Source: Rhodoferax sp. WC2427 (GTDB taxonomy: Bacteria > Pseudomonadota > Gammaproteobacteria > Burkholderiales > Burkholderiaceae_C). From it: DNA of 64,000 nt. A model generated the notes under the pieces. That model was not told where the DNA came from. It did not search any database and was given only the letters and a program-made list of their open reading frames with translations. Both the position numbers and the translations under genes were made by a program. The stretch is taken from NCBI RefSeq assembly GCF_040822085.1, contig NZ_CP162006.1, positions 186,001-250,000 of the forward strand, read 5' to 3'. This document shows, in pieces, positions 1 to 64,000 of the stretch (within the stretch, counting starts at the first letter, position 1; every line of letters begins with the position of its first letter).

Positions 1-1130
1 GGCACGCCGGGGCCGCGGTCGAACACGCGCAGCACGGCGTACTGGCCGTGTTGCTGCAGGCTGACGCTGACTTCGCCGGTGCTGTAGCGGCGGGCGTTTT
101 CCAGCAGGTTGCGGATGGCGCGGCGCAGCAGTTTGGCCACGCCCTGGACCACGAAGGTTTGTTCGTGGTCGCCATCTGCGCTATCGGCACCTGCTTCGCC
201 GACCTCGAACGCGGCATCCAGCCGGGCGCATTCTTCGGCCACCAGGCCGATCAGATCGACCTCTTCGACGGTGCCCATGTCGGCTTCCTTGGCGTCCAGG
301 CGGCTGGCCAGCAGGATCTCTTCGACCAGCTGGTCGAGCTCGGCGATGTTACGGTTGATCTCGTTCTTGAAGGTGGGCGAGGGCGTGGAGCCCATCAGCT
401 CCAGCCCCATGCGGATGCGGGTAAGCGGGCTGCGCAGCTCGTGCGAGGCATTGGCCAGCAGCGACTTTTGCGACTGCAGCAGGGTTTTGTGCGAGGCCAC
501 CAGGGTCTCGATGCGCTCGGCCGCGGTGTTGAAGCGCTGCGCCAGCAGACCGGCCTCGTCCTGCCCGTGGATGGGCACGCGCACCGAGAGGTCGCCCGCA
601 CCCCATTGCTCCACGCTGCGCTGCAGCGATTCCAGCCGCCGCGTCAGGCGCCGGATGATGGGGTACATGGCCAGCGCCATCGCCAGGCCCACCAGGCCCA
701 GCGTCCAGAAGAAGCCGAAGGGCGGGCGCAGCCAGGCGGCGCGGGTAGGGCGGGGCAGGTGTACCAGCAGTTTCTGGCCGTCTTGCATCAGCACCACGAA
801 TTCGGGGCCCCGGCCCTGGGGCGCATCGGCTGGAGGCGGCGTGTCGCTGTTGGGTTCGTCGGCATCTTCGGGCTCCTCTGGCGCGCTGGCGGCGATGTGC
901 GGGTAGCGTTCGCCGTCCGGCCCGCGGGTGGTGCTGCGCAGCCCGCGCGAGGTGCCCTTGCCGATGATCTCGCCGGACCGGTTGCGGATTTCCAGGTCGC
1001 GCAGCGGCGGGTCGGTGGCCATGCGCCAGGCCCAGCCCACCAGCAGCGTCAGCACCGCCACGGCCAGCAGCACGGCCAGCCAGATGCGGACGTACAGCCG
1101 CTGCAGCATATTGGGAAGAGTGGGTTGCAT
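1..1130 (-). CDS. Sensor histidine kinase (C-terminus cut off by window edge)
   Basis: Inner-membrane histidine kinase that should phosphorylate the response regulator encoded just upstream. Reading the minus strand from an ATG at 1130 gives MQPTLPNMLQRLYVRIWLAV, a first membrane helix, a periplasmic segment rich in Pro, Glu and Asp, and a second helix (FGFFWTLGLVGLAMALAMY). A HAMP-like stretch follows, then the H-box LLANASHELRSPLTRIRMG and the N-box RRAIRNLLENARRYS. The frame is open to base 1 and stops inside the ATPase domain just after FDRGPGVP, so the end of the domain lies outside the window. It follows the regulator on the same strand with a 121-bp gap. The signal sensed is unknown. 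The layout resembles RstB/CpxA-type kinases. Confidence 0.9.
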   Translation of the reverse strand, partial: MQPTLPNMLQRLYVRIWLAVLLAVAVLTLLVGWAWRMATDPPLRDLEIRNRSGEIIGKGTSRGLRSTTRGPDGERYPHIAASAPEEPEDADEPNSDTPPPADAPQGRGPEFVVLMQDGQKLLVHLPRPTRAAWLRPPFGFFWTLGLVGLAMALAMYPIIRRLTRRLESLQRSVEQWGAGDLSVRVPIHGQDEAGLLAQRFNTAAERIETLVASHKTLLQSQKSLLANASHELRSPLTRIRMGLELMGSTPSPTFKNEINRNIAELDQLVEEILLASRLDAKEADMGTVEEVDLIGLVAEECARLDAAFEVGEAGADSADGDHEQTFVVQGVAKLLRRAIRNLLENARRYSTGEVSVSLQQHGQYAVLRVFDRGPGV

Positions 1131-1251
1131 GGGGACGATGCTAAGGGATCAAAACGACATCCAATTCACAGGGCGAGCGCAGCAAGCCCCCTTCGCGAAC
1201 AGCGCGGAACTGGCTTTGCCAGGCCGCCGCCGCAGCCCGGGGGGTGTTGCA

Positions 1252-1968
1252 TCAATCCTGCTGCTTGGCGAACACGTAGCCTGCGCCGCGCACGGTGACG
1301 ATGCGGCGCGGGTTCTTGGGGTCGGCCTCGATGGCGGCGCGGATGCGGCCCATGTGCACGTCGATGCTGCGGTCAAAGGCTTCCAGTTCGCGGCCCCGCA
1401 CGGCTTCCATGATCTGGTCGCGGGTCAGCACCCGCCCGGCGCGCTCGGCCAGGGTCACCAGCAGGTCGAACTGGTAGGCGGTCAGGTCGCAGGCCTTGCC
1501 GGCCACCGACACCGAGCGCGCGTCGCGGTCGATCTCCAGCGTGCCGAACTGCAGCACCTTGTGCGGCGTGGCCGTGCCGTCGGTGCGGCGGCGCAGGATG
1601 GCGCGGATGCGGGCCAGCAGCTCGCGCGGCTCGAAGGGCTTGGGCAGGTAGTCGTCGGCACCCAGCTCCAGGCCGATGATGCGGTCCAGCGGGTCGCCCT
1701 TGGCGGTGAGCATCAGGATGGGGATTTGCGACACCTCGCCCGAGGTGGTGCGGATGCGGCGGCAGACTTCCAGGCCGTCCATGTCGGGCAGCATCAGGTC
1801 CAGGATCACCAGCTCGGGCCGGGTGGCGCTGGACGGGCCGTTGAGGATGCCCAGGCCGCCATTGGCGGTGGGCGAATGCGCCACCGTGAAGCCAGACTGG
1901 CCCAGGTACTCGCCCACCATACCGGCCAGGCGGGTGTCGTCTTCAATCATTAGCAGGTGTGCGCTCAT
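1252..1968 (-). CDS. OmpR/PhoB-family response regulator
   Basis: DNA-binding response regulator of 238 aa, partner of the kinase downstream. The receiver domain (about residues 1-120) has the acidic pair in IEDD, the phospho-acceptor Asp in LVILDLMLPDMDG, the MLTAK threonine and the Lys of YLPKPF. The C-terminal winged helix (about 140-235) ends in the typical RIVTVRGAGYVF. The start MSAHLLMIEDD at 1968 is chosen because the longer frame upstream reads through unrelated DNA into the neighbouring permease. A TGTAAAGT repeat and inverted repeat lie in the 146-bp leader and may be an autoregulatory site. The target genes are unknown. Confidence 0.93.
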   Translation of the reverse strand: MSAHLLMIEDDTRLAGMVGEYLGQSGFTVAHSPTANGGLGILNGPSSATRPELVILDLMLPDMDGLEVCRRIRTTSGEVSQIPILMLTAKGDPLDRIIGLELGADDYLPKPFEPRELLARIRAILRRRTDGTATPHKVLQFGTLEIDRDARSVSVAGKACDLTAYQFDLLVTLAERAGRVLTRDQIMEAVRGRELEAFDRSIDVHMGRIRAAIEADPKNPRRIVTVRGAGYVFAKQQD

Positions 1969-2055
1969 GGGGTGTCCATCTTGAATCGGGGGGAAAGGAG
2001 AAATCGCTTTGTAAAGTGATGGTGCACCTTCGCTGCCAATCCCGGTTGTAGCCCC

Positions 2056-2080
2056 TGTAAAGTTGGGTAAAAACTTTACA
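2056..2080. promoter_or_regulatory. Inverted repeat TGTAAAGTT/AACTTTACA, candidate operator
   Basis: Perfect 9-bp arms TGTAAAGTT (2056-2064) and AACTTTACA (2072-2080) flank a 7-nt AT-rich spacer. A further TGTAAAGT copy is at 2010-2017. The site lies between the response regulator start (1968) and the 3' end of the permease gene, so it most likely controls the two-component operon. OmpR-family regulators commonly bind repeated half-sites of this size. Self-binding is inferred. Confidence 0.5.
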
Positions 2081-2100
2081 CAGGTTTTGCTCCTGAAATA

Positions 2101-2135
2101 AGAGCTGCTTACGCTTATTCCACAAGCGCAGAAGG
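2101..2135. repeat. Intergenic palindromic repeat, copy 1
   Basis: Copy of the window's recurrent element: an AGCTGCTT arm followed by the CGCTTATTCCACAAGCG hairpin. It overlaps the last codons of the AmpG-like permease and supplies its stop codon (2115-2117). Confidence 0.75.
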
Positions 2136-3482
2136 CGTTTTTACCCTGGAAGCCAAGGCCACCAGCAGGAGCACCGGCACGCCCATCAGTGCCGTGGCGG
2201 TGAAGAACTGGCTGTAGCCGTAGGCATCCACAAACCGCCCCGAGAACCCGGCCAGCCATTTGGGTGCCAGCAGCATCATCGAGCTGAACAGCGCGTACTG
2301 GGTGGCCGAGTACTGCACGTTGGTCAGGCTGGAAAGATAGGCGATGAACGCCGCCGATGCAATGCCCCCGGCCAGGTTGTCGGCCGACACCACCCACACC
2401 AGGGCCTGCAGGTTGTGCCCCTGCCCGCCCAGCCAGGCAAACAGCAGGTTGGTGGCTGAGCTCAGCGCCGCGCCCAGCATCAGCACCCGCATCACGCCCA
2501 GGCGCATCGACAGCACGCCGCCGATGAAGGCCCCCGCCAGGGTCATGACCACCCCGAAAATCTTGGTCACCGCCGCCACCTCGTCCTTGGTGTAGCCCAT
2601 GTCCACGTAAAACGGGTTTGCCATGATGCCCATCACCACGTCGCTGATGCGGTAGACGGCGATCAGCGCCAGGATTAGCAGGGCCTGGCCCTTGTAGCGG
2701 CGCAGAAAGTCGGCAAACGGCTCGATCAGTACGCTGCGCAGCCACTCGGCCGCGTTGCGGGTGGCGGGCATGGCGATGCGCACCGGTTCGCGGGACACCA
2801 GTACCGTGACCACGCCGACCAGCATGCTGGCGGCCATGACCAGGTAGGCGGTTTGCCAGGCGCCTGGCTGGTACAGCGGCGCCCCGGCCACCTCGGCCCG
2901 CGCGGCAATCCACAGCACCCCGGCCCCGGCCCAGATCATCGCCAGCCGGTAGCCGGTCTGGTAGGCCGCGGCCAGGGCGGCCTGGCGCTCGGTGTTGGCC
3001 GATTCGATGCGAAAGGCGTCCAGCGCAATGTCCTGCGTGGCCGAGCCAAAGGCCACCGCCAGCGCACACCAGACCACGCGGTTCAACGCCACCTGCGGGT
3101 CGGTGCTGGCCATGCCCACCAGGCCCAGCATGATGGCGGCCTGGGCCAGCAGCAACCAGCTGCGGCGACGTCCCAGCAGGCGCGTCAGCACGGGGATCGG
3201 CAGGTGGTCCACCAGCGGAGCCCAGACCCATTTGAAGCCGTAGGCCAGCCCCACCCAGCTCAGGTAGCCAATGGTGGTGCGGTCAATGCCGGCCTCGCGC
3301 AGCCAAAACCCCAGCGTGCCCAGCACCAGCAACAGCGGCAGCCCGGCCGAGAAGCCCAGCGACAGCATGCGCAGGGTGGCTGGCTCTTTGTAGACCTTGA
3401 GGGTGTCGATCCAGCGGACGGGGAGGGCTTGTTCGGTTGGCGAAGTGGGAATTGCGGGGCTGGCGGTGCGGGTTTGCGTCAT
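2115..3482 (-). CDS. ampG: AmpG-like MFS permease
   Basis: Inner-membrane MFS transporter of 455 aa with about 12 hydrophobic segments. It resembles the AmpG muropeptide permease family, which brings GlcNAc-anhydroMurNAc-peptides into the cytoplasm for wall recycling. Shared family features include LGFSAGLPLLLVLGTLGFWL near the N-terminus, YGFKWVWAPLVDH, the GRRRSWLL loop, ATQDIALDAFRIE, and SATQYALFSS in the C-terminal half. The start MTQTRTAS at 3482 leaves a 32-bp divergent gap to the M48 protease gene. The final residues and stop codon are encoded by an intergenic repeat, so the C-terminus has been altered by that element. No beta-lactamase gene is nearby. The substrate is inferred from family. 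Confidence 0.78.
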   Translation of the reverse strand: MTQTRTASPAIPTSPTEQALPVRWIDTLKVYKEPATLRMLSLGFSAGLPLLLVLGTLGFWLREAGIDRTTIGYLSWVGLAYGFKWVWAPLVDHLPIPVLTRLLGRRRSWLLLAQAAIMLGLVGMASTDPQVALNRVVWCALAVAFGSATQDIALDAFRIESANTERQAALAAAYQTGYRLAMIWAGAGVLWIAARAEVAGAPLYQPGAWQTAYLVMAASMLVGVVTVLVSREPVRIAMPATRNAAEWLRSVLIEPFADFLRRYKGQALLILALIAVYRISDVVMGIMANPFYVDMGYTKDEVAAVTKIFGVVMTLAGAFIGGVLSMRLGVMRVLMLGAALSSATNLLFAWLGGQGHNLQALVWVVSADNLAGGIASAAFIAYLSSLTNVQYSATQYALFSSMMLLAPKWLAGFSGRFVDAYGYSQFFTATALMGVPVLLLVALASRVKTPSALVE

Positions 3483-3514
3483 CCGGGAATAATACGTTCT
3501 CAGGAGGATCTCGA

Positions 3515-4327
3515 ATGGACGCAGAGCGTGGATGGGCACAGGTGCTGCTGGCGGCTGCGTTGCTGGCGGCCCCGCTGGCGTGGGCGCGTGACGGGGTGGA
3601 GGTGGGCGGCAACTCGGCGTTTTCCAAGCTGGTGCCGGCCGAGTCGGTGGAGCAAACCGCCCGCGCGCAGTACCAGCAAACCTTGCAGCAGGCGAACCAG
3701 CAGCAGGCGCTGGCCCCGGCCAACCACCCGCAACTGCTGCGCCTGCGCCGCATCGCCGCGCGCATCATCCCGTTTACCGCCGACTGGAACCCGCGCGCCA
3801 AAGACTGGCAGTGGCAGGTGAACCTGATCGGCAGCAACCAGATCAACGCCTGGTGCATGCCCGGCGGCAAGATCGCCTTCTACACCGGCATTCTGGACAC
3901 GCTCAAGCTCACCGACGACGAAGTGGCTGCCGTGATGGGTCATGAGATCGCCCACGCCCTGCGCGAACACGCCCGCGAGCGCATGGGCAAGTCGGTGGCC
4001 ACGAACCTGGGGGCTAATTTACTGAGCCAGTGGCTGGGTGCCGGGCAACTGGGCAACACGGTGATCGGCGGCGGGGCGCAGCTGCTGAGCCTGCAGTTCA
4101 GCCGCTCGGACGAAAGCGAGGCCGATCTGGTCGGTCTGGAGCTGGCCGCCCGCGCCGGTTTCGACCCGCGCGCAGGCATCACCCTGTGGCAAAAGATGGC
4201 CGCCCAGAACAAGGGTGCGCCGCCCCAGTGGCTCAGTACCCACCCGGCGGGCAGCACCCGCATTGCCGAAATGCAAAAGAACCTGCCCCGGGTTTTGCCG
4301 TTGTACGAGCAGGCTAAAAAGAGCTAA
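3515..4327 (+). CDS. M48-family metallopeptidase, secreted
   Basis: Zinc metalloprotease of 270 aa, probably periplasmic or envelope-attached, of the LoiP/YcaL/BepA-like M48 group concerned with outer-membrane protein quality. The start at 3515 has an ideal AGGAGG at 3502-3507. A signal peptide covers about residues 1-24 (VLLAAALLAAPLAWA). The catalytic motif is HEIAHALREH (HExxH), and the third zinc ligand is probably in DESEADLVGLELAARAG. No TPR repeats follow, so this is a short LoiP-type protein and not BepA. It is divergent from the AmpG-like gene. The substrate is unknown. Confidence 0.9.
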   Translation: MDAERGWAQVLLAAALLAAPLAWARDGVEVGGNSAFSKLVPAESVEQTARAQYQQTLQQANQQQALAPANHPQLLRLRRIAARIIPFTADWNPRAKDWQWQVNLIGSNQINAWCMPGGKIAFYTGILDTLKLTDDEVAAVMGHEIAHALREHARERMGKSVATNLGANLLSQWLGAGQLGNTVIGGGAQLLSLQFSRSDESEADLVGLELAARAGFDPRAGITLWQKMAAQNKGAPPQWLSTHPAGSTRIAEMQKNLPRVLPLYEQAKKS

Positions 4328-4344
4328 AAAAGTGCTTAAAAGTG

Positions 4345-4393
4345 CCTTTGGCGCTTATTCCATCAGCGCAAGCAGCTACTTTATCAATAGCAA
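4345..4393. repeat. Intergenic palindromic repeat, copy 2
   Basis: A near-consensus copy: GCGCTTATTCCATCAGCG, then CAAGCAGCTA and an AT-rich tail ending in ATAGCAA. It lies between the convergent M48 protease and garD genes. Confidence 0.85.
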
Positions 4394-4400
4394 CCCGGCT

Positions 4401-5981
4401 TCAGGTCACCGGGGCCGGGTTGAACAGCACTAACGCGTTGTGCAGCTTCCAGTGCTCGGCCCAGGTTTTTTTGCGGCCACTGGCCACTTCCAGCATCAGG
4501 TGGAACAGCTCCCAGCCCACATCTTCGATGGTCGCCACCCCGTCGGCGATGGTGCCTGCGTTCACGTCCATCAGGTCGTGCCAGCGGCGGGCCAGGTCGC
4601 TGCGGGTGGCCACCTTGATGACAGGCACCGGGGCCAGGCCATAGGGCGTGCCGCGGCCGGTGGTGAAGACGTGCAGGTTCATGCCCGCGGCCAGTTGCAG
4701 GGTGCCGCAGATGAAGTCGCTGGCCGGGGTGGCCGCGTAGGTCAAACCCTTTTGCTTGAGCTTCTCGCCCGGCGACAGCACGCCGGTGATGGCCACCGAG
4801 CCGCTCTTGACGATGGAGCCCATGGCTTTTTCAACAATGTTGGACAGGCCGCCTTTTTTGTTGCCGGGCGTGGTGTTAGCGCTGCGGTCCACCTTGCCAC
4901 GCTGCAGGTACGCGTCGTACCAGGCCATCTCTTTGACCATGGCCTCGGCCACTTCGGGGGTGCTGGCGCGCGAGGTGAGCTGGTCGATGCCGTCACGCAC
5001 CTCGGTGGTTTCCGAGAACATCACGCTGGCCCCGGCGCGCACCAGCAGGTCGGTACAAAAACCCACGGCGGGGTTGGCGGTGACGCCCGAAAACGCGTCG
5101 CTGCCGCCGCACTGCACGCCCACCACCAGTTCTGCCGCAGGCACGGTGACGCGGCGGCGGGCGTTCAGGCGCTCCAGGTGCACTTCGGCCTGGCGCACGA
5201 TGGATTCGACCATCGACATGAAGCCCACGTGCGCGTCGTCTTGCAGGCACACCACGTCGAGGGGGGTGTCGGCGCTGGTGCCCACATCGGCCACGTTGCG
5301 CTCGTCCACCAGCGGAATGGTGCCGGGCGGCATCAGGCGCTCGGGCTGCAGCTTTTCGCAGCCCAGGCTGACCACCATCACCTCGCCGCCAAAGTTGGGG
5401 TTCAGGCTGATGTTGCGCAGGGTGCGGATGGGAATCTCGGCGCCCGGCGCGTCGATGGCCACGCCGCAGCCGTAGCTGTGTTCCAGCGCCACCACGTCAT
5501 CCACGTTGGGAAAGCGGTGCAGCAGCTCGGCCTTGATGCGCTGCACCGCGAAGTCGGTGACCCCGGCCACGCACTGCACCGTCTGGGTGATGGCCAAAAT
5601 ATTGCGCGTGCCCACCGAGCCGTCGGCGTTGCGGTAGCCCTCAAAGGTGTAACCCTCCAGCGGGGGCTGGGCTTCGGGCTTGACGGTGGCCATGGGCAAG
5701 TCGGTCAGCCCGCGTGCATCGGGCATGCGCAGCAGGCGCTCGTGCACCCAGCTCCCGGCGGGAATGTCTTGCAAAGCGTAGCCGATGGGGATGCCGTAGC
5801 GCAGTACCGGCCCATCGGCGGGCAGGTCGACCAGCGCCACTTTGTGGCCCTGGGGCACTTTGTCGACCAGCACCAGGCCGCCAGGCAGCACCGTGCCTGC
5901 GGCCAGGCCGCCGTCGTTGGCCACGATGGCGACGTTGTCGCGCAGGTGCATGCGGATGGTGTGGGGCGTAGCTGCTGGCAT
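4401..5981 (-). CDS. garD: Galactarate dehydratase
   Basis: Dehydrates galactarate (mucate) to 5-keto-4-deoxyglucarate, the first step of galactarate catabolism. The 526-aa protein follows E. coli GarD along its whole length: an N-terminal SAF-like part ([21 protein letters not shown]), then [56 protein letters not shown], and the same C-terminal NPAPVT. The ATG at 5981 is chosen over an in-frame GTG at 6002. It has GGAG six bases upstream, whereas the GTG would lie at or before the transcription start of the promoter at 6004-6031. The aldolase or dehydratase for the next step is not in the window. A GntR-family regulator lies immediately upstream. Confidence 0.95.
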
Positions 5982-6003
5982 CAAAATCTCCAATGTGGGC
6001 ACG

Positions 6004-6031
6004 ATTATCTGACAACTTTATAAGTTGTCAA
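6004..6031 (-). promoter_or_regulatory. garD promoter with overlapping palindromic operator
   Basis: On the minus strand a TTGACA -35 box (6026-6031) and a GATAAT -10 box (6004-6009) are 16 bp apart. The spacer is filled by a perfect palindrome at 6010-6030: TGACAACTT, centre TAT, AAGTTGTCA. This is the size and symmetry expected of an FCD-type GntR repressor site, and the regulator gene ends 17 bp away. Bound protein would block RNA polymerase directly. Predicted transcription starts near 5997. Confidence 0.8.
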
Positions 6032-6047
6032 GCAAACTAAGCGGTCT

Positions 6048-6764
6048 TCAGGGCAGCGGCGTGCGCTCGAAAATCCGCCGTTTGGCGTTCAGTACGTGGA
6101 TGCGGATGGCCTCGGCCGCCTCGGCGGAGGCGCGGCGCTCGATGGCATCGACGATGGCCTGGTGCTCGGCCTGGGTGGCGCGCACGCGGGTCGGGCTCTT
6201 CTTGTCGGTCACGTTGCGGGCCAGCTCGATGAACTGCCGGATCGGGGCCACGCTGGTGGCGATGGTGGCTACAAAAAACGGGTTGTGCGAGGCGTTGGCA
6301 ATGGCCAGGTGGAAGCGCACGTCTTCTTCGGCCCCGGACTGGCCGCTCTCCATGGCGGTGTTCAGCGCGTCGAAGGCGGCGTGCAGGGCCACCAGGTCGT
6401 CGTCGTCGCGGAACTCGGCGGCCCCGGCGGCAGCGCCCATTTCAATGCAGCTGCGGAATGCGTAATAGCGCTCGATGTCGGCCAGGCTTTTGATCGGCGT
6501 GGCCACCACCACCGGTGCGCCTGGCGCGCGGATGACGGTGCTGCCCGCGCCGCGCTTGGAGTCGATGATGCCGTCCGAGCGCAGCCGCGCCAGCGCCTCG
6601 CGCACCGTGGGCCGCGACACGCCAAACTGGGCACTCAAGGCGCCTTCGGTGGGCAGCCTGTTGTGCGGCGTAAAGTCGCCACGCAGAATGGCCTCGACCA
6701 CGCGGGCGTAGATGCGGTCGGGCAGGGAACCGACACCGTCGGTTTGCAGCAGGGTTTCGTTCAT
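6048..6764 (-). CDS. GntR-family regulator, FCD subfamily
   Basis: Transcription factor of 238 aa. The N-terminal winged helix (about residues 15-80) shows the GntR signature LPTEGALSAQFGVSRPTVREALARLRSDGII. The C-terminal FCD domain (about 95-230) is all-helical with metal-binding residues expected in the RFHLAIANASHNPFF region and EHQAIVDAI. Such regulators usually sense sugar acids. Its position directly upstream of garD, and the palindrome between them, make it the likely galactarate-responsive repressor of garD. It may also control the divergent Bug receptor gene, whose promoter carries similar half-sites. Effector identity is inferred. Confidence 0.92.
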   Translation of the reverse strand: MNETLLQTDGVGSLPDRIYARVVEAILRGDFTPHNRLPTEGALSAQFGVSRPTVREALARLRSDGIIDSKRGAGSTVIRAPGAPVVVATPIKSLADIERYYAFRSCIEMGAAAGAAEFRDDDDLVALHAAFDALNTAMESGQSGAEEDVRFHLAIANASHNPFFVATIATSVAPIRQFIELARNVTDKKSPTRVRATQAEHQAIVDAIERRASAEAAEAIRIHVLNAKRRIFERTPLP

Positions 6765-6833
6765 GGCGGCAGGGGCAGAGGAGTTGGCATTCTGACAGGC
6801 TCTGACAAGTTACCCGAAAATACGCAAAGTTGT

Positions 6834-6861
6834 TTGACACATTTACATAAATTCATAGAAT
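6834..6861 (+). promoter_or_regulatory. Sigma-70-like promoter of the first Bug gene
   Basis: TTGACA (6834-6839), 16-bp spacer, TAGAAT (6856-6861). Half-sites related to the garD operator surround it: TGACAGG at 6793, TGACAAGTT at 6803, AAAGTTGTT at 6826 and TGACAAC at 6865. Control by the divergent GntR-family regulator is therefore plausible. Confidence 0.7.
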
Positions 6862-6912
6862 GCCTGACAACACCCGGGCTGTGTCCAGGTGCCTACTTAT
6901 TCGGAGACCCCC

Positions 6913-7866
6913 ATGAAAAAGACCCTTGCCCTGGTATCGATGGCCCTTGCACTGTCTACCAGTGCCTACGCCTGGCCCGACAAAACCGTCACCCTGGTGG
7001 TGCCGTTCCCGCCCGGCGGCTCGTCGGATGCGCTGGCCCGCGCCATTACCCCCAAGCTGCAAGAGAAGTTCAAGCAAACCGTCATCGTGGAAAACAAGGC
7101 CGGGGCCACCGGCAGCATCGGCGCGGCCTATGTGAAACGGGCCGCACCCGATGGCTACACCCTGATGGTCACCTCGCTGGGGCCGCTGGTCATCACCCCG
7201 CACCTGCTGAAGGTGGCCTACGACCCGGCCAAAGACTTTGACTACCTGACGGTGGCCGTGCAAGCCCCCAACGTGCTGGTGGTGCCCGCGGCCTCGCCGT
7301 TCAAAACCGTGGCCGACCTGATTGCCGCCGAAAAAGCCAATCCCGGCGCGCTGACCTTTGCCTCGGCAGGCAATGGCTCGTCCGACCACCTGAGCGCCGA
7401 ACTGTTCTGGCTGCAAACCGGCACCTCCGGCCTGCACGTGCCCTACAAGGGCGGCGCGCCCGCCATTACCGACCTGCTGGGCAGCCAGGTGGATGCGGCG
7501 TTCCAGAACATCAACTCGGTGATCCAGCACATCCACGCGGGCAAGCTGCGCACCCTGGCCATCGCCAGCGACAAGCGCTCGCCCCTGCTGCCCAATGTGC
7601 CCACCCTGGCCGAAGCCGGCGTGAAGGACGCGGTGGCCACTTCCTGGCAGGGCGTGGTGGCCCCCAAGGGCTTGCCGCCCGAAGTCAAGGCCCAGATCCA
7701 CGCCGCACTGATGGAGGCCCTGGCCGACCCGGTGGTGAAGCAAAAGTTTATCGACGTCGGCTTTGAGCTGGTGGCCAACACCCCCGAGCAGTTCGCCGCC
7801 TACCAGGCCAGCGAGTCGGCCCGCTGGAAGAAGCTGATCGAAACCCGCAAAATCGCCGCCGACTGA
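6913..7866 (+). CDS. Bug-family tripartite tricarboxylate transporter receptor 1
   Basis: Periplasmic solute-binding protein of 317 aa. The signal peptide MKKTLALVSMALALSTSAYA is followed by WPDKTVTLVVPFPPGGSSDALAR, the standard Bug N-terminus. Further family landmarks are VENKAGATGSIG, a central LTFASAGNGSSDHLSAELF, VPYKGGAPAITDLLGSQVD and LPNVPTLAEAGV. Bug proteins bind carboxylates and usually feed TctAB-type membrane complexes, but none is encoded here. GGAG lies 8-11 bases before the ATG. Because it is divergent from the garD regulator, an aldarate or related sugar acid is the likely ligand, by inference. Confidence 0.92.
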   Translation: MKKTLALVSMALALSTSAYAWPDKTVTLVVPFPPGGSSDALARAITPKLQEKFKQTVIVENKAGATGSIGAAYVKRAAPDGYTLMVTSLGPLVITPHLLKVAYDPAKDFDYLTVAVQAPNVLVVPAASPFKTVADLIAAEKANPGALTFASAGNGSSDHLSAELFWLQTGTSGLHVPYKGGAPAITDLLGSQVDAAFQNINSVIQHIHAGKLRTLAIASDKRSPLLPNVPTLAEAGVKDAVATSWQGVVAPKGLPPEVKAQIHAALMEALADPVVKQKFIDVGFELVANTPEQFAAYQASESARWKKLIETRKIAAD

Positions 7867-7888
7867 TTACCTCCGGCATTCGTTCCAA

Positions 7889-7978
7889 CCCCAGCGTGCC
7901 CGCTTGGCACTGGGGGGTAAGGCCGCTGGTCGGCCGCACCCCACGCAGGTGCTTTGGCCGATCAAGGCCCTGGTTTTT
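7889..7978 (+). terminator. Hairpins and T-tract between Bug genes, possible terminator
   Basis: The 244-bp gap between the first two Bug genes holds a stem-loop at 7889-7915 (CCCCA and GTGCC pairing with GGCAC and TGGGG, loop CGCTT). A short GGCC/GGCC hairpin (7961-7974 region) is followed by six T residues (7973-7978 region). It is a plausible but not strong intrinsic terminator separating two transcripts. No gene is seen in this gap. Confidence 0.35.
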
Positions 7979-8110
7979 TCGCCCACTGACCACCACCACT
8001 GAGACACCGTATGCCAAACATCCACCTCGCTTCTTCGATTAGTCTGTACCCGGCGCGCTGCCATGCGGTGTACGCGCTGTACGCCGAAGCCACTGGTGCG
8101 GTGTAAGACC

Positions 8111-9106
8111 ATGGCGACCACCACACGCCTGGTCAAGGCCGCATCGATCGCTGCATCCATTGCCATCTTCACCGCCCTGTCTGCCAGCCTGGCGCTGGCG
8201 CAGGGCTCGTTCCCCAGCCGCCCGGTCACCCTGGTTGTGCCGTTTGCTCCTGGTGGAGGCACCGACACCGGCGCGCGCCTGGTGGCGCAGAAGCTGTCCC
8301 TGAAATGGGGCCAACCGGTGGTGGTGGACAACAAAGGCGGGGCTGCCGGGATGATCGGGGCCGAATTTGTGTCCAAGGCCAAGCCCGACGGCTACACCCT
8401 GCTGATGGGCAACATCGGCACCCAGGCCATCAACCCGGCGCTGTACAAAAAGATGCCCTACGACCCGGACCGCGCCTTCGAGCCCGTCTCGCTGGTGGCC
8501 GAGTTGCCGCTGGTCATGCTGCTCAACCCCCAGGTGCCCGCCAAGACCGCCAAGGAATTCATCACCTACGCCAAGGCCCAGCCGGGCAAGCTGAGCTACA
8601 GCAGCTCGGGCGCGGGCGGCTCCATGCACCTGGCCGCCGAGATGTTCAAAAGCGGCACTGGCACCTTTGTGCTGCACGTGCCCTACCGGGGCGGCGGCCC
8701 GGCCATTGCCGACCTGATCGCGGGCCACGTGCAACTTACCTTCGCCACCGTGCTGGAGAGCAGCGGCCACATCAAGTCGGGCAGCCTGCGGGCCCTGGCC
8801 GTGACCGGCGACAAGCGCGTACCGGCACTGCCCGACGTGCCCACGCTGGCCGAAGCCGCACTGCCGGGCTTCAACTCTATTTCCTGGATCGGCATCCTGG
8901 CCCCCGGCGGCACGCCCAAGGACGTGGTGGACAAAATCTCGGCCGATGTGCGCGAGGTGCTGGCCGCCGACGACACCCAGCGCAGGCTGACCGAACTGGG
9001 CGCGCTGCCCAAGGGCACCACCCCCGCCCAGTTCCAGCAGCTCATCGCCAATGACCGCAAGCGCTACACCCAAATCATCCAGGACCAGAAAATTGGCCTT
9101 GACTGA
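8111..9106 (+). CDS. Bug-family receptor 2
   Basis: Second periplasmic Bug-type binding protein, 331 aa. The start at 8111 (MATTTRLVKAAS) places a standard signal peptide (about residues 1-31, ending SASLALAQG) before FPSRPVTLVVPFAPGGGTDTGAR. Family landmarks include VVDNKGGAAGMIGAEFV, LSYSSSGAGGSMHLAAEMF, VPYRGGGPAIADLIAGHV and LPDVPTLAEAALPG. It is only distantly similar to receptor 1, so it is not a recent duplicate. The hydroxyacid dehydrogenase gene begins 15 bp downstream, suggesting co-transcription and a hydroxy- or keto-acid ligand. Confidence 0.92.
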   Translation: MATTTRLVKAASIAASIAIFTALSASLALAQGSFPSRPVTLVVPFAPGGGTDTGARLVAQKLSLKWGQPVVVDNKGGAAGMIGAEFVSKAKPDGYTLLMGNIGTQAINPALYKKMPYDPDRAFEPVSLVAELPLVMLLNPQVPAKTAKEFITYAKAQPGKLSYSSSGAGGSMHLAAEMFKSGTGTFVLHVPYRGGGPAIADLIAGHVQLTFATVLESSGHIKSGSLRALAVTGDKRVPALPDVPTLAEAALPGFNSISWIGILAPGGTPKDVVDKISADVREVLAADDTQRRLTELGALPKGTTPAQFQQLIANDRKRYTQIIQDQKIGLD

Positions 9107-9121
9107 GCCAGAAAGCACACC

Positions 9122-10069
9122 ATGACCAGCCGCCCCCCACTTTTGCAAAATGGCCCCTTGGCCCCCGCCCTGGAGGCCGCGTTGGCCGCCGAATTTGACG
9201 TGCAGCGCCTGGCCGACCAGGCCGATCCGCAGGGCTTTCTGGCCCAGCATGGCGCGCGCTTCACCGGCCTGGCCACCTCGGCCCCGGCGGGGGCCTCGGC
9301 CGCACTGCTGGCAGCGCTGCCGGGCTTGCGCGTCATCTCCAGCCACGGCGTAGGGCTGGACAAGATCGATCTGGCGGTGGCCGCCCAGCGCGGCATCCAG
9401 GTGGGCTACACACCCGAGGTGCTGAACGACTGCGTGGCCGACCTGGCCATGGCCTTGCTGCTGGACGTGGCCCGCGGCACCAGCGCCGCCGACCGCTTTG
9501 TACGCCGGGGTGCCTGGCCCACGGCCAAGTTTCCGCTGGCGCGCAAGGTCACCGGCCAGCGCCTGGGCATTCTGGGCCTGGGCCGTATTGGCCGCGCCAT
9601 CGCCCAGCGCGCTACCGGCTTCGAGATGCAGATCCGCTACACCAACCGCAAGCCGGTGGCCGGTGTGCCTTGGAAGTTCGAGCCTGCGCTGGTGGAGCTG
9701 GCCCGCTGGGCCGACACCCTGGTGGTCATTGCCGCCGGGGGCGCGTCCACCCACCACCTGGTGAACGCCGAGGTGCTGGACGCGCTGGGCCCCAACGGCT
9801 TTCTGGTCAACGTGGCGCGCGGCTCGGTGGTAGACCAGGCGGCCCTGGTGCAGGCCCTGCAAACCGGCCGCATCGCCGGGGCCGGGCTGGACGTGTACGC
9901 CGATGAACCCCATGTGCCGCCCGAGCTGATGGCGCTGGACAACGTGGTGCTGCTGCCGCACATCGCCAGCGCCACCCGCGAAACCCGCCAGGCTATGGAA
10001 GCGCTGACGGTGGCCAACCTGCGGGCCTTTTATGCCACGGGGCAGGTACAGGCCTCGGCTTTGGCATGA
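9122..10069 (+). CDS. D-2-hydroxyacid dehydrogenase (GhrB/glyoxylate reductase-like)
   Basis: NAD(P)-dependent cytoplasmic oxidoreductase of 315 aa that interconverts 2-keto and D-2-hydroxy acids. The Rossmann motif is LGILGLGRIGRAIAQR. The catalytic triad of the family is visible: Arg in VNVARGSVVD, Glu in DVYADEPHVP, His in LLPHIASATRET. The cofactor-selecting loop reads YTNRKP; the basic residues hint at NADPH, as in glyoxylate/hydroxypyruvate reductases. It lies 15 bp after a Bug receptor gene and probably acts on the acid that the receptor captures. The exact substrate cannot be read from sequence. Confidence 0.92.
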   Translation: MTSRPPLLQNGPLAPALEAALAAEFDVQRLADQADPQGFLAQHGARFTGLATSAPAGASAALLAALPGLRVISSHGVGLDKIDLAVAAQRGIQVGYTPEVLNDCVADLAMALLLDVARGTSAADRFVRRGAWPTAKFPLARKVTGQRLGILGLGRIGRAIAQRATGFEMQIRYTNRKPVAGVPWKFEPALVELARWADTLVVIAAGGASTHHLVNAEVLDALGPNGFLVNVARGSVVDQAALVQALQTGRIAGAGLDVYADEPHVPPELMALDNVVLLPHIASATRETRQAMEALTVANLRAFYATGQVQASALA

Positions 10070-10070
10070 A

Positions 10071-10120
10071 ATAGGCCTCTAGCGCTTATTCCATCAGCGA
10101 GAGCAGCTATTGTTTTTGTA
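10071..10120. repeat. Intergenic palindromic repeat, copy 3
   Basis: ATAGGCCTCTAGCGCTTATT, then CCATCAGCGAGAGCAGCTAT and a T-rich tail. It begins right after the stop codon of the dehydrogenase gene and includes both flanking arms. Confidence 0.88.
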
Positions 10121-10190
10121 GTTTTTGCGGTGGCCCAGGCCGGTTTTTATCCGGCATGATGGAGCCCTGCAAAAACACCGGAGACGCGCC

Positions 10191-11189
10191 ATGTACCCCC
10201 CCATCCTTCCCCGCCGCCAGGTATTGCGGGCGGCCACCGCCGTAGCGGCTGCCAGCCTGCTACCGTCTGCCCGCGCCCAGGCCGCCTGGCCCAGCAAACC
10301 GCTGCGCCTGGTGGTGCCCTTCGCCCCCGGCGGCAGCTCCGAGATCGTGGCCCGCGCCGTGGCGGGCGAGATGGCCAAAACCATCGGCCAGAACGTGTTT
10401 GTGGACAACAAGCCCGGTGCGGCAGGCAACATTGCCATGCAAGAGGTGGCCAACAGCACCGACGACCACACCCTGGTGCTCGGCCACATCGGCACACTGG
10501 CTGTCAACCCCTACATCTTTGCCAAGCTGCCCTACGACGCGGCCCGCGACTTTGCGCCCATCACCCTGGTCAGCAAAGTGCCCAGCCTGTACGTGGTGCA
10601 CCCCGACCTGCCGGTGAAAAACCTCACCGAATTCATCGCCTACGCCAAGACCAAACCCGGCCAGCTGAACTACGGCTCGGCGGGCAACGGCAGCGCCGGG
10701 CACCTGGCGTTTGAGTATTTGAAGATGGTCAGCAACACCTTCATGCTGCACGTGCCCTACCGCGGCACCGGCCCCATGCTGACCGACCTGATGGCCGGGC
10801 GCCTGCAGGCCGCGTCGGTGGGCGCGCCCGCGCTGCTGGCCTTCATCAAGGCAGGCAAGCTGCGCTGCATCGCCACCGGCACGGCCCAGCGCCTGCCGCA
10901 GTTGCCCGACGTGCCCACCGTGGCCGAGCAGGGCTTCAAGGGCTTCGAGATGACCCAGTGGTACGGCCTGATGGTGCCCAGCAAATGGCCCAAGGCGAAC
11001 CAGGCCAAGCTGGAGACCGAGGCCATCAAGGCCACCCGCAGCGCACTGGTGGTGGAAAAGCTGTCCCACGAAACCGCCCTGGCCGTGGGCAGCAGCAGCG
11101 CCGAGTTCGATGCCTTCATCAAGGCCGAGCAGGCCCGCTGGAAGCCGGTGATTGCCCGGGCGCAGATCAAGCCGGAGGGGACGGGTTGA
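10191..11189 (+). CDS. Bug-family receptor 3 with Tat-like leader
   Basis: Third Bug-type periplasmic receptor in the region, 332 aa. The start at 10191 has GGAG upstream. The leader MYPPILPRRQVLRAATAVAA contains a twin-arginine-like RRQVLR, so export by Tat is possible, unlike the other two receptors. The mature part opens with AWPSKPLRLVVPFAPGGSSE. Landmarks are VDNKPGAAGNIAMQEV, LNYGSAGNGSAGHLAFEYL, VPYRGTGPMLTDLMAGR and LPDVPTVAEQGF. It is set off from the preceding gene by a repeat and has its own leader, so it is probably transcribed alone. The ligand is unknown. Confidence 0.9.
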   Translation: MYPPILPRRQVLRAATAVAAASLLPSARAQAAWPSKPLRLVVPFAPGGSSEIVARAVAGEMAKTIGQNVFVDNKPGAAGNIAMQEVANSTDDHTLVLGHIGTLAVNPYIFAKLPYDAARDFAPITLVSKVPSLYVVHPDLPVKNLTEFIAYAKTKPGQLNYGSAGNGSAGHLAFEYLKMVSNTFMLHVPYRGTGPMLTDLMAGRLQAASVGAPALLAFIKAGKLRCIATGTAQRLPQLPDVPTVAEQGFKGFEMTQWYGLMVPSKWPKANQAKLETEAIKATRSALVVEKLSHETALAVGSSSAEFDAFIKAEQARWKPVIARAQIKPEGTG

Positions 11190-11210
11190 TGGGGCTTTAA
11201 GCCAAATCGG

Positions 11211-11260
11211 CCCTTTGCGCTTATGGAATGGGCGAGAGCAGCTATATATTGAATAGCAAT
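11211..11260. repeat. Intergenic palindromic repeat, copy 4
   Basis: Variant copy: GCGCTTATGGAATGGGCG, then AGAGCAGCTATATATTG and AATAGCAAT. It lies between the convergent Bug 3 and imelysin-family genes. Confidence 0.82.
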
Positions 11261-11329
11261 TGAGAGGGCGGGCCACCGCTACCGCAGGGCCTGCTCTGGG
11301 CACTGGCTCCAGCGGTTCAGGCGCCCCCA

Positions 11330-12367
11330 TCAGTCTCCGTCTTCGTCAAAGAAGCTGATGGTGAACTGCAGGGCCGGGCCCAGGTCTTTTTCGGTGAAGT
11401 GCTGCAGGGCCTTCAAGGCCGTGACCAGCTGGTGCAGCGGCACGCTGGCGGCGGTGGGGTCGCGGCTGGCCAGCAGGCGGTCCATGGCCTGGTCCACGTG
11501 GGCCACGGCCTGCTGCAGCAGCAGGGCCTGGGGCGCATGGTTTTGGGCCAGCAAATAGGCTTGCAGGCTGGGTGCGTCGGTGCCGGACGCGGGGCCGAGG
11601 GCCAGGCTGCGCAAGGCCTGCCAGTGGATGGCCCAGGCCTGTGCTGCATGGCCGCTGGCCTGGCGGTTGAAGGTGGCAAAGCGCCCGGCGTTGAGTTTTT
11701 GCAGGGTGCGGTCGATGTCTTCGCGCCACAGCTTTTGCAGGGCACCGTTCCACAGGTTCAGAAACTCGTACATCGCGTACTCGGCCTCCGGGTCGTCCCA
11801 CCCCGCTTGCACGGCGGCGGCATAGGCGGTTTGCAGGGCCCGGGCTTCGGCCAGGATGTCGCTGGCCAGCTGTTCTGCGTAGCGGCAGGCGGGCGTGTGC
11901 GCGCGCAGCTTGCCGGGCCACAGCAGCCACTCCAGCGCGGGCAGGCCTTTGGCCGGGGCGCTGATGGATTCCAGTGTGGTTGCGTCAGCCGGTGCCGTGC
12001 GCTCCGCCTCGGCAATGGCTTCGGGCCGGGTGGGCATGAAGTCCAGACTGCGCGGCGAGCGGCGCGCCAGCAGCGCCCCGCCCCGCACGGCGGAGAAACG
12101 CTCCCAGGCCGACACGGTGCGCAGCCATTGCTGCCGGGCTTCGGCCCCTGCCGGTGCCTCCGCGGCTGCGTCGGCGGCGCACAGCTGTTGCAGGCTGCCG
12201 ACCAGGGTTTGGCTTTGCATGGCAAAGTCGTCGGCCCCCGGCACATACCACTGGGTGTAGATGCCGCGCACAAAGCGGGTGTAGGCCTCAAACGGCTGGT
12301 CGGCAGGAGCCGCCCAGGCCGGGGCGGTGCAGCCCAGGGTGATCCACAGCAACAGGGTGCGCAGCAT
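11330..12367 (-). CDS. Imelysin (M75)-family periplasmic protein
   Basis: Secreted protein of 345 aa with signal peptide MLRTLLLWITLGCTAPAWAA. The rest is largely helical and fits the imelysin/IrpA group: WERFSAVRGG, a central KGLPALEWLLW, the paired helices of EYAMYEFLNLWNGAL, and QLVTALKALQHFTEKDLG near the end. The GxHxxE metal motif of classical imelysins appears here as GLPALE, so the His is missing. Imelysin-like proteins are linked to iron handling in other bacteria. Here the gene is last in a minus-strand run with a porin and a phosphoesterase, 24 bp after the porin. Its role there is unclear. Confidence 0.85.
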   Translation of the reverse strand: MLRTLLLWITLGCTAPAWAAPADQPFEAYTRFVRGIYTQWYVPGADDFAMQSQTLVGSLQQLCAADAAAEAPAGAEARQQWLRTVSAWERFSAVRGGALLARRSPRSLDFMPTRPEAIAEAERTAPADATTLESISAPAKGLPALEWLLWPGKLRAHTPACRYAEQLASDILAEARALQTAYAAAVQAGWDDPEAEYAMYEFLNLWNGALQKLWREDIDRTLQKLNAGRFATFNRQASGHAAQAWAIHWQALRSLALGPASGTDAPSLQAYLLAQNHAPQALLLQQAVAHVDQAMDRLLASRDPTAASVPLHQLVTALKALQHFTEKDLGPALQFTISFFDEDGD

Positions 12368-12391
12368 GGGGCTCCTACTCAGAACGTGCTG

Positions 12392-13465
12392 TCAGAACTT
12401 GTGGCGCAAGGCCACTTCGTAGCCGGTGCCATTGCGGGCGCTGGCTTCGGAGCCGTTTTTGGCGAAGGTTTTCATGCGCTCCTGCGCCAGGGATAAGGCC
12501 ACCAGGGTGCGTTTGCTGAAGTCGTACTGGTAGCCCAGGCCCAGGCGCACGCTGTCCTTGTCGCTGGAATGGTCGCCGGTGGTCTTGATCTGGTCGCCAT
12601 CGATCCAGCGCAGCGAAGCCAGCAGCCGGTGTTGGCCCAGCGGCACGATGGTGCCCAGGGTCAGCACCCGCTCGGCCCCGGTGTCGGCCAGGTTCAGCTT
12701 GGACGAGCGTGCGTACAGGCCGAGCAGCTTGAAGCGCGCGAAGTCGTACGAGCCCGCCAGGGTGACGGTGGTGCGGGCATCGTCACCGGCTTTGTCGGGC
12801 GAGCCTTCGATAAAGCTCTCGCGCTGGTACGAGCTGCTGAGCGACAGCGGACCCTGGTCGTACAGCGCCACCAGGCCGTAGGCCCGGGTGTGCACGCCTT
12901 CGCCGGGGGCGGCACCCACACCCAGCTTGACACCGCTCCAGCGCGGGGTGGCGTAGTAGATGGCGTTGTTCCATTTCTGGAACACCCGGGCGGTGCGGCT
13001 GCCGTTGGCGGCCAGGCTGTCGCCGTCAAAGGCTTCAAAGCGGCTGGCATTGGCCTCGTCGGCCGGGCTGGACTGTTTGCCCAGGGTGATGCTGCCCAGC
13101 TTCTGGCTTTGCAGGCCGACGTAGGCGTACTGCTTGAACAGCTGGCCGGTGGCGTTCTTGTCGGTTTGCACCGCGCCGGTGTCGGCATCGAAGCGCGACT
13201 CCAGGCGGAACACGGCGGCCAGGCCGTCGCCCAGGTCTTCCTTGCCGATGAAGCCAAAGCGTCCGGCCGAGCTGTTGCCCACGCTCCATTGGCGGTCGTC
13301 GTTTTTCGACAGGTCGGTGGGCGCGTTGCGCAGGCCCACATCGACCCGGCCATAGAGCGTGACACCGGTCTTTTCGCTGGATGTTTGGCTCTGGGCTGTG
13401 GTGCCCAGCAAGGCCAGGCCAATGGCGGCCAGGGCGCGTACCGGCAAGTGGTTGGGATGTTGCAT
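12392..13465 (-). CDS. Gram-negative porin, Omp32-like
   Basis: Outer-membrane trimeric porin of 357 aa. A signal peptide ends near GTTAQSQTSS. The protein then shows VTLYGRVDVGL at the first strand, SAGRFGFIGKEDLGDGLAAVFRLES, KQYAYVGLQSQKLGSITLGKQ, and a C-terminal Phe (YEVALRHKF) used by the BAM complex. Length and strand motifs fit the anion-selective Omp32/porin_4 family of Comamonadaceae. It lies 42 bp after the phosphoesterase gene and 24 bp before the imelysin gene. It is therefore probably co-expressed with them and may admit the phosphorylated substrate, by inference. Confidence 0.93.
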   Translation of the reverse strand: MQHPNHLPVRALAAIGLALLGTTAQSQTSSEKTGVTLYGRVDVGLRNAPTDLSKNDDRQWSVGNSSAGRFGFIGKEDLGDGLAAVFRLESRFDADTGAVQTDKNATGQLFKQYAYVGLQSQKLGSITLGKQSSPADEANASRFEAFDGDSLAANGSRTARVFQKWNNAIYYATPRWSGVKLGVGAAPGEGVHTRAYGLVALYDQGPLSLSSSYQRESFIEGSPDKAGDDARTTVTLAGSYDFARFKLLGLYARSSKLNLADTGAERVLTLGTIVPLGQHRLLASLRWIDGDQIKTTGDHSSDKDSVRLGLGYQYDFSKRTLVALSLAQERMKTFAKNGSEASARNGTGYEVALRHKF

Positions 13466-13507
13466 GCTTGTCTCCTCGTTGTTGTTAAAAGTGCAGGGTC
13501 AGGGAAA

Positions 13508-14893
13508 TCAGAACTTCAGGGCCCGGGCCAGGCTGGTGGCCTTGGCATCGCGGGTGCCCAGCGGGGCCAGGCCAAAACGGTCTTCGATCAGCTTCAGGAT
13601 GGAGACGGTTTCGTACTGGGTGTGGTCGATGTGGCCGCCTTCGCTGAATGGCGACACCACGATGGCGGGAATGCGCGAGCCGGGGCCCCAGCGGTCGCCC
13701 TTGGGCGGTGCAACGTGGTCCCAGAAGCCGCCGTTTTCGTCGGTGGTGACGATGACCACGGTGTTCTTCCACTGCGGCCCGGCCATGATGGCGTTGACGA
13801 TCTCGGTGGCTTCGGCATCGCCCGCGGCTACGCTGCCACGGCCCGGGTGCATGTTCATGCCGCCCGTGGGTTTGTAGAACGCCACCGGGGGCAGGGTGCC
13901 GCCGCGCACATCGGCCATGAAGTCTTCGCGGTCCTTCAGGTGGGCCTTGCGCTCGGCGGCGCTGTCGATGAAGCGCTTGAAGGCGATGAGCGGCTGGTGG
14001 TGGTACGAAAAGCTGGCCACGCCCTTGCCCGCCTGGGTAGCGGCCACGGCACGGTTGAAGTCCTGGCCGTAGTAGGCCCAGGGAATGCCCTTGTCGCTCA
14101 GGCGGTCGCCAATGGTGGGGGCGGTTTGCGGTGGCAGCAGCGCCTGTTTTTTGGTGGGATCAAAAAGCCAGGTGCTTTGCATGGTGTTGACCGCATAGCC
14201 GTCTTGCGTCACATAGGCTTCGGGCTCATCCGGCTCGATGGATCGGCCTTGGGCGTCCAGTGCCACGATGTGGTGGGGCGCGTTGGCGTACACCGGGGTG
14301 CAGGCGCAGACCAGCCAGAAGTGGTTCAGAAACGAACCGCCAAAGGCCGACTGGAAGAAGTTGTCCGCCAGGGTGAAGCGCTGCGCCAGCTTCCACAGGC
14401 CCAGCGAGCTGCCGTCGTAGGTGCCCATCAGCAGGCCGCCGCTGTTGCCGTCGGCCACGAAGCGGTCGTTGCGCCCGCCATTGATCTGGCGCTGGTTGGC
14501 CCAGAAGGCGTGGATGGGGCTGAACATCGTGTCATTCAGGCCGACTTTGGGGTCGAGACGGAACGGGCCGTTCGGGATGGGGGCGCTCAGGCGTGCATCG
14601 GGCTTGCCGGATTTGTCGGCAACGGGCGGCGGCAGGACGGCGTAGGGCCGGTTGTTGGCATCCACCTGCACGACGCCCTGGCCCAGCGCCCGCGCATTGG
14701 CCACGCCGTTGGCACCGGGGTACAGGCCGAACAGGTGGTCGAAGCTGCGGTTCTCCAGGTAGACCACCACGATCTGGCCGATTTTGGCCAGTTGGGGGTC
14801 GGGTGCAGACGCTTGTTGGGCGGGCTGGTAGGTGCTGCAAGCGGACAGCAGCAAGGCGGTCGCCAGGGCGACGGGTCGTAAAGGCAGGCGCAT
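13508..14893 (-). CDS. Phosphoesterase-family lipoprotein (AcpA/phospholipase C-like)
   Basis: Surface or periplasmic phosphoesterase of 461 aa in the alkaline-phosphatase-like superfamily that includes AcpA and phospholipase C. The start at 14893 has AGGAG at 7-11 bases upstream. The lipobox LLLSAC puts the lipidated Cys at residue 19. Metal and active-site signatures are VVYLENRSFDHLFG (about residues 44-57) and, near residue 390, VTTDENGGFWDHVAPP; HTQYETVSILKLIEDRF is the usual C-terminal end. A longer start at 14932 would lie inside the operator and is rejected. The gene has its own promoter region with a palindrome identical in core to the one before the ABC transporter operon. Substrates could be phosphomono- or diesters. 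Confidence 0.9.
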   Translation of the reverse strand: MRLPLRPVALATALLLSACSTYQPAQQASAPDPQLAKIGQIVVVYLENRSFDHLFGLYPGANGVANARALGQGVVQVDANNRPYAVLPPPVADKSGKPDARLSAPIPNGPFRLDPKVGLNDTMFSPIHAFWANQRQINGGRNDRFVADGNSGGLLMGTYDGSSLGLWKLAQRFTLADNFFQSAFGGSFLNHFWLVCACTPVYANAPHHIVALDAQGRSIEPDEPEAYVTQDGYAVNTMQSTWLFDPTKKQALLPPQTAPTIGDRLSDKGIPWAYYGQDFNRAVAATQAGKGVASFSYHHQPLIAFKRFIDSAAERKAHLKDREDFMADVRGGTLPPVAFYKPTGGMNMHPGRGSVAAGDAEATEIVNAIMAGPQWKNTVVIVTTDENGGFWDHVAPPKGDRWGPGSRIPAIVVSPFSEGGHIDHTQYETVSILKLIEDRFGLAPLGTRDAKATSLARALKF

Positions 14894-14928
14894 CAAAGTC
14901 TCCTGTGGTGTAAGGATAAAAACGTAAC

Positions 14929-14940
14929 GCACACGTGTGC
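14929..14940. promoter_or_regulatory. LacI-type operator, copy 2 (GCACACGTGTGC)
   Basis: Perfect 12-bp palindrome centred about 41 bp before the phosphoesterase ATG. The same core, inside a longer palindrome, is centred about 48 bp before the ABC binding-protein gene at 21836-21851. On the minus strand a TTGCAC (14937-14942), 18-bp spacer and TATCCT could be the promoter, with the operator overlapping the -35. No third copy was seen in the window. Confidence 0.75.
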
Positions 14941-14950
14941 AACGCAGTGC

Positions 14951-14973
14951 AAAAAAAGGGGTGTAGTGGCCCC
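14951..14973 (-). terminator. Intrinsic terminator after the MINPP-like gene
   Basis: Read on the minus strand: GGGG, an eight-base loop, CCCC, then seven T residues. It begins 12 bp past the stop codon of the histidine phosphatase gene and lies before the phosphoesterase promoter, so it divides the cluster into two transcripts. Confidence 0.6.
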
Positions 14974-14984
14974 GTTGGGCTGGC

Positions 14985-16583
14985 TTACAGGCTGGTGTGC
15001 CCGTAGCAGGTCTTCAGCTTGGTGTAGTCGTAGTAGTGGCTACCCGTCGCAAAACGTGCGCTGTCGCACGCGGCCTTGAAGTCGGTTTCTTTCTCGTTGT
15101 AGAGCATCTTGACCAGCACCGTGCCGCTGCTGTTCTTCACCACGTCCCACTGCATATTGGCCGCCATGGGGGCCACATAGTCACCGCGCCAGGGGTTGTT
15201 GGCGTAGCTGTACAGGCTGGCCAGGGGCTGCTGTTGCAGCACATTCTTCAGGCCCATCTTGGAGGCGAAGGGGATGACGATTTCGGCATGTGCAAAGCGC
15301 AGCTTGGCCACGTGGCCGAGGTTGCCTTTGGCAATGGCATCGACTTCGGTGAAGAAGTCGTCTTCCAGGATTTGCGCCATCTTCCAGGTCACGCTACCTT
15401 TTTCCAGGATGCCGGGGCCCATCTTGTAGAAGTCGGCCGCATCCTGGGTAAAGGCAAAGTACTGTGCCTGCGCCAGTGGCATGTAGCCGGAGAAATCGAC
15501 CTTGGCCTCGCTCTTCATGGCCGGGGCAATCACGTACAGCTCGTACAGCAGGGAGGCGGCTTCGCCCAGGTTGCTGATGCCGGTTTTGCCGTCGCCCGCC
15601 AGGGTGCTGGTGAACTTGCCGTCGTCGCTGCTGTAGGTGAAGGTGCCGGTGTTGGCAAAGCTGTAGGTGCCCGCTTCGATCTTGTCTACAAAGGCTTTGG
15701 TGAACAACCGCTCCAGCACCACGCGCCCGGCGGTTTTGGCTGCGGGGTCGGCCAGGATGGCGGCTTGTTTGGCGGCCAGGTCGCTATCTTTCAGCCAGTT
15801 TTGGAAGGCCTGGCTGTCCTGGTAGGTGGGGTACAGCGGGTCGGCGGGGTTGGTGACCAGGTCGGTGGCGGCCACCAGCTTATGGAAGTACAGCAGGAAG
15901 TGGTTGGTTCCGGCCGGTTGGGCCACGGGGGCTGCCGCCGGGTAGGGCGCGGGTGCGGCCGGGTAGTTCACCAGGCTGGTCAGGTTGGTTTGGGCGGCCA
16001 GCAGCGACTTGACGAAGAAGGCCCCGCTGTCTACTGCGCGGTCTACGCCCGAGGTGACCACCACGATCTGGCGGGGGCTGCTGGCGGCGGCGGCACCGGC
16101 CTGGGTGAACAGGGCCGCGTTGCGGCTCAGCATGCGTTGGGCGAGTTGTGTGTGTTCGGTGATGCCGACCTGGGTTTCATTGCCATAGCCGGGCTTGCTG
16201 ATGCCCGCCACGTTGTAGCCGAGCAAAAAGTTGGCCTTCATGATCTTCAGCACATCGGGGCCCAGCTGGGCACCAAGGGCGGTCAGGGCACCGTCGTCCG
16301 AGGCTTTTTTCCACATGTTGTAGACGGCCAGGTCGTACTTCAGGCTGGACAAGCCGCGCGAGCCGTGGCGCGCCATGAGCTGGGTGTAGACCGTGCTGTA
16401 GCCGCTGGGGGGCGCTTCGTAGGTGGCGGCATTTTGCTGCGGGCTGTACGGTGTCTTGGTTTGGTAATAGAGGTTGGCGCTGGCGCTGGGTGCGTCATCG
16501 CCACCTCCGCAACCGGCCAGGCTAAGGGCGACGCTGCCCAGGACGTAGGCGAGCGGGCGGCGGAATACGGTGGTGTGGACCAT
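14985..16583 (-). CDS. Histidine-phosphatase lipoprotein, MINPP-like (phytase candidate)
   Basis: Exported histidine acid phosphatase of 532 aa. The lipobox LSLAGC (Cys25) indicates a lipoprotein. The catalytic RHGxR motif is MARHGSRG (residues 72-77). A third conserved Arg is in TSGVDRAVDSG (about 182). The proton donor motif is HAE (residues 432-434, in RFAHAEIVIPF), which marks the multiple inositol polyphosphate phosphatase branch; classical acid phosphatases and AppA-type phytases have HD. It should release phosphate from inositol phosphates or similar polyol phosphates at the cell surface. AGGAAA precedes the ATG. The gene is last in an operon with an ABC importer and an inositol-monophosphatase-family gene 45 bp upstream. 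Substrate is inferred from motif and context. Confidence 0.87.
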   Translation of the reverse strand: MVHTTVFRRPLAYVLGSVALSLAGCGGGDDAPSASANLYYQTKTPYSPQQNAATYEAPPSGYSTVYTQLMARHGSRGLSSLKYDLAVYNMWKKASDDGALTALGAQLGPDVLKIMKANFLLGYNVAGISKPGYGNETQVGITEHTQLAQRMLSRNAALFTQAGAAAASSPRQIVVVTSGVDRAVDSGAFFVKSLLAAQTNLTSLVNYPAAPAPYPAAAPVAQPAGTNHFLLYFHKLVAATDLVTNPADPLYPTYQDSQAFQNWLKDSDLAAKQAAILADPAAKTAGRVVLERLFTKAFVDKIEAGTYSFANTGTFTYSSDDGKFTSTLAGDGKTGISNLGEAASLLYELYVIAPAMKSEAKVDFSGYMPLAQAQYFAFTQDAADFYKMGPGILEKGSVTWKMAQILEDDFFTEVDAIAKGNLGHVAKLRFAHAEIVIPFASKMGLKNVLQQQPLASLYSYANNPWRGDYVAPMAANMQWDVVKNSSGTVLVKMLYNEKETDFKAACDSARFATGSHYYDYTKLKTCYGHTSL

Positions 16584-16628
16584 GGGGTTTTGTTTCCTGG
16601 AAGGGTGGGTAAACAGGGCGGTGGGACG

Positions 16629-17426
16629 TTACAGCGCGGTGACGGGCTCAATCAGCGCCCGCAGCGGCGCATACAGGTGGGGACCGGCGGCGATGATGGG
16701 GTTGCCGTCGTGCAGGCCGTTGTGGGCCAGGAAGTCGTTGACCTGGCCCCCGGCCTCCACCACCAGCACGATGGCGGCCAGGCAGTCCCACGAATTGATG
16801 TGCGGTTCGTAGTAGCCGATGAGCCGGCCCGCGGCCACGTAGGACAGCATCAGCGCGCCGGAGCCGTTGCGGATGAACATGCCGCCACCCGACAGCACCC
16901 GGTCCAGAAAGGGCACAAAGGCACTCACCGGCACCCGGTGTGAAAAGCCCACGCCCAGCACCCCTTCGGTGATGCTGCGGGCGCTGTGGGCCTGCATGGG
17001 CAACTGGTTCACAAACGCGCCCTGGCCTGCGCAGGCGTGGAACATCTCGTCGCTGTTCGGATCGAACACCACGCCGATCACCGGCTTGCCCGCATGCATG
17101 ACCGCGATGGACAGGCACCAGGCATGCATGCCGTTGACGAAGCAGGCCGTGCCGTCGATCGGGTCGATCACCCACAGGTAGTCGGCATCGGCGTGGTCGA
17201 GCCCGCCTTCTTCGCCCAGAAAGCCATCGTCGGCAAAGCGCGCCAGCACCTGGGCGCGGATGTAGAGCTCGGTGTCTTTGTCCGCCGCGCTGACCATGTC
17301 CTGCAAGCCCTTGGACTCGATCACCAATTGGTCGCGCTTGCGGAACCATTCCAGCGCCTGCAGCCCGGCCTGGCGGGCGATGCTTTGGGCCAGCGCGTAG
17401 CGCGCGTCGATCGCCGCGGTGCTCAT
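16629..17426 (-). CDS. Inositol-monophosphatase-family phosphatase
   Basis: Cytoplasmic Mg-dependent sugar/polyol phosphatase of 265 aa. Metal-site motifs are all present: Glu in GEEGG (71-75), DPIDGTACF (88-96) and WDCLAA (213-218). It could hydrolyse inositol monophosphate, histidinol phosphate or another sugar phosphate; the family is not specific from sequence alone. The ATG at 17426 overlaps the stop of the ABC ATPase gene by 4 bp (ATGA). This ties it to the importer and suggests that it dephosphorylates the imported molecule. No signal peptide is seen. Confidence 0.93.
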   Translation of the reverse strand: MSTAAIDARYALAQSIARQAGLQALEWFRKRDQLVIESKGLQDMVSAADKDTELYIRAQVLARFADDGFLGEEGGLDHADADYLWVIDPIDGTACFVNGMHAWCLSIAVMHAGKPVIGVVFDPNSDEMFHACAGQGAFVNQLPMQAHSARSITEGVLGVGFSHRVPVSAFVPFLDRVLSGGGMFIRNGSGALMLSYVAAGRLIGYYEPHINSWDCLAAIVLVVEAGGQVNDFLAHNGLHDGNPIIAAGPHLYAPLRALIEPVTAL

Positions 17427-18499
17427 GCGCGGCCTCCCACAATGCACACGCCGTGGTTGGCAAAGCCGATGCCGACCGAGGAGCCAACCGCCAGCGGCTG
17501 CTGCATATCGGTTTGGCGCACAAACAATTCACCCAGCGGCGACTCCACCGCGTACTGCATTTCGGTACCTAAAAAGGCGGCGTGGCGCACCTGGCCCACC
17601 AGGATGTGCTGGCTGGTGGCAGGGGCCAGATGCACCGCGTCGGGCCGCACCGCAATGCGAATCTCGCCACGGTAGGCGCGGGGGTTCGCCAGCTGCACCG
17701 CCAGGCCACCGACCAGGCAGTCGGCCTGGCCTGCGGACACGTGGCCGAGGATTTCGCCGGTGACGCGGTTGGCGTCGCAGATGAAGTCGGCCACGAACTC
17801 GTCGGCGGGCGTGTCGAACAGTTCGCGTGGCGTGCCCTGCTGGGCGATGCGCTGGTTGTTCATGACGATGATCTGGTCGGAGACGGCCAGGGCTTCTTCC
17901 TGGTCGTGCGTCACGTATACGGCGGTGAGTTGCAGGCGCTGCTGGATCTCGCGGATTTCTTCGCGCACGCGGCGGCGCAGCTTGGTGTCCAGGTTCGACA
18001 GCGGCTCGTCCAGCAGCAGCACCTGGGGCTTGAGCACCAGGGCCCGGGCCACGGCCACGCGCTGCTGCTGGCCGCCGGAGAGTTCGCTGGGCAGGCGCGG
18101 GCCGTAGTCGTTCAGGCCGACCAGGCGCAGGCCTTCCAGGGCCTGCTCGCGGGCATCGGCCTTGCGGGCACCGCCCACCTCGAGGCCGTAGGCCACGTTC
18201 TCCAGCACCGTCATGTGCGGGAACAGCGCATACGACTGGAACACCATGCTGACGTTGCGCTCGATGGCCGACTGCTGGGTCACGTCCTGGCCACCGATGA
18301 AGATGCGGCCCTGGCTCACATGCTCCAGCCCGGCAATCAGCCGCAGCGTGGACGTCTTGCCGCAGCCGCTGGGGCCGAGCAGGGTGACCAGCGTGCCCTG
18401 CGGAATGCTGAACGACACATCGTTGACGGCAACGACCTTGCCGTATTGTTTGGTGACGCGCTCGAAGACCAGCGCGCCCTGCGTGGGGGCAGTACTCAT
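17423..18499 (-). CDS. ABC transporter ATPase, FbpC/AfuC/PotA type
   Basis: Energises import by the permease encoded upstream; 358 aa. Walker A is GPSGCGKTS, the Q-loop MVFQSYALF, the signature LSGGQQQRVAVARAL, Walker B VLLLDEPLSNLD, and the switch His is in YVTHDQEEA. A C-terminal TOBE-like regulatory domain (about residues 245-350) includes IRIAVRPDAVHL. It overlaps the permease gene by 4 bp at its start and the phosphatase gene by 4 bp at its end, so the three are translationally coupled. The family serves ferric iron, polyamines, 2-aminoethylphosphonate and hexose phosphates. Confidence 0.94.
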   Translation of the reverse strand: MSTAPTQGALVFERVTKQYGKVVAVNDVSFSIPQGTLVTLLGPSGCGKTSTLRLIAGLEHVSQGRIFIGGQDVTQQSAIERNVSMVFQSYALFPHMTVLENVAYGLEVGGARKADAREQALEGLRLVGLNDYGPRLPSELSGGQQQRVAVARALVLKPQVLLLDEPLSNLDTKLRRRVREEIREIQQRLQLTAVYVTHDQEEALAVSDQIIVMNNQRIAQQGTPRELFDTPADEFVADFICDANRVTGEILGHVSAGQADCLVGGLAVQLANPRAYRGEIRIAVRPDAVHLAPATSQHILVGQVRHAAFLGTEMQYAVESPLGELFVRQTDMQQPLAVGSSVGIGFANHGVCIVGGRA

Positions 18500-20736
18500 G
18501 ATTCAACCTTTAAGGAATAGGACGTACGCAGCGCCCCTGTATCGCCCTTTGGGCTTACAGGGGGAACTTGCGTAAGTACTGGGGAAAAGACGGGGGCGGG
18601 AGTGGTCCCTTCGACGCGTTCGACCCGGCGCAACTGCCGTTTGCCGACCAGACTCTGTGCGGCCAGCACGATGACCAGCATGATGGCGATCAAGGCGCTG
18701 GAGTAGGCGATGGCGATGCCGTAGGAGCCGTTTTCCACCAGGCCGACGATGTAGGCCGTGGCCATGTTGTACTTGGCGCTGACCAAGAACACCACCGCGC
18801 TGATGGAGGTGATGGAGCGCACAAAGCTGTACACCAGGGCCGCGCTCAAGGCCGGGCGCATCAACGGCAAGATCACCCGCCGGGCAGTGGTGAAGCTGTT
18901 GGCACCCAGCATGGTGGAGGCCTCGTCCAGGCTGCGGTCGAGCTGGCTCATGGCCGCCATACCGCCGCGCAGGCCGACCGGCATGTTGCGGAACACAAAG
19001 CACAGCACCAGGATGGCGGCCGTGCCGGTCAGCTCGATCGGCGGCATGTTGAAGGCCAGGATGTAGCTGATGCCGATGACCGTACCGGGGATGGCAAAGC
19101 TCAGCATGGTGGCGAACTCGAACGCCGCCTTGCCCGCAAAGCGCTGGCGCACCAGCAGCCAGGCGGCTGTGAGACCCAGGGCGGCGGTCAGCGGGGCCGA
19201 GACACCGGCAATCATCAGGCTGGTAAACAGCGAATCCCAGGCGGTGCCCACCCAGCGCAGGCCGTGCTCGCCGGATTCGATGCCGAAGGCGCTGGCGTAG
19301 TGGCGCAGCGTGAAGCTGTTGTCGCGGCCCCACTGGTTGACAAAGCCACCACCCAGAATCATGCCGTACAGCACCAGGGTGAAGCCGGTCCACAGCGTGG
19401 CAACCACCGCCAGCACGGCGGACAGGCGGCGGTCCAGCCCGGCGTGCTGGCCGTTGTCGGCCTTGCCCGTCACCGTGGTGTACGACTTGTTGCCCAGCCA
19501 GTGGCGCTGGGCCAGGAAAGCGCTGACCGCGAACACCAGCAGGATCAGACCCAGCCCGGCGGCCCGACCACCATCGTTCTGCGCGCCGACGATAGCGAAG
19601 TAGATTTCGGTGGATAGCACGCCAAAATTGCCGCCCAGCACCATGGGGTTGCCGAAGTCGGCCATGCTCTCGATGAAGGCCACCAGGAAGGCATTCGCCA
19701 GGCCGGGACGCATCAAAGGCAGTGAGACGCGCCAGAAGGTGGTCCAGCGCGTGCCGCCCAGGGTTTGCGAGGCTTCTTCCACCGAAGGGCTCACGCCTTC
19801 GACCACGCCGATCAGCACCATGAAGGCAATCGGTGTGAACGACAGCAACTGCGCCAGCCAGACACCATAGAACCCGTACAGGCCCCGCCCGGCGGGCACG
19901 TCAAAGGCTTGCGACACCCAGGCCGACACCACGCCGCTGCGGCCAAACAGCAGGATCAGCGCCAGGCCGATCACGAAGGGCGGGGTGATGATGGGCAGCA
20001 CCGTCAGTGCCCGCAGCAGGCGCTTGAAGCGAAAGCCGGTGCGTGTCACCACCAGCGCAAAGGTCAGGCCCAGCAGGGTCGAACCGGCGGCGGTGCAGAC
20101 CGCCAGGAACAAGGTGTTCCAGGCCACGCCGCAACGCCGGGTACCGCTGACGCAGCCCAGGGACCAGATGCGGCTGTCGGCCACCCGTGCCCAGGCGGCT
20201 TGCAGGCTGAAGCCCGTGCCCTGCTCGAACGCGCTGGCCAGCACCCGCAGTACCGGGAACATCACAAACAGCCCCACCAAGGCGACCAGCATGCCGATCA
20301 CGCCGCAGACGAAAACATCGCCCCGGCAGGCACCCATCCAGGCGGCTCCGGTGGTCAGCACAAACACCGCACTGGCGCTGAACAGCAGCGCGCCCCAGCC
20401 CAGGCCGGGCAGACCGGTGCCCGCAGGGCCCCAGCCCAGCCAGGCCAGCCAGCCCAGGGCCGCCAGGGCCAGCGCGCACAGGACGGCACCCTGGGTGCGG
20501 CGTGGCAGTGGTGCCATGCTGACCAGGCCGATGGCGACCGGCCAGAGCAGCAGCGGCAGCAGGCCGAAGCGCTGCAGGCCCAGTACCTGCCATAGCGCGG
20601 CGGCGGTGGTGTCGTTGCCGGGCCAGCCGGCATGCAGCCATTCGCCGCCCCAGAATCCCGCTTCCTGGGCGTGCCAGGGCAGCAGCACGCTGGCGGTCAG
20701 GGCCAGCATCAGCCAGCCTCGTAAAGACTTATTCAC
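18496..20736 (-). CDS. Fused dual-domain ABC permease, AfuB/FbpB-like
   Basis: Inner-membrane permease of 746 aa carrying both transmembrane halves in one chain. An extra hydrophobic N-terminal region (about residues 1-165) precedes permease domain 1 (about 200-410; EAA loop EASQTLGGTRWTTFWRVSLP near 320). Domain 2 spans about 495-700 (EAA loop EASTMLGANSFTTARRVILP near 604). This organisation and length match the AfuB/FbpB group. Translation probably starts at a GTG (20736) with GAGAGA upstream. The last 30 or so residues (SPKGDTGALRTSYSLKVES) are not part of the fold and coincide with a nested hairpin in the DNA. It lies 33 bp downstream of the binding-protein gene. Confidence 0.9.
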   Translation of the reverse strand: MNKSLRGWLMLALTASVLLPWHAQEAGFWGGEWLHAGWPGNDTTAAALWQVLGLQRFGLLPLLLWPVAIGLVSMAPLPRRTQGAVLCALALAALGWLAWLGWGPAGTGLPGLGWGALLFSASAVFVLTTGAAWMGACRGDVFVCGVIGMLVALVGLFVMFPVLRVLASAFEQGTGFSLQAAWARVADSRIWSLGCVSGTRRCGVAWNTLFLAVCTAAGSTLLGLTFALVVTRTGFRFKRLLRALTVLPIITPPFVIGLALILLFGRSGVVSAWVSQAFDVPAGRGLYGFYGVWLAQLLSFTPIAFMVLIGVVEGVSPSVEEASQTLGGTRWTTFWRVSLPLMRPGLANAFLVAFIESMADFGNPMVLGGNFGVLSTEIYFAIVGAQNDGGRAAGLGLILLVFAVSAFLAQRHWLGNKSYTTVTGKADNGQHAGLDRRLSAVLAVVATLWTGFTLVLYGMILGGGFVNQWGRDNSFTLRHYASAFGIESGEHGLRWVGTAWDSLFTSLMIAGVSAPLTAALGLTAAWLLVRQRFAGKAAFEFATMLSFAIPGTVIGISYILAFNMPPIELTGTAAILVLCFVFRNMPVGLRGGMAAMSQLDRSLDEASTMLGANSFTTARRVILPLMRPALSAALVYSFVRSITSISAVVFLVSAKYNMATAYIVGLVENGSYGIAIAYSSALIAIMLVIVLAAQSLVGKRQLRRVERVEGTTPAPVFSPVLTQVPPVSPKGDTGALRTSYSLKVES
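18534..18563. other. Nested hairpin inside the permease 3' end
   Basis: CCCCTGTA (18534-18541) pairs with TACAGGGG (18556-18563) around an inner GCCC-TTT-GGGC stem. It lies in the codons for the last residues of the permease, about 35 bp before the ATPase start. It could tune downstream translation or mRNA decay, or be a small inserted palindrome extending the reading frame. Confidence 0.55.
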
Positions 20737-20769
20737 AGACCATATCTCTCGGTTGGGTGGTGGGGAGAC

Positions 20770-21795
20770 TTAGCGGGGCAGCGAGAAGATCTCGTCGTCC
20801 CAGCGTTTGAGCAGGCGCTTGCGCACCTCGTCACTGCCGTACTTGGCAAAGTCGTAGCTGATGGTTTTCACGCTCTCCAGGCGCGGCGCCTTGGCCGGGA
20901 TGGTGGCGGTCTTGTTCGACGGCACCTGGAAGGCGCTGGCCTTGGCGGCCAGGGACTGCACATCGGCGCGCAGCGCGAATTCGTAGAAGCGCTTGGCCAC
21001 CGCCATGTTCTTCGCGCCCTTGACCAGGCTCATGGAGCCAATCTCGTAACCCGTGCCTTCACAGGGCGAGATCACCTCCACCGGAAAACCGGCCACGGTT
21101 TCCTTCAGCAGATCGTGCTGGAAGGTGATGCCCACCGCGGTTTCTCCGCGCGCCAGCGCCTTGGCCGGGGCCGAGCCGCTCTTGGTGTACTGGCTGACGT
21201 TGTCGTTCATCTTCTTCATGAAGGCGAAGGCCTCGTTCTCGCCCTGCAACTGCACCAGGGTGGCAATGGTGGCGTAGGCCGTGCCCGAGGAATTGGGGTT
21301 GGCGATCTGCACCTCGCCCTTCAGGGCCGGGTTCAACAGGTCCTTCCAGCACTGGGGCGGCGCAATCTTCTTTTGCTTCAGCACTTCGGGGTTGTAGCCA
21401 ATGCCCAGCAGACCGGCGTAGATGCCGACGGTGCGGTAGCCGGAAATTTCGGCCTGCTTCTGCGCCCAGGGGTGCAGCTTGTCGAGCTGGGGCGATTTGT
21501 ACACCTCGGTAAAGCCATCGGCGGCCGCCTGCAGGTGCGGGTCGCCGGTACCGGCCCACCAGATGTCGGTCTTGGGGTTGCTGGCTTCAGCGCGGATCTG
21601 GGCAAAGATTTCACCGGCGCTTTTGCGCACCATGGAAACCTCCACCTGGGTCTCTTTTTCAAACGCGTTGCGCATCAGTTCGCACCAGTCGTTGTCGGCG
21701 GCGCAGAGCACGTTGAGGCGGTCGGCCGCCTGGCTGGCCAGGGGCAGGATCAGCAGGGAAGATAAGACGAGTTGTCGGGCCAGTAGGCGTTGCAT
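20770..21795 (-). CDS. ABC solute-binding protein, AfuA-like
   Basis: Periplasmic receptor of 341 aa. The start at 21795 has GGAGA upstream and gives signal peptide MQRLLARQLVLSSLLILPLA ending SQAAD. The mature protein begins LNVLCAADNDWCELMRNAFEK, continues VSMVRKSAGEIFAQIRAEA and DIWWAGTGDPHLQAAADG, and has IANPNSSGTAYATIATLVQ and SPCEGTGYEIGSMSLVKGA. These resemble AfuA, which binds hexose phosphates, and the putative aminoethylphosphonate receptors more than iron-binding FbpA. It opens the importer operon directly behind a LacI-type operator. Neighbouring phosphatases argue for a phosphorylated organic ligand. The ligand is not proven. Confidence 0.9.
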   Translation of the reverse strand: MQRLLARQLVLSSLLILPLASQAADRLNVLCAADNDWCELMRNAFEKETQVEVSMVRKSAGEIFAQIRAEASNPKTDIWWAGTGDPHLQAAADGFTEVYKSPQLDKLHPWAQKQAEISGYRTVGIYAGLLGIGYNPEVLKQKKIAPPQCWKDLLNPALKGEVQIANPNSSGTAYATIATLVQLQGENEAFAFMKKMNDNVSQYTKSGSAPAKALARGETAVGITFQHDLLKETVAGFPVEVISPCEGTGYEIGSMSLVKGAKNMAVAKRFYEFALRADVQSLAAKASAFQVPSNKTATIPAKAPRLESVKTISYDFAKYGSDEVRKRLLKRWDDEIFSLPR

Positions 21796-21835
21796 GGTTT
21801 GTCTCCAGAAGTAGTGGCGCATTTTTGGCAGCGCT

Positions 21836-21851
21836 TTGCACACGTGTGCAA
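21836..21851. promoter_or_regulatory. LacI-type operator, copy 1 (TTGCACACGTGTGCAA)
   Basis: Perfect 16-bp palindrome with a central CG, in the 117-bp gap between the lacI-type gene and the binding-protein gene. Its centre is about 48 bp before the ATG. Its inner 12 bases recur before the phosphoesterase gene. Size and symmetry are typical for LacI-family sites. Confidence 0.8.
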
Positions 21852-21912
21852 TGTACGGCGAATAGTGAAGGGCGCGATCTAGGGTCTTCCCTGAGACGGT
21901 GTGGGAGAGTTC

Positions 21913-22941
21913 TCAGGGGCGCAAGGTGGAGCGCTCGACCAGCGCCACGGGGAGCTGCAGCACGCGGCTGGGCATGTCGGGTTCCTGCATGCGCTCTGCC
22001 AGGCAGGTGACGGCCGCTTCGGCCAATGCGTTCACGTCCTGGCGCAGGGTGGACAGCGCGTAGGCGGACAAGCCCGCCATGGGAATGTCGTCGAAACCGA
22101 CCACCTGGAAGTCCCCGGGCACGTGCAGGCCAAAATGCCGGCGCGCACCGTCCACCAGGCCGCAGGCCAGCACGTCGTTGACGCAAAACACACCGTCTGG
22201 CCGGGTCTGCGCATCGGCCAGCAGGGCCGGTGCGGCGTCGAATCCACCGGCATAGGTGGCCGCTGCGGCTTCCACGCGGCGCAACACCACCCCACCGTGC
22301 TGGACCGCGGCGGCCAGTGTCTGCACGAATCCTTCGCCGCGCACGCTGGCGCTGTAGGTCGTCGTGGCCGAGCTGAGGAACACCAGCTTGCGGGCGCCCT
22401 TTGCCAGCAGGGCCCGCGCCGCCATGGCACCGCCTTCAAAATGGTCGCTGTTGACTACGTCCACACCCACCAAATCGGGCGCACGGTTGATCATGGCCAC
22501 CGGAACCCGCAGGCGCAAATACTCTTTGGCCAGCTGGATGGGCGGCGTGCCCGAGGTCAGGATCACCCCCGCGATCCGGTACTGCAACAGATGCCGCAAG
22601 GACTTGGCCAGCTGGGCCGGCTCGCTGGCATCCATCAGCAGGGGCGCCAGCGAACGCAGCGCCAGATGGTGGGTGATGGGCCCGAGCAGGCTTTGCAGGA
22701 ACGGGTCGTCAAAGCCCTTGACCACCACCCCCACCAGATTGCTTTGGCGCTGGATCATGCTGCGCGCCAGCATGTTCACCTGGTAACCCAGCGCCTCTGC
22801 CGCCCGCTGCACTTTCTCGCGGGTTTCCGGCGACACGCTGGCACCTTCGGTAAAGGTGCGCGAGACCGCCGAACGGGAAACGCCCGCTTTGCGGGCGACA
22901 TCGGCAGCGGTAATCCAACCGGAGGGGGACTCTGTGGTCAT
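21913..22941 (-). CDS. LacI-family regulator of the organophosphate cluster
   Basis: DNA-binding regulator of 342 aa. The N-terminal helix-turn-helix reads ITAADVARKAGVSRSAVSRTF followed by the hinge-helix region ALGYQVNMLARSM. A periplasmic-binding-protein-like effector domain follows (about residues 60-335), with the family landmark PDGVFCVNDVLACGLVDGAR and VVGFDDIPMAGL. It is encoded on the same strand just upstream of the importer operon, 15 bp behind xth. The perfect palindrome between it and the importer, repeated before the phosphoesterase gene, is its probable binding site. The effector is probably the imported solute or a product of it, by analogy. Confidence 0.92.
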   Translation of the reverse strand: MTTESPSGWITAADVARKAGVSRSAVSRTFTEGASVSPETREKVQRAAEALGYQVNMLARSMIQRQSNLVGVVVKGFDDPFLQSLLGPITHHLALRSLAPLLMDASEPAQLAKSLRHLLQYRIAGVILTSGTPPIQLAKEYLRLRVPVAMINRAPDLVGVDVVNSDHFEGGAMAARALLAKGARKLVFLSSATTTYSASVRGEGFVQTLAAAVQHGGVVLRRVEAAAATYAGGFDAAPALLADAQTRPDGVFCVNDVLACGLVDGARRHFGLHVPGDFQVVGFDDIPMAGLSAYALSTLRQDVNALAEAAVTCLAERMQEPDMPSRVLQLPVALVERSTLRP

Positions 22942-22956
22942 GGAGGATGGGCGCGC

Positions 22957-23772
22957 TTAAAGCGTCAGTTCGTAGTCCACCGTGATCGGGGCGTGGTCGC
23001 TGAACTTCACGTCCTTGTAGATATGCTCGCTGCGCGCCAGCGCCGCCAGGGCGGGCGTGGCCAGGTGGTAGTCCAGCCGCCAGCCCACGTTATTGGCATA
23101 GGCCTGGCCGCGGTTGCTCCACCAGGTGTAGGCGGTGTCGGTGGCAGTGGGTTGCAGCAGGCGGTACACATCGACCAAGCCCAAACCTGCGGCTTCGGCG
23201 GCCTCGGGGTGGGCCAGCGCGTACGTCATCCAGGCGCGTTCTTCCGGTAGGAAGCCGCTGTTCTTCTGGTTGCTGCGCCAGTTCTTCAGGTCGATCTGCT
23301 GGTGGGCGATGTTGACGTCGCCGCACAGGATGAACTCGCGGGTTTTCCGCAGGCTGGCCAGGTAGGGGCCCATTTCCGCCAGAAAGCGGAACTTGGCGAG
23401 TTGCCGGTCTTCGCCCGACGAGCCGCTGGGAAAGTAGCAGCTGATGATGGACAGCTTGCGCGTCGGGGTGTCAAAGCGCAGCTCGACGTAGCGGCCCTCG
23501 GCATCGAATTCGTGGGAGCCGTAGCCGGTGACCACCTCGCTGGGCGTGTGCCGGGTGTACACGCCGACACCCGAGTAGCCCTTTTTTTCCGCAAAGTGGA
23601 AATAGCCCTGCAGACCGGCCAACTGCTCGAACTTGCCCTGCACATCGGCGGCCTGGGCCTTGACTTCCTGGACACAAATACAATCCGGGGCGGTCGCGGC
23701 GATCCAGGCTTCCACCCCTTTGCTGGTGGCTGAGCGGATGCCGTTGAGATTCAGGCTGGTTAATTTGAACAA
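22957..23772 (-). CDS. xth: Exodeoxyribonuclease III
   Basis: AP endonuclease and 3'-5' exonuclease for base-excision repair, 271 aa. Family motifs in order: [19 protein letters not shown] with the metal Glu, [41 protein letters not shown], and the C-terminal [10 protein letters not shown] with the catalytic Asp-His. The reading frame has no nearby ATG and appears to start at TTG (23772), with GGGGAAAA a few bases upstream. That start codon lies inside the ribosome-binding site of the divergent pyrE gene. The stop is 15 bp before the LacI-family gene. Confidence 0.95.
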
Positions 23773-23783
23773 GGATTTTCCCC

Positions 23784-24476
23784 ATGGTGGACATTAAAGC
23801 GCCCGCTAGCTTAGCGCAGGATTTCGTACAGTTTGCGGTGGAGTCTGGGGTGCTGCGCTTTGGCGAGTTCAAAACCAAGGCCGGGCGCATGAGCCCCTAT
23901 TTCTTCAATGCCGGGCTGTTTGACGACGGCGCCCGCATGCAGCGCCTGGCCGAGTTCTACGCCCAGGCCCTGCTCCACAGCGGCATTGAGTTTGACATGA
24001 TTTTCGGCCCCGCCTACAAGGGCATTCCGCTGGCCGCCACGGTGGCGGTGGAGCTGGCGCGGCGGGGGCGCAACCTGCCGTTTGCCTACAACCGCAAGGA
24101 GGCCAAGGACCACGGCGAGGGCGGCTCCTTGGTGGGTGCGCCGCTCAAAGGCCGGGTGTTGATTGTGGATGACGTGATGTCGGCCGGCACCGCCGCCCGC
24201 GAGTCGATTGCGCTGATCCAGGCCGCCGGGGCCACACCGCACGCGGTGGTGATTGCGCTTGACCGCCAGGAAATGGCCACCGAGGGCGGCCAGGATGTGC
24301 CGCACAGCGCGGTGCAATATGTACGCAACCAACTGGGCATGCAAGTTTGTGCTATCGCCAGGCTCGCAGATTTACTACAATACTTGCAACAAAATGATAC
24401 GAGCGAGCTGCGTGCTCACTATCCACGGGTGCTAGCCTATCGGCAGCGTTACGGAGTCGACGAAGGAACTATGTGA
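23784..24476 (+). CDS. pyrE: Orotate phosphoribosyltransferase
   Basis: Converts orotate and PRPP to orotidine 5'-phosphate in pyrimidine synthesis; 230 aa. Landmarks: [47 protein letters not shown] and the PRPP-binding [24 protein letters not shown] at 23771-23775 serves as ribosome-binding site. Divergent from xth with only 11 bp between the coding regions. The end overlaps the next gene by 4 bp. Confidence 0.97.
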
Positions 24477-25099
24477 GACGTTGGGCCGGAGTTTGGGGTA
24501 TCGGTGTGCTGTGCAGTTGCTTGCTCGGCGCTGCGTCTGCGCAGGGCATATTTACCTGCACCGACAGCCGAGGCAAGAAGATCACCTCCGACCGTCCCAT
24601 CCCTGAATGCCTGGACCGCGAACAAAAAGAGCTCAACGCCAGCGGTACCGTCAAACGCAGCCTGGGCCCCACCCTCACCGCCCAGGAAATCAGCGCCCGC
24701 GAAGCGCATGACAAAAGAGACGCCGAAGACCGCTCCCGGGTATTTGAAGAACGCCGCCGCAACCGCGCCTTGCTGACCCGCTACCAAAACCAGGCCGCCC
24801 ACGATGCCGAGCGCGCCAGCGCCCTGACCCAGGTGGATGCCGTGATCCAGACCGCCAACAAGCGCATGGCCGAACTGGCCGAGCAACGCAAAGCGCTGGA
24901 CAGCGAGCTGGAGTTCTACAAAAGCGATCCCAGCAAGGCCCCGATATTCCTCAAGCGCCGCGTCACCGAATTCCAGGAGAACCTGGTCGCCCAGCAGCGC
25001 TTCATCGCCAACCAGCAGCTGGAAAAAAAGCGCGTCAACGACCGGTTCGACGAAGAGCTGGCCCGGCTCAAGCCGCTGTGGGCCGGGGCTCTGAATTAG
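24473..25099 (+). CDS. DUF4124-family secreted protein
   Basis: Protein of 208 aa with a signal peptide ([20 protein letters not shown]) and a DUF4124-like start, [21 protein letters not shown], with the two conserved Cys. The rest is charged and predicted helical or coiled coil ([20 protein letters not shown], and two long Lys/Glu/Gln-rich stretches). The GTG start at 24473 overlaps the pyrE stop codon by 4 bp, so the two are translationally coupled. Function unknown; such proteins are common in betaproteobacterial envelopes. Confidence 0.87.
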
Positions 25100-25100
25100 T

Positions 25101-25160
25101 TTTGCTATTTATTTAGAAGCTGCTCTCGCTTAATCCATAAGCGCTAGCAGCCTAAAAAGC
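25101..25160. repeat. Intergenic palindromic repeat, copy 5 (inverse orientation)
   Basis: Long copy with both arms: TTTGCTATTTATTTAGAAGC, TGCTCTCGCTTAATCCATAA, GCGCTAGCAGCCTAAAAAGC. It lies between the convergent DUF4124 and gatB genes and can fold into one extended hairpin. Confidence 0.88.
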
Positions 25161-25174
25161 ATATAAAACCCGGC

Positions 25175-26641
<1,467 letters not shown>

Positions 26642-26643
26642 AT

Positions 26644-28116
26644 TCAGAAACCGGCGGGTTGTTGGCGGTGGAAATCGGTGGCCTGCTGGAACCGGTGGGC
26701 CATGTTCAGCAGCCGGGCTTCTTGCAGGTAGTTGCCTATCAGCTGCAGGCCCACGGGCATGCCGGCTTCGCCCACACCGGCGGGAATGCTCATGCCGGGC
26801 AAACCGGCCAGGGACGAGGGCAGGGTGAAGATGTCGGCCAGGTAGGCGGCCACCGGGTCGGCGGATTTGTTGCCCAGTTTCCAGGCCACGGTGGGCGCGA
26901 CCGGTCCGGCAATCACGTCGCACTGTTTAAAGGCCTGCTGGAAGTCGTCGGCGATCATGCGGCGGATCTTTTGCGCCTGCAGGTAGTAGGCGTCGTAGTA
27001 GCCGTGGCTGAGTACGTAGGTGCCGATCATGATGCGGCGCTTGACCTCGTCGCCAAAACCTTCGGCGCGGGTTTTCTTGTACATGTCGATCAGGTCGGTG
27101 TACTTGTCGGCGCGGTGGCCAAACTTCACGCCGTCGAAGCGGCTCAGGTTGCTGGAGGCCTCGGCCGGGGCGATCACGTAGTACACGGGAATGGCCATCT
27201 CGGTGCGCGGCAGGGCGATGGGCACCAGCTTGGCACCCAGCTTCACATACTGCTGCAAGGCGGCATCGACCGCGGCGCGCACGTCGGGCGCCAGGCCGTC
27301 GCCAAAGAATTCGGCAGGGACGCCGATGCGCAGGCCTTCGATCGAATCGTTCAATTTCAGGCTGTAGTCTTCAGCCGGGAGGTCCAGCGAGGTGGAGTCG
27401 CGGTCCAGGTCCGGGCCGCACATCGCCGACAGCAGCAGGGCGCAGTCTTCGGCACTGCGGGCCATGGGGCCGGCCTGGTCCAGGCTGGAGGCAAACGCCA
27501 CCATGCCATAGCGCGAGGCGCGGCCATAGGTGGGCTTGATGCCCGTGATGCCGCAAAACGAGGCCGGTTGGCGGATCGAGCCGCCAGTGTCGGTGCCGGT
27601 AGCGGCGGGCACCAGGCGCGCGGCCACGGCGGCGGCACTACCGCCCGACGAGCCCCCCGGAGTGCGGCTGGTGTCCCAGGGGTTCAGCACCGGTTTGAAG
27701 GCCGAGTTCTCGTTGGCCGAGCCCATGGCGAACTCGTCGCAGTTCAGCTTGCCCAGTGTGACCACGCCTTGTTGCCCGAGCTGCTTCACTACTGTGCTAT
27801 CAAAAGAAGAGCGATAGCCCTCCAGCATTTTGGAGCCCGCGGTGGTGGGGAAGTCTTGGGTGACAAAGATGTCCTTGTGCGCCATGGGCACGCCTTCCAG
27901 CGGACCGGCCGTGCCGTTGTCCAGGCGGGCATCGGCAGCGACGGCCTGGCGCAGGCTGACGGCTTGGTCCATCGCCAGGTAGGCACCCAGCGGTGCATGG
28001 GCTTCGGCGCGGGCCAGAAAGTGCCGGGTGGTCTCGACGGCGGAGACCTTGCGGGCGCGCAGCAGCGCTGCCAGTTCGACCACGCTCAGGTCGTGTAGCT
28101 GTGTAGGGAGGCTCAT
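26644..28116 (-). CDS. gatA: Asp/Glu-tRNA amidotransferase subunit A
   Basis: Amidase subunit that releases ammonia from glutamine; 490 aa. The amidase Ser-cisSer-Lys triad is visible: Lys in MAHKDIF, and the Gly/Ser-rich [20 protein letters not shown] followed by [17 protein letters not shown] with the nucleophile Ser. Further landmarks are [20 protein letters not shown] and the C-terminal [13 protein letters not shown]. It is 15 bp downstream of gatC and 2 bp before gatB. Confidence 0.97.
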
Positions 28117-28131
28117 GGCGATGCGGGCGCT

Positions 28132-28431
28132 TTATTCAATGACTTTGGGGACGAGGAACAGGCCGCGCTCGACGGCGGGCGCGGTTTGCTGGTTGGCTTC
28201 GCGCCGGTTGGGTTCACTGACCACGTCGTCGCGCAGGCGCAGCACGATGTCGTTGATTGCCGCCACCGGGTGGGCCAGCGGCTCGATGCCGGTGGTGTCC
28301 ACGGCGCGCATGGTTTCGACGATGCCGAAAAAGCCGTTGAGCTGGTTCAGCAGGCGTTCGCGTTCATCGGGTTGGAGTTCCAGGCGCGCCAGGTTGGCGA
28401 TGCGGTCGAGTTCAGGGAGGGTCAGGGCCAT
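28132..28431 (-). CDS. gatC: Asp/Glu-tRNA amidotransferase subunit C
   Basis: Small subunit (99 aa) that stabilises the GatA-GatB complex. The N-terminal helices ([20 protein letters not shown]) and the extended tail with [20 protein letters not shown] and [13 protein letters not shown] are typical. It is first in the gatCAB operon and divergent from mreB across 281 bp. That gap should hold both promoters, and I saw no other gene in it. Confidence 0.96.
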
Positions 28432-28571
28432 GTCTTAAACAGGGTTGCAAACGAAAGTAAAGCGGGGTTTCCGCGCAGTTGGCGCGGGTTAGCCACAGGA
28501 GATGCGGTATTATCCCGCCTTTGGTCGCGCGGCCCCTTGGTGGCTCGTAATCGCACCAAAAACCAATCTAA

Positions 28572-29756
<1,185 letters not shown>

Positions 29757-29789
29757 TTTTCGCGGAACACGCCAACCAGAGGTACGGCG

Positions 29790-30710
29790 ATGCCACTTGG
29801 TACGCTGGACAGGACCCCGCCCCCGTTCTTCAACCAGGGCCCCTCGGCCCTGACCAAACTCATCTTTTGTAGCGCGCTGGCCCTGTTTTTGATGGTCGCC
29901 GATGCGCGTTTTGCGCTGATGCGTCCGCTGCGCGCTGGCCTGGCCACGGCCTTGTACCCGGTGCAGTGGGCGGTGATCGAGCCGATCCGCCTGGTGCTGG
30001 GCGGCAGCGCCTACTTCTCCAGCCAGGCCAGTTTGCAAGCCAAGGCGGATGCCGCCCAGCGCCTGCTGGTCACCCAGTCGGTCCGCGCCGGGCAGGTGGA
30101 GCAGCTCACCCTGGAAAACACCCGCCTGCGCCAGCTGCTGGAGCTGCGCGCCCAAACCACCACCCCGGCCCAAAGTGCCGAAGTGCTGTACGACGCGGCC
30201 GACCCCTACACCCACAAAGTCGTCATCGACAAAGGCACGAGCCAAGGCGTGGTGGCGGGCTCGCCGGTGCTCGACGGCCTGGGCGTGCTGGGCCAGGTCA
30301 CCCGCGCCTACCCCATGGTCAGCGAGGTCACGCTGCTGATCGACCGCGACCAGGCCATCCCCGTGCTCAACACCCGCACCGGCGCGCGCAGCGTGGCCTA
30401 TGGCGATCCGGCCTCGTACGGCGGCCAGCTGGAGCTGCGCTTCATGGCGGGCAACTCCGACGTGCAGATCGGCGACGTGCTGACCACCAGCGGCGTAGAC
30501 GGCGTGTACCCGCTGGGCCTGCAGGTGGCGACTATCGCCAAGATCGAGCGCCGTGCCGACTCGGCCTTTGCCCGCATCTACTGCACGCCGGTGGCCCAGG
30601 TGGCCGGTCCGCGGCACGTGCTGGTGCTGCAGCCGGTGGCGGCGCAGATCCCTGAAATGCCCCCGGCTCCCGCTCCGGTGGTTGCTCCTAAAAAAGGAGC
30701 TAAGAAATGA
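29790..30710 (+). CDS. mreC: Rod-shape protein MreC
   Basis: Elongasome scaffold of 306 aa with one N-terminal membrane helix (about residues 22-38), a coiled-coil segment (about 70-115, SLQAKADAAQRLLV to TRLRQLLELR) and a periplasmic beta domain (VVIDKGTSQGVVAGSPVLDG, GLGVLGQVTRAYPMVSEVTL, LRFMAGNSDVQIGDVLTTSG). The C-terminal tail is rich in Pro, Ala and Lys. It follows mreB after 33 bp and precedes mreD by 25 bp. Confidence 0.95.
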   Translation: MPLGTLDRTPPPFFNQGPSALTKLIFCSALALFLMVADARFALMRPLRAGLATALYPVQWAVIEPIRLVLGGSAYFSSQASLQAKADAAQRLLVTQSVRAGQVEQLTLENTRLRQLLELRAQTTTPAQSAEVLYDAADPYTHKVVIDKGTSQGVVAGSPVLDGLGVLGQVTRAYPMVSEVTLLIDRDQAIPVLNTRTGARSVAYGDPASYGGQLELRFMAGNSDVQIGDVLTTSGVDGVYPLGLQVATIAKIERRADSAFARIYCTPVAQVAGPRHVLVLQPVAAQIPEMPPAPAPVVAPKKGAKK

Positions 30711-30735
30711 TGCTGAATAAGCGCGGGAGCCTCCC

Positions 30736-31266
30736 ATGATCATGCGTCCTGGGCAGCAGTTGCTGTTGCCTGCCAACCCGGTATTCATCGGTGTCAGCCT
30801 GGTGCTGGCCCTGCTGTTCAACATGGCCGAAAACATCGGCCTGTGGGGCCGCGCGCCCTGGGTGCCCGACCTGCTGGCGGTGCTGCTGGTGTTCTGGAGC
30901 GTGCACCAGCCGCAGCGCGTGGCCATTGGCACCGCCTTCGTGTTTGGCCTGTTCATGGACGTGCACCAGGTCAGCCTGCTGGGCCTGCATGCGCTGGCCT
31001 ACAGCGTGATGAGCTTTCTGGCCATCGCCATGCACCGCCGCCTGCTGTGGTTTACCGTGCCCTCGCAGGCCATGCAGGTGCTGCCGCTGTTCGTGGTGGC
31101 GCACCTGGTGGCCTTTGTGCTGCGCATGCTGGGCGGGGGCGTGTTTCCCGGCTGGTCGATCTTGCTGGCACCGGTGATCGAAGCCCTGCTGTGGCCGCTG
31201 GTCAGCATCCTGCTGCTGGCACCGCAACGCATGGCCCCGGACCCGGATAAAACCCGGCCTTTATGA
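30736..31266 (+). CDS. mreD: Rod-shape protein MreD
   Basis: Integral inner-membrane partner of MreC, 176 aa with about five hydrophobic segments. Landmarks are PNPVF-like LLPANPVFIGVSLVLALLFN, APWVPDLLAVLLVFWSVHQP, GLFMDVHQVSLLGLHALAYS and a hydrophobic C-terminal third. GGGAG lies before the ATG. It overlaps the start of mrdA by 4 bp. Confidence 0.94.
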   Translation: MIMRPGQQLLLPANPVFIGVSLVLALLFNMAENIGLWGRAPWVPDLLAVLLVFWSVHQPQRVAIGTAFVFGLFMDVHQVSLLGLHALAYSVMSFLAIAMHRRLLWFTVPSQAMQVLPLFVVAHLVAFVLRMLGGGVFPGWSILLAPVIEALLWPLVSILLLAPQRMAPDPDKTRPL

Positions 31267-33299
31267 CCGAACTCAAGGACGTAGGCGCCGAGATCTACCG
31301 CTTTCGTCTGCGGCTGGTGGCCGCCGGGGTGGTGGTGGTGCTGGCGTTTGGCGGGGTGGTGGCGCGGCTGTCGTACCTGCAGATCACGCGGCATGACGAC
31401 CTGTTGGAGCAGGCCGAAAACAACCGCACCGCCATCGTGCCGGTGGTGCCCAACCGGGGCCTGATCCTGGACCGCAACGGTGTGGTGCTGGCCAGCAACT
31501 ACTCGGCCTACACGCTGGAGATCACCCCCAGCAAAGTCGGCGACCTGGAACAAACCATCGACGACCTGGCCCAGGTGGTGGACATCCAGCTGCGCGACCG
31601 CAAACGGTTCAAGAAGCTGGCCGAAGAGTCGCGCAACTTCGAGTCGCTGCCCATCCGCACCCGGCTGACCGACGTGGAAGTGGCCCGTTTTGCCGCCCAG
31701 CGCTACCGGTTCCCCGGCGTGGACATCAAGGCCCGGCTGTTCCGCAGCTACCCGTTTGGCGAGCTGGCCAGCCACGTGATCGGCTACATCGGCCGCATCA
31801 ACCAGGCCGAAAAAACCCGCATCGACGATTCGGACGACGAAGACAACTACAAAGGCACCGAATACATCGGCAAGCTGGGCATCGAGCAAAGCTACGAGAC
31901 GCAACTGCACGGCCTGACCGGGGTGGAAGAGATCGAAACCTCGGCCGGGGGCCGTGCCGTGCGCCGCCTGGCCAGCAACCCGGCCACGCCCGGCAACACG
32001 GTGGTCATGTCGCTCGACATCAAGCTGCAAAAGCTGGTCGAAGACCTGTACGGCGACCGCCGCGGTGCGCTGGTGGCGCTGGACCCGAAAACCGGCGAGG
32101 TGCTGGCCTTTGTGAGTAAGCCCACCTTCGACCCGAACCTGTTTGTCGAAGGCATCGATTCGGAGAGCTGGGCCGCGCTGAACGGCTCGCCCGACAAGCC
32201 GCTGCTCAACCGCGCGCTGCGCGGCACCTACCCGCCGGGTTCCACCTACAAGCCCTTCATGGCCCTGGCCGCGCTGGAAACCGGCAAGCGCACACCGCAG
32301 CAATCCATCATGGACCCCGGCTACTTCATGTTTGCCGGCCACCGTTTCCGCGACGACAAGGAAGGCGGCCACGGCACGGTGGACATGTACCGGTCCATCG
32401 TCCAATCGTGTGACACCTACTACTACATGCTGGCCAACGACATGGGCGTGGACCTGATCCACGACGAAGTGGGCAAGTTCGGTTTTGGCGGCCTCACCGG
32501 TATCGACATCCAGGGCGAAGTGCGCGGCATTCTGCCGTCCACCGCCTGGAAGCGCCGCGCCTACAAGCGGCCCGAGCAGCAACGGTGGTACGCCGGGGAA
32601 ACCATTTCGCTGGGCATCGGCCAGGGGTACAACAACTTCACCATGCTGCAACTGGCCACGGCCACCGGCGTTCTGGCCAACGACGGCATCAAGATGAAGC
32701 CGCACCTGGTCAAGGAAGTGGTGGACGTGGTGACCCGCAATGCCCAGCAAACGCTGCGCGAGATCAAGGCCGAAATCAGCGCCAAACCCGCCAACATCGA
32801 GGTCATCAAACGCGCCCTGGTGGGCGTGAACATCGAAGGCACCGGGGCCACCGCATTCCGCGGCGCGGGCTACGTGGCGGCGGGCAAGACCGGCACCGCC
32901 CAGGTGGTGTCGATCGGCAAAAACGAGAAATACAACGCCGCCAATACGGCAGAGCGCTTCCGCGACCACGCGCTCTACATGGCCTTCGCCCCGGCAGAGA
33001 ATCCGCAAATCGCCCTGGCCATGGTGGTGGAAAACGCCGGTTTTGGCGGCGTGGCCGCAGCACCGATTGCGCGCCGGGTGTTCGACTACTGGCTGCTGCA
33101 AAAGTACCCCAGCGTGCAAGACCTGGCTGCCGTGCGCATGGGCCAGGCCCCGGTACCCATCGGCACGCCGCGCGCCATTGCCGAAGTGGCCGAGCTGCCG
33201 GGCTATGTGGCCCCGGCCGCTGCGGCGGCCTCTGCGGCATCCGCTCCAGCCTTGGCCGCCAGCGCCGTGGCTCCGGTAAAGATTGCGACTAAAAAGTGA
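31263..33299 (+). CDS. mrdA: Peptidoglycan transpeptidase PBP2
   Basis: Class B penicillin-binding protein that cross-links lateral wall peptidoglycan; 678 aa. One N-terminal membrane anchor (about residues 17-38), a pedestal domain with NRGLILDRNGVVLASNYSAY, then the transpeptidase domain. The active-site motifs are STYK (Ser327), the SCD at SIVQSCDTYYYMLANDMGV, and KTGT in AAGKTGTAQVVS. The C-terminus carries an Ala-rich low-complexity tail (PAAAAASAASAPALAASAVA) of unknown role. It overlaps mreD by 4 bp. rodA, which often follows, is not adjacent; a repeat and a LacI-family gene come next. Confidence 0.96.
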   Translation: MTELKDVGAEIYRFRLRLVAAGVVVVLAFGGVVARLSYLQITRHDDLLEQAENNRTAIVPVVPNRGLILDRNGVVLASNYSAYTLEITPSKVGDLEQTIDDLAQVVDIQLRDRKRFKKLAEESRNFESLPIRTRLTDVEVARFAAQRYRFPGVDIKARLFRSYPFGELASHVIGYIGRINQAEKTRIDDSDDEDNYKGTEYIGKLGIEQSYETQLHGLTGVEEIETSAGGRAVRRLASNPATPGNTVVMSLDIKLQKLVEDLYGDRRGALVALDPKTGEVLAFVSKPTFDPNLFVEGIDSESWAALNGSPDKPLLNRALRGTYPPGSTYKPFMALAALETGKRTPQQSIMDPGYFMFAGHRFRDDKEGGHGTVDMYRSIVQSCDTYYYMLANDMGVDLIHDEVGKFGFGGLTGIDIQGEVRGILPSTAWKRRAYKRPEQQRWYAGETISLGIGQGYNNFTMLQLATATGVLANDGIKMKPHLVKEVVDVVTRNAQQTLREIKAEISAKPANIEVIKRALVGVNIEGTGATAFRGAGYVAAGKTGTAQVVSIGKNEKYNAANTAERFRDHALYMAFAPAENPQIALAMVVENAGFGGVAAAPIARRVFDYWLLQKYPSVQDLAAVRMGQAPVPIGTPRAIAEVAELPGYVAPAAAAASAASAPALAASAVAPVKIATKK

Positions 33300-33303
33300 T
33301 CCC

Positions 33304-33340
33304 CGCGCTTATTCCATAAGCGTGAGAAGCTACTAAAAAC
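33304..33340. repeat. Intergenic palindromic repeat, copy 6
   Basis: CGCGCTTATTCCATAAGCGT then GAGAAGCTACTAAAAAC. The core is a perfect CGCTTA/TAAGCG stem. It lies between the convergent mrdA and LacI-family genes and may act as a terminator. Confidence 0.85.
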
Positions 33341-33362
33341 AGAGCGCTTTTGCGTGCCGCGT

Positions 33363-34370
33363 TCAGGCTGACGCGCGCGCGATGATCGAAAAGCCGATAT
33401 CCACAATCGGCTCGGCAATCGGGCGGCCATCGGCGCGGTCCACGATGTACTGCGCGGCGGTCTGGCCGATGCGGGTGCCGTCGATGCGCACCGTGGTCAG
33501 CGCCGGGTGCAGGTGGGCGGCCAGGCCCAGGTCGCCCAGGCCGACGATGGCCACCTGCCCCGGTACCGCCAACCCGCGCGCCTGGGCCTCGATCAGCACG
33601 CCCAGCGCCAGCATGTCCGAGCTGCAAAACACGGCGTCAACACCTTCGGGGCGCGCCAGCAACTCGGCCAGCCCGCTGCGGCCCGCGCCCAGCGTGGTGG
33701 GGGGCGGGCTGAGAACCACCGGCACGTCCTGCGCGGCACCCAGGCTGCGCGCCATGCGCTGGAAGCCGCCGTTGCGACGGCGGGCACGCTCGTCGCTGCC
33801 GCAGATCAACGCCGGGCGGCGGTAGCCGCGCTGGTGCAGGTAGGCGCACACCGCCGCACCGATGTCTTCGTTGGAAAAGCCCACCAGCATGTCGATGGGC
33901 GTGGGCGTCAGGTCCCAGGTTTCCACCACCGGGATGCCCGAGGCCAGCAATTGCTTGCGCCCGGCCTGCGAATGCATGATGCCGGTGAGCACAATGCCGT
34001 CGGGGCGGCGGCGGATGATGGCGTCCAGCAGCGCGTCTTCGCGGGCGCTGTCGTAGCCGCTTTGGCCCACCATCAGCTGGTAGCCCTGGGCATCCAGCGC
34101 CTGGTTCAGTGCCTGGATGGTTTCCTGGAACACCGGCCCGGTCAGCGTGGGCAGCACTGCCGCCACCAGCCGGGCCCTGGACGAGCGCAGCCCGCCGGCC
34201 ATGCCGTTGGGCACAAAGCCGGTGCTGCGCACCACCACCATCACTTTTTCCAGCGTGGCGGGCGACACCTGCGCCGGGTGGTTCAGCGCCCGGGAGACGG
34301 TCATGGCGGAGACACCCGCCATCCTGGCGATGTCATGGACAGTGAAATGGTGGGACATGGTGGTGGGCAT
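33363..34370 (-). CDS. LacI-family regulator, GntR (gluconate repressor)-like
   Basis: Regulator of 335 aa. The helix-turn-helix FTVHDIARMAGVSAMTVSRAL and hinge segment STGFVPNGMAGGLRSSRARL are followed by an effector domain with VAAVLPTLTGPVFQETIQAL, LLDAIIRRRPDGIVLTG, DAVFCSSDMLALGVLIEA and VAIVGLGDLGLAAHLHPALT. This closely follows the gluconate-type LacI subgroup, which senses sugar acids. The gene is divergent from gudD. A perfect LacI-type palindrome (34515-34530) lies 34 bp before the gudD start. A second possible start is at 34358; neither has a clear ribosome-binding site. Confidence 0.92.
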   Translation of the reverse strand: MPTTMSHHFTVHDIARMAGVSAMTVSRALNHPAQVSPATLEKVMVVVRSTGFVPNGMAGGLRSSRARLVAAVLPTLTGPVFQETIQALNQALDAQGYQLMVGQSGYDSAREDALLDAIIRRRPDGIVLTGIMHSQAGRKQLLASGIPVVETWDLTPTPIDMLVGFSNEDIGAAVCAYLHQRGYRRPALICGSDERARRRNGGFQRMARSLGAAQDVPVVLSPPPTTLGAGRSGLAELLARPEGVDAVFCSSDMLALGVLIEAQARGLAVPGQVAIVGLGDLGLAAHLHPALTTVRIDGTRIGQTAAQYIVDRADGRPIAEPIVDIGFSIIARASA

Positions 34371-34459
34371 ACAGACTGAAAAGCTGCCGGGATGATACCC
34401 ATAACATCGGCGATGTGGATTCGTTTGTGCGCGGTTAATTGCGGACGCACCGCCTAAAG

Positions 34460-34477
34460 ACTAGGGTAATTCCTAGT
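34460..34477. promoter_or_regulatory. Inverted repeat ACTAGG-N6-CCTAGT
   Basis: Six-base arms ACTAGG (34460-34465) and CCTAGT (34472-34477), spacer GTAATT, in the lacI-gudD intergenic region. It is distinct from the LacI-type operator 38 bp further on and may bind a second regulator. No such factor is encoded next to it. Confidence 0.4.
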
Positions 34478-34514
34478 TTTTCGTCTAAACATTAGCGATA
34501 CGATTCGTTTTAAG

Positions 34515-34530
34515 TTGTTATCGATAACAA
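34515..34530. promoter_or_regulatory. GntR-like LacI-family operator (TTGTTATCGATAACAA)
   Basis: Perfect 16-bp palindrome, 34 bp before the gudD ATG. It matches the central-CG form of known LacI-family sites and resembles the gluconate repressor consensus built on GTTACC/GGTAAC half-sites. It is the likely target of the divergent regulator. Confidence 0.8.
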
Positions 34531-34563
34531 AACACTCCGTAACGAAATAATCCGAAGCACACC

Positions 34564-35907
34564 ATGACCCTCCAGTCCCCCTCCGCCACCCCCCGGATCA
34601 CCGCGCTGCAGGTCATTCCGGTGGCCGGGCATGACGACATGCTGATGAACCTGAGTGGCGCGCACGGTCCGTTCTTCACCCGCAACCTGCTCATCCTGAC
34701 CGACAACGCGGGCCACACTGGCGTGGGCGAGGTGCCCGGTGGCGAGAAGATCCGCCAGACGCTGGAGGATGCCCGGGCGCTGATCGTCGGCCAGTCGATT
34801 GGCAACTACCAGGCCGTGCTGAACGCCATGCGCCGCCAGTTCGCCGAGCGCGACAGCGGTGGGCGCGGGCAGCAGACCTTCGACCTGCGGGTGGCCATCC
34901 ACGCCGTGACCGCTGCCGAGTCGGCCCTGTTGGACCTGCTGGGCCAGCACCTGGACCTGCCGGTCGCCGCGCTCCTGGGTGAAGGCCAGCAGCGCGATGC
35001 CGTGCAGATGCTGGGCTACCTGTTCTACGTGGGCGACAGTGCCCAAACCCACCTGGCCTACCGCACCGAGCCCGGTGCCGACAACGACTGGTTCCGCCTG
35101 CGCCACCAAAAAGCCATGACCCCCGAAGCCATCGTGCGCCTGGCCGAAGCGGCCCAGCAGCGCTATGGCTTCCAGGACTTCAAGCTCAAAGGCGGCGTGC
35201 TGCGCGGCGACGAGGAAGTGGATGCCGTGGTGGCGCTGCACGAGCGCTTCCCCGAGGCGCGCGTGACGCTGGACCCCAATGGCGGCTGGCTGCTCAACGA
35301 TGCCATCCGCCTGGGCCAGCGCATGCGCGGCGTGGTGGCCTATGCCGAAGACCCCTGCGGTGCCGAAGGCGTGTTCTCTGGCCGCGAGGTGATGGCCGAG
35401 TTCCGCCGCGCCACGGGTCTGCCCACGGCCACCAACATGGTCGCCACCGACTGGCGCGAAATGGCCCACAGCCTGGCGCTGCAGTCGGTCGATATTCCCC
35501 TGGCCGACCCGCACTTCTGGACCATGGCCGGTTCGGTGCGGGTGGCCCAGATGTGCCAGGCCTTCGGGCTGACCTGGGGCTCGCATTCCAACAACCATTT
35601 TGATGTGTCCTTGGCCATGTTCACCCACGTGGGTGCGGCCGCACCCGGCAGGGTCACGGCCATCGACACGCACTGGATCTGGCAGGACGGCCAGCGCCTG
35701 ACCAAGGAGCCTTTGCGCATCGAAGGCGGTTATGTCAAGGTACCGCAGAAACCGGGCCTGGGCGTGGAGCTGGACATGGCCGAGGTCGAGAAGGCCCACC
35801 AGCTGTACCTGCAGCACGGCCTGGGCGCGCGTGACGATGCCACGGCCATGCAGTTCCTCATCCCCGGCTGGAAGTTCGACAACAAGCGCCCGTGCATGGT
35901 GCGTTGA
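34564..35907 (+). CDS. gudD: Glucarate dehydratase
   Basis: Enolase-superfamily enzyme converting D-glucarate (and L-idarate) to 5-keto-4-deoxyglucarate; 447 aa, the same size as E. coli GudD. The KxK base motif is KLK at 207-209. The metal site includes Asp237 in TLDPNGGW and [16 protein letters not shown] and the catalytic His341 in [19 protein letters not shown] are characteristic of glucarate dehydratase. First gene of an operon with a sugar ABC importer and a GH31 glycosidase, behind the LacI-type operator. Linking an aldarate dehydratase with glycoside uptake is unusual. Confidence 0.94.
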
Positions 35908-35948
35908 TTTCTGCGTTCATCACTACTACCAACAAAGAGGCAAGCGCC

Positions 35949-37220
35949 ATGAAATTCCCTTCCCCCCTTTTGAAGACCGTTGCAGCCCTGGGCCTGCTGG
36001 GCCTGGCCACCGTGGCCGTGGCCGACATCCGCGTCATGTGCTACCAGGACGGCATCGAATGCGACGTGACCGCCGACCTGATCAAGCGCTACGAGAAGCA
36101 AAACCCCGGTGCCAAGGTGAACCTGGACATCGTGCCCTACAAAACCGTGGTCGAGCAGCTGCCCATCCAGCTGGCCGCGGGCCAAGGCCCGGACATCGCC
36201 CGCGTGGCCGAAATCGGTGGCTTGTCGAAGAACTACATCGACATCGGCCCCTACCTGAAAGACCGCAAATACTGGGAAGCCAACTTCGGCAGCACCCTGC
36301 CCTGGATGCGCAACAAGGCGGGCGACAAGGGCATCTACGGCATGCTGTCGCAGCTCACCATGACCGGCCCGTTTGTCAACAAAACCCTGTTTGAACAGGC
36401 CAAGATCCCCATGCCTGGCCCCAAGGCCACCTGGGACGAGTGGGCCGACGCAACCCGCAAGGTGGCCAAGGCCACCCAGACCCCCGCCGCCATGGCCTGG
36501 GACCGCTCGGGCCACCGCTTTGCCGGACCGGCCGTGAGCTTCGGTGCCAAGATTTTTGATGCCAAGGGTAACCTGGCGCTGGACGAGGGCTACAAGACCA
36601 CCGTGGCCAAGCTGGTCGGCTGGCACAAGGACGGCACCATGCTGAAAGACGTGTGGGGCGGCTCCGGCGGCTCCAGCTATGCCGATACCGTGGGCGAGTT
36701 CAAGAACGGGCGGGTGGTGATGGTGCTGTCGGGCTCCTGGCAGATCAACCGCATGCAAAAAGAAATCGGCAACGCGTTTGACTGGGTGGCCGTGCCCAAC
36801 CCCTGCGGCCCCGCCGCCTGCTCCGGCATGCCCGGCGGCTCGGCCTGGGTGGCTTTGAAGACCACCAAGTCGCCCAAGGAAGTGGCCCAGTTCCTGGACT
36901 TCATGGCGCAAGAGGCCAACGTGGCCGAATTCGCCTCGCGCACCAACACCATCCCGGCCCACGCCGGGGTGGCCCAGCGCGGCCTGGCCTACACCAGCGC
37001 CGGCCCTGCGGCCAAGGCCGCGCTGACGGTGTTCACCAACGGCACGCCCACCGTGGCCCCCGCCGCCTATGCGCTGCAGGGCTACAAATACAACCGCGCC
37101 CTGATGCTGCCCACCGTGACCCGCGTCACCCAGGCCATCGTCGGCGAGATCAGCGTGGACGAGGCGGTCAACAAGATCAGCACCGACATGGCCGAGGCGG
37201 TGAAGCAGGCCGAAAAGTAG
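35949..37220 (+). CDS. CUT1-type ABC sugar-binding protein
   Basis: Periplasmic extracellular solute-binding protein (family 1) of 423 aa. The start at 35949 has AGAGG 11-15 bases upstream. A signal peptide runs to about residue 25 (GLLGLATVAVA). The mature part shows VVEQLPIQLAAGQGPDIARV and WDEWADATRKVAKAT, and GRVVMVLSGSWQINRM in the ligand-binding half. Two Cys pairs (CYQDGIEC near the start; CGPAAC about residue 290) may form disulfides. It follows gudD by 41 bp, with a repeat between it and the permease genes. The ligand is probably an oligosaccharide or glycoside, from family and neighbours. Confidence 0.92.
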   Translation: MKFPSPLLKTVAALGLLGLATVAVADIRVMCYQDGIECDVTADLIKRYEKQNPGAKVNLDIVPYKTVVEQLPIQLAAGQGPDIARVAEIGGLSKNYIDIGPYLKDRKYWEANFGSTLPWMRNKAGDKGIYGMLSQLTMTGPFVNKTLFEQAKIPMPGPKATWDEWADATRKVAKATQTPAAMAWDRSGHRFAGPAVSFGAKIFDAKGNLALDEGYKTTVAKLVGWHKDGTMLKDVWGGSGGSSYADTVGEFKNGRVVMVLSGSWQINRMQKEIGNAFDWVAVPNPCGPAACSGMPGGSAWVALKTTKSPKEVAQFLDFMAQEANVAEFASRTNTIPAHAGVAQRGLAYTSAGPAAKAALTVFTNGTPTVAPAAYALQGYKYNRALMLPTVTRVTQAIVGEISVDEAVNKISTDMAEAVKQAEK

Positions 37221-37240
37221 ACGCCTGGTTCTGCGTTAGA

Positions 37241-37298
37241 TGCTTTTTAGGCCTCCAGCGCTTATGGATAGAGCGTGAGAAGCTATTAATTTTGTAGT
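37241..37298. repeat. Intergenic palindromic repeat, copy 7
   Basis: TGCTTTTTAGGCCTCCAGCG, then CTTATGGATAGAGCGTGAGA, AGCTATTAATTTTGTAG. It is located inside an operon, between the binding-protein and first permease genes, where a stem-loop could set different expression levels. Confidence 0.83.
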
Positions 37299-37377
37299 GT
37301 AGCGAGAAGCAAGCCCCCTGCCGTTGCGGCGGCGGGGGCCATGCCTGCGCCCGCGCGGGCCGCTGGAGAGGAAATCT

Positions 37378-38367
37378 ATGTCTGTGTTTCTGCGCCTTCT
37401 GGGCTTGTTCTTCAACCTGTTCGAGCCGGTGTTCCGGCTCGGGCAGAAGTGGCTGGGGGCCTCCAGGATCGGCTGGCTGTTTGTGGGGCCGAACCTGCTG
37501 GTCATCAGCATCTTCACCTTCCTGCCCATCGTCATCAACCTGGTCTACGCGGTGACCGGCGGGGTCAACCTGCTGCCCACGCAGCGGCCCTTCACGGGGG
37601 TGGAGAACTTCGCCATCCTGCTGGAATGCCGCGACTACAGCGACCTGCAGAGCTGCCGCACCGACATCTTCTGGCGCTCGATCTTCAACACCATCCAATT
37701 CAGCGCCATCCAGGTGGTGCTGATGCTGTTTTTCTCGCTGGTCACGGCCCTGGTGCTGAACCGCAAGATCATCGGCCGGGGCTTCTGGCGCGGCGTGTTC
37801 TTCTATCCGGTGCTGCTGTCGCCGGTGGTGGTGGCGCTGATCTGGAAGTGGTTGTTGCAAAGCCAGGGCGTGTTCAATGCCGGGCTGGTGGCCCTGGGCA
37901 GCACGCCGATGGACTGGCTGCTGGACCGGCACTGGGCCTTCTTCTGGGTGGTGGTGGTGTCCATCTGGGCGCACATGGGTTTTTACACGCTGATTTTGCT
38001 GGCCGGTTTGCAGGCCATTCCCAAAGACGTGTACGAGGCCGCCGAGATGGATGCCGCACCGCCGTTTCGCGTGCTGCGGCGCATCACCCTGCCGCTTTTG
38101 ATGCCCAACCTGATCGTGGTGCTGGTGCTGGTGATGATCCGCGCGGTGCAGAGCTTTGACGAGGTCTTTGTGCTCACCGGCGGCGGGCCGGGCTCGGCCA
38201 CCACCTTCATCGTGCAGTACATCTACCAGACCGGTTTTGCCGAGCAAATCCACCTGTACGGCCTGGCAGCAGCGGCTTCGCTGATCCTGGCTGTGGGCCT
38301 GATGGCCCTGACCCTGGCGCAGCTGCGCCTGTCCAAGGCCAGCGACGCTGGCAAAACCAAGAAGTAA
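37378..38367 (+). CDS. CUT1 ABC sugar permease, MalF/UgpA-like
   Basis: Inner-membrane permease of 329 aa with about six helices. The start MSVFLRLLGLFFN at 37378 follows GAGAGGAAA. WLFVGPNLLVISIFTFLPIV is the typical first helix. A periplasmic loop after it contains two Cys (LLECRDYSDLQSCRTD). The EAA loop that contacts the ATPase is YEAAEMDAAPPFRVLRRITL. The C-terminal half has FDEVFVLTGGGPGSATT, a family hallmark. It forms a heterodimer with the next gene product, 12 bp downstream. Confidence 0.93.
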   Translation: MSVFLRLLGLFFNLFEPVFRLGQKWLGASRIGWLFVGPNLLVISIFTFLPIVINLVYAVTGGVNLLPTQRPFTGVENFAILLECRDYSDLQSCRTDIFWRSIFNTIQFSAIQVVLMLFFSLVTALVLNRKIIGRGFWRGVFFYPVLLSPVVVALIWKWLLQSQGVFNAGLVALGSTPMDWLLDRHWAFFWVVVVSIWAHMGFYTLILLAGLQAIPKDVYEAAEMDAAPPFRVLRRITLPLLMPNLIVVLVLVMIRAVQSFDEVFVLTGGGPGSATTFIVQYIYQTGFAEQIHLYGLAAAASLILAVGLMALTLAQLRLSKASDAGKTKK

Positions 38368-38379
38368 GGACGGCACACC

Positions 38380-39423
38380 ATGGCCAATTTTGTAACCCGC
38401 ACCCGAGGCCGCAACCGTCTCCACTGGACCGACTGGGTGTCGTATGCCTACCTGGTGGTGGGCCTGTTCGTGATGTTCGGCCCGGTGCTGTGGCTGGTGA
38501 TGTCGTCGTTCAAGACCGAGAGCGCGCTCAGCCAGTTTCCGCCCAGCTTTTTGCCCTACAGCCAGAAAGAGGTGGTGGTGGCCGGGTTTGACAAACCGCT
38601 GCCGTTGTTCCTGGCCAAGGATGAGAGCGGCCAGACCCGCACGCTGGCCCAGGTGCGCCGCATCGGCATCATGGCCACCATGGTGGACCCGGCTGCGCCA
38701 GAGACTGAGATCCGCGTCAACATCAACGACCGCAAGCCGCTCAACGAGCTGAAGTTTGCCAGCGGCAACTACACCGAGCTGTTCGGCAAGTTCGCCTTTG
38801 GCAGCTACCTGTGGAACAGCGTGTTCATCACCGTGGTGGCCACCATCCTCACGCTGCTGTTCAACTCGATGGCGGCGTTTGCCCTGTCCAAGTACCAGTT
38901 CACCGGGCAGAAAACCGTGTTCGTGCTGATCATCGCCACGCTGATGATTCCGCCCACCATCATTCTGGTGCCCGCGTTTCTGGTGATCTCGGAGCTGAAC
39001 CTGCTCAACAACCTGTGGGGCGTGATCCTGCCCGCCGTGGCCACGCCCACCGGGGTGTTTTTGCTGCGCCAGTACATGCTGACCATTCCCGACGAGCTGC
39101 TGGAGGCCGCCCGCATGGACAACGCCAGCGAATGGCGCATCTACTGGAAGATCATCCTGCCGCTGGCGGCCCCGGCCATGGCGGTGCTGGCCATCTTCTC
39201 GTTCATGTGGCGCTGGAACGACTTTCTCTGGCCGCTGATCGTGCTGTCCAAGTCCGAGAACTTCACCCTGCAACTGGCCCTGAACGCCTTCCAGGGCGAG
39301 CTCAACACCCAATGGCACTACCTGCTGGCCATGACCGTCATCACGCTGATCCCCATCACCCTGGTGTTCACGTTTTTGCAAAAGTACATCACCACCGGCA
39401 TTGCCAGTGCCGGTGTGAAATAA
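38380..39423 (+). CDS. CUT1 ABC sugar permease, MalG/UgpE-like
   Basis: Second permease subunit, 347 aa. The first helix (YAYLVVGLFVMFGPVLWLVM) is followed by an extended periplasmic insert of about 85 residues (roughly 60-140), larger than in UgpE and reminiscent of MalG. The last helices carry the EAA loop LEAARMDNASEWRIYWKIIL and WRWNDFLWPLIVLS. It starts 12 bp after the first permease gene and ends 10 bp before the ATPase gene. Confidence 0.93.
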   Translation: MANFVTRTRGRNRLHWTDWVSYAYLVVGLFVMFGPVLWLVMSSFKTESALSQFPPSFLPYSQKEVVVAGFDKPLPLFLAKDESGQTRTLAQVRRIGIMATMVDPAAPETEIRVNINDRKPLNELKFASGNYTELFGKFAFGSYLWNSVFITVVATILTLLFNSMAAFALSKYQFTGQKTVFVLIIATLMIPPTIILVPAFLVISELNLLNNLWGVILPAVATPTGVFLLRQYMLTIPDELLEAARMDNASEWRIYWKIILPLAAPAMAVLAIFSFMWRWNDFLWPLIVLSKSENFTLQLALNAFQGELNTQWHYLLAMTVITLIPITLVFTFLQKYITTGIASAGVK

Positions 39424-39433
39424 GGAATTCGCA

Positions 39434-40435
<1,002 letters not shown>

Positions 40436-40449
40436 ATCCGATCTTCACC

Positions 40450-42864
40450 ATGCGCCTCGACCACCCCCCCGTATTCGCCCTGCAATCGCAGCAGGGCAAC
40501 CACCTCACCTTGGCCAGTCCGGGTGGGGCCACCGCCCACATCTGGGTACTCGAAGAAGACATCGTCCGCGTGCTGGTGCTGCCGCAGGGCCAGTTGCAAA
40601 TGCCCCGCACCTGGACAGTAGCGCCCGGCCTGGAAGACCTGCCGCCCGAGGGCCGCGACCGCATGGACACCAGCGGCTTTGCGTTGCCCGCGTTTGACCT
40701 GTTCGAAGACGGCACCCGGCTGTGCATCACCACCGCCCAGGTGCGCCTGACGGTTGCGCTGCAAGGCTTCTTCTGCCGCTGGGAGGGCCAGCACCAGGGC
40801 GCCTGGACGGCCACCGCCGCCGACCGCGCCACCCAAAGCTACAACTTCGGCTGGTGGGACGAGAAGGTCTACCACTACCTGGAGCGCACCCGGGGCGAGC
40901 AGTACTTTGGCCTGGGCGAGCGCGCGGGCGATGCCAACCGCGCGGGCCAGCGCTACCGCATGTGCAACCTCGACCCCATGGGCTACAACGCCCGCAGCAC
41001 CGACCCGCTGTACAAGCACATCCCGTTCTACATCACCCGCAAAGGGGGCGAAAAAGACGCAGGCCTCAGCTTTGGTTTGTTCTACGACACCCTGTCCGAC
41101 TGCAGCTTCGACATGGGCCGCGAGATGGACAACTACCACGGCCACTACCGCTATTTTGTGGCCGACCATGGCGACCTCGACCTGTATTACATCGCCGGAG
41201 CCGACCCGGCCGCCATCACCCGCCGCTACACCTGGCTGACCGGCAGGCCCATCTTTCCGCCGCGTTACGCACTGGGCTATTCCGGCTCCACCATGCGCTA
41301 CACCGACGCGCCCAACGCCCAGGAGCGCATGGGCGAATTCCTGGCCCGCTGCGCCGAGCACGACATCCCCTGCGACTCGTTCCACCTGTCCTCGGGCTAC
41401 ACCTCCATCGGCGCGGGCCGCTACGTCTTCCACTGGAACCGCGACAAATTCCCCGACCCGGCCGCCTTCGTGCAAAGCTACCTCGACCGGGGCGTGCGCC
41501 TGGTGCCCAACATCAAGCCCGCCCTGCTGCGCGACCACCCGCGCTTCGAAGAGGCCACCCAGGCCGGCCTGCTGATCCACGACCCCGACGGCCAGCCCAC
41601 CGCCGTGCAGTTCTGGGACGGCACCGGCGGCTACCTGGACTTCACCAACCCCGCCACCATTGCCTGGTGGAAGCAGCAGGTCACCACCCAGCTGCTGCAG
41701 CTGGGCATCCCCACCACCTGGAACGACAACAACGAGTTCGAGATCTGGAGCAGCCAGGCCCAGGTGCACGGCTTTGGCACACCGCGTGCCGCCATGGAAG
41801 CCCGGCCCCTGCAAACCATGCTGATGGTGCAGGCCTCGCACGCCGCGCAAACCGAATACGCCCCGCAGGAGCGGCCGTTTCTGGTGTCGCGCTCGGGTGC
41901 GGCGGGCATGCAGCGCTATGTGCAAACCTGGTCGGGCGACAACTACACCGCCTGGGACACGCTCAAGTACAACATCCGCATGGGCCTGGGCCTGGCCATG
42001 TCCGGTGTGTCCAACACCGGGCACGACATTGGCGGCTTCAGCGGCCCCGCACCCGGCCCCGAGCTGCTGGTGCGCTGGGTGCAGCACGGCATTTTTCTGC
42101 CGCGCTTCAGCATCCATTCGTGGAACGACGACCAGACCGTCAACGAGCCCTGGATGCACCCCGCCGTCACGCCGCAGATCCGCGCGCTGGTGCACTTGCG
42201 CTACCGGCTCATGCCGTATTTTTACGACCTGGTGTGGCGCTACCACCGCAGCTTCGCACCCATCATCCGCCCCACCTACTACGACTTCCCCGAAGACGCG
42301 CAGCGCCTGGAGGAAAACGACGACATGCTGCTGGGCGCGCACCTGCTGGTCGCCGCCGTGGTGGAGCCCGGCCAGACCGCGCGCCGCGTCTGGCTGCCTG
42401 GCACCGGGGCCTGGGTCTGCTGGCACAGCGCGGCGTACTTCGACGCCGGGCAGTGGATCAGCCTGCCCGCCGCGCTGGACTGCCCGCCGCCGCTGCTGGC
42501 CCAGGCCGGGTGCGCCATCCCGCTGAACGTGGGCGAGATCCACTTCGACAACGTGCAGGACGTGCGCGGCTTCCAGGTGTTTCCGCACCCCGGCGCGGGC
42601 CAGTTTGAGGCCACCTGCTTTGAAGACGACGGCCATTCGCAGGCCTGCCGCGACGGGGCTTACGGCCAGTGGCGGCTGCAGGTGAGCAGCAGCTCCGACA
42701 GCCTGCACATCACGGTGGCCCGCGAAGGCCAGCAGCCACCCACGCAAGCAAACCTGCTGCTGCGCCTGCCCGCCGCCGAAGCGCGCCCGCTGGCGGTGGC
42801 CGGGGCCACGGTGGCCCGCAGCACGGTGGTAGATGCGTGGCGCGAAGTTTTAGTGGTGTTTTAG
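40450..42864 (+). CDS. GH31-family alpha-glycosidase, intracellular
   Basis: Retaining alpha-glycosidase of 804 aa without signal peptide, so it acts on imported substrate. The GH31 N-terminal beta domain precedes the barrel (YALGYSGSTMRYTDAPNAQ near 275). The nucleophile is Asp426 in TTWNDNNEFEIW and the acid/base Asp497 in TWSGDNYTAW. HDIGGFSGPAP and LRYRLMPYFYDLVW are further family landmarks. The family includes alpha-glucosidase, alpha-xylosidase and sulfoquinovosidase, and I cannot fix the specificity. The stop codon (42862-42864) lies inside an intergenic repeat. Last gene of the gudD-ABC operon. Confidence 0.92.
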   Translation: MRLDHPPVFALQSQQGNHLTLASPGGATAHIWVLEEDIVRVLVLPQGQLQMPRTWTVAPGLEDLPPEGRDRMDTSGFALPAFDLFEDGTRLCITTAQVRLTVALQGFFCRWEGQHQGAWTATAADRATQSYNFGWWDEKVYHYLERTRGEQYFGLGERAGDANRAGQRYRMCNLDPMGYNARSTDPLYKHIPFYITRKGGEKDAGLSFGLFYDTLSDCSFDMGREMDNYHGHYRYFVADHGDLDLYYIAGADPAAITRRYTWLTGRPIFPPRYALGYSGSTMRYTDAPNAQERMGEFLARCAEHDIPCDSFHLSSGYTSIGAGRYVFHWNRDKFPDPAAFVQSYLDRGVRLVPNIKPALLRDHPRFEEATQAGLLIHDPDGQPTAVQFWDGTGGYLDFTNPATIAWWKQQVTTQLLQLGIPTTWNDNNEFEIWSSQAQVHGFGTPRAAMEARPLQTMLMVQASHAAQTEYAPQERPFLVSRSGAAGMQRYVQTWSGDNYTAWDTLKYNIRMGLGLAMSGVSNTGHDIGGFSGPAPGPELLVRWVQHGIFLPRFSIHSWNDDQTVNEPWMHPAVTPQIRALVHLRYRLMPYFYDLVWRYHRSFAPIIRPTYYDFPEDAQRLEENDDMLLGAHLLVAAVVEPGQTARRVWLPGTGAWVCWHSAAYFDAGQWISLPAALDCPPPLLAQAGCAIPLNVGEIHFDNVQDVRGFQVFPHPGAGQFEATCFEDDGHSQACRDGAYGQWRLQVSSSSDSLHITVAREGQQPPTQANLLLRLPAAEARPLAVAGATVARSTVVDAWREVLVVF

Positions 42865-42914
42865 GCCTCTAGCGCTTATGCCAAGGGCGTGACGAGCTAC
42901 ATATTAAATAGCAA
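42861..42914. repeat. Intergenic palindromic repeat, copy 8
   Basis: TTAGGCCTCTAGCGCTTATG, CCAAGGGCGTGACGAGCTAC, then ATATTAAATAGCAA. It overlaps the GH31 stop codon and ends just before the convergent TSUP gene. Confidence 0.85.
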
Positions 42915-42919
42915 ATCCG

Positions 42920-43678
42920 CTACTGGAAAAACGCGGTGTAGCCGGTCTTCAAGATCAGCGCGCTCACCACCACGATGAACACGGTGCGCACAAAACCCGT
43001 GCCGTGCTTCAGCGCCATGCGCGAGCCCAGCACGCTGCCCAGCACATTGGCAATGGCCATGGGCAGCACAAAGTGCCACCAGATGTGGCCGGTGGAGACA
43101 AACAGGATCAGCGCCGCCAGGTTGGTGGCGGTGTTGAGCAGCTTGGCCGAGGCCGAGGCGTGCAAAAAGTCGTAGCCCAGCCAGCGCACCAGCAAAAACA
43201 CAAAGAAGCTACCCGTGCCGGGACCAAAAAAGCCGTCGTAAAAACCGATGGTCAGGCCAATCGCGCTGGCGATCAGTGCCTCCTGCAGGCCGGAAAAGCG
43301 CGGCGCGTGCACCGCGCCCAGTTGCTTCTTGGCCAGGGTGTAGACCAGCACGGCCAGCAGAATCACCGGCAGCAGCTTGCGCAAGAAGTCGCTGGGCACC
43401 ACCGTCACCAGCCAGGCCCCGAACATCGCCCCGGCAAAACCCGCTACCGCCGCGGGCAGCAGGCTCTGCCAGCGCAACTGCACCCGGCGGCTGTACTGCC
43501 AAGTGGCAAAGCCCGTGCCCCAGATGGAGGCCCCCTTGTTGACCCCGAACAGCGTGGCCGGGTGGGCCGTGGGGAAGGTGGCAAACAGCGCAGGCACCAG
43601 GATCAGGCCGCCGCCGCCCACAATCGCATCGATAAAACCGGCCAGCAGCGAGGCCAGCGAGACAAAAAGGAGTTCCAT
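42920..43678 (-). CDS. TSUP (TauE/SafE, YfcA-like) membrane permease
   Basis: Inner-membrane protein of 252 aa with about eight hydrophobic segments. The family motif is repeated in both halves: LLAGFIDAIVGGGGLILVPAL at the start and IGLTIGFYDGFFGPGTGSFF in the middle. Such proteins export or import sulfur oxyanions, sulfonates or other organic anions; the substrate cannot be predicted. It is convergent with the GH31 gene. Upstream lies a 350-bp region without protein genes that holds a degenerate repeat and a candidate small RNA. Confidence 0.92.
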   Translation of the reverse strand: MELLFVSLASLLAGFIDAIVGGGGLILVPALFATFPTAHPATLFGVNKGASIWGTGFATWQYSRRVQLRWQSLLPAAVAGFAGAMFGAWLVTVVPSDFLRKLLPVILLAVLVYTLAKKQLGAVHAPRFSGLQEALIASAIGLTIGFYDGFFGPGTGSFFVFLLVRWLGYDFLHASASAKLLNTATNLAALILFVSTGHIWWHFVLPMAIANVLGSVLGSRMALKHGTGFVRTVFIVVVSALILKTGYTAFFQ

Positions 43679-43700
43679 GCGAAGATTGTCGCATCCAGAA

Positions 43701-43763
43701 GTGCTATGGATTCAGGAGCTCCTCATGCCCTGTCCATAAGCGCTACCCGCGTAAAAAGCTTGC
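43701..43763. repeat. Degenerate intergenic repeat, copy 9 (inverse orientation)
   Basis: GTGCTATGGATTCAGGAGCT, CCTCATGCCCTGTCCATAAG, CGCTACCCGCGTAAAAAGC. The match to the family is partial but includes the GTGCTAT arm, TCCATAAGCGCTA and an AAAAAGC tail. Confidence 0.55.
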
Positions 43764-43810
43764 AAGCACTGCGGCCAGGCGCGTGCGGCAGAAGCCGGGC
43801 CACAAAAAGA

Positions 43811-43838
43811 AAAAGCGCCGGGGTGAAGCGGCGCTTTT
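43811..43838. terminator. Strong intrinsic terminator
   Basis: Perfect 9-bp stem AAAAGCGCC (43811-43819) with GGCGCTTTT (43830-43838), 10-nt loop, with A- and T-rich flanks on both sides. It can terminate on either strand. On the minus strand it would end the candidate RNA or the transcript of the 142-aa gene upstream, before the TSUP gene. Confidence 0.8.
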
Positions 43839-43975
43839 CAAAAACATCTCGTAGCGGATGTCTAAATAAATTTGTTGATCATTCTGCTGGGTGTCTCCCC
43901 GGACCCTCGCTGGGAGAGGCCTTGGGCCTCTCTGCAAGTTGACGAGACTGTATACCCTTGTGTGGGCAAAGGTAT
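43811..43975 (-). ncRNA. Candidate structured small RNA or leader
   Basis: In the 351-bp gene-free stretch 43679-44029, the minus strand shows several consecutive stems. An 8-bp stem GAGAGGCC/GGCCTCTC closes on 3 nt (43914-43932). It is followed by a GGGT/ACCC stem (about 43890-43910), an ACATC/GATGT stem (about 43845-43862) and a strong terminator (43811-43838). A six-codon frame MINKFI lies about 43864-43884. No clear -35 box is seen; a TATACA near 43950 could be the -10. This is either an independent sRNA or the structured 3' end or leader between two minus-strand genes. I do not recognise a known RNA family. Confidence 0.35.
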
Positions 43976-44029
43976 TAGGACTTACCCTTTCTGGTGCGCA
44001 CTTTTTTGGGGTGCCGTGTACCCGGCCCT

Positions 44030-44458
44030 TTAGTGGGCCACCTGGCGACGTGCCAGCAACTGTTCTTCGGCCATGAAATCGCTGTAGGTGAAGTCGGAGG
44101 GGCCCATGCCGGCTTCGTCGTCTTCGTCCTTCAGGGCCTGGGTCAGCAGCTTGCGCAGCACCATCAGGCTGCCGGGGTCGAGGGCTTTTTCGGTCTCCAG
44201 CAGGGCTTGCTGCAGGTCGGCGCTGCCCATGTGGGCCTTGCGCGGGTTCAGGGTTTCGATACCGCGGATGAGCCGCTGGGCCAGTTGCCGGGTGGCGATG
44301 AAGCGGCTGGCGGCAAATGCGGGGTGCACCCGGCTCAGCACCAGTTGCAGGCCGCCGAGCAGGATTTGCAGCTCCAGCAGCTTGGGGTTGTCGGTCACCC
44401 GGGGCAGCATCAGCTCGGCGTTCCAGGGGGATTCTTGGCGCAGGTCGGGTGTGTTCAT
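44030..44458 (-). CDS. Hypothetical protein (142 aa)
   Basis: Not recognised. The 142-aa sequence is soluble, mostly helical, and ends in a charged tail (KDEDDEAGMGPSDFTYSDFM). It contains LELQILLGGLQLVLSRVHPA, RFIATRQLAQRLIRGIETLN and ALDPGSLMVLRKLLTQALKD, which suggest a helical bundle. It has no signal peptide or cysteine cluster. A coding origin is supported by codon use and by its length in a region where the other frames are broken. It lies on the same strand as the 117-aa gene 74 bp upstream. Confidence 0.65.
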   Translation of the reverse strand: MNTPDLRQESPWNAELMLPRVTDNPKLLELQILLGGLQLVLSRVHPAFAASRFIATRQLAQRLIRGIETLNPRKAHMGSADLQQALLETEKALDPGSLMVLRKLLTQALKDEDDEAGMGPSDFTYSDFMAEEQLLARRQVAH

Positions 44459-44532
44459 AGCGCCAAAGTTTATAGACTGCTATGGTTTTGAATCACCGCA
44501 AAGCGGCATAAACGCCCGGCAATTGCGGCCTT

Positions 44533-44886
44533 CTAGGCCACCCGCAGTTCCTTCGGGTGTTCGAGTCGGCGCACCACTTCCTTGACCACCGCCATCATCA
44601 CCGCCCGGTCGGGGCTTGGGTGGTCGGCCAGGTGCTGGGTGGTGCTGCCCGCCTGCACCCAGGCCCCGGCGGCGTCCGACCCAAAATGCAGCGGGATGTG
44701 GTGGGCCACCAGCAGCGGGCCGCAGGCGCTCCATTGGCGGCTCCACTGCGGCAGCTTGGTGCGCCCCTCCCACAGGGTGCCCGCAGATTCGTAGCACTCT
44801 TCGATCTGGTGGTGGCCCAGCAGATGGGCCAGTTGCCGCTCTTTGGCAACGCAACTGCGGAAGTACTCTTCGTCGGACATGCGCAT
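44533..44886 (-). CDS. Hypothetical protein (117 aa), possibly DUF2591-like
   Basis: Small soluble protein. Starts MRMSDEEYFRSCVAKERQLA, then LLGHHQIEECYESAGTLWEG, a middle with PQWSRQWSACGPLLVAHHI, and a C-terminal HPSPDRAVMMAVVKEVVRRL. The WSxxGPLLxxH arrangement and length recall phage-related DUF2591 proteins, but the resemblance is from memory and weak. Another frame on the plus strand is also open here, so the coding call rests on the start context and the typical third-position GC. It is 51 bp downstream of the patatin gene. Confidence 0.6.
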   Translation of the reverse strand: MRMSDEEYFRSCVAKERQLAHLLGHHQIEECYESAGTLWEGRTKLPQWSRQWSACGPLLVAHHIPLHFGSDAAGAWVQAGSTTQHLADHPSPDRAVMMAVVKEVVRRLEHPKELRVA

Positions 44887-44937
44887 GGGGGGCTCCTGAA
44901 CGTGGTCAAAACACTATAAGCCTACGGGCTGCGAATG

Positions 44938-46788
44938 TCAGGCGGGGTGTCCCGCCTCGTCCAGAACCTGCAGGGCATGCGCGTAGCCGCGTTGCACGAT
45001 GTTTTCCAGCCGCCGCCACTGCAGCATGCCCACCCGGTTCAGCGGCGGGTTGAAGTACATGTCGCACTGCTGCTGGGCGCTGCTCTGGCGCGACATGCTG
45101 TACAAAATGGTTACCGTCATCAGGTACGAGGGCAGCGACGGCAGGCGGTAACGGCGCTGGGCCAGCGGGCGCAGGCGGTCGCGCAGCAGGGCCCAACTGC
45201 CCGGCATGTCCTCGTGGTCCACCCGCACCGGGGTGCGGATGTTCAGGTCCACGCCGATCACCCGGCCCACGCCGCGCATGCTGCGCATCACGTCCACCGG
45301 AAAGTTGTTGAAGCTGCCGCCGTCGCACAGCAGGTCGCCGCCATGCGCCACCGGCGGCAGTGCGCCGGGGATGGAGGTGCTGGCCAGCAGCGCGTGGGGC
45401 AGGTTGCCGTGCTGCAGGCGCTGCTCGCTGGCGGTGGAGAAGTTGGTGGCCACGCAGAAGAAGTTGATCCACAGGTCTTCGATGTCGGCGTCAAAGCCCA
45501 CCAGCTCTTCCACCGCGGTGCGCAGGATGCGTTTGAGGCGCAGGCCCTTGATCAGCGACAGCACCGGGAACAGGTTGAAGTCGCCGGTGGGGTTGGTGGC
45601 AAAGGCCCGGCGGGCGTTGGCCATTACCTTGTCCAGCGGCTGGTCGGAGGCGGCATAGGTGGCCATCACCGCGCCAATGCTGGTGCCGCCGACCCAGTCC
45701 ACTTCGATGCCGCGCTCCTGCAGCGCCCGCAGCACGCCCAGGTGGGCCAGCCCGCGCGCGCCGCCTCCGGCCAGCACCAGGCCCACCGCGGTGCGGCTCT
45801 GGATGCGCGCCAGCCGGGCCATGTCGCGGTCCAGCGTGGGGCGGATGTGCAGGTGCCCGGCCACCGGGCGGCGCGCCAGCCAGCGGGCGGTGTGGCGCGG
45901 CGAGGGCTGGTTGGCCGGGTGCAGCAGCACCAGGATGTCGGCAATCACCGTCAACGGCGGGCGGTTGCTCAAAAACCGGGTTTCGCTGGGGTGCAGCACC
46001 GGCGGCTGGGTGGCGTCGGCCAGCAGCAGCAGTTCGTCGCAGTGGCGGCAGCAGCGCTGCGTCCAGGGCGTGGGCGTGGCATCGGCCAGCAGCAGCACAA
46101 AATCGTGCTCGGCCTCGATCTGGTCCAGCAGCATGGCAATGCGGCGCTGGGTTTCCTTGTCGGTGTTGTCGCTGGGGCCCAGGCCCAGGGCCTCCAGCCG
46201 CTGGTCGATGTCGTGGCGGCTGACCACGCCCACCCGGCCCAGAGTGCTGAGTTGCAGGGCCAGCCGGGCGGCAAAGTCGGGTACATCGATGCCGGTAGTG
46301 ATGGGCAGCAGGCCGATGGTGACCAGCTTGTCGGCCACCGGCGCATGCCTGCGGCCCTGCAGCTGGCGGATGATTTGCGTGGTGAAGGCCTGCGATATTT
46401 GGCTGCTGCAGGCCAGCAGGCGCTGGAAGGCCGGGCGGTCCAGCCGGGCCAGCACCGCGTCGCGCACGGCCACCACGGTGGCGGCACGCGGCTCGCCGGT
46501 GTACAGGCTCATTTCGCCCACCACCTGGCCGCGTACGATGTCGCCCACCCGCTGCGGGCTGCCGCCTTCGCTGTGGACAAAGGCGCGCAGCCGGCCACTG
46601 ACCACCAGGTACATCGCGTCGCCCGCATGGCCCTGGGTCAGCAGGGTGTCGCCGCCGCTCACCTCCAGCCACTCCAGACTGTGCCGCAGCAGCTCCATGG
46701 CCTCGGGCTCCAGCGTGCCGAAGAAAGCGGTGAGGTGGCGTACCAGCAGGGCATCCTGCGATTTCTGGCGGTTGGGCGAGGCACTCAT
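44938..46788 (-). CDS. cNMP-binding patatin-like phospholipase (NTE family)
   Basis: Protein of 616 aa joining an N-terminal cyclic-nucleotide-binding fold (about residues 20-140; GDTLLTQGHAGDAMYLVVSG, GQVVGEMSLYTGEPRAATVV) to a C-terminal patatin phospholipase (about 315-480). The catalytic dyad is visible: Ser in GGTSIGAVMA (GxSxG) and Asp in LLCDGGSFNNFPVDV. The oxyanion loop is VLAGGGARGLAHLG. The region between (about 150-310) resembles the spacer in neuropathy-target-esterase-like proteins. It probably hydrolyses phospholipids or lysophospholipids at the inner membrane, with nucleotide or small-ligand control. No membrane helix is obvious. Confidence 0.93.
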   Translation of the reverse strand: MSASPNRQKSQDALLVRHLTAFFGTLEPEAMELLRHSLEWLEVSGGDTLLTQGHAGDAMYLVVSGRLRAFVHSEGGSPQRVGDIVRGQVVGEMSLYTGEPRAATVVAVRDAVLARLDRPAFQRLLACSSQISQAFTTQIIRQLQGRRHAPVADKLVTIGLLPITTGIDVPDFAARLALQLSTLGRVGVVSRHDIDQRLEALGLGPSDNTDKETQRRIAMLLDQIEAEHDFVLLLADATPTPWTQRCCRHCDELLLLADATQPPVLHPSETRFLSNRPPLTVIADILVLLHPANQPSPRHTARWLARRPVAGHLHIRPTLDRDMARLARIQSRTAVGLVLAGGGARGLAHLGVLRALQERGIEVDWVGGTSIGAVMATYAASDQPLDKVMANARRAFATNPTGDFNLFPVLSLIKGLRLKRILRTAVEELVGFDADIEDLWINFFCVATNFSTASEQRLQHGNLPHALLASTSIPGALPPVAHGGDLLCDGGSFNNFPVDVMRSMRGVGRVIGVDLNIRTPVRVDHEDMPGSWALLRDRLRPLAQRRYRLPSLPSYLMTVTILYSMSRQSSAQQQCDMYFNPPLNRVGMLQWRRLENIVQRGYAHALQVLDEAGHPA

Positions 46789-46814
46789 GTCTGTATTGTT
46801 CTTAGATTGATTCG

Positions 46815-46863
46815 GTGCTTGGCGCTTATTTGATCAGCGTGGGAAGCTATTTTTTTTATAGTA
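46815..46863. repeat. Intergenic palindromic repeat, copy 10
   Basis: TGCTTGGCGCTTATTTGATC, AGCGTGGGAAGCTATTTTTT, TTATAGTAA. It lies between the divergent patatin and MATE genes, so it is in a promoter region and not at a gene end. Confidence 0.8.
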
Positions 46864-46886
46864 ACCGGGCTTGTACCATCGTCCCC

Positions 46887-48251
46887 ATGGCCACTACCGC
46901 TCCCCCATCCTCACCACGTTTTGTTACAGGTCCATTGTTCCGGCATGTGGCGGTGATGTCTACCACTTCGGCCATCGGGCTGGTGGCGGTGTTTGTCGTG
47001 GATCTGATCAACCTGTTCTACATCTCCCAGCTGGGCCAGCAGGCGATTGCGGCGGCGGTGGGGTTTGCCGGGGTGGTGGGCTTTTTCCATGCGTCGCTGT
47101 GCATCGGGCTGACCATCGGCATCACGGCGGTGGTGGCGCGCACCGTGGGCGCGGGCCGGGCGGCCGATGCCAAGCGCCTGGCCACCTCCAGCCTGCTGCT
47201 GATGGTGCTGCTGGCGGCCCTGATCGGCAGCGGCACCGCGCCGTTTCTGCACCCGCTGCTGGCGGCCCTGGGTGCCACCGGCGAGACCGAGCGCCTGGCC
47301 GCCCGCTACCTGGGCGTGACGGTGCATTCGCTGCCGCTGCTGGGCATCGGCATGGCCTGTTCGGCGCTGCTGCGCTCGGTAGGCGATGCGCGCGGAGCCA
47401 TGTCGGTGACGCTGGGGGCTGCGGTGGTGACCGCCGTGCTGGACCCGATTTTGATCTTCGGCCTGCACATGGGGCTGGACGGCGCGGCGGCTACTGCGGT
47501 GGTGTCGCGCAGCATCCTGGCGGCGGTGGGCCTGCGCGGCGTGCTGCGCCACGGCCTGCTGGGGCGCTGGAACCGGGCGGCCCTGGGCAGCGATGCCAAG
47601 TTGCTGGCGGGTGTGGCGGGCCCGGCGGTGCTGACCAACCTGGCCACCCCCATCAGCGCCGCGTTCGTGACCCACTCCATCGCCCAGTTCGGCGCGTCCG
47701 CCGTGGCCGGGCAGGCCATCATCGACCGCGTGACCCCGGTGGCGTTCGGGCTAATCTACGCGCTCAGCGGCGCGGTTGGCCCCATCCTGGCGCAAAACCT
47801 GGGCGCGGGGCATTTCGACCGGGTGCGCCAGGGCCTGCGCGACAGCCTGCTGTTCATGGTGATCGCTGTGGGCAGTGCCTGGCTGCTGCTGGCGCTGGGG
47901 CAAAACGGGCTGGTCTGGGCCTTCAGCGCGCACGGCGAGGCCGAGCACCTGATCCACATGTTCTGCTCCTGGCTGGCGGCCAGCTTCTTTTTTGCCGGGG
48001 CGCTGTTTGTGGCCAACGCCGCTTTCAACAACCTGGGCAAGCCGCTGTGGTCCACCGGCTTCAACTGGGCCCGCGCCACCTTGGGCACGATCCCGTTCGC
48101 CTGGTGGGGCGCGCAGTTCGGCCCGGTCGGCGTGCTGGCCGGGGCCGCCATCGGCACGGCGATTTTCGGCACGCTGGCGATGGGGGTGGCGTTTCGGTTG
48201 GTGGGGCGGATGGGCTCTGAGGTGGGCCCCGCCGCTACCGGGCGTGGTTGA
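46887..48251 (+). CDS. MATE-family efflux transporter
   Basis: Inner-membrane Na+ or H+ antiporter for drugs or metabolites, 454 aa with about 12 helices in two similar halves. Landmarks are LINLFYISQLGQQAIAAAVG in the first half, TVHSLPLLGIGMACSALLRS, and VTPVAFGLIYALSGAVGPIL with AQNLGAGHFDRVRQG in the second. The start MATTAPPSS at 46887 avoids reading through the repeat upstream. Its last 17 bp overlap the 3' end of the convergent GGDEF-EAL gene. Confidence 0.93.
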   Translation: MATTAPPSSPRFVTGPLFRHVAVMSTTSAIGLVAVFVVDLINLFYISQLGQQAIAAAVGFAGVVGFFHASLCIGLTIGITAVVARTVGAGRAADAKRLATSSLLLMVLLAALIGSGTAPFLHPLLAALGATGETERLAARYLGVTVHSLPLLGIGMACSALLRSVGDARGAMSVTLGAAVVTAVLDPILIFGLHMGLDGAAATAVVSRSILAAVGLRGVLRHGLLGRWNRAALGSDAKLLAGVAGPAVLTNLATPISAAFVTHSIAQFGASAVAGQAIIDRVTPVAFGLIYALSGAVGPILAQNLGAGHFDRVRQGLRDSLLFMVIAVGSAWLLLALGQNGLVWAFSAHGEAEHLIHMFCSWLAASFFFAGALFVANAAFNNLGKPLWSTGFNWARATLGTIPFAWWGAQFGPVGVLAGAAIGTAIFGTLAMGVAFRLVGRMGSEVGPAATGRG

Positions 48252-50832
48252 ACGTCGGGCTCTCTGGCGCGGCGACGGCATCCAACGCCAAGTTGCGTAA
48301 TAACGCCGACAGTGCGGATGCCGGCATGGCTTTGGCGAACAGCCAGCCTTGGTAGGCCTCGCAGCCGTAGGCGCGCAGGAAGTCCAGCTGCGCGTGGGTT
48401 TCCACACCTTCGGCCACCAGGGTCAGCCCGAGGCTTTTGGCCAGGGCGATGATGGCGCGGGAAATCGTCACGTCGTTGCTGTCGTGGGGGATACCGTCCA
48501 TGAAGCTCTTGTCGATCTTCAGCTTGCTCACCGGCAAGGCCTTCAGGTAGGCCAGGGAGGAGTAGCCGGTGCCGAAGTCGTCCAGGGCCACGCTGCAACC
48601 CAGGGCGACCAGCGCCTCCAGCTGCTCGCGCGCCTGCTCTGGGCGGGACATGGCCATGGATTCGGTGATTTCAATGTCCAGCAAATGCGCCGGGGCGCCT
48701 GTGCGTTGCAGCACGCTACGTACCTTTTCAGGCAGGTCCCGCTGGCGAAACTGCTGCGCGGACACGTTTACCGCCACCCGCAGCGGGGTGCCGGCGAGGC
48801 ACCATGCGGCGATCTGGCTGCAGGCGGTTTCTAGCACCCAGTCTGACAGGGGCAGGATCAGGCCGGTGGCCTCGGCCACGGGAATGAAGGTCACAGGCGA
48901 TACCGGGCCCAGCACCGGGTCCTGCCAGCGCAGCAAGGCCTCAGCACCTGCAATTGCGCCGCTCAGAATGTCCACCTGCGGTTGGTAGTGCAGCTCCAGG
49001 GCGCCTTGGGCCATGGCCTCCTTCAGGCGGGTGTGCAGTTGCATGTCCTCGTGCACGCGGCGGTCCATTTCCTGCGAATAACAGGCATAGGTGCCGCGCC
49101 CGGCATGCTTGGCCTGGTACATGGCCAAATCGGCGTAGCGCAGCAGGTTGTCGCTGTCGAGGGCATCGTCGGGGTAAAAGGCCAGGCCCAGGCTGCCGCC
49201 CGAATACACCACCTGGTCCTGCAAGCAGTAAGCGGCCTGCAGCGCGACCAGTAGCTTGTTGGCCACCGTCACGGCCTCGTCCACCTCGGTCAGGTCGGCC
49301 AGGAAGATGGCGAATTCATCCCCGCCCAGGCGCGCCAGCGTGTCATTGTTGCGCAGCACGCTGCGCATACGCACGCCCACCTGTACCAGCAGCACGTCGC
49401 CTGCGGCGTGCCCAAAGCTGTCGTTGATGGTTTTGAAATAGTCCAGGTCCAGAAACAGCACGGCGACGCGCTGGCCGATACGCCCGGCGCGCACCAGGGC
49501 CTGGTCCAGCTGCAGGCGGAACAGCCAGCGGTTGGGCAGGCCGGTCAGTTCGTCGTGCGTAGCCTGGTGGCGCAGCGACTCTTCAAACTTCTTGCGCTCG
49601 GTCAGGTCACGGATGTAGGCAATGGCGTGGTCGGCACCATGGTCCTTCCAGTGGCCCAGGGAAATGTCTACCGGCAGCATGGTGCCATCGCGGCGCATCA
49701 GCTTCAGGTTCATCTGGCCCATGGCGCGCGGGTGGGGTGCCATGAAGTACCCGCGCATGGACTCGGCGTGGCGGGCGCGCAGGTGCGCGGGCAAAAAGAT
49801 GTCTACGTTCTGGCCCACTAGCTCTTCGGAGCGGTAGCCCGAGAGTTGCGCCATCGCCTGGTTGGCGAGCAGGATGCGCCCGGCACCGTCGACCCACAAA
49901 ATGCCGTCGGGCGCGGCGCTCAGTACAAGCTTTTCCCGCATATGCTGCATTTGCAAGCGATCCAGCGGGCGGCGCAGCGATTCGTTGAAAGTGGCGTGGA
50001 ACAGGTACAAATAGGCGCCAATCTTGTACAGGTGGCCCACCGCATTGGCCAGATCCTTGTCATTGGTGCCCAGCCGGGTAAAAAACAGCTCGGAGGCTGC
50101 CGACAAGGCCACGGCAAAGGCCAGTGCCATCGCGCACTCATTGGCCAGGGCGGATCGGCGCAGCCACAGCGCCAGCAGGGTCAGCGCATCCAGTGTGATT
50201 ACCAGCCATTCCAGCCCGATCTTCCAGCCCGTCAGCCCCTGGTGGGGCACAAACAGGGCGGGCACCGCGTCCGGGAACAGCAGACCTACATAGGCAAGCA
50301 TCCCCACCAGCAGCAAAACCCCGGCCAGGACCCGCCGTTTTGTGCCCACGGGCAGGTCCGGCCCTTCCGGCGCCAACACGTACACAAGCAAAGCCAGTGC
50401 CGCCAGCAGGCGTGCCGCCAGCCAGAAGAACATCGATTTTTGCGCGGAGTTGACCGTGATGGCATCCGGCATGCCGCCGTAGCTCATGGTATGCAGGAAA
50501 TCTAGCAAACCCACGCCCAAAAACGCCAGCCCCAGCAGCACCACCGCGCCCCTGCGCGCCGAGAAGACGGCGCGGTAGCCGGTCATGAAGACTAGCATGG
50601 CCACTACCACAGCGAACAGCTCCAGACAGGTATGCCAATACAGGAAGCGCATTGGCTCAATGGCGATGGAGTGCTCGGCATGCGAGACCCACCACAGCAG
50701 CGGCAAGGCCAGAAACAGCAGGATCCAACCGAGGGCGTGCTGTACGGGATGGGTATGGGTAGAAGAACGCATGGTTTCGGCGGCAGAAGGCAAATCAGCG
50801 GGGCCAGGCCCAGCTGCCTGAGGGCTTAGCAT
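48235..50832 (-). CDS. MASE3-PAS-GGDEF-EAL cyclic-di-GMP protein
   Basis: Membrane protein of 865 aa acting on c-di-GMP. About residues 30-285 form a MASE3-type multi-helix sensor (HTCLELFAVVVAMLVFMTGY, LLDFLHTMSYGGMPD, HLYKIGAYLYLFHA). A PAS domain follows (about 295-415). The GGDEF motif is intact (RLGGDEFAIFL, 503-507), so it can be a cyclase. The EAL motif is intact (AEALLRW, 631-633), with NVSAQQF, ITES, DDFGTGYSSLAYLK, KIDKSF and EGVE, so it can also be a phosphodiesterase. Which activity dominates cannot be told. It follows the chemoreceptor gene by 24 bp and is probably co-transcribed with it. Confidence 0.94.
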   Translation of the reverse strand: MLSPQAAGPGPADLPSAAETMRSSTHTHPVQHALGWILLFLALPLLWWVSHAEHSIAIEPMRFLYWHTCLELFAVVVAMLVFMTGYRAVFSARRGAVVLLGLAFLGVGLLDFLHTMSYGGMPDAITVNSAQKSMFFWLAARLLAALALLVYVLAPEGPDLPVGTKRRVLAGVLLLVGMLAYVGLLFPDAVPALFVPHQGLTGWKIGLEWLVITLDALTLLALWLRRSALANECAMALAFAVALSAASELFFTRLGTNDKDLANAVGHLYKIGAYLYLFHATFNESLRRPLDRLQMQHMREKLVLSAAPDGILWVDGAGRILLANQAMAQLSGYRSEELVGQNVDIFLPAHLRARHAESMRGYFMAPHPRAMGQMNLKLMRRDGTMLPVDISLGHWKDHGADHAIAYIRDLTERKKFEESLRHQATHDELTGLPNRWLFRLQLDQALVRAGRIGQRVAVLFLDLDYFKTINDSFGHAAGDVLLVQVGVRMRSVLRNNDTLARLGGDEFAIFLADLTEVDEAVTVANKLLVALQAAYCLQDQVVYSGGSLGLAFYPDDALDSDNLLRYADLAMYQAKHAGRGTYACYSQEMDRRVHEDMQLHTRLKEAMAQGALELHYQPQVDILSGAIAGAEALLRWQDPVLGPVSPVTFIPVAEATGLILPLSDWVLETACSQIAAWCLAGTPLRVAVNVSAQQFRQRDLPEKVRSVLQRTGAPAHLLDIEITESMAMSRPEQAREQLEALVALGCSVALDDFGTGYSSLAYLKALPVSKLKIDKSFMDGIPHDSNDVTISRAIIALAKSLGLTLVAEGVETHAQLDFLRAYGCEAYQGWLFAKAMPASALSALLRNLALDAVAAPESPTFNHAR

Positions 50833-50856
50833 GGTGTGGTCATAGGCACAGCACGT

Positions 50857-52410
50857 TCAGGCGGAAAACACCTGGACTGCGGCCACGAGACGCCGGGTCT
50901 GGTCGCGCATGCTGTCGGCAGCGGCGCTGCTCTGCTCCACCATGGCGGCGTTCTGCTGCGTCATCGCGTCCAGCTGGGATACGGCCTGACCCAGGTGCAC
51001 AAAGCCCTGCGACTGCTCGCGCGATGCGCTGGTGATCTCCGCGATCAAGCCGTGAACGCTGCGAACCTTGCGTTCCACTTCGGTCATGGTCTGGCCCGCG
51101 TCGGCCACCAGTCGGGAGCCGTTTTCCACTTCGGCCTGGGACGCATCGATCAGGGCCTTGATCTCCTTGGCAGCGGCAGCCGAACGCCCGGCCAGGCTGC
51201 GCACCTCGCTGGCCACCACCGCGAAGCCACGCCCCTGCTCACCCGCGCGGGCGGCTTCCACCGCGGCGTTCAGGGCGAGGATATTGGTCTGGAAGGCAAT
51301 GCCGTTGATCAAGCCGCTGATGTCGGCAATCTTGCGGCTGGCCTCGGCAATCAGCGCCATGGTTGACACCACGTTTTCTACCGCCTGTCCGCCCTGGGTG
51401 GCCACTTTGGTGGCGTCCTGCGCCAAGTTGCTGGCCTTTTCCGCTGTGGCAGCGTTGGTCTGCACGGTGGCGATTTGCTGCTCCATGGCAGCGGCAGTTT
51501 GCTCCAGATTGGCGGCGGTTTGCTCGGTGCGGCTGGACAAATCCCGGTTGGCCGAGGCGATGTCGTTGCTGGCGGCCTCGAGGCCCGCCACCTGCGCCTG
51601 GACGTCGGCCACCAGGGACTGCAGATTCAGTCCTGACTGGTGGATAGCGCGCGCCACCATTCCTACATCGTCGCAGCGGTTGAAGTGCAGGTTGTCGGCC
51701 GCTTCCCCACTGGCCACCTGCTGGGCTACCCCGCGTATCTTTCGCAATGGTGTGGTCAGTTGGTTCTCAATGAACGCGTTCACCAGCAGCAGGCAGCTGG
51801 CGATGCAGGCACCCAGCGCCCACGCGTTGCCGCCGCCCGGGCCCGCCATGGCAAGCACCGTCTCCATCACAGCCCCCGCGAGCAGCAAGGGCAGCCGCAC
51901 CCGCCAGGCCGTGGGCAGCACCTGCAGCGCGCTGGTCCAACCCAGCAGGCCGGTGCGTATGAGCAATCCGCGGTGGAATGACCGTGCTGTGGACGTGGAC
52001 GGCACTTCGCGCAGGCTGCGGTACAGCTTTTCGCTGGCGGCCACCTCGGCCCGTGTGGGCTGGGTGCGCACCGACAAATAGCCCACAACCCGGCCGTTGC
52101 GGCGCATCGGGGCTGCGTTGGCGCGGACCCAATAGTGGTCGCCGTCCTTGCGGCGGTTCTTTACCAGGGCGGTCCAGGACTGGCCCTCTTTCAGGCTGCG
52201 CCACATGTCCGCAAAAGCGGCGGCGGGCATATCCGGGTGGCGCACCAGGTTGTGGGCCTGGCCCAGCAATTCGTCGGCGGAAAAACCGCTGGTGCGGATG
52301 AATGCTGCGTTCGCGTAGGCGATATGGCTGGTGGTGTCGGTGGTGGACAGCAGGGTTTCCGTGCCCGGAAAGTGGTATTCGTTTTGCGTGACAGGGCGCA
52401 GGCTGCTCAT
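50857..52410 (-). CDS. Aer-like PAS chemoreceptor
   Basis: Methyl-accepting chemotaxis protein of 517 aa sensing a cytoplasmic cue. The N-terminal PAS (about residues 8-115; [48 protein letters not shown]) is of the Aer type, which binds FAD and reports redox state. Two membrane helices follow (about 170-215), then HAMP and the signalling domain with the hairpin tip [20 protein letters not shown] and [19 protein letters not shown]. No C-terminal NWETF-type pentapeptide is present. The start [12 protein letters not shown] is the usual Aer N-terminus; ATGs 24 and 36 bp further upstream are possible. A 241-bp gene-free gap precedes it. Confidence 0.93.
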
Positions 52411-52651
52411 GGACGCGCCCCTGTGGTTCGCCATGCGAACACGCAAATAGCGGTGCCACAGAGGGGCTGGAAAGCGCCGGTGTGGCGCAGAGTTTCAGTG
52501 GATGTGAACACGCTTGCCTCGGTCCGGTCGGACAGTCATAGCGACCTGGTGCAGCGCAGTGCGCGCGACCAAGCGGGTTAGCGAGGCGTGTTCGGGGCCT
52601 CTACAGACAAGCCGCGCCGGGGGTAGGGGCGGGCATGCGGGAAACCTATTG

Positions 52652-53320
52652 TTACAGAGCGGGCTTTACCAAGTCAAGGGATTGCCCGCCCGGGCCGGCG
52701 GGGGCGAGCAGGCTCAGGGTGTCGCGGGCACTGGCCAGGGTCTCCGCCAGCTCGGCCAGCTTGCGCTGCTGGGTGCGCGCGGTATCGCGTAGCAGGGTAA
52801 AAGCGTCTTTGCGCTGTAGCCGGTACTCGACCATCAAAATTCCCGTGGCCAGGCTGATCTTGCGCTCTGCGTCCAGTGCTTTTTGCAGCTGCCGGCGGGT
52901 GCTGCGCAAGCCTTGCAGTTCGTTGGCGCGGGCCAGCGCAGCTTCGATTGCGGGCACCAGTTGCTGGGTGTCCAGCGGTTTGACGGCATAGCCCAGCGCG
53001 CCATGGCGGGCAGCTTCTTCGACGATGGCGGTGTCGCTGTAGGCGCTCAGCATCATGAACGGTATATGGTCTAGCGCATGCAGACGCTGGGCCAGCAGCA
53101 GACCGCCCTGGCCGGGCATGGCGACATCGAGTATGGCCAGGTCGGGCCGCTGCCCACTGGCCAACCAGGCTTCGGCCTCCTCTGCCGATTCGGCGGTGGC
53201 AACCAGGTAGCCCGCATCGCGCAAGCCCTTGGCCACCATGGACAGGACCAGGCGGTCGTCGTCGACCAGCAGCAGCAGTTGTTGTTGTTGTTGTTGTTGT
53301 TGTTTGCGGGGTGGCATCAT
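52652..53320 (-). CDS. Response regulator with ANTAR RNA-binding domain
   Basis: Two-domain regulator of 222 aa. The receiver (about residues 12-130) has LLLLVDDDRLV, DLAILDVAMPGQGG and GYAVKPL. The C-terminal ANTAR helices (about 145-200) read ERKISLATGILMVEYRLQRK and DAFTLLRDTARTQQRKLAEL. ANTAR proteins bind paired RNA hairpins and stop transcription termination, as in AmiR, NasR and EutV. The ATG at 53320 overlaps the kinase stop by 4 bp (ATGA); another in-frame ATG is at 53335. The first strand is preceded by eight Gln encoded by a CAA repeat. RNA targets are not obvious in the window. Confidence 0.92.
   Translation of the reverse strand: MMPPRKQQQQQQQQLLLLVDDDRLVLSMVAKGLRDAGYLVATAESAEEAEAWLASGQRPDLAILDVAMPGQGGLLLAQRLHALDHIPFMMLSAYSDTAIVEEAARHGALGYAVKPLDTQQLVPAIEAALARANELQGLRSTRRQLQKALDAERKISLATGILMVEYRLQRKDAFTLLRDTARTQQRKLAELAETLASARDTLSLLAPAGPGGQSLDLVKPAL
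53267..53302. repeat. Trinucleotide repeats at the N-terminus of the ANTAR regulator
   Basis: On the coding (minus) strand eight CAA codons (53279-53302) are followed by four CTG codons (53267-53278). They encode Gln8 and Leu4 directly before the receiver domain. Slippage would change length without breaking frame. Confidence 0.9.
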
Positions 53321-54903
53321 GTTGTCTCGGGGCATGTTGGGTCTTCTTGTTCTAGTCGGATGATGGGGGGCTCCAGTTCCAGCAGGGTGTGCACCTGGTC
53401 GCCGGACTGCTCCCGCCGGATGCGTGCGCCTTGGCGCGGCATCAGGGCGGCGATGAGCTGTAGGCCGCTGTGGTGCGAGGAGCCATGGTCGGCGGGCGGC
53501 AGCACTTGCCCGGCGTTGACAATGTGCACTTGCACTACGTCCGGGCGTGGGCCTTTGCGCAGGCGGATATGCACCCCGTCGGCGTTTTTGCCCCCATGCT
53601 TCACGGCGTTCAGGACCAGCTCGTTGATGACCAGGGCGATGGGTACGGCTTCTTTTTCGGCCACGATGCACGGGTTCCAGGGCTGCGGAATATCCACCGT
53701 GACGGGGGTGTGCCAAAGCTGGCGGATCTCGTCGCCGATCGCGCTAGTGAGCTCACACAGGCGCACTGTCGACATCACGCTGCGGCCTTGCAGGCCGTGG
53801 ATCACGGCGATGCTTTGCACCTGGCCGATCGCCTGGTGGATGGGCACGGCGGTTTCCGGGTGCTGCTGTGCGTACTGGCGCAGGATGCCCATGATGCCTT
53901 GCAAATTGTTCTTGATGCGGTGGTGTACCTCTCGCACCAGAATTTCGCGGTGCGCGGATTCGTTGCGCAGCCGCTGGTGTTCCTGCAGCTGGCTTTCAGA
54001 TGCGTTGCTGAAGATGCCCACCCAGTGGCTGGTGCTGTTGCGCGCGTCTTTGACCGCCGTCAGGCTTACCCGGGCCAGGTAGATGCTGCCGTCCTTGCGC
54101 TGTTGCCAGACGGTGCCCTGCCATTTGCCGCCCATCTGCTCGGTTTCCGCCCAGATATCTTCGTAAAAGCGGGTCGGTTGCTGGTTGGATTGCAGCATGG
54201 AGGGACTGGTGCCCAGTACTTCCGCTTCGCTGTAACCGGTGATCTGGCTGAAGGCCTGGTTGACGCGCAAGATGTGGCGGTTTTTGTCTATCACCATGAT
54301 GCCGTCCTGGCACTCAAACGCAATGGCGGCGATACGCAGCTGCTCTTCGGCCTGTTGGCGGGCGGTGATGTCGGTCGATATGCCGCACAGCGCATGGATA
54401 TCCCCCGCCGCATTGCGCAGCGGCAGCTTGATGGTCATGGTGGTGAAGGTGTGGCCATTGAGCAACTGCAGTTGGGCTTCGTCGATCCGCAGGGTGCGGC
54501 CCTCGCGCAACACCAGGTCGTCGTTGTGGCGCAGCTTGGCTACGCTGTCGGGCTGGAAGAACTGCTCGTCGCCTTGTCCCACCACGTCCTCCATGGATGC
54601 GTGCAGCAAGCTGCGCATGGCCTCGTTGGCAAACAGGTGACGGCCCTGCGCGTCTTTCAGGTACACGTAGGCATCCACGTGTTCCAGCACTTCTGCCAGT
54701 TGGGCCACCGGGGTCAGCTTCGCGCGCAGCCGCCGAGAGGCCACCAGCCAGCCGCAGGCGGTGACGAACATGCCGATGGTGAGGGTGGCCAGCCAGGCAC
54801 GCTGCTGCATTTCGGGGGTTAGCCGGGGCACAACCATCAGGGCTAACGCCCCGATGCCGCCCGCTAAAGTACCCAGCAAGGCATGGAGGGGACGGGGCTT
54901 CAT
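53317..54903 (-). CDS. PAS histidine kinase, HisKA_2/HWE type
   Basis: Membrane-anchored kinase of 528 aa pairing with the ANTAR regulator. Two helices lie in residues 7-55. Two PAS domains follow (about 70-190 and 190-305; AYVYLKDAQGRHLFANEAMR, DGIMVIDKNRHILRVNQAF). The phosphotransfer helix is HisKA_2-like (REVHHRIKNNLQGIMGIL, about 324-341), and the ATPase has VINELVLNAVKHG. Kinases of this class typically partner ANTAR regulators such as EutV. The start MKPRPLHALL at 54903 is chosen over one 165 bp upstream because the longer N-terminus is not protein-like. It is translationally coupled to the regulator gene. Confidence 0.91.
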   Translation of the reverse strand: MKPRPLHALLGTLAGGIGALALMVVPRLTPEMQQRAWLATLTIGMFVTACGWLVASRRLRAKLTPVAQLAEVLEHVDAYVYLKDAQGRHLFANEAMRSLLHASMEDVVGQGDEQFFQPDSVAKLRHNDDLVLREGRTLRIDEAQLQLLNGHTFTTMTIKLPLRNAAGDIHALCGISTDITARQQAEEQLRIAAIAFECQDGIMVIDKNRHILRVNQAFSQITGYSEAEVLGTSPSMLQSNQQPTRFYEDIWAETEQMGGKWQGTVWQQRKDGSIYLARVSLTAVKDARNSTSHWVGIFSNASESQLQEHQRLRNESAHREILVREVHHRIKNNLQGIMGILRQYAQQHPETAVPIHQAIGQVQSIAVIHGLQGRSVMSTVRLCELTSAIGDEIRQLWHTPVTVDIPQPWNPCIVAEKEAVPIALVINELVLNAVKHGGKNADGVHIRLRKGPRPDVVQVHIVNAGQVLPPADHGSSHHSGLQLIAALMPRQGARIRREQSGDQVHTLLELEPPIIRLEQEDPTCPETT

Positions 54904-55104
54904 AGTACGCCGCAAAAGGACGAGGTGGCCATATGCAACTTGGACGGGAGCCAGCGTCCTATCTTCCAATGGCCACAGGGGTCTGCGGTCCACATGCTCT
55001 CTGTCCGAAAGTGTAACAGTGGGCATCTGTGCGGCGGGCGGCGGCAGCAGCACCCAGGGGAGACCCAAAGTGCCTTTTTTTACACTGGTTTTTTTATGGA
55101 AATA

Positions 55105-55145
55105 ATGGCTGTAGCGCTTTATAGATAAGCGTTAAAGGCTATGAA
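55105..55145. repeat. Intergenic palindromic repeat, copy 11
   Basis: TGGCTGTAGCGCTTTATAGA, TAAGCGTTAAAGGCTATGAA. It is a diverged copy with the CGCTT/AAGCG stem and the flanking GGCT arms. Confidence 0.7.
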
Positions 55146-55208
55146 AATAATAATGGCTGAGTCAGCCGTTGCACGCGTTTCCAGGCGCGCTGCCGCCTGC
55201 GTGTTTGC

Positions 55209-55222
55209 TTGATCCACATCAA
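55209..55222. promoter_or_regulatory. FNR/Anr-type box (TTGATCCACATCAA)
   Basis: Exact match to TTGAT-N4-ATCAA. It lies 306 bp upstream of the kinase start on the minus strand and just past the lipocalin stop codon. If functional, it could place the kinase and ANTAR pair under oxygen control. The distance is long, so the call is tentative. Confidence 0.45.
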
Positions 55223-55233
55223 GCCATCCCCGC

Positions 55234-55779
55234 TTAGCTGTCGCTGCGGCTCTGGTCCACCCACACCAGCTGGTCCACCGCAATGCCCAGCGCCTGCGCC
55301 TTGGCCAACAATTGCGCGCGGATGTCGGCGGGCAACTGTTTGTCGCGCGCCAGGATCCACACATAGCTTCGGTCGGCGCCCACTACCATCGCCCAGCGGT
55401 AGGCCGGGTCCAGCGCCACCACGTGGTAGCCGCCGTAGAACGGGCCGAAGAACGACACCTTGAGCGAAGCCGTGTGCGGGTCGCCGGTGAACTTGGCGAT
55501 GCCTTCGGCTTCCTTCCAGGCGTTCTTCTCGCGGCTGAAGCCCCGGTTGATCACCTGCACGCTGCCATCGGCCTGCAGCGTGTAGCGGGCGCTCACATTG
55601 TCCAGCCCGCGCTCAAAGGAATGGTCCAGCCGGGCGATCTCAAACCACTTGCCCGCGTAGCGCGTGGCATCGAACGCCGTGACCGCGGTGATGCCTTCGG
55701 GCACGGCGGTGGAGCAGCCGCCTAGGGCGAGGGCGCAGGCCAGCAGCAGGGGGGCGAAACGGTGAAAAGTGTGTGTCAT
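55234..55779 (-). CDS. blc: Bacterial lipocalin, Blc-like lipoprotein
   Basis: Outer-membrane lipocalin of 181 aa thought to bind fatty acids or lysophospholipids during envelope stress. The lipobox LALGGC follows a short signal peptide. The lipocalin signature GKWFEIARLDHSFERGLDNV is at the first strand. Other family marks are YTLQADGSVQVINRGFS, FFGPFYGGYHVVALD, and WILARDKQLP near the end. The start MTHTFHRF at 55779 is preferred, since the frame upstream is made of repeat sequence. It is probably transcribed separately from marC because a repeat separates them. Confidence 0.93.
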   Translation of the reverse strand: MTHTFHRFAPLLLACALALGGCSTAVPEGITAVTAFDATRYAGKWFEIARLDHSFERGLDNVSARYTLQADGSVQVINRGFSREKNAWKEAEGIAKFTGDPHTASLKVSFFGPFYGGYHVVALDPAYRWAMVVGADRSYVWILARDKQLPADIRAQLLAKAQALGIAVDQLVWVDQSRSDS

Positions 55780-55786
55780 AAAATCT

Positions 55787-55838
55787 ATTAAAAATAGGCC
55801 GCTAGCGCTCATTCCATCAGCACAAGCAGCTACAAAAA
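55787..55838. repeat. Intergenic palindromic repeat, copy 12
   Basis: TTAAAAATAGGCCGCTAGCG, CTCATTCCATCAGCACAAGC, AGCTACAAAAAT. It lies between the lipocalin and MarC genes, both on the minus strand. Confidence 0.83.
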
Positions 55839-55846
55839 TCGCAGCG

Positions 55847-56485
55847 CTATCCCCCCAGCACCGGAAACAGCTTGTGCAGCCCGTCGGCCATCACCTCCAC
55901 GGCCAGGGCGGCCAGGATCAGGCCCATCAGGCGGGTCATCACGTTGATGCCGGTTTTGCCCAGCACGCGGGCGATCGGGGCGGCCAGGGCGAAGCACAGG
56001 GCGGTGGCCAGGCCGATCACCACGCCGTAGCCGACCAGGGCGGCCAGTTGCCAGAAGGTTTTGGCCTTGTCGGCGTAAATCACCACGGTGGACATGCTGG
56101 CCGGGCCGGTGAGCAGGGGGATGGCCAGCGGCACCACGGCGATGCTGGCGCCCACGGCGGCGCGCTCCGACGCATCTTGCAGCTCGGTGGCGTTGGACTT
56201 GGCCTCGGCCGGCTGGGCGTTGAGCATGTTCAGCGACGAGCTCAGCAACAGCAGGCCGCCACCCACCTGGAAGCTGGCCAGCGAGATGTTGAAGAATTCC
56301 AGAATCTGCAGGCCCAGCAGGGCGCTGACCGCAATCACCACAAACACGCTGAACGACGACACCCAGATGGTGCGGCGGCGCTGCGCCTCCGAAAAGCTCT
56401 GGGTGTAGTGGATGAAAAACGGCACGATGGCCAGCGGGTTGACGATGGCCAACAAGGTGATGAGCGGTTTGAAGTCCATAGCCAT
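55847..56485 (-). CDS. MarC-family integral membrane protein
   Basis: Protein of 212 aa with six hydrophobic segments in two similar halves (LLAIVNPLAIVPFFIHYTQ with the conserved NP; LAIPLLTGPASMSTVVIYAD with GP). MarC proteins have no established substrate despite the name. It starts 5 bp after the SDR stop codon, with two candidate ATGs (56485 and 56479). SDR and MarC thus form an operon, without an evident biochemical link. Confidence 0.91.
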   Translation of the reverse strand: MAMDFKPLITLLAIVNPLAIVPFFIHYTQSFSEAQRRRTIWVSSFSVFVVIAVSALLGLQILEFFNISLASFQVGGGLLLLSSSLNMLNAQPAEAKSNATELQDASERAAVGASIAVVPLAIPLLTGPASMSTVVIYADKAKTFWQLAALVGYGVVIGLATALCFALAAPIARVLGKTGINVMTRLMGLILAALAVEVMADGLHKLFPVLGG

Positions 56486-56490
56486 TGAGC

Positions 56491-57273
56491 TTAACGCCCC
56501 CCGCTGACATCCACCAGCGCCCCCGTCATGTAGCTCGCCTCCGGCCCCAGCAGCCACACAATCGCCTGCGCCACCTCCAGCGCCGTGCCGCCGCGTTGCA
56601 TGGGCACCGTGGCCGACAGGTCGCGCACCCGGTCAGGCAGGCCGCCGGAGGCGTGGATGTCGGTTTCGATCAGGCCGGGGCGCACCGCGTTGACGCGGAT
56701 GCCGTCGGCTGCCACCTCCTTGGACAGGCCGATGGTCATGCTGTCGATGGCGCCCTTGGCGGCGGCGTAGTCCACGTACTGGCCGGCCGAGCCCAGGCGC
56801 GACGCGGCGCTGGAGACGTTCACAATCGCACCGCCCTGGCCGTAGCCGGGGCCGAAACCCTGCGCACCCTGGCGGCCCATGCGCCGCACGGCCTCGCGGG
56901 CGCACAGAAACGGGCCAACCACGTTGATGCTGAACATGCGCTGCAGCCGGGCCGCGTCCATGCTGTCGACGCGGGCGGGCACGTCCACCACCCCGGCGTT
57001 GTTGACCAGGGCGCGCAGCGGGCCGAGCTGCGCATCGACGGCGGCAAACAGGCGCAGCACCTGGGCCTCGTCGGCCACATCGGCCTGCAGGGCGATGGCC
57101 TGGCCGCCCTGGGAGCGGATCTCGGCCACCAGCGCTTCGGCGGCGCTGGCGTTGTGCGCGTAATTGACCGCCACGGCATAGCCGCGCTGGGCGGCCAGCC
57201 GGGCGGTGGCGGCACCAATGCCGCGCCCGCCGCCGGTGACCAGCAGCACGGGAGGGGAGGGGAGTGGGGTCAT
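56491..57273 (-). CDS. Short-chain dehydrogenase/reductase
   Basis: NAD(P)-dependent oxidoreductase of 260 aa. Cofactor motif TGGGRGIG, structural NNAG, and the catalytic Ser-Tyr-Lys in NVSSAASRLGSAGQYVDYAA and AAKGA. PGLIETDIHASGGLPDR and a C-terminal YMTGALVDVSGG complete the fold. The FabG-like sequence does not reveal a substrate. The start MTPLPSPP at 57273 is 82 bp from the divergent dienelactone hydrolase gene. The longer open frame upstream runs into that gene's leader and is not used. Confidence 0.92.
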   Translation of the reverse strand: MTPLPSPPVLLVTGGGRGIGAATARLAAQRGYAVAVNYAHNASAAEALVAEIRSQGGQAIALQADVADEAQVLRLFAAVDAQLGPLRALVNNAGVVDVPARVDSMDAARLQRMFSINVVGPFLCAREAVRRMGRQGAQGFGPGYGQGGAIVNVSSAASRLGSAGQYVDYAAAKGAIDSMTIGLSKEVAADGIRVNAVRPGLIETDIHASGGLPDRVRDLSATVPMQRGGTALEVAQAIVWLLGPEASYMTGALVDVSGGR

Positions 57274-57355
57274 AGGCGCACCAGAGAGTGGACCCAGAAC
57301 GATACCAGTACGATGGCCCCCCCATTTCCCCCTCTCAGTTTCAGGAGCTTTCCCC

Positions 57356-58042
57356 ATGTCCACTTTCATCGACCTGACCGCCGCCGACGGCTTTGTCCTG
57401 CCCGCCTACGTGGCCCAGCCCAGCGGCACGCCCAAGGGCGCGGTGGTGGTGATCCAGGAGATTTTTGGCATCAACAGCCACATCCGTGCGGTGGCCGATG
57501 GCTATGCGGCGGCGGGCTACCTGGCCGTGGCCCCGGCCATGTTCCACCGCGTGCAGCCGGGGGTGGACCTGGGCTACACCGCCGAAGACGTGCAGGCCGG
57601 TATCGCCCTGAAAGCCGCTGCCGAGGCGCTGGGCGTGCCCACGCTGATGCTGGACGTGCAGGCCGCCGTGGCCTTTGCTGCGGCCCAGGCGGGCAAGGTT
57701 GGCTGCGTGGGCTACTGCTGGGGTGGCCTGCTGAGCTGGCGCGCCGCCTGCCTGGTGCAAGGGCTGGCGGCGGCGGTGACCTACTACGGCGGCGGCATGA
57801 CGGCGGCCGCCGAGGTGGCCCGCACGCCCCGGGTGCCGGTGCTGTCGCACTTTGGCGAGCGCGACCACGGCATCGCGCTGGACACGGTGCGGGCCTTTGC
57901 CCAGGCCCATCTGGCGGTGGATGTGCGCCTGTACCCGGCCGACCACGGCTTCAATTGCGACCAGCGCGGCGCCTATGACGCACCGGCGGCAGCGCTGGCG
58001 CGGGAGCGTTCGCTGGCGTTCTTTGCCGAGCACCTGGTCTGA
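57356..58042 (+). CDS. Dienelactone hydrolase-family protein
   Basis: Alpha/beta-hydrolase of 228 aa. The catalytic triad is Cys in GYCWGG, Asp in FGERDHGI and His in PADHGFN; the Glu of IQEIFGIN that primes the Cys is present. It may open dienelactones from aromatic degradation, but many family members have other roles and no aromatic catabolic genes are near. It is divergent from the SDR gene and ends at a repeat, convergent with the LysR gene. Confidence 0.93.
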   Translation: MSTFIDLTAADGFVLPAYVAQPSGTPKGAVVVIQEIFGINSHIRAVADGYAAAGYLAVAPAMFHRVQPGVDLGYTAEDVQAGIALKAAAEALGVPTLMLDVQAAVAFAAAQAGKVGCVGYCWGGLLSWRAACLVQGLAAAVTYYGGGMTAAAEVARTPRVPVLSHFGERDHGIALDTVRAFAQAHLAVDVRLYPADHGFNCDQRGAYDAPAAALARERSLAFFAEHLV

Positions 58043-58110
58043 TGCTATTGTTTTAGACTAATTTTTTGATAGCTGCCTACGCCCATTCCATCAGCGTAGG
58101 CTGCCAATTT
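58043..58110. repeat. Intergenic palindromic repeat, copy 13 (extended)
   Basis: TGCTATTGTTTTAGACTAAT, GATAGCTGCCTACGCCCATT, CCATCAGCGTAGGCTGCCAA. The arms TAGCTGCCTACGC and GCGTAGGCTGCCA pair over a long stem. It lies between convergent genes. Confidence 0.8.
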
Positions 58111-58136
58111 GATGCCTGAAAAATGGCCTGAAAACC

Positions 58137-59024
58137 TCAATCCTGCTTCCAGCGGGCTTCCATGAAGTCCAGCAGCGCCTTCAGGGCCGCGCTGTTGTGG
58201 CGGCGCTGGGTGTAGGCGGCGTACAGCCACAGGTCGTCGGCATGGAAGTCCTCCAGCACCGGCACCAGGGCACCGCTGTCCAGATGCGCCTGCACCAGCA
58301 TGCGCGGCACGCGGGCCACGCCCAGGCCGTGCAGGGCCAGCTGCACCAGCGGCATCGGGTCGGTGGCATCCATGCGGCTGCGCACCGCCACGGTGTGCGC
58401 CTTGCCGTTCACCTTGAAACGCCATTGCGGGTGGTTGCCGTGCATGGCCAGCGTCACGGCATCGTGCCCGGCCAGTTCGTCCGGGTGGGCGGGCAGGCCG
58501 CGCTTGTGCCAGTAGGCGGGGGTGGCGCAGACCACCACGTCGATGCGGCGCAGCTTGCGCATGATCAGGTTGTCGTTGGGCGCGGTGCCCACGCGCAGCG
58601 CCAGGTCCATGCCTTCTTCCACCAGGTCCACCACCCGGTTGCCCAGGTCCAGGCTGATGTGCACCTCGGGGTAGCGGTGCATGAAGTCGGCCAGCAGGGC
58701 GGGCAACTCCACGCTGCCCACGCCCTGCGGCGCGGTCATGCGCAGGCGGCCACTGGGCTCATGCGCGCGGTGTTGCAGCTCTTCGCGGGTCAGCGCCATC
58801 ATCTCCAGCAAGGGCTTGCTGCGCTCCAGCAGCAGGCCGCCCGCGTCGGTGAGGCTGACGGTGCGGGTGCTGCGGTTGAGCAAGCGGGTGCCCAGGCGGC
58901 TCTCCAGCTCGGCCACGTGCTTGCTCACATTGGCCTTGGACACATCCAGGGTTTTGGCGGCCAGTGAAAAACCGCCGCGGGCGGCGACTTCGCGGAAGGT
59001 GCGGATGAGTTCGAGGGTGTCCAT
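58137..59024 (-). CDS. LysR-family transcription regulator
   Basis: Regulator of 295 aa. The N-terminal helix-turn-helix is FREVAARGGFSLAAKTLDVS with KANVSKHVAELESRLGTRLL, and the effector domain (about 90-290) includes GRLRMTAPQGVGSVELPALL and VDLVEEGMDLALRVG, as in the CrgA/DhcR subgroup. The start MDTLELIR at 59024 is the common LysR N-terminus. The nearest divergent gene is the DUF4148 gene, 209 bp away; whether it is the target is unknown. Confidence 0.93.
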   Translation of the reverse strand: MDTLELIRTFREVAARGGFSLAAKTLDVSKANVSKHVAELESRLGTRLLNRSTRTVSLTDAGGLLLERSKPLLEMMALTREELQHRAHEPSGRLRMTAPQGVGSVELPALLADFMHRYPEVHISLDLGNRVVDLVEEGMDLALRVGTAPNDNLIMRKLRRIDVVVCATPAYWHKRGLPAHPDELAGHDAVTLAMHGNHPQWRFKVNGKAHTVAVRSRMDATDPMPLVQLALHGLGVARVPRMLVQAHLDSGALVPVLEDFHADDLWLYAAYTQRRHNSAALKALLDFMEARWKQD

Positions 59025-59233
59025 TGTTTCCAAGACCGAAACAGCCTGGTTCCGTTTAGGGGGCGTGAAGCTGAAACTTAGTTACCGCCAGGCCTTCTGA
59101 ACAAGGGCAAGGCAAGAACATGTTCTTCACCCTGTGAACCAGTCCTCCGGCGCGGCAACCACCCTGACAGAGTGGCACGTCCCGCCAGAGGTTCCTGGTC
59201 CGGCTGCATTGTTTTTAACTTTAAGGAACCACC

Positions 59234-59539
59234 ATGAACACGACCAAACTTTTAGCCGCCTCCCTGATCACCCTGGCAACGGTGGCCACCACCAGTGCGT
59301 TTGCCGACTCCTACGACCGCGAATACCCGGTGGTTAGCAATACCCACAGCACCGTCACCCGTGCCCAGGTGCAGGCCGAGCTGGTCGCCGCCGAAAAAGA
59401 CGGCAGCCTGGCAGCGTCGAACGAGGACAACAACTACCCCGTCATCCACCCCACCGGCACCCCGTTGACCCGCGCCGAAGTCCGCGCCGACCTCATCAAG
59501 GCCGAAAAAGACGGTAGCTTGCAGCAGTTCCACGATTAA
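59234..59539 (+). CDS. DUF4148-type small secreted protein
   Basis: Protein of 101 aa with AAGGA before the ATG and a signal peptide (KLLAASLITLATVATTSAFA). The mature part consists of two tandem units of about 35 residues: YPVVSNTHSTVTRAQVQAEL with VAAEKDGSL, and YPVIHPTGTPLTRAEVRADL with IKAEKDGSL. This is the DUF4148 pattern abundant in Burkholderiales. Function unknown, and expression is often stress related in that order. It is divergent from the LysR gene. Confidence 0.9.
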   Translation: MNTTKLLAASLITLATVATTSAFADSYDREYPVVSNTHSTVTRAQVQAELVAAEKDGSLAASNEDNNYPVIHPTGTPLTRAEVRADLIKAEKDGSLQQFHD

Positions 59540-59587
59540 GGCGGCCGCCGCCGCAGCGTTACATCCTTGGAGCACAATGTTACAAAT

Positions 59588-59606
59588 CGGGCGGATGGAC
59601 CGCCCG
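59588..59606 (+). terminator. Possible terminator between the DUF4148 and hybrid kinase genes
   Basis: CGGGCGG (59588-59594), loop ATGGA, CCGCCCG (59600-59606), then GTCTT. A stable stem but with only a weak T-tail. It could terminate the DUF4148 transcript or fold in the kinase leader. Confidence 0.4.
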
Positions 59607-59632
59607 GTCTTCAGAGGCTCTAGGGATGCAGC

Positions 59633-62600
59633 ATGGCGTTGGACATTGGCAAGCTTGAATGGGCCCCCTGGGGCCTGTGCGCGGCCACGCTAGGTGCCAG
59701 CTGGGTGCTGCAGCCGCCGGGCGCATGGCAGGCTGCGGGCGGGGTGGTGGCGGCGACGCTGCTGTCCTGGGCGGGTAGGCGGGTGCTGCGCAAAGCGGTA
59801 CAACCCGCCGCCGATGCCGTGGCAACCCTGGAGCGGCAGTGCCAACAGCACCGCACCGTGCTCGACAGCCTGCCGTTCCAGGTGTGGCTCAAGGACCCGC
59901 AGGGCACCCACCTGCTGGTCAACCAGGCGTATGCACAACGGCTGCAACTGCCTCAGCCCGGTGCCGCCGTGGGTAAAACAGACTTTGCTCTGTGGCCCTT
60001 GGCGCTGGCCCAGCGGTTTCGCGACGACGATGCGCAGGTGATGGCCAGTGGGCAGCCCTTGCGCGTCGAGGAGCAGCAAGGCGCCGCACCCGACGCGCCG
60101 TGGTTCGACATCGTCAAGACACCGGTGCACCTGGGCCCGGGGCAGGGCGGTACGGTGGGTGTGGCCATCGACATCTCCGAACGCAAGGCCCTGGAAAAGC
60201 GCCTGACCGACAGCGAGCAGCAGTTCCGCGGCCTGGCCGAAAACATCACCGACATGATCCTGTGCCTGGACGCACAGGGCCGCCGGGTCTACATGAACCC
60301 GACCATGCAGCGCCTGTACCGCGCGGTGCTGGGCCCCCATGTGGATGTGCTGGACAGCGCCGTCAGCATGCTGGGTGCCGACGACCGCCAGCAACACGAT
60401 GCCCTGGTGGCGCGGGTGTTAGCTACAGGCCTGGAAGGGCAACTCGAGTTTGCCTCGCCCGCGCGCGGTGGCAAGCCGCCGTTTTTTGCCACCTCGCGCT
60501 ACATGCCCCAGCGCAACGCCCAGGGCGACATCGAGGGGGTCATCATCGTCGCCCGCGACACCACCGCCCGCAGGCAGGCCGACGCCCACCTGCGCAGCCT
60601 GAACCGCGCCCTCACCCTCACCAGCGCCACCAACCTGGCCGTGGCCAAGGCCACCGGGCTGCAGGAACTGCTGGATGCCGTGTGCCGCCAGATGGTCGAC
60701 ATCGGCGGCTACCTGACCGTCTGCATTGGCCGCGCCGAGTCGGATGCGCGTAAATCCGTCATCCTGGTGGCGGGCTGCGGCAGCCTGGCTGCAGGCATGT
60801 TCGACCTCAGCCACAGCTGGGACCCGGCCGCCCCCGACTTCGGGGCCATGGGCCGCAGCATTGCCGAAGGCGCACCCGTGCTGGTGGCCGACGTACAAAA
60901 CGACCCGCGCGTACTCACCAGCCCCGGCACTGCCCGCAGCCTGGGGGTGCGTTCCATGCTGTGCCTGCCGCTGCACGGCACCGACCGGGTGTGGGGCTCG
61001 ATTTACGCCTATTCCATGGCCTTGGAGAGCTTTTCCGAGGACGAAGTGCGCCTGCTGGGCGAGGCAGCCAACAACATCGCCTACGGCATCCGCTCGCTGC
61101 TGGCCCAGGGCGGCATGCGGGCGGCCGAGCAGGCCCTGTACGAGTCGTCGCTGGCGCGGCAGATCGCCGAAGAAGCCAGCAAGGCCAAGAGCGACTTCCT
61201 GGCCACCATGAGCCACGAAATCCGCACCCCCATGAACGGCGTGCTGGGCATGACCAGCCTGCTGCTGGACACCCCGCTCAACGACGAGCAGCGCGAATAC
61301 GCCGAAACCGTGCGCAGCAGCGGCGAGGCCCTGCTGCGCATCATCAACGACATCCTCGACTACTCCAAGATCGAAGCCGGCAAGCTGGAGCTGGAGGTGC
61401 TGGACTTCAACCTGCGCACCCTGATGGACGAGGTGACCGACGTGGTGGCCCTGCGCATCGGCGCCCAGCCGGTGGAATGTGCCTGGGTGGCGCAGCCGCG
61501 GGTGCCGTCGCGCGTGCGTGGCGACCCCGGCCGCCTGCGCCAGGTGCTGCTGAACCTGGCGGGCAACGCCACCAAGTTCACCCGGCAGGGCGAGGTCACC
61601 ATCGACCTGAGCGTGGCCACCGAGCAGGGCCACGAAGTGGTGCTGCACTTTGAGGTGCGCGACACCGGCATCGGCATCGCCCCCGACAAACTGGCCCAGC
61701 TGTTCACCCCCTTCACCCAGGCCGACGCGTCCACCACCCGCCAGTACGGCGGCACCGGGCTGGGCCTGGCCATTGCCAAGCAACTGGTCGAGCGCATGGG
61801 GGGCGTGATCGGGGCCCGCAGCGTGCCGGGCCAGGGCTCGGTGTTCTGGTTCGAGCTGCCGCTGGGCACGCCGCAGGGGCCGCATGGGGACGGGGTGGAG
61901 CGTCCCCCGCACGCGGTCGCCGGGCTGCGCGCCCTGGTGGTGGACGACAACGCCACCAACCGCCGCCTGCTGGCGCTGCTGCTGCACCACTGGGGCATGC
62001 AGACCGTGACCGCCGAAGACGGGCTGCAGGCCCAGCGCGTCCTGGCCGCCGAGCACGCGGCAGGCCGCACGCTGCACCTGGCGATACTGGACATGCGCAT
62101 GCCCGGCATGGACGGCGAAGCCCTGGGCCGCTGGATGCAGGCCCACCCGCTGTGGGCCGCGGTGCCGCGGGTCATGCTCACCTCGGTGGCCCGGCGCGGC
62201 GACGCAGCCCGCCTCACCGCCGCCGGGTTCGCAGCCTTTCTCACCAAGCCCATCAAGGGCCCGCAGTTGCTGCGCTGCATGCAAACCCTGCTGTCCGCGG
62301 ATGCCGCCGCACCGCCCGGCCCCCTGGCCGCGCCGCCGCTGCCCAGCCCCGGCGGCCAGGCGCTGGCTACGCCCGGTGCCCGGGTGCTGGTGGTCGAAGA
62401 CAACCCTACCAACCTGCGGCTGGTGCTGGCCCTGCTGGGCAAATGGGGCCACACGGTGCACACCGCCGTGCACGGCGCGCAAGCCCTGGCCCTGCTGTTG
62501 CAGCACCCGTTTGACGTGGTGCTGATGGACTGCCACATGCCCGGAATGGACGGCTACGAAGCCACCCGCCGCATCCGCGCGGGCGAGGCCGGGGAGCGGC

Positions 62601-63097
62601 ATGTGGATGTGCCCATCATCGCCCTGACCGCCAACGCCATGGTCGGCGACCGCGCCACCGCCATCGCCGCGGGCATGGACGACCACATCAGCAAACCCTT
62701 CGACGTGCCGGCCCTGCGGGCGGCGCTGCAGCGCTGGAGCGGACTGCGCTCGGGCTCGCCCCGCCTGTCCGGGCCGCAGCCGGAAGACTTCAGTTTGGCG
62801 CAGCTGGGCCGATACTATGCAAGCGACTTGCCGCGGGTGGAGCCCCTGCTATCCGGCCTGTGGGGCGACCTGCAACAGCAACTGCCCGCCCTGCGCGAGG
62901 CGTTGGCTGGGCACCCGGGGGCTGCAGCCCGGGTCCGGCTGGATGCACTGGCCCGCATGGCCGACGCACTGGGCGGTGCCGCCCTGGCCCAGCAGGCACG
63001 GGCACCCGAGCCCGAATTGCACACGCTGGAGGCCCTGGTCGAGCGATTGGGCGCGGCCATCCTGGCCCACACAACAGGGAGTGCCGCATGGACGTAG
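59633..63097 (+). CDS. Hybrid sensor kinase with two receivers and a degenerate HPt-like end
   Basis: Large kinase of 1154 aa. Order: two N-terminal hydrophobic helices (about residues 10-48), PAS (about 70-185), PAS (about 190-315), GAF (about 330-490), HisKA with His528 in [13 protein letters not shown], ATPase ([35 protein letters not shown]), receiver 1 with Asp820 in [11 protein letters not shown], and receiver 2 with Asp966 in [11 protein letters not shown]. About residues 1055-1150 look like an HPt fold, but the phospho-His position reads LDALARM, so transfer from it is not expected. Its stop overlaps the HD-GYP gene by 10 bp. The layout is BarA/RpfC-like. Confidence 0.92.
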
Positions 63098-64000
63098 TGA
63101 TCGTGGACGACGTAGACATCAACCTGGTGCTGCTCAACCGCCTGATGGACCAGGTGGGCGGCTGCCGGGTGCACAGCTTCCTGCTGCCATTGGAGGCGCT
63201 AGCCTTCTGCCACACCACCGTGCCCGACCTGCTGCTGGTCGACTACCTGATGCCGGAGTTGGACGGCATCAGCCTGGTGCGCCAGTTCCGCGCCATCCCC
63301 GGGCGCGAAGACATCCCCGTGCTGATGGTCACCGCCAGCGACGAGCGCTCCGTGCGCGTGCAGGCCCTGGAAGCCGGGGCCAACGACTTTTTGGCCAAAC
63401 CCCTGGAGCGCACCGAATTCTTTGCCCGCACCCGCAACATGCTGGCCCTGCGCCGCAACCAGACCCGGCTGGCCAACCGCGCCCAGTGGCTGCAGGAAGA
63501 AGTCGCCAAGGCCACCACCGAGCTGCGCTTGCGCGACAGCGAAACCATCGCCTGCATCTCCCGCATCGCCGAATACCGCGACCCCGAAACCGGCCTGCAC
63601 ACCCAGCGCATGGCCCACTACTCGCTGCTCATCGCCCAGCACCTGGGCCTGCCCGCCGACGTGCAGCAGCTGTTGTTCGATGCCGCGCCCCTGCACGATG
63701 TGGGCAAGGTCGGCATCCCCGACAGCATCCTGCTCAAGCCCGGCAAGCTCACGCCCGAAGAGTTCGAGACCATGAAAACCCACAGCCGCATCGGCCACCA
63801 GGCGCTGGTGGTGGGCCGCTCCAAACTGATGCAGATGGCCGCCACCATCGCCATCTCGCACCACGAAAAGTTCGATGGCAGCGGCTACCCCGCCGGGTTG
63901 GTGGGCGAGGCGATCCCGCTGGCGGGCCGCATTGTGGCCGTGGCCGACGTATTTGACGCGCTCACCAGTGCCCGCCCCTACAAAGCTGCCTGGCCGGTCG
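63088..64000 (+). CDS. RpfG-like response regulator with HD-GYP domain (C-terminus outside window)
   Basis: Receiver plus c-di-GMP phosphodiesterase, cut off by the window edge after about 304 codons. The receiver (residues 1-120) has VIVDDVDIN, Asp52 in [12 protein letters not shown] and [12 protein letters not shown]. The HD-GYP domain begins near residue 150: [38 protein letters not shown] with the HD pair, and [14 protein letters not shown] with the GYP. The frame is open to the last base at [22 protein letters not shown] precedes the ATG. Overlap with the hybrid kinase gene points to a phosphorelay that lowers c-di-GMP, like RpfCG. Confidence 0.93.

Follow-up and report, generated by a model that had tools for sequence, protein, structure and literature searches.

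A putative LacI-controlled operon for inositol phosphate acquisition in Rhodoferax sp. WC2427

Phytate is the main phosphorus store of plants (PMC9430895). It ranks among the major forms of organic phosphorus, and bacterial import of its partly dephosphorylated products seems little described in the open-access literature. For AfuA, the receptor of the Actinobacillus hexose-phosphate importer AfuABC, Sit et al. defined a His205/Asp206/Glu229 motif for sugar-phosphate binding, and the S37A substitution lowered binding but did not abolish it (PMC4546632). Herein, we describe a gene cluster in which an importer of this type lies together with phosphatases and a LacI-family regulator.

The window, that is, the whole stretch of DNA analysed, covers 64,000 nt of Rhodoferax sp. 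WC2427 (NZ_CP162006.1, 186,001-250,000), and cluster positions are given in window numbering. The initial annotation had placed nine minus-strand genes at 11330-22941, and all nine ORFs were found. Profile searches also recovered the families that it had named (LacI, SBP, two-domain permease, ABC ATPase, Inositol_P, His_Phos_2, Phosphoesterase/TIGR03397, Porin_4, and Peptidase_M75), the His_Phos_2 match being barely above the cut-off (24.0 vs 23.6 bits). No Rfam family was detected in the window at gathering thresholds. The features are as follows:

21913..22941, minus strand: LacI-family regulator, the proposed repressor of the cluster (PF00356 and PF13377 above cut-off)
21836..21851, no strand: predicted operator 1, a perfect 16-bp palindrome, TTGCACACGTGTGCAA, upstream of the receptor gene (0 mismatches)
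20770..21843, minus strand: AfuA-type periplasmic receptor (best PDB sequence match 4r72, AfuA, E 2.4e-90)
18496..20736, minus strand: fused two-domain ABC permease, AfuB-like (PF00528 in two stretches; TIGR03262 under cut-off)
17423..18499, minus strand: ABC ATPase with a TOBE domain, AfuC-like (PF00005, PF08402)
16629..17447, minus strand: inositol monophosphatase-family phosphatase, IMPase (PF00459, E 4.8e-49)
14985..16583, minus strand: MINPP-type histidine phosphatase with a lipoprotein-like signal (three best PDB sequences, E 1.3e-66 to 1.2e-64)
14927..14942, no strand: predicted operator 2, an imperfect copy upstream of acpA (2 mismatches against the 16-mer, 1 against the 14-mer)
13508..14932, minus strand: AcpA/PLC-like acid phosphatase with a lipoprotein-like signal (TIGR03397, 444 bits, cut-off 362.75)
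12392..13465, minus strand: Gram-negative porin (PF13609, E 4.1e-43)
11330..12367, minus strand: imelysin-domain protein (PF09375, 67 bits, cut-off 23.5)

The receptor gene was listed with a GTG start (21843) that falls within operator 1, and it likely starts at the ATG at 21795. The likely starts of acpA and the IMPase gene are the ATGs at 14893 and 17426, respectively. From the coordinates, the permease and ATPase genes share an ATGA overlap at 18496-18499, and the ATPase and IMPase genes share one at 17423-17426 if the IMPase begins at the in-frame ATG, as had been described. Lipobox-like motifs, judged by eye, were seen near the N-termini of MINPP (LAGC) and AcpA (LSAC), in line with the proposed lipoprotein nature of both phosphatases.

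The best explanation of the cluster, and judging from sequence a probable one, is a LacI-repressed operon for the acquisition of inositol phosphates. The joint role first proposed, in which phosphates of inositol or of other polyols or sugars are taken up and dephosphorylated, appears sound and can be narrowed to inositol phosphates on four grounds: the LacI operator is shared, iol genes are neighbours of the cluster in other genera, the receptor belongs to a subgroup linked with IMPase or iol genes, and one relative has a phytase-like protein in place of MINPP. Independent support for such scavenging is strong. Substrates would diffuse through the porin. Outside the cytoplasm, MINPP and AcpA would cleave phosphates from phytate or from less phosphorylated inositols. 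Inositol monophosphate (or a low phosphate) may then be brought in by the AfuABC-type importer, and from it the cytoplasmic IMPase would liberate inositol and phosphate, the inositol presumably feeding into the iol pathway, whose genes lie at another site in the genome. We propose that LacI sits on the palindrome and comes off it when inositol or one of its phosphates is bound.

The whole gene order, together with an upstream xth-like gene, was found in two more genomes of the genus (L011/G039 and L143/G152). The order is therefore not due to chance, and the reservation that it might be unique to this strain did not hold. In another genus of the family (G007), eight of the nine genes occurred in order (lacI-sbp-perm-ATPase-IMPase-MINPP-acpA-porin) and were followed by iolC-iolD-iolE; iolC scored 1017 bits (cut-off 600), and iolD, iolE, iolB, and iolG were also above cut-off. 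Janthinobacterium carried the same type of LacI and operator at acpA-MINPP, an iolG-C-D-E-B run, and an orthologous receptor-permease-ATPase-IMPase operon. Its operators (G545 and G546) were located upstream of acpA, at the start of iolG, and upstream of the gene for a 64%-identical receptor with permease, ATPase, and IMPase, so that in G545 one operator was common to phosphatase, importer, and iol genes. In this genome (L036), iolG, iolC, iolD, iolE, iolB, and a methylmalonate-semialdehyde dehydrogenase were above cut-off. In the Rhodoferax genome itself, iolC, iolD, iolE, and iolB were above cut-off; they lie away from the cluster and have no operator, the operator being found at the cluster only.

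At up to 2 mismatches, the 16-mer of operator 1 would be expected 0.01 times by chance in the window. When the 14-bp core was searched in the 4.78-Mb genome at up to 1 mismatch, two places were found, both within the cluster, and the reversed control gave none; the exact core occurred at operator 1 only. Operator sites in G039 (two), G152 (two), G154 (one), and G007 (three) were all inside the cluster, and the LacI relatives of these genomes were 94%, 98%, 88%, and 70% identical, respectively. Further LacI relatives (55-56%) were found in nine Janthinobacterium loci. Each Janthinobacterium genome had one operator elsewhere, and the one example inspected (L184) had no clear target. The nine-gene set is probably switched together by one repressor. 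In a sample of the order, LacI was found in 2 of 399 genomes (its own and G434), with at most five candidates per genome scored, so that orthologues may have been missed. The LacI of G434 (49%) was accompanied by the exact operator at a different importer (SBP_bac_1) and a porin; the operator alone therefore does not prove a role in inositol metabolism.

With three phosphatases in one cluster, the genes might serve Pho-type scavenging of phosphate from any organophosphate, the goal being phosphorus rather than inositol. The E. coli-type Pho box consensus was used as the query, and no Pho-box-like site was found in the window (0 matches at up to 3 mismatches vs 3.0 expected). As the operator is also common to the cluster and iolG in Janthinobacterium, we regard this explanation as improbable.

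AfuA was the nearest PDB sequence to the receptor, as its initial description as AfuA-like implied, and the sugar contacts His205, Asp206, and Glu229 of AfuA are kept as His243, Asp244, and Glu267. At the phosphate end, Gly36-Ser37 is changed to Ser-Ala; of the two phosphate contacts, Ser37 is thus Ala, and Thr150 is kept. Of 15 loci examined with a receptor of this Ser36 type, 14 showed linkage to IMPase or iol genes, compared with 0 of 17 with other receptors; these counts are not independent because the receptors are related. At two loci (L149 and L150) the receptor was linked to IMPase with no iol genes nearby. In G082 and G465, Ser36-type importers adjoined iol genes (by similarity) and MINPP was absent. 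A receptor search with E up to 1e-125 in the same order sample gave 7 of 399 genomes including its own; here too at most five candidates per genome were scored, so that orthologues may have been missed. We see an even chance that importers of the Ser36 subgroup are devoted to inositol (mono)phosphate, with a change at the phosphate end of the binding pocket as their mark, and that with LacI, MINPP, and IMPase they form a regulon leading from phytate to central metabolism, the substrate being trimmed outside, imported phosphorylated, and finished inside.

The retained contact residues make hexose phosphate a possible ligand; nanomolar binding of G6P, F6P, and S7P is the mark of an AfuA receptor. 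A hexose- or heptose-phosphate importer, the true AfuABC function, could thus operate with general phosphatases and an IMPase-family enzyme acting on sugar phosphate, and the best profile of LacI was indeed a ribose-regulator model, with a score under its cut-off. The inositol link would then be incidental, which is difficult to reconcile with the position of such genes beside iol genes in G007, Janthinobacterium, G082, and G465 and with the operator at iolG. Moreover, the genome carries a second AfuABC-type set (C1:3757640-3761034) whose receptor has the ordinary Gly36 pocket, although this set may not be intact because its permease match contains stops. Overall, this alternative is unlikely, if the least unlikely of those considered. 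The best NCBIfam names of the importer parts, phnS2, PhnU2, and PhnT2, would instead suggest a 2-aminoethylphosphonate importer of the PhnSTUV-2 type. However, all three parts scored under the curated TIGR03261/03262/03265 cut-offs (199 of 393, 265 of 593, and 357 of 458 bits), so that these names were rejected, and profile searches matched none of the nine genes to a phosphonate-catabolism family; such a function is most improbable.

The motifs of MINPP agree with inositol phosphates as substrates: it contains the RHGSRGL heptapeptide at residues 72-78 and the HAE proton donor at 432-434, as in the Acinetobacter AC1-2 phytase (PMC8313252). Its three best PDB sequences were MINPP or histidine acid phosphatase, and at L144 a PF13449 'phytase-like' protein occupies its place. 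Two observations on MINPP count against the proposed operon. In the metagenome assembly L011/G039, an in-frame stop interrupts the gene at codon 178 of 532, and MINPP mostly occurs without the cluster: this lacI and acpA were absent near 70 of the 80 loci examined (of 98 found). The IMPase has the family motifs DPIDGT and GEE, and no signal sequence was seen in it by eye.

Phytate binds iron, and the phosphatases might free iron from it for a Fbp-like importer acting with the imelysin in uptake of iron or a ferric complex. An imelysin gene does lie within the cluster, and the G007 iol cluster also holds two imelysin-domain genes, a di-haem oxidoreductase, and DUF1513. But the receptor is nearest to AfuA, a sugar-phosphate receptor, with ferric-binding proteins matching far more weakly, and the imelysin sequence lacks GxHxxE, the motif of imelysin/ICMP iron-linked proteins, although PF09375 is above cut-off. 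These two points weaken the iron explanation, and no relative of the imelysin above 80 bits was present in the Janthinobacterium stretches searched. We consider it very unlikely.

The proposed inositol-phosphate operon adds a subgroup of importers, with a residue that may set their specificity, together with a repressor and its putative operator. If the proposal is true, the iron or phosphonate names often given to such importers would need correcting. No description of this gene set was recognised in the open-access literature among the matches listed. InoEFGK, named an inositol or inositol-phosphate transporter, has this role in common with the one proposed for the window importer, and IolR of Thermotoga is a ROK protein (PMC3750489, PMC12008989). 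As for the receptors, InoE is a binding protein of another type. In iol inositol-catabolism clusters (survey PMC9430895), 'phosphatase' and 'LacI' each occur 0 times in the survey's main text; the surveyed pathway is present in the Rhodoferax genome and adjacent in relatives, and differs here in that iolG of Janthinobacterium has its operator in common with the upstream genes for inositol phosphates. Bacterial MINPP phytases (PDB 6rxd, 7zgf; Acinetobacter AC1-2, PMC8313252, PMC9432691) have the RHGSRGL and HAE motifs in common with the window MINPP, whereas the latter is encoded within an importer operon that also has lacI and putative operators. The pyridoxal-phosphate importer P5PAB (PMC8427247) has a homologous receptor (6wce, E 5.9e-75), but P5PA has Ala at both the Asp206 and Glu229 positions, the two acidic residues being retained in the window receptor, and a pyridoxal-phosphate role was rejected on this ground. 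IpsA, the LacI-type inositol sensor of Corynebacteria, likewise uses a palindromic operator and is released by myo-inositol, yet it acts on inositol synthesis and cell-wall genes, activating some (PMC3899939). AfuABC (PMC4546632) shares the receptor-permease-ATPase architecture and His205, Asp206, Glu229, Thr150, Tyr103, and Gln269, whereas the window receptor has Ser36-Ala37 instead of Gly36-Ser37 at the phosphate end, and its importer is joined to IMPase, MINPP, AcpA, porin, and LacI.

The nine minus-strand genes of the cluster were present at the coordinates of the initial annotation, and the domains it had assigned to them were recovered in family searches. The features of the window discussed here are as follows.

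11330-22941, minus strand: cluster of lacI, receptor, permease, ATPase, IMPase, MINPP, acpA, porin and imelysin genes
21836-21851: operator 1, before the receptor gene
14927-14942: operator 2, before acpA
8063-11189: what we take to be two TctC/Bug-like binding-protein genes either side of a 2-hydroxyacid dehydrogenase-like gene, adjoining the cluster

The intergenic region separating the receptor gene from lacI contains TTGCACACGTGTGCAA, a perfect palindrome, and a second, imperfect copy lies upstream of acpA. The receptor gene probably starts at ATG 21795 and acpA at ATG 14893, both later than the listed starts; this shift is of consequence, since with the listed starts the two genes run into the operators. 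With up to one mismatch allowed, the 14-bp core occurred at two sites in the whole genome of the strain, both within the cluster, and the reversed control pattern at none. The genome also carries iolC, iolD, iolE and iolB above cut-off (C1:3155500-3175000), and no such operator was present in that region.

Eight other genomes were scanned. Every operator site lay in the cluster in G039 (two), G152 (two), G154 (one) and G007, from another genus of the family (three). Elsewhere, G434 had one site, the Janthinobacterium genomes G545 and G546 had four each, and G082 had none; the reversed control gave one site each in G082, G545 and G546 and none in the other five. The G434 operator was exact and lay at the start of an SBP_bac_1-type importer gene, with a 49% LacI and a porin alongside (L145:8860-14394). 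Among MINPP relatives, 98 were found in genome contigs and 80 were kept. The exact 14-mer was found in 10 of these 80 loci, precisely those in which cluster-type lacI and acpA scored at least 120 bits. Nine of the 10 are Janthinobacterium, and the tenth is a Rhodoferax record that coincides in coordinates with G039. Absence here means absence within the stretch examined, as many of the stretches end at contig ends. MINPP without the cluster is the usual state (70 of the 80 kept loci).

The gene order, which the initial annotation had proposed as a check, was shared with other genomes: all nine genes stood in the same order in G039 and G152, with what is presumably an xth-like gene upstream, and eight were kept in order in G007 (porin 32%), where no imelysin gene adjoined the cluster. 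In G039, a Rhodoferax metagenome assembly, the MINPP frame of 532 codons is interrupted by an in-frame stop at codon 178 (L011:10001-11596), so that either the gene is broken or the assembly is in error. Seven of the nine genes were kept in G154, the porin being absent; a PF13449 'esterase-like activity of phytase' protein (L144:12752-14128) occupies the exact MINPP position of the sister genomes and is a non-homologous replacement. The permease was found at 91% or more in four of eight genomes of the genus. Among 150 family genomes, MINPP (E up to 1e-20) occurred in 6, LacI (E up to 1e-75) in 3 and AfuA-type receptors (E up to 1e-60) in 38, the strain itself being included in all these counts.

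In G007, iol genes on the same strand come after the cluster: first iolC (1017 bits, cut-off 600), iolD (907, 715) and iolE (391, 290), and further on iolB (330, 205) and iolG (407, 355). Between iolE and iolB, inside the iol cluster (L163:5183-10280), lie an imelysin-domain gene, a di-haem oxidoreductase gene, another imelysin-domain gene (55% to that of the window) and DUF1513, in that order.

In Janthinobacterium, lacI-acpA-MINPP is convergent to a dehydrogenase-iolB-iolE-iolD-iolC-iolG run, which was seen whole in 2 of 9 loci (L029 and L036), the two whose stretch extends far enough. At L036 of G545, iolG (424, 355), iolC (1082, 600), iolD (900, 715), iolE (411, 290), iolB (347, 205) and methylmalonate-semialdehyde dehydrogenase (724, 449) were above cut-off. 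Past iolG in both G545 and G546 lie the receptor (64%), permease (61%), ATPase (64%) and IMPase (62-63%) genes, joined by a porin in G545, the genome examined for it. The operators stand upstream of acpA, at the iolG start and upstream of the receptor gene, and each genome has one elsewhere; the one examined, an isolated exact copy (L184:8206), has a di-haem cytochrome c peroxidase-type gene close by but no clear target. A TonB-dependent receptor gene lies upstream of lacI in seven of the nine loci (120 bits), and two tandem MINPP-type genes were observed at L185:7078-10331 (G546) and L036:10001-13244 (G545).

The cluster receptor was nearest by sequence to AfuA (4r72, E 2.4e-90), followed by 8x1a and P5PA. 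In AfuA numbering, His205, Asp206, Glu229, Thr60, Tyr103, Ser148-Gly149-Thr150 and Gln269 are conserved, and Ser-Ala stands at Gly36-Ser37. His205, Asp206 and Glu229 are essential in AfuA, and Ser37 and Thr150 are phosphate contacts (Sit et al., PMC4546632). We examined 32 receptor neighbourhoods, with flanks mostly of 8-10 kb and shorter at contig ends; 13 further receptor rows (11 genomes) of the smaller tree and lower-ranked matches of the family receptor search fall outside this count. IMPase or iol genes were linked in 14 of 15 Ser36 loci versus none of the 17 others (Fisher p 3e-8). This p-value overstates independence because the receptor rows are related: one cluster, shared by close relatives, accounts for five of the 15. 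In the sole exception, L197, the receptor gene lies near a contig end. One change on the receptor tree suffices for Ser36, at weak branch support (74/35); the IMPase-linked group had 85/63 in the smaller tree. L149 and L150 have the IMPase link with no iol genes nearby, their neighbours having been named in part. Ser36-type importers adjoin iol genes, named by similarity, in G082 (L148) and G465 (L200) without MINPP; therefore, the link between importer and inositol pathway holds even without the phosphatases. At L195:9550-11459, a Ser36 receptor gene is followed by a 57% IMPase gene, and no AfuB-like permease was found in that stretch at 100 bits. The strain has a second AfuABC-type set (G000:C1:3757640-3761034) with a 53% receptor, a Gly36 pocket and a permease match with stops within.

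Most likely, the porin would let the substrate in, MINPP and AcpA would trim it, the AfuABC-type importer would take up a lower inositol phosphate, and IMPase would release inositol into the iol pathway, with LacI as the probable sensor of inositol or its phosphate. Linkage of the genes is shown by the sequences, and each biochemical step of the scheme is an inference. Several results speak against it: the G434 operator at a different type of importer, the IMPase link without iol genes at L149 and L150, the additional operator in each Janthinobacterium genome, the many MINPP loci without the cluster, and the lack of the operator at the strain's own iol genes. No description of a regulon of this make-up was recognised in the open-access literature searched, and every part of the system is of a known kind. 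The IMPase-family protein has DPIDGT and GEE, and the acpA product is above the TIGR03397 cut-off. The histidine phosphatase, with a Pfam score barely above cut-off, matches MINPP structures in PDB sequence comparison and carries RHGSRGL and HAE, the motifs given for the Acinetobacter AC1-2 MINPP phytase (PMC8313252). InoEFGK has been called an inositol or inositol-phosphate transport system (PMC12008989, PMC3750489). The cluster regulator resembles IpsA in being of the LacI type, release by myo-inositol being the feature described for IpsA (PMC3899939).
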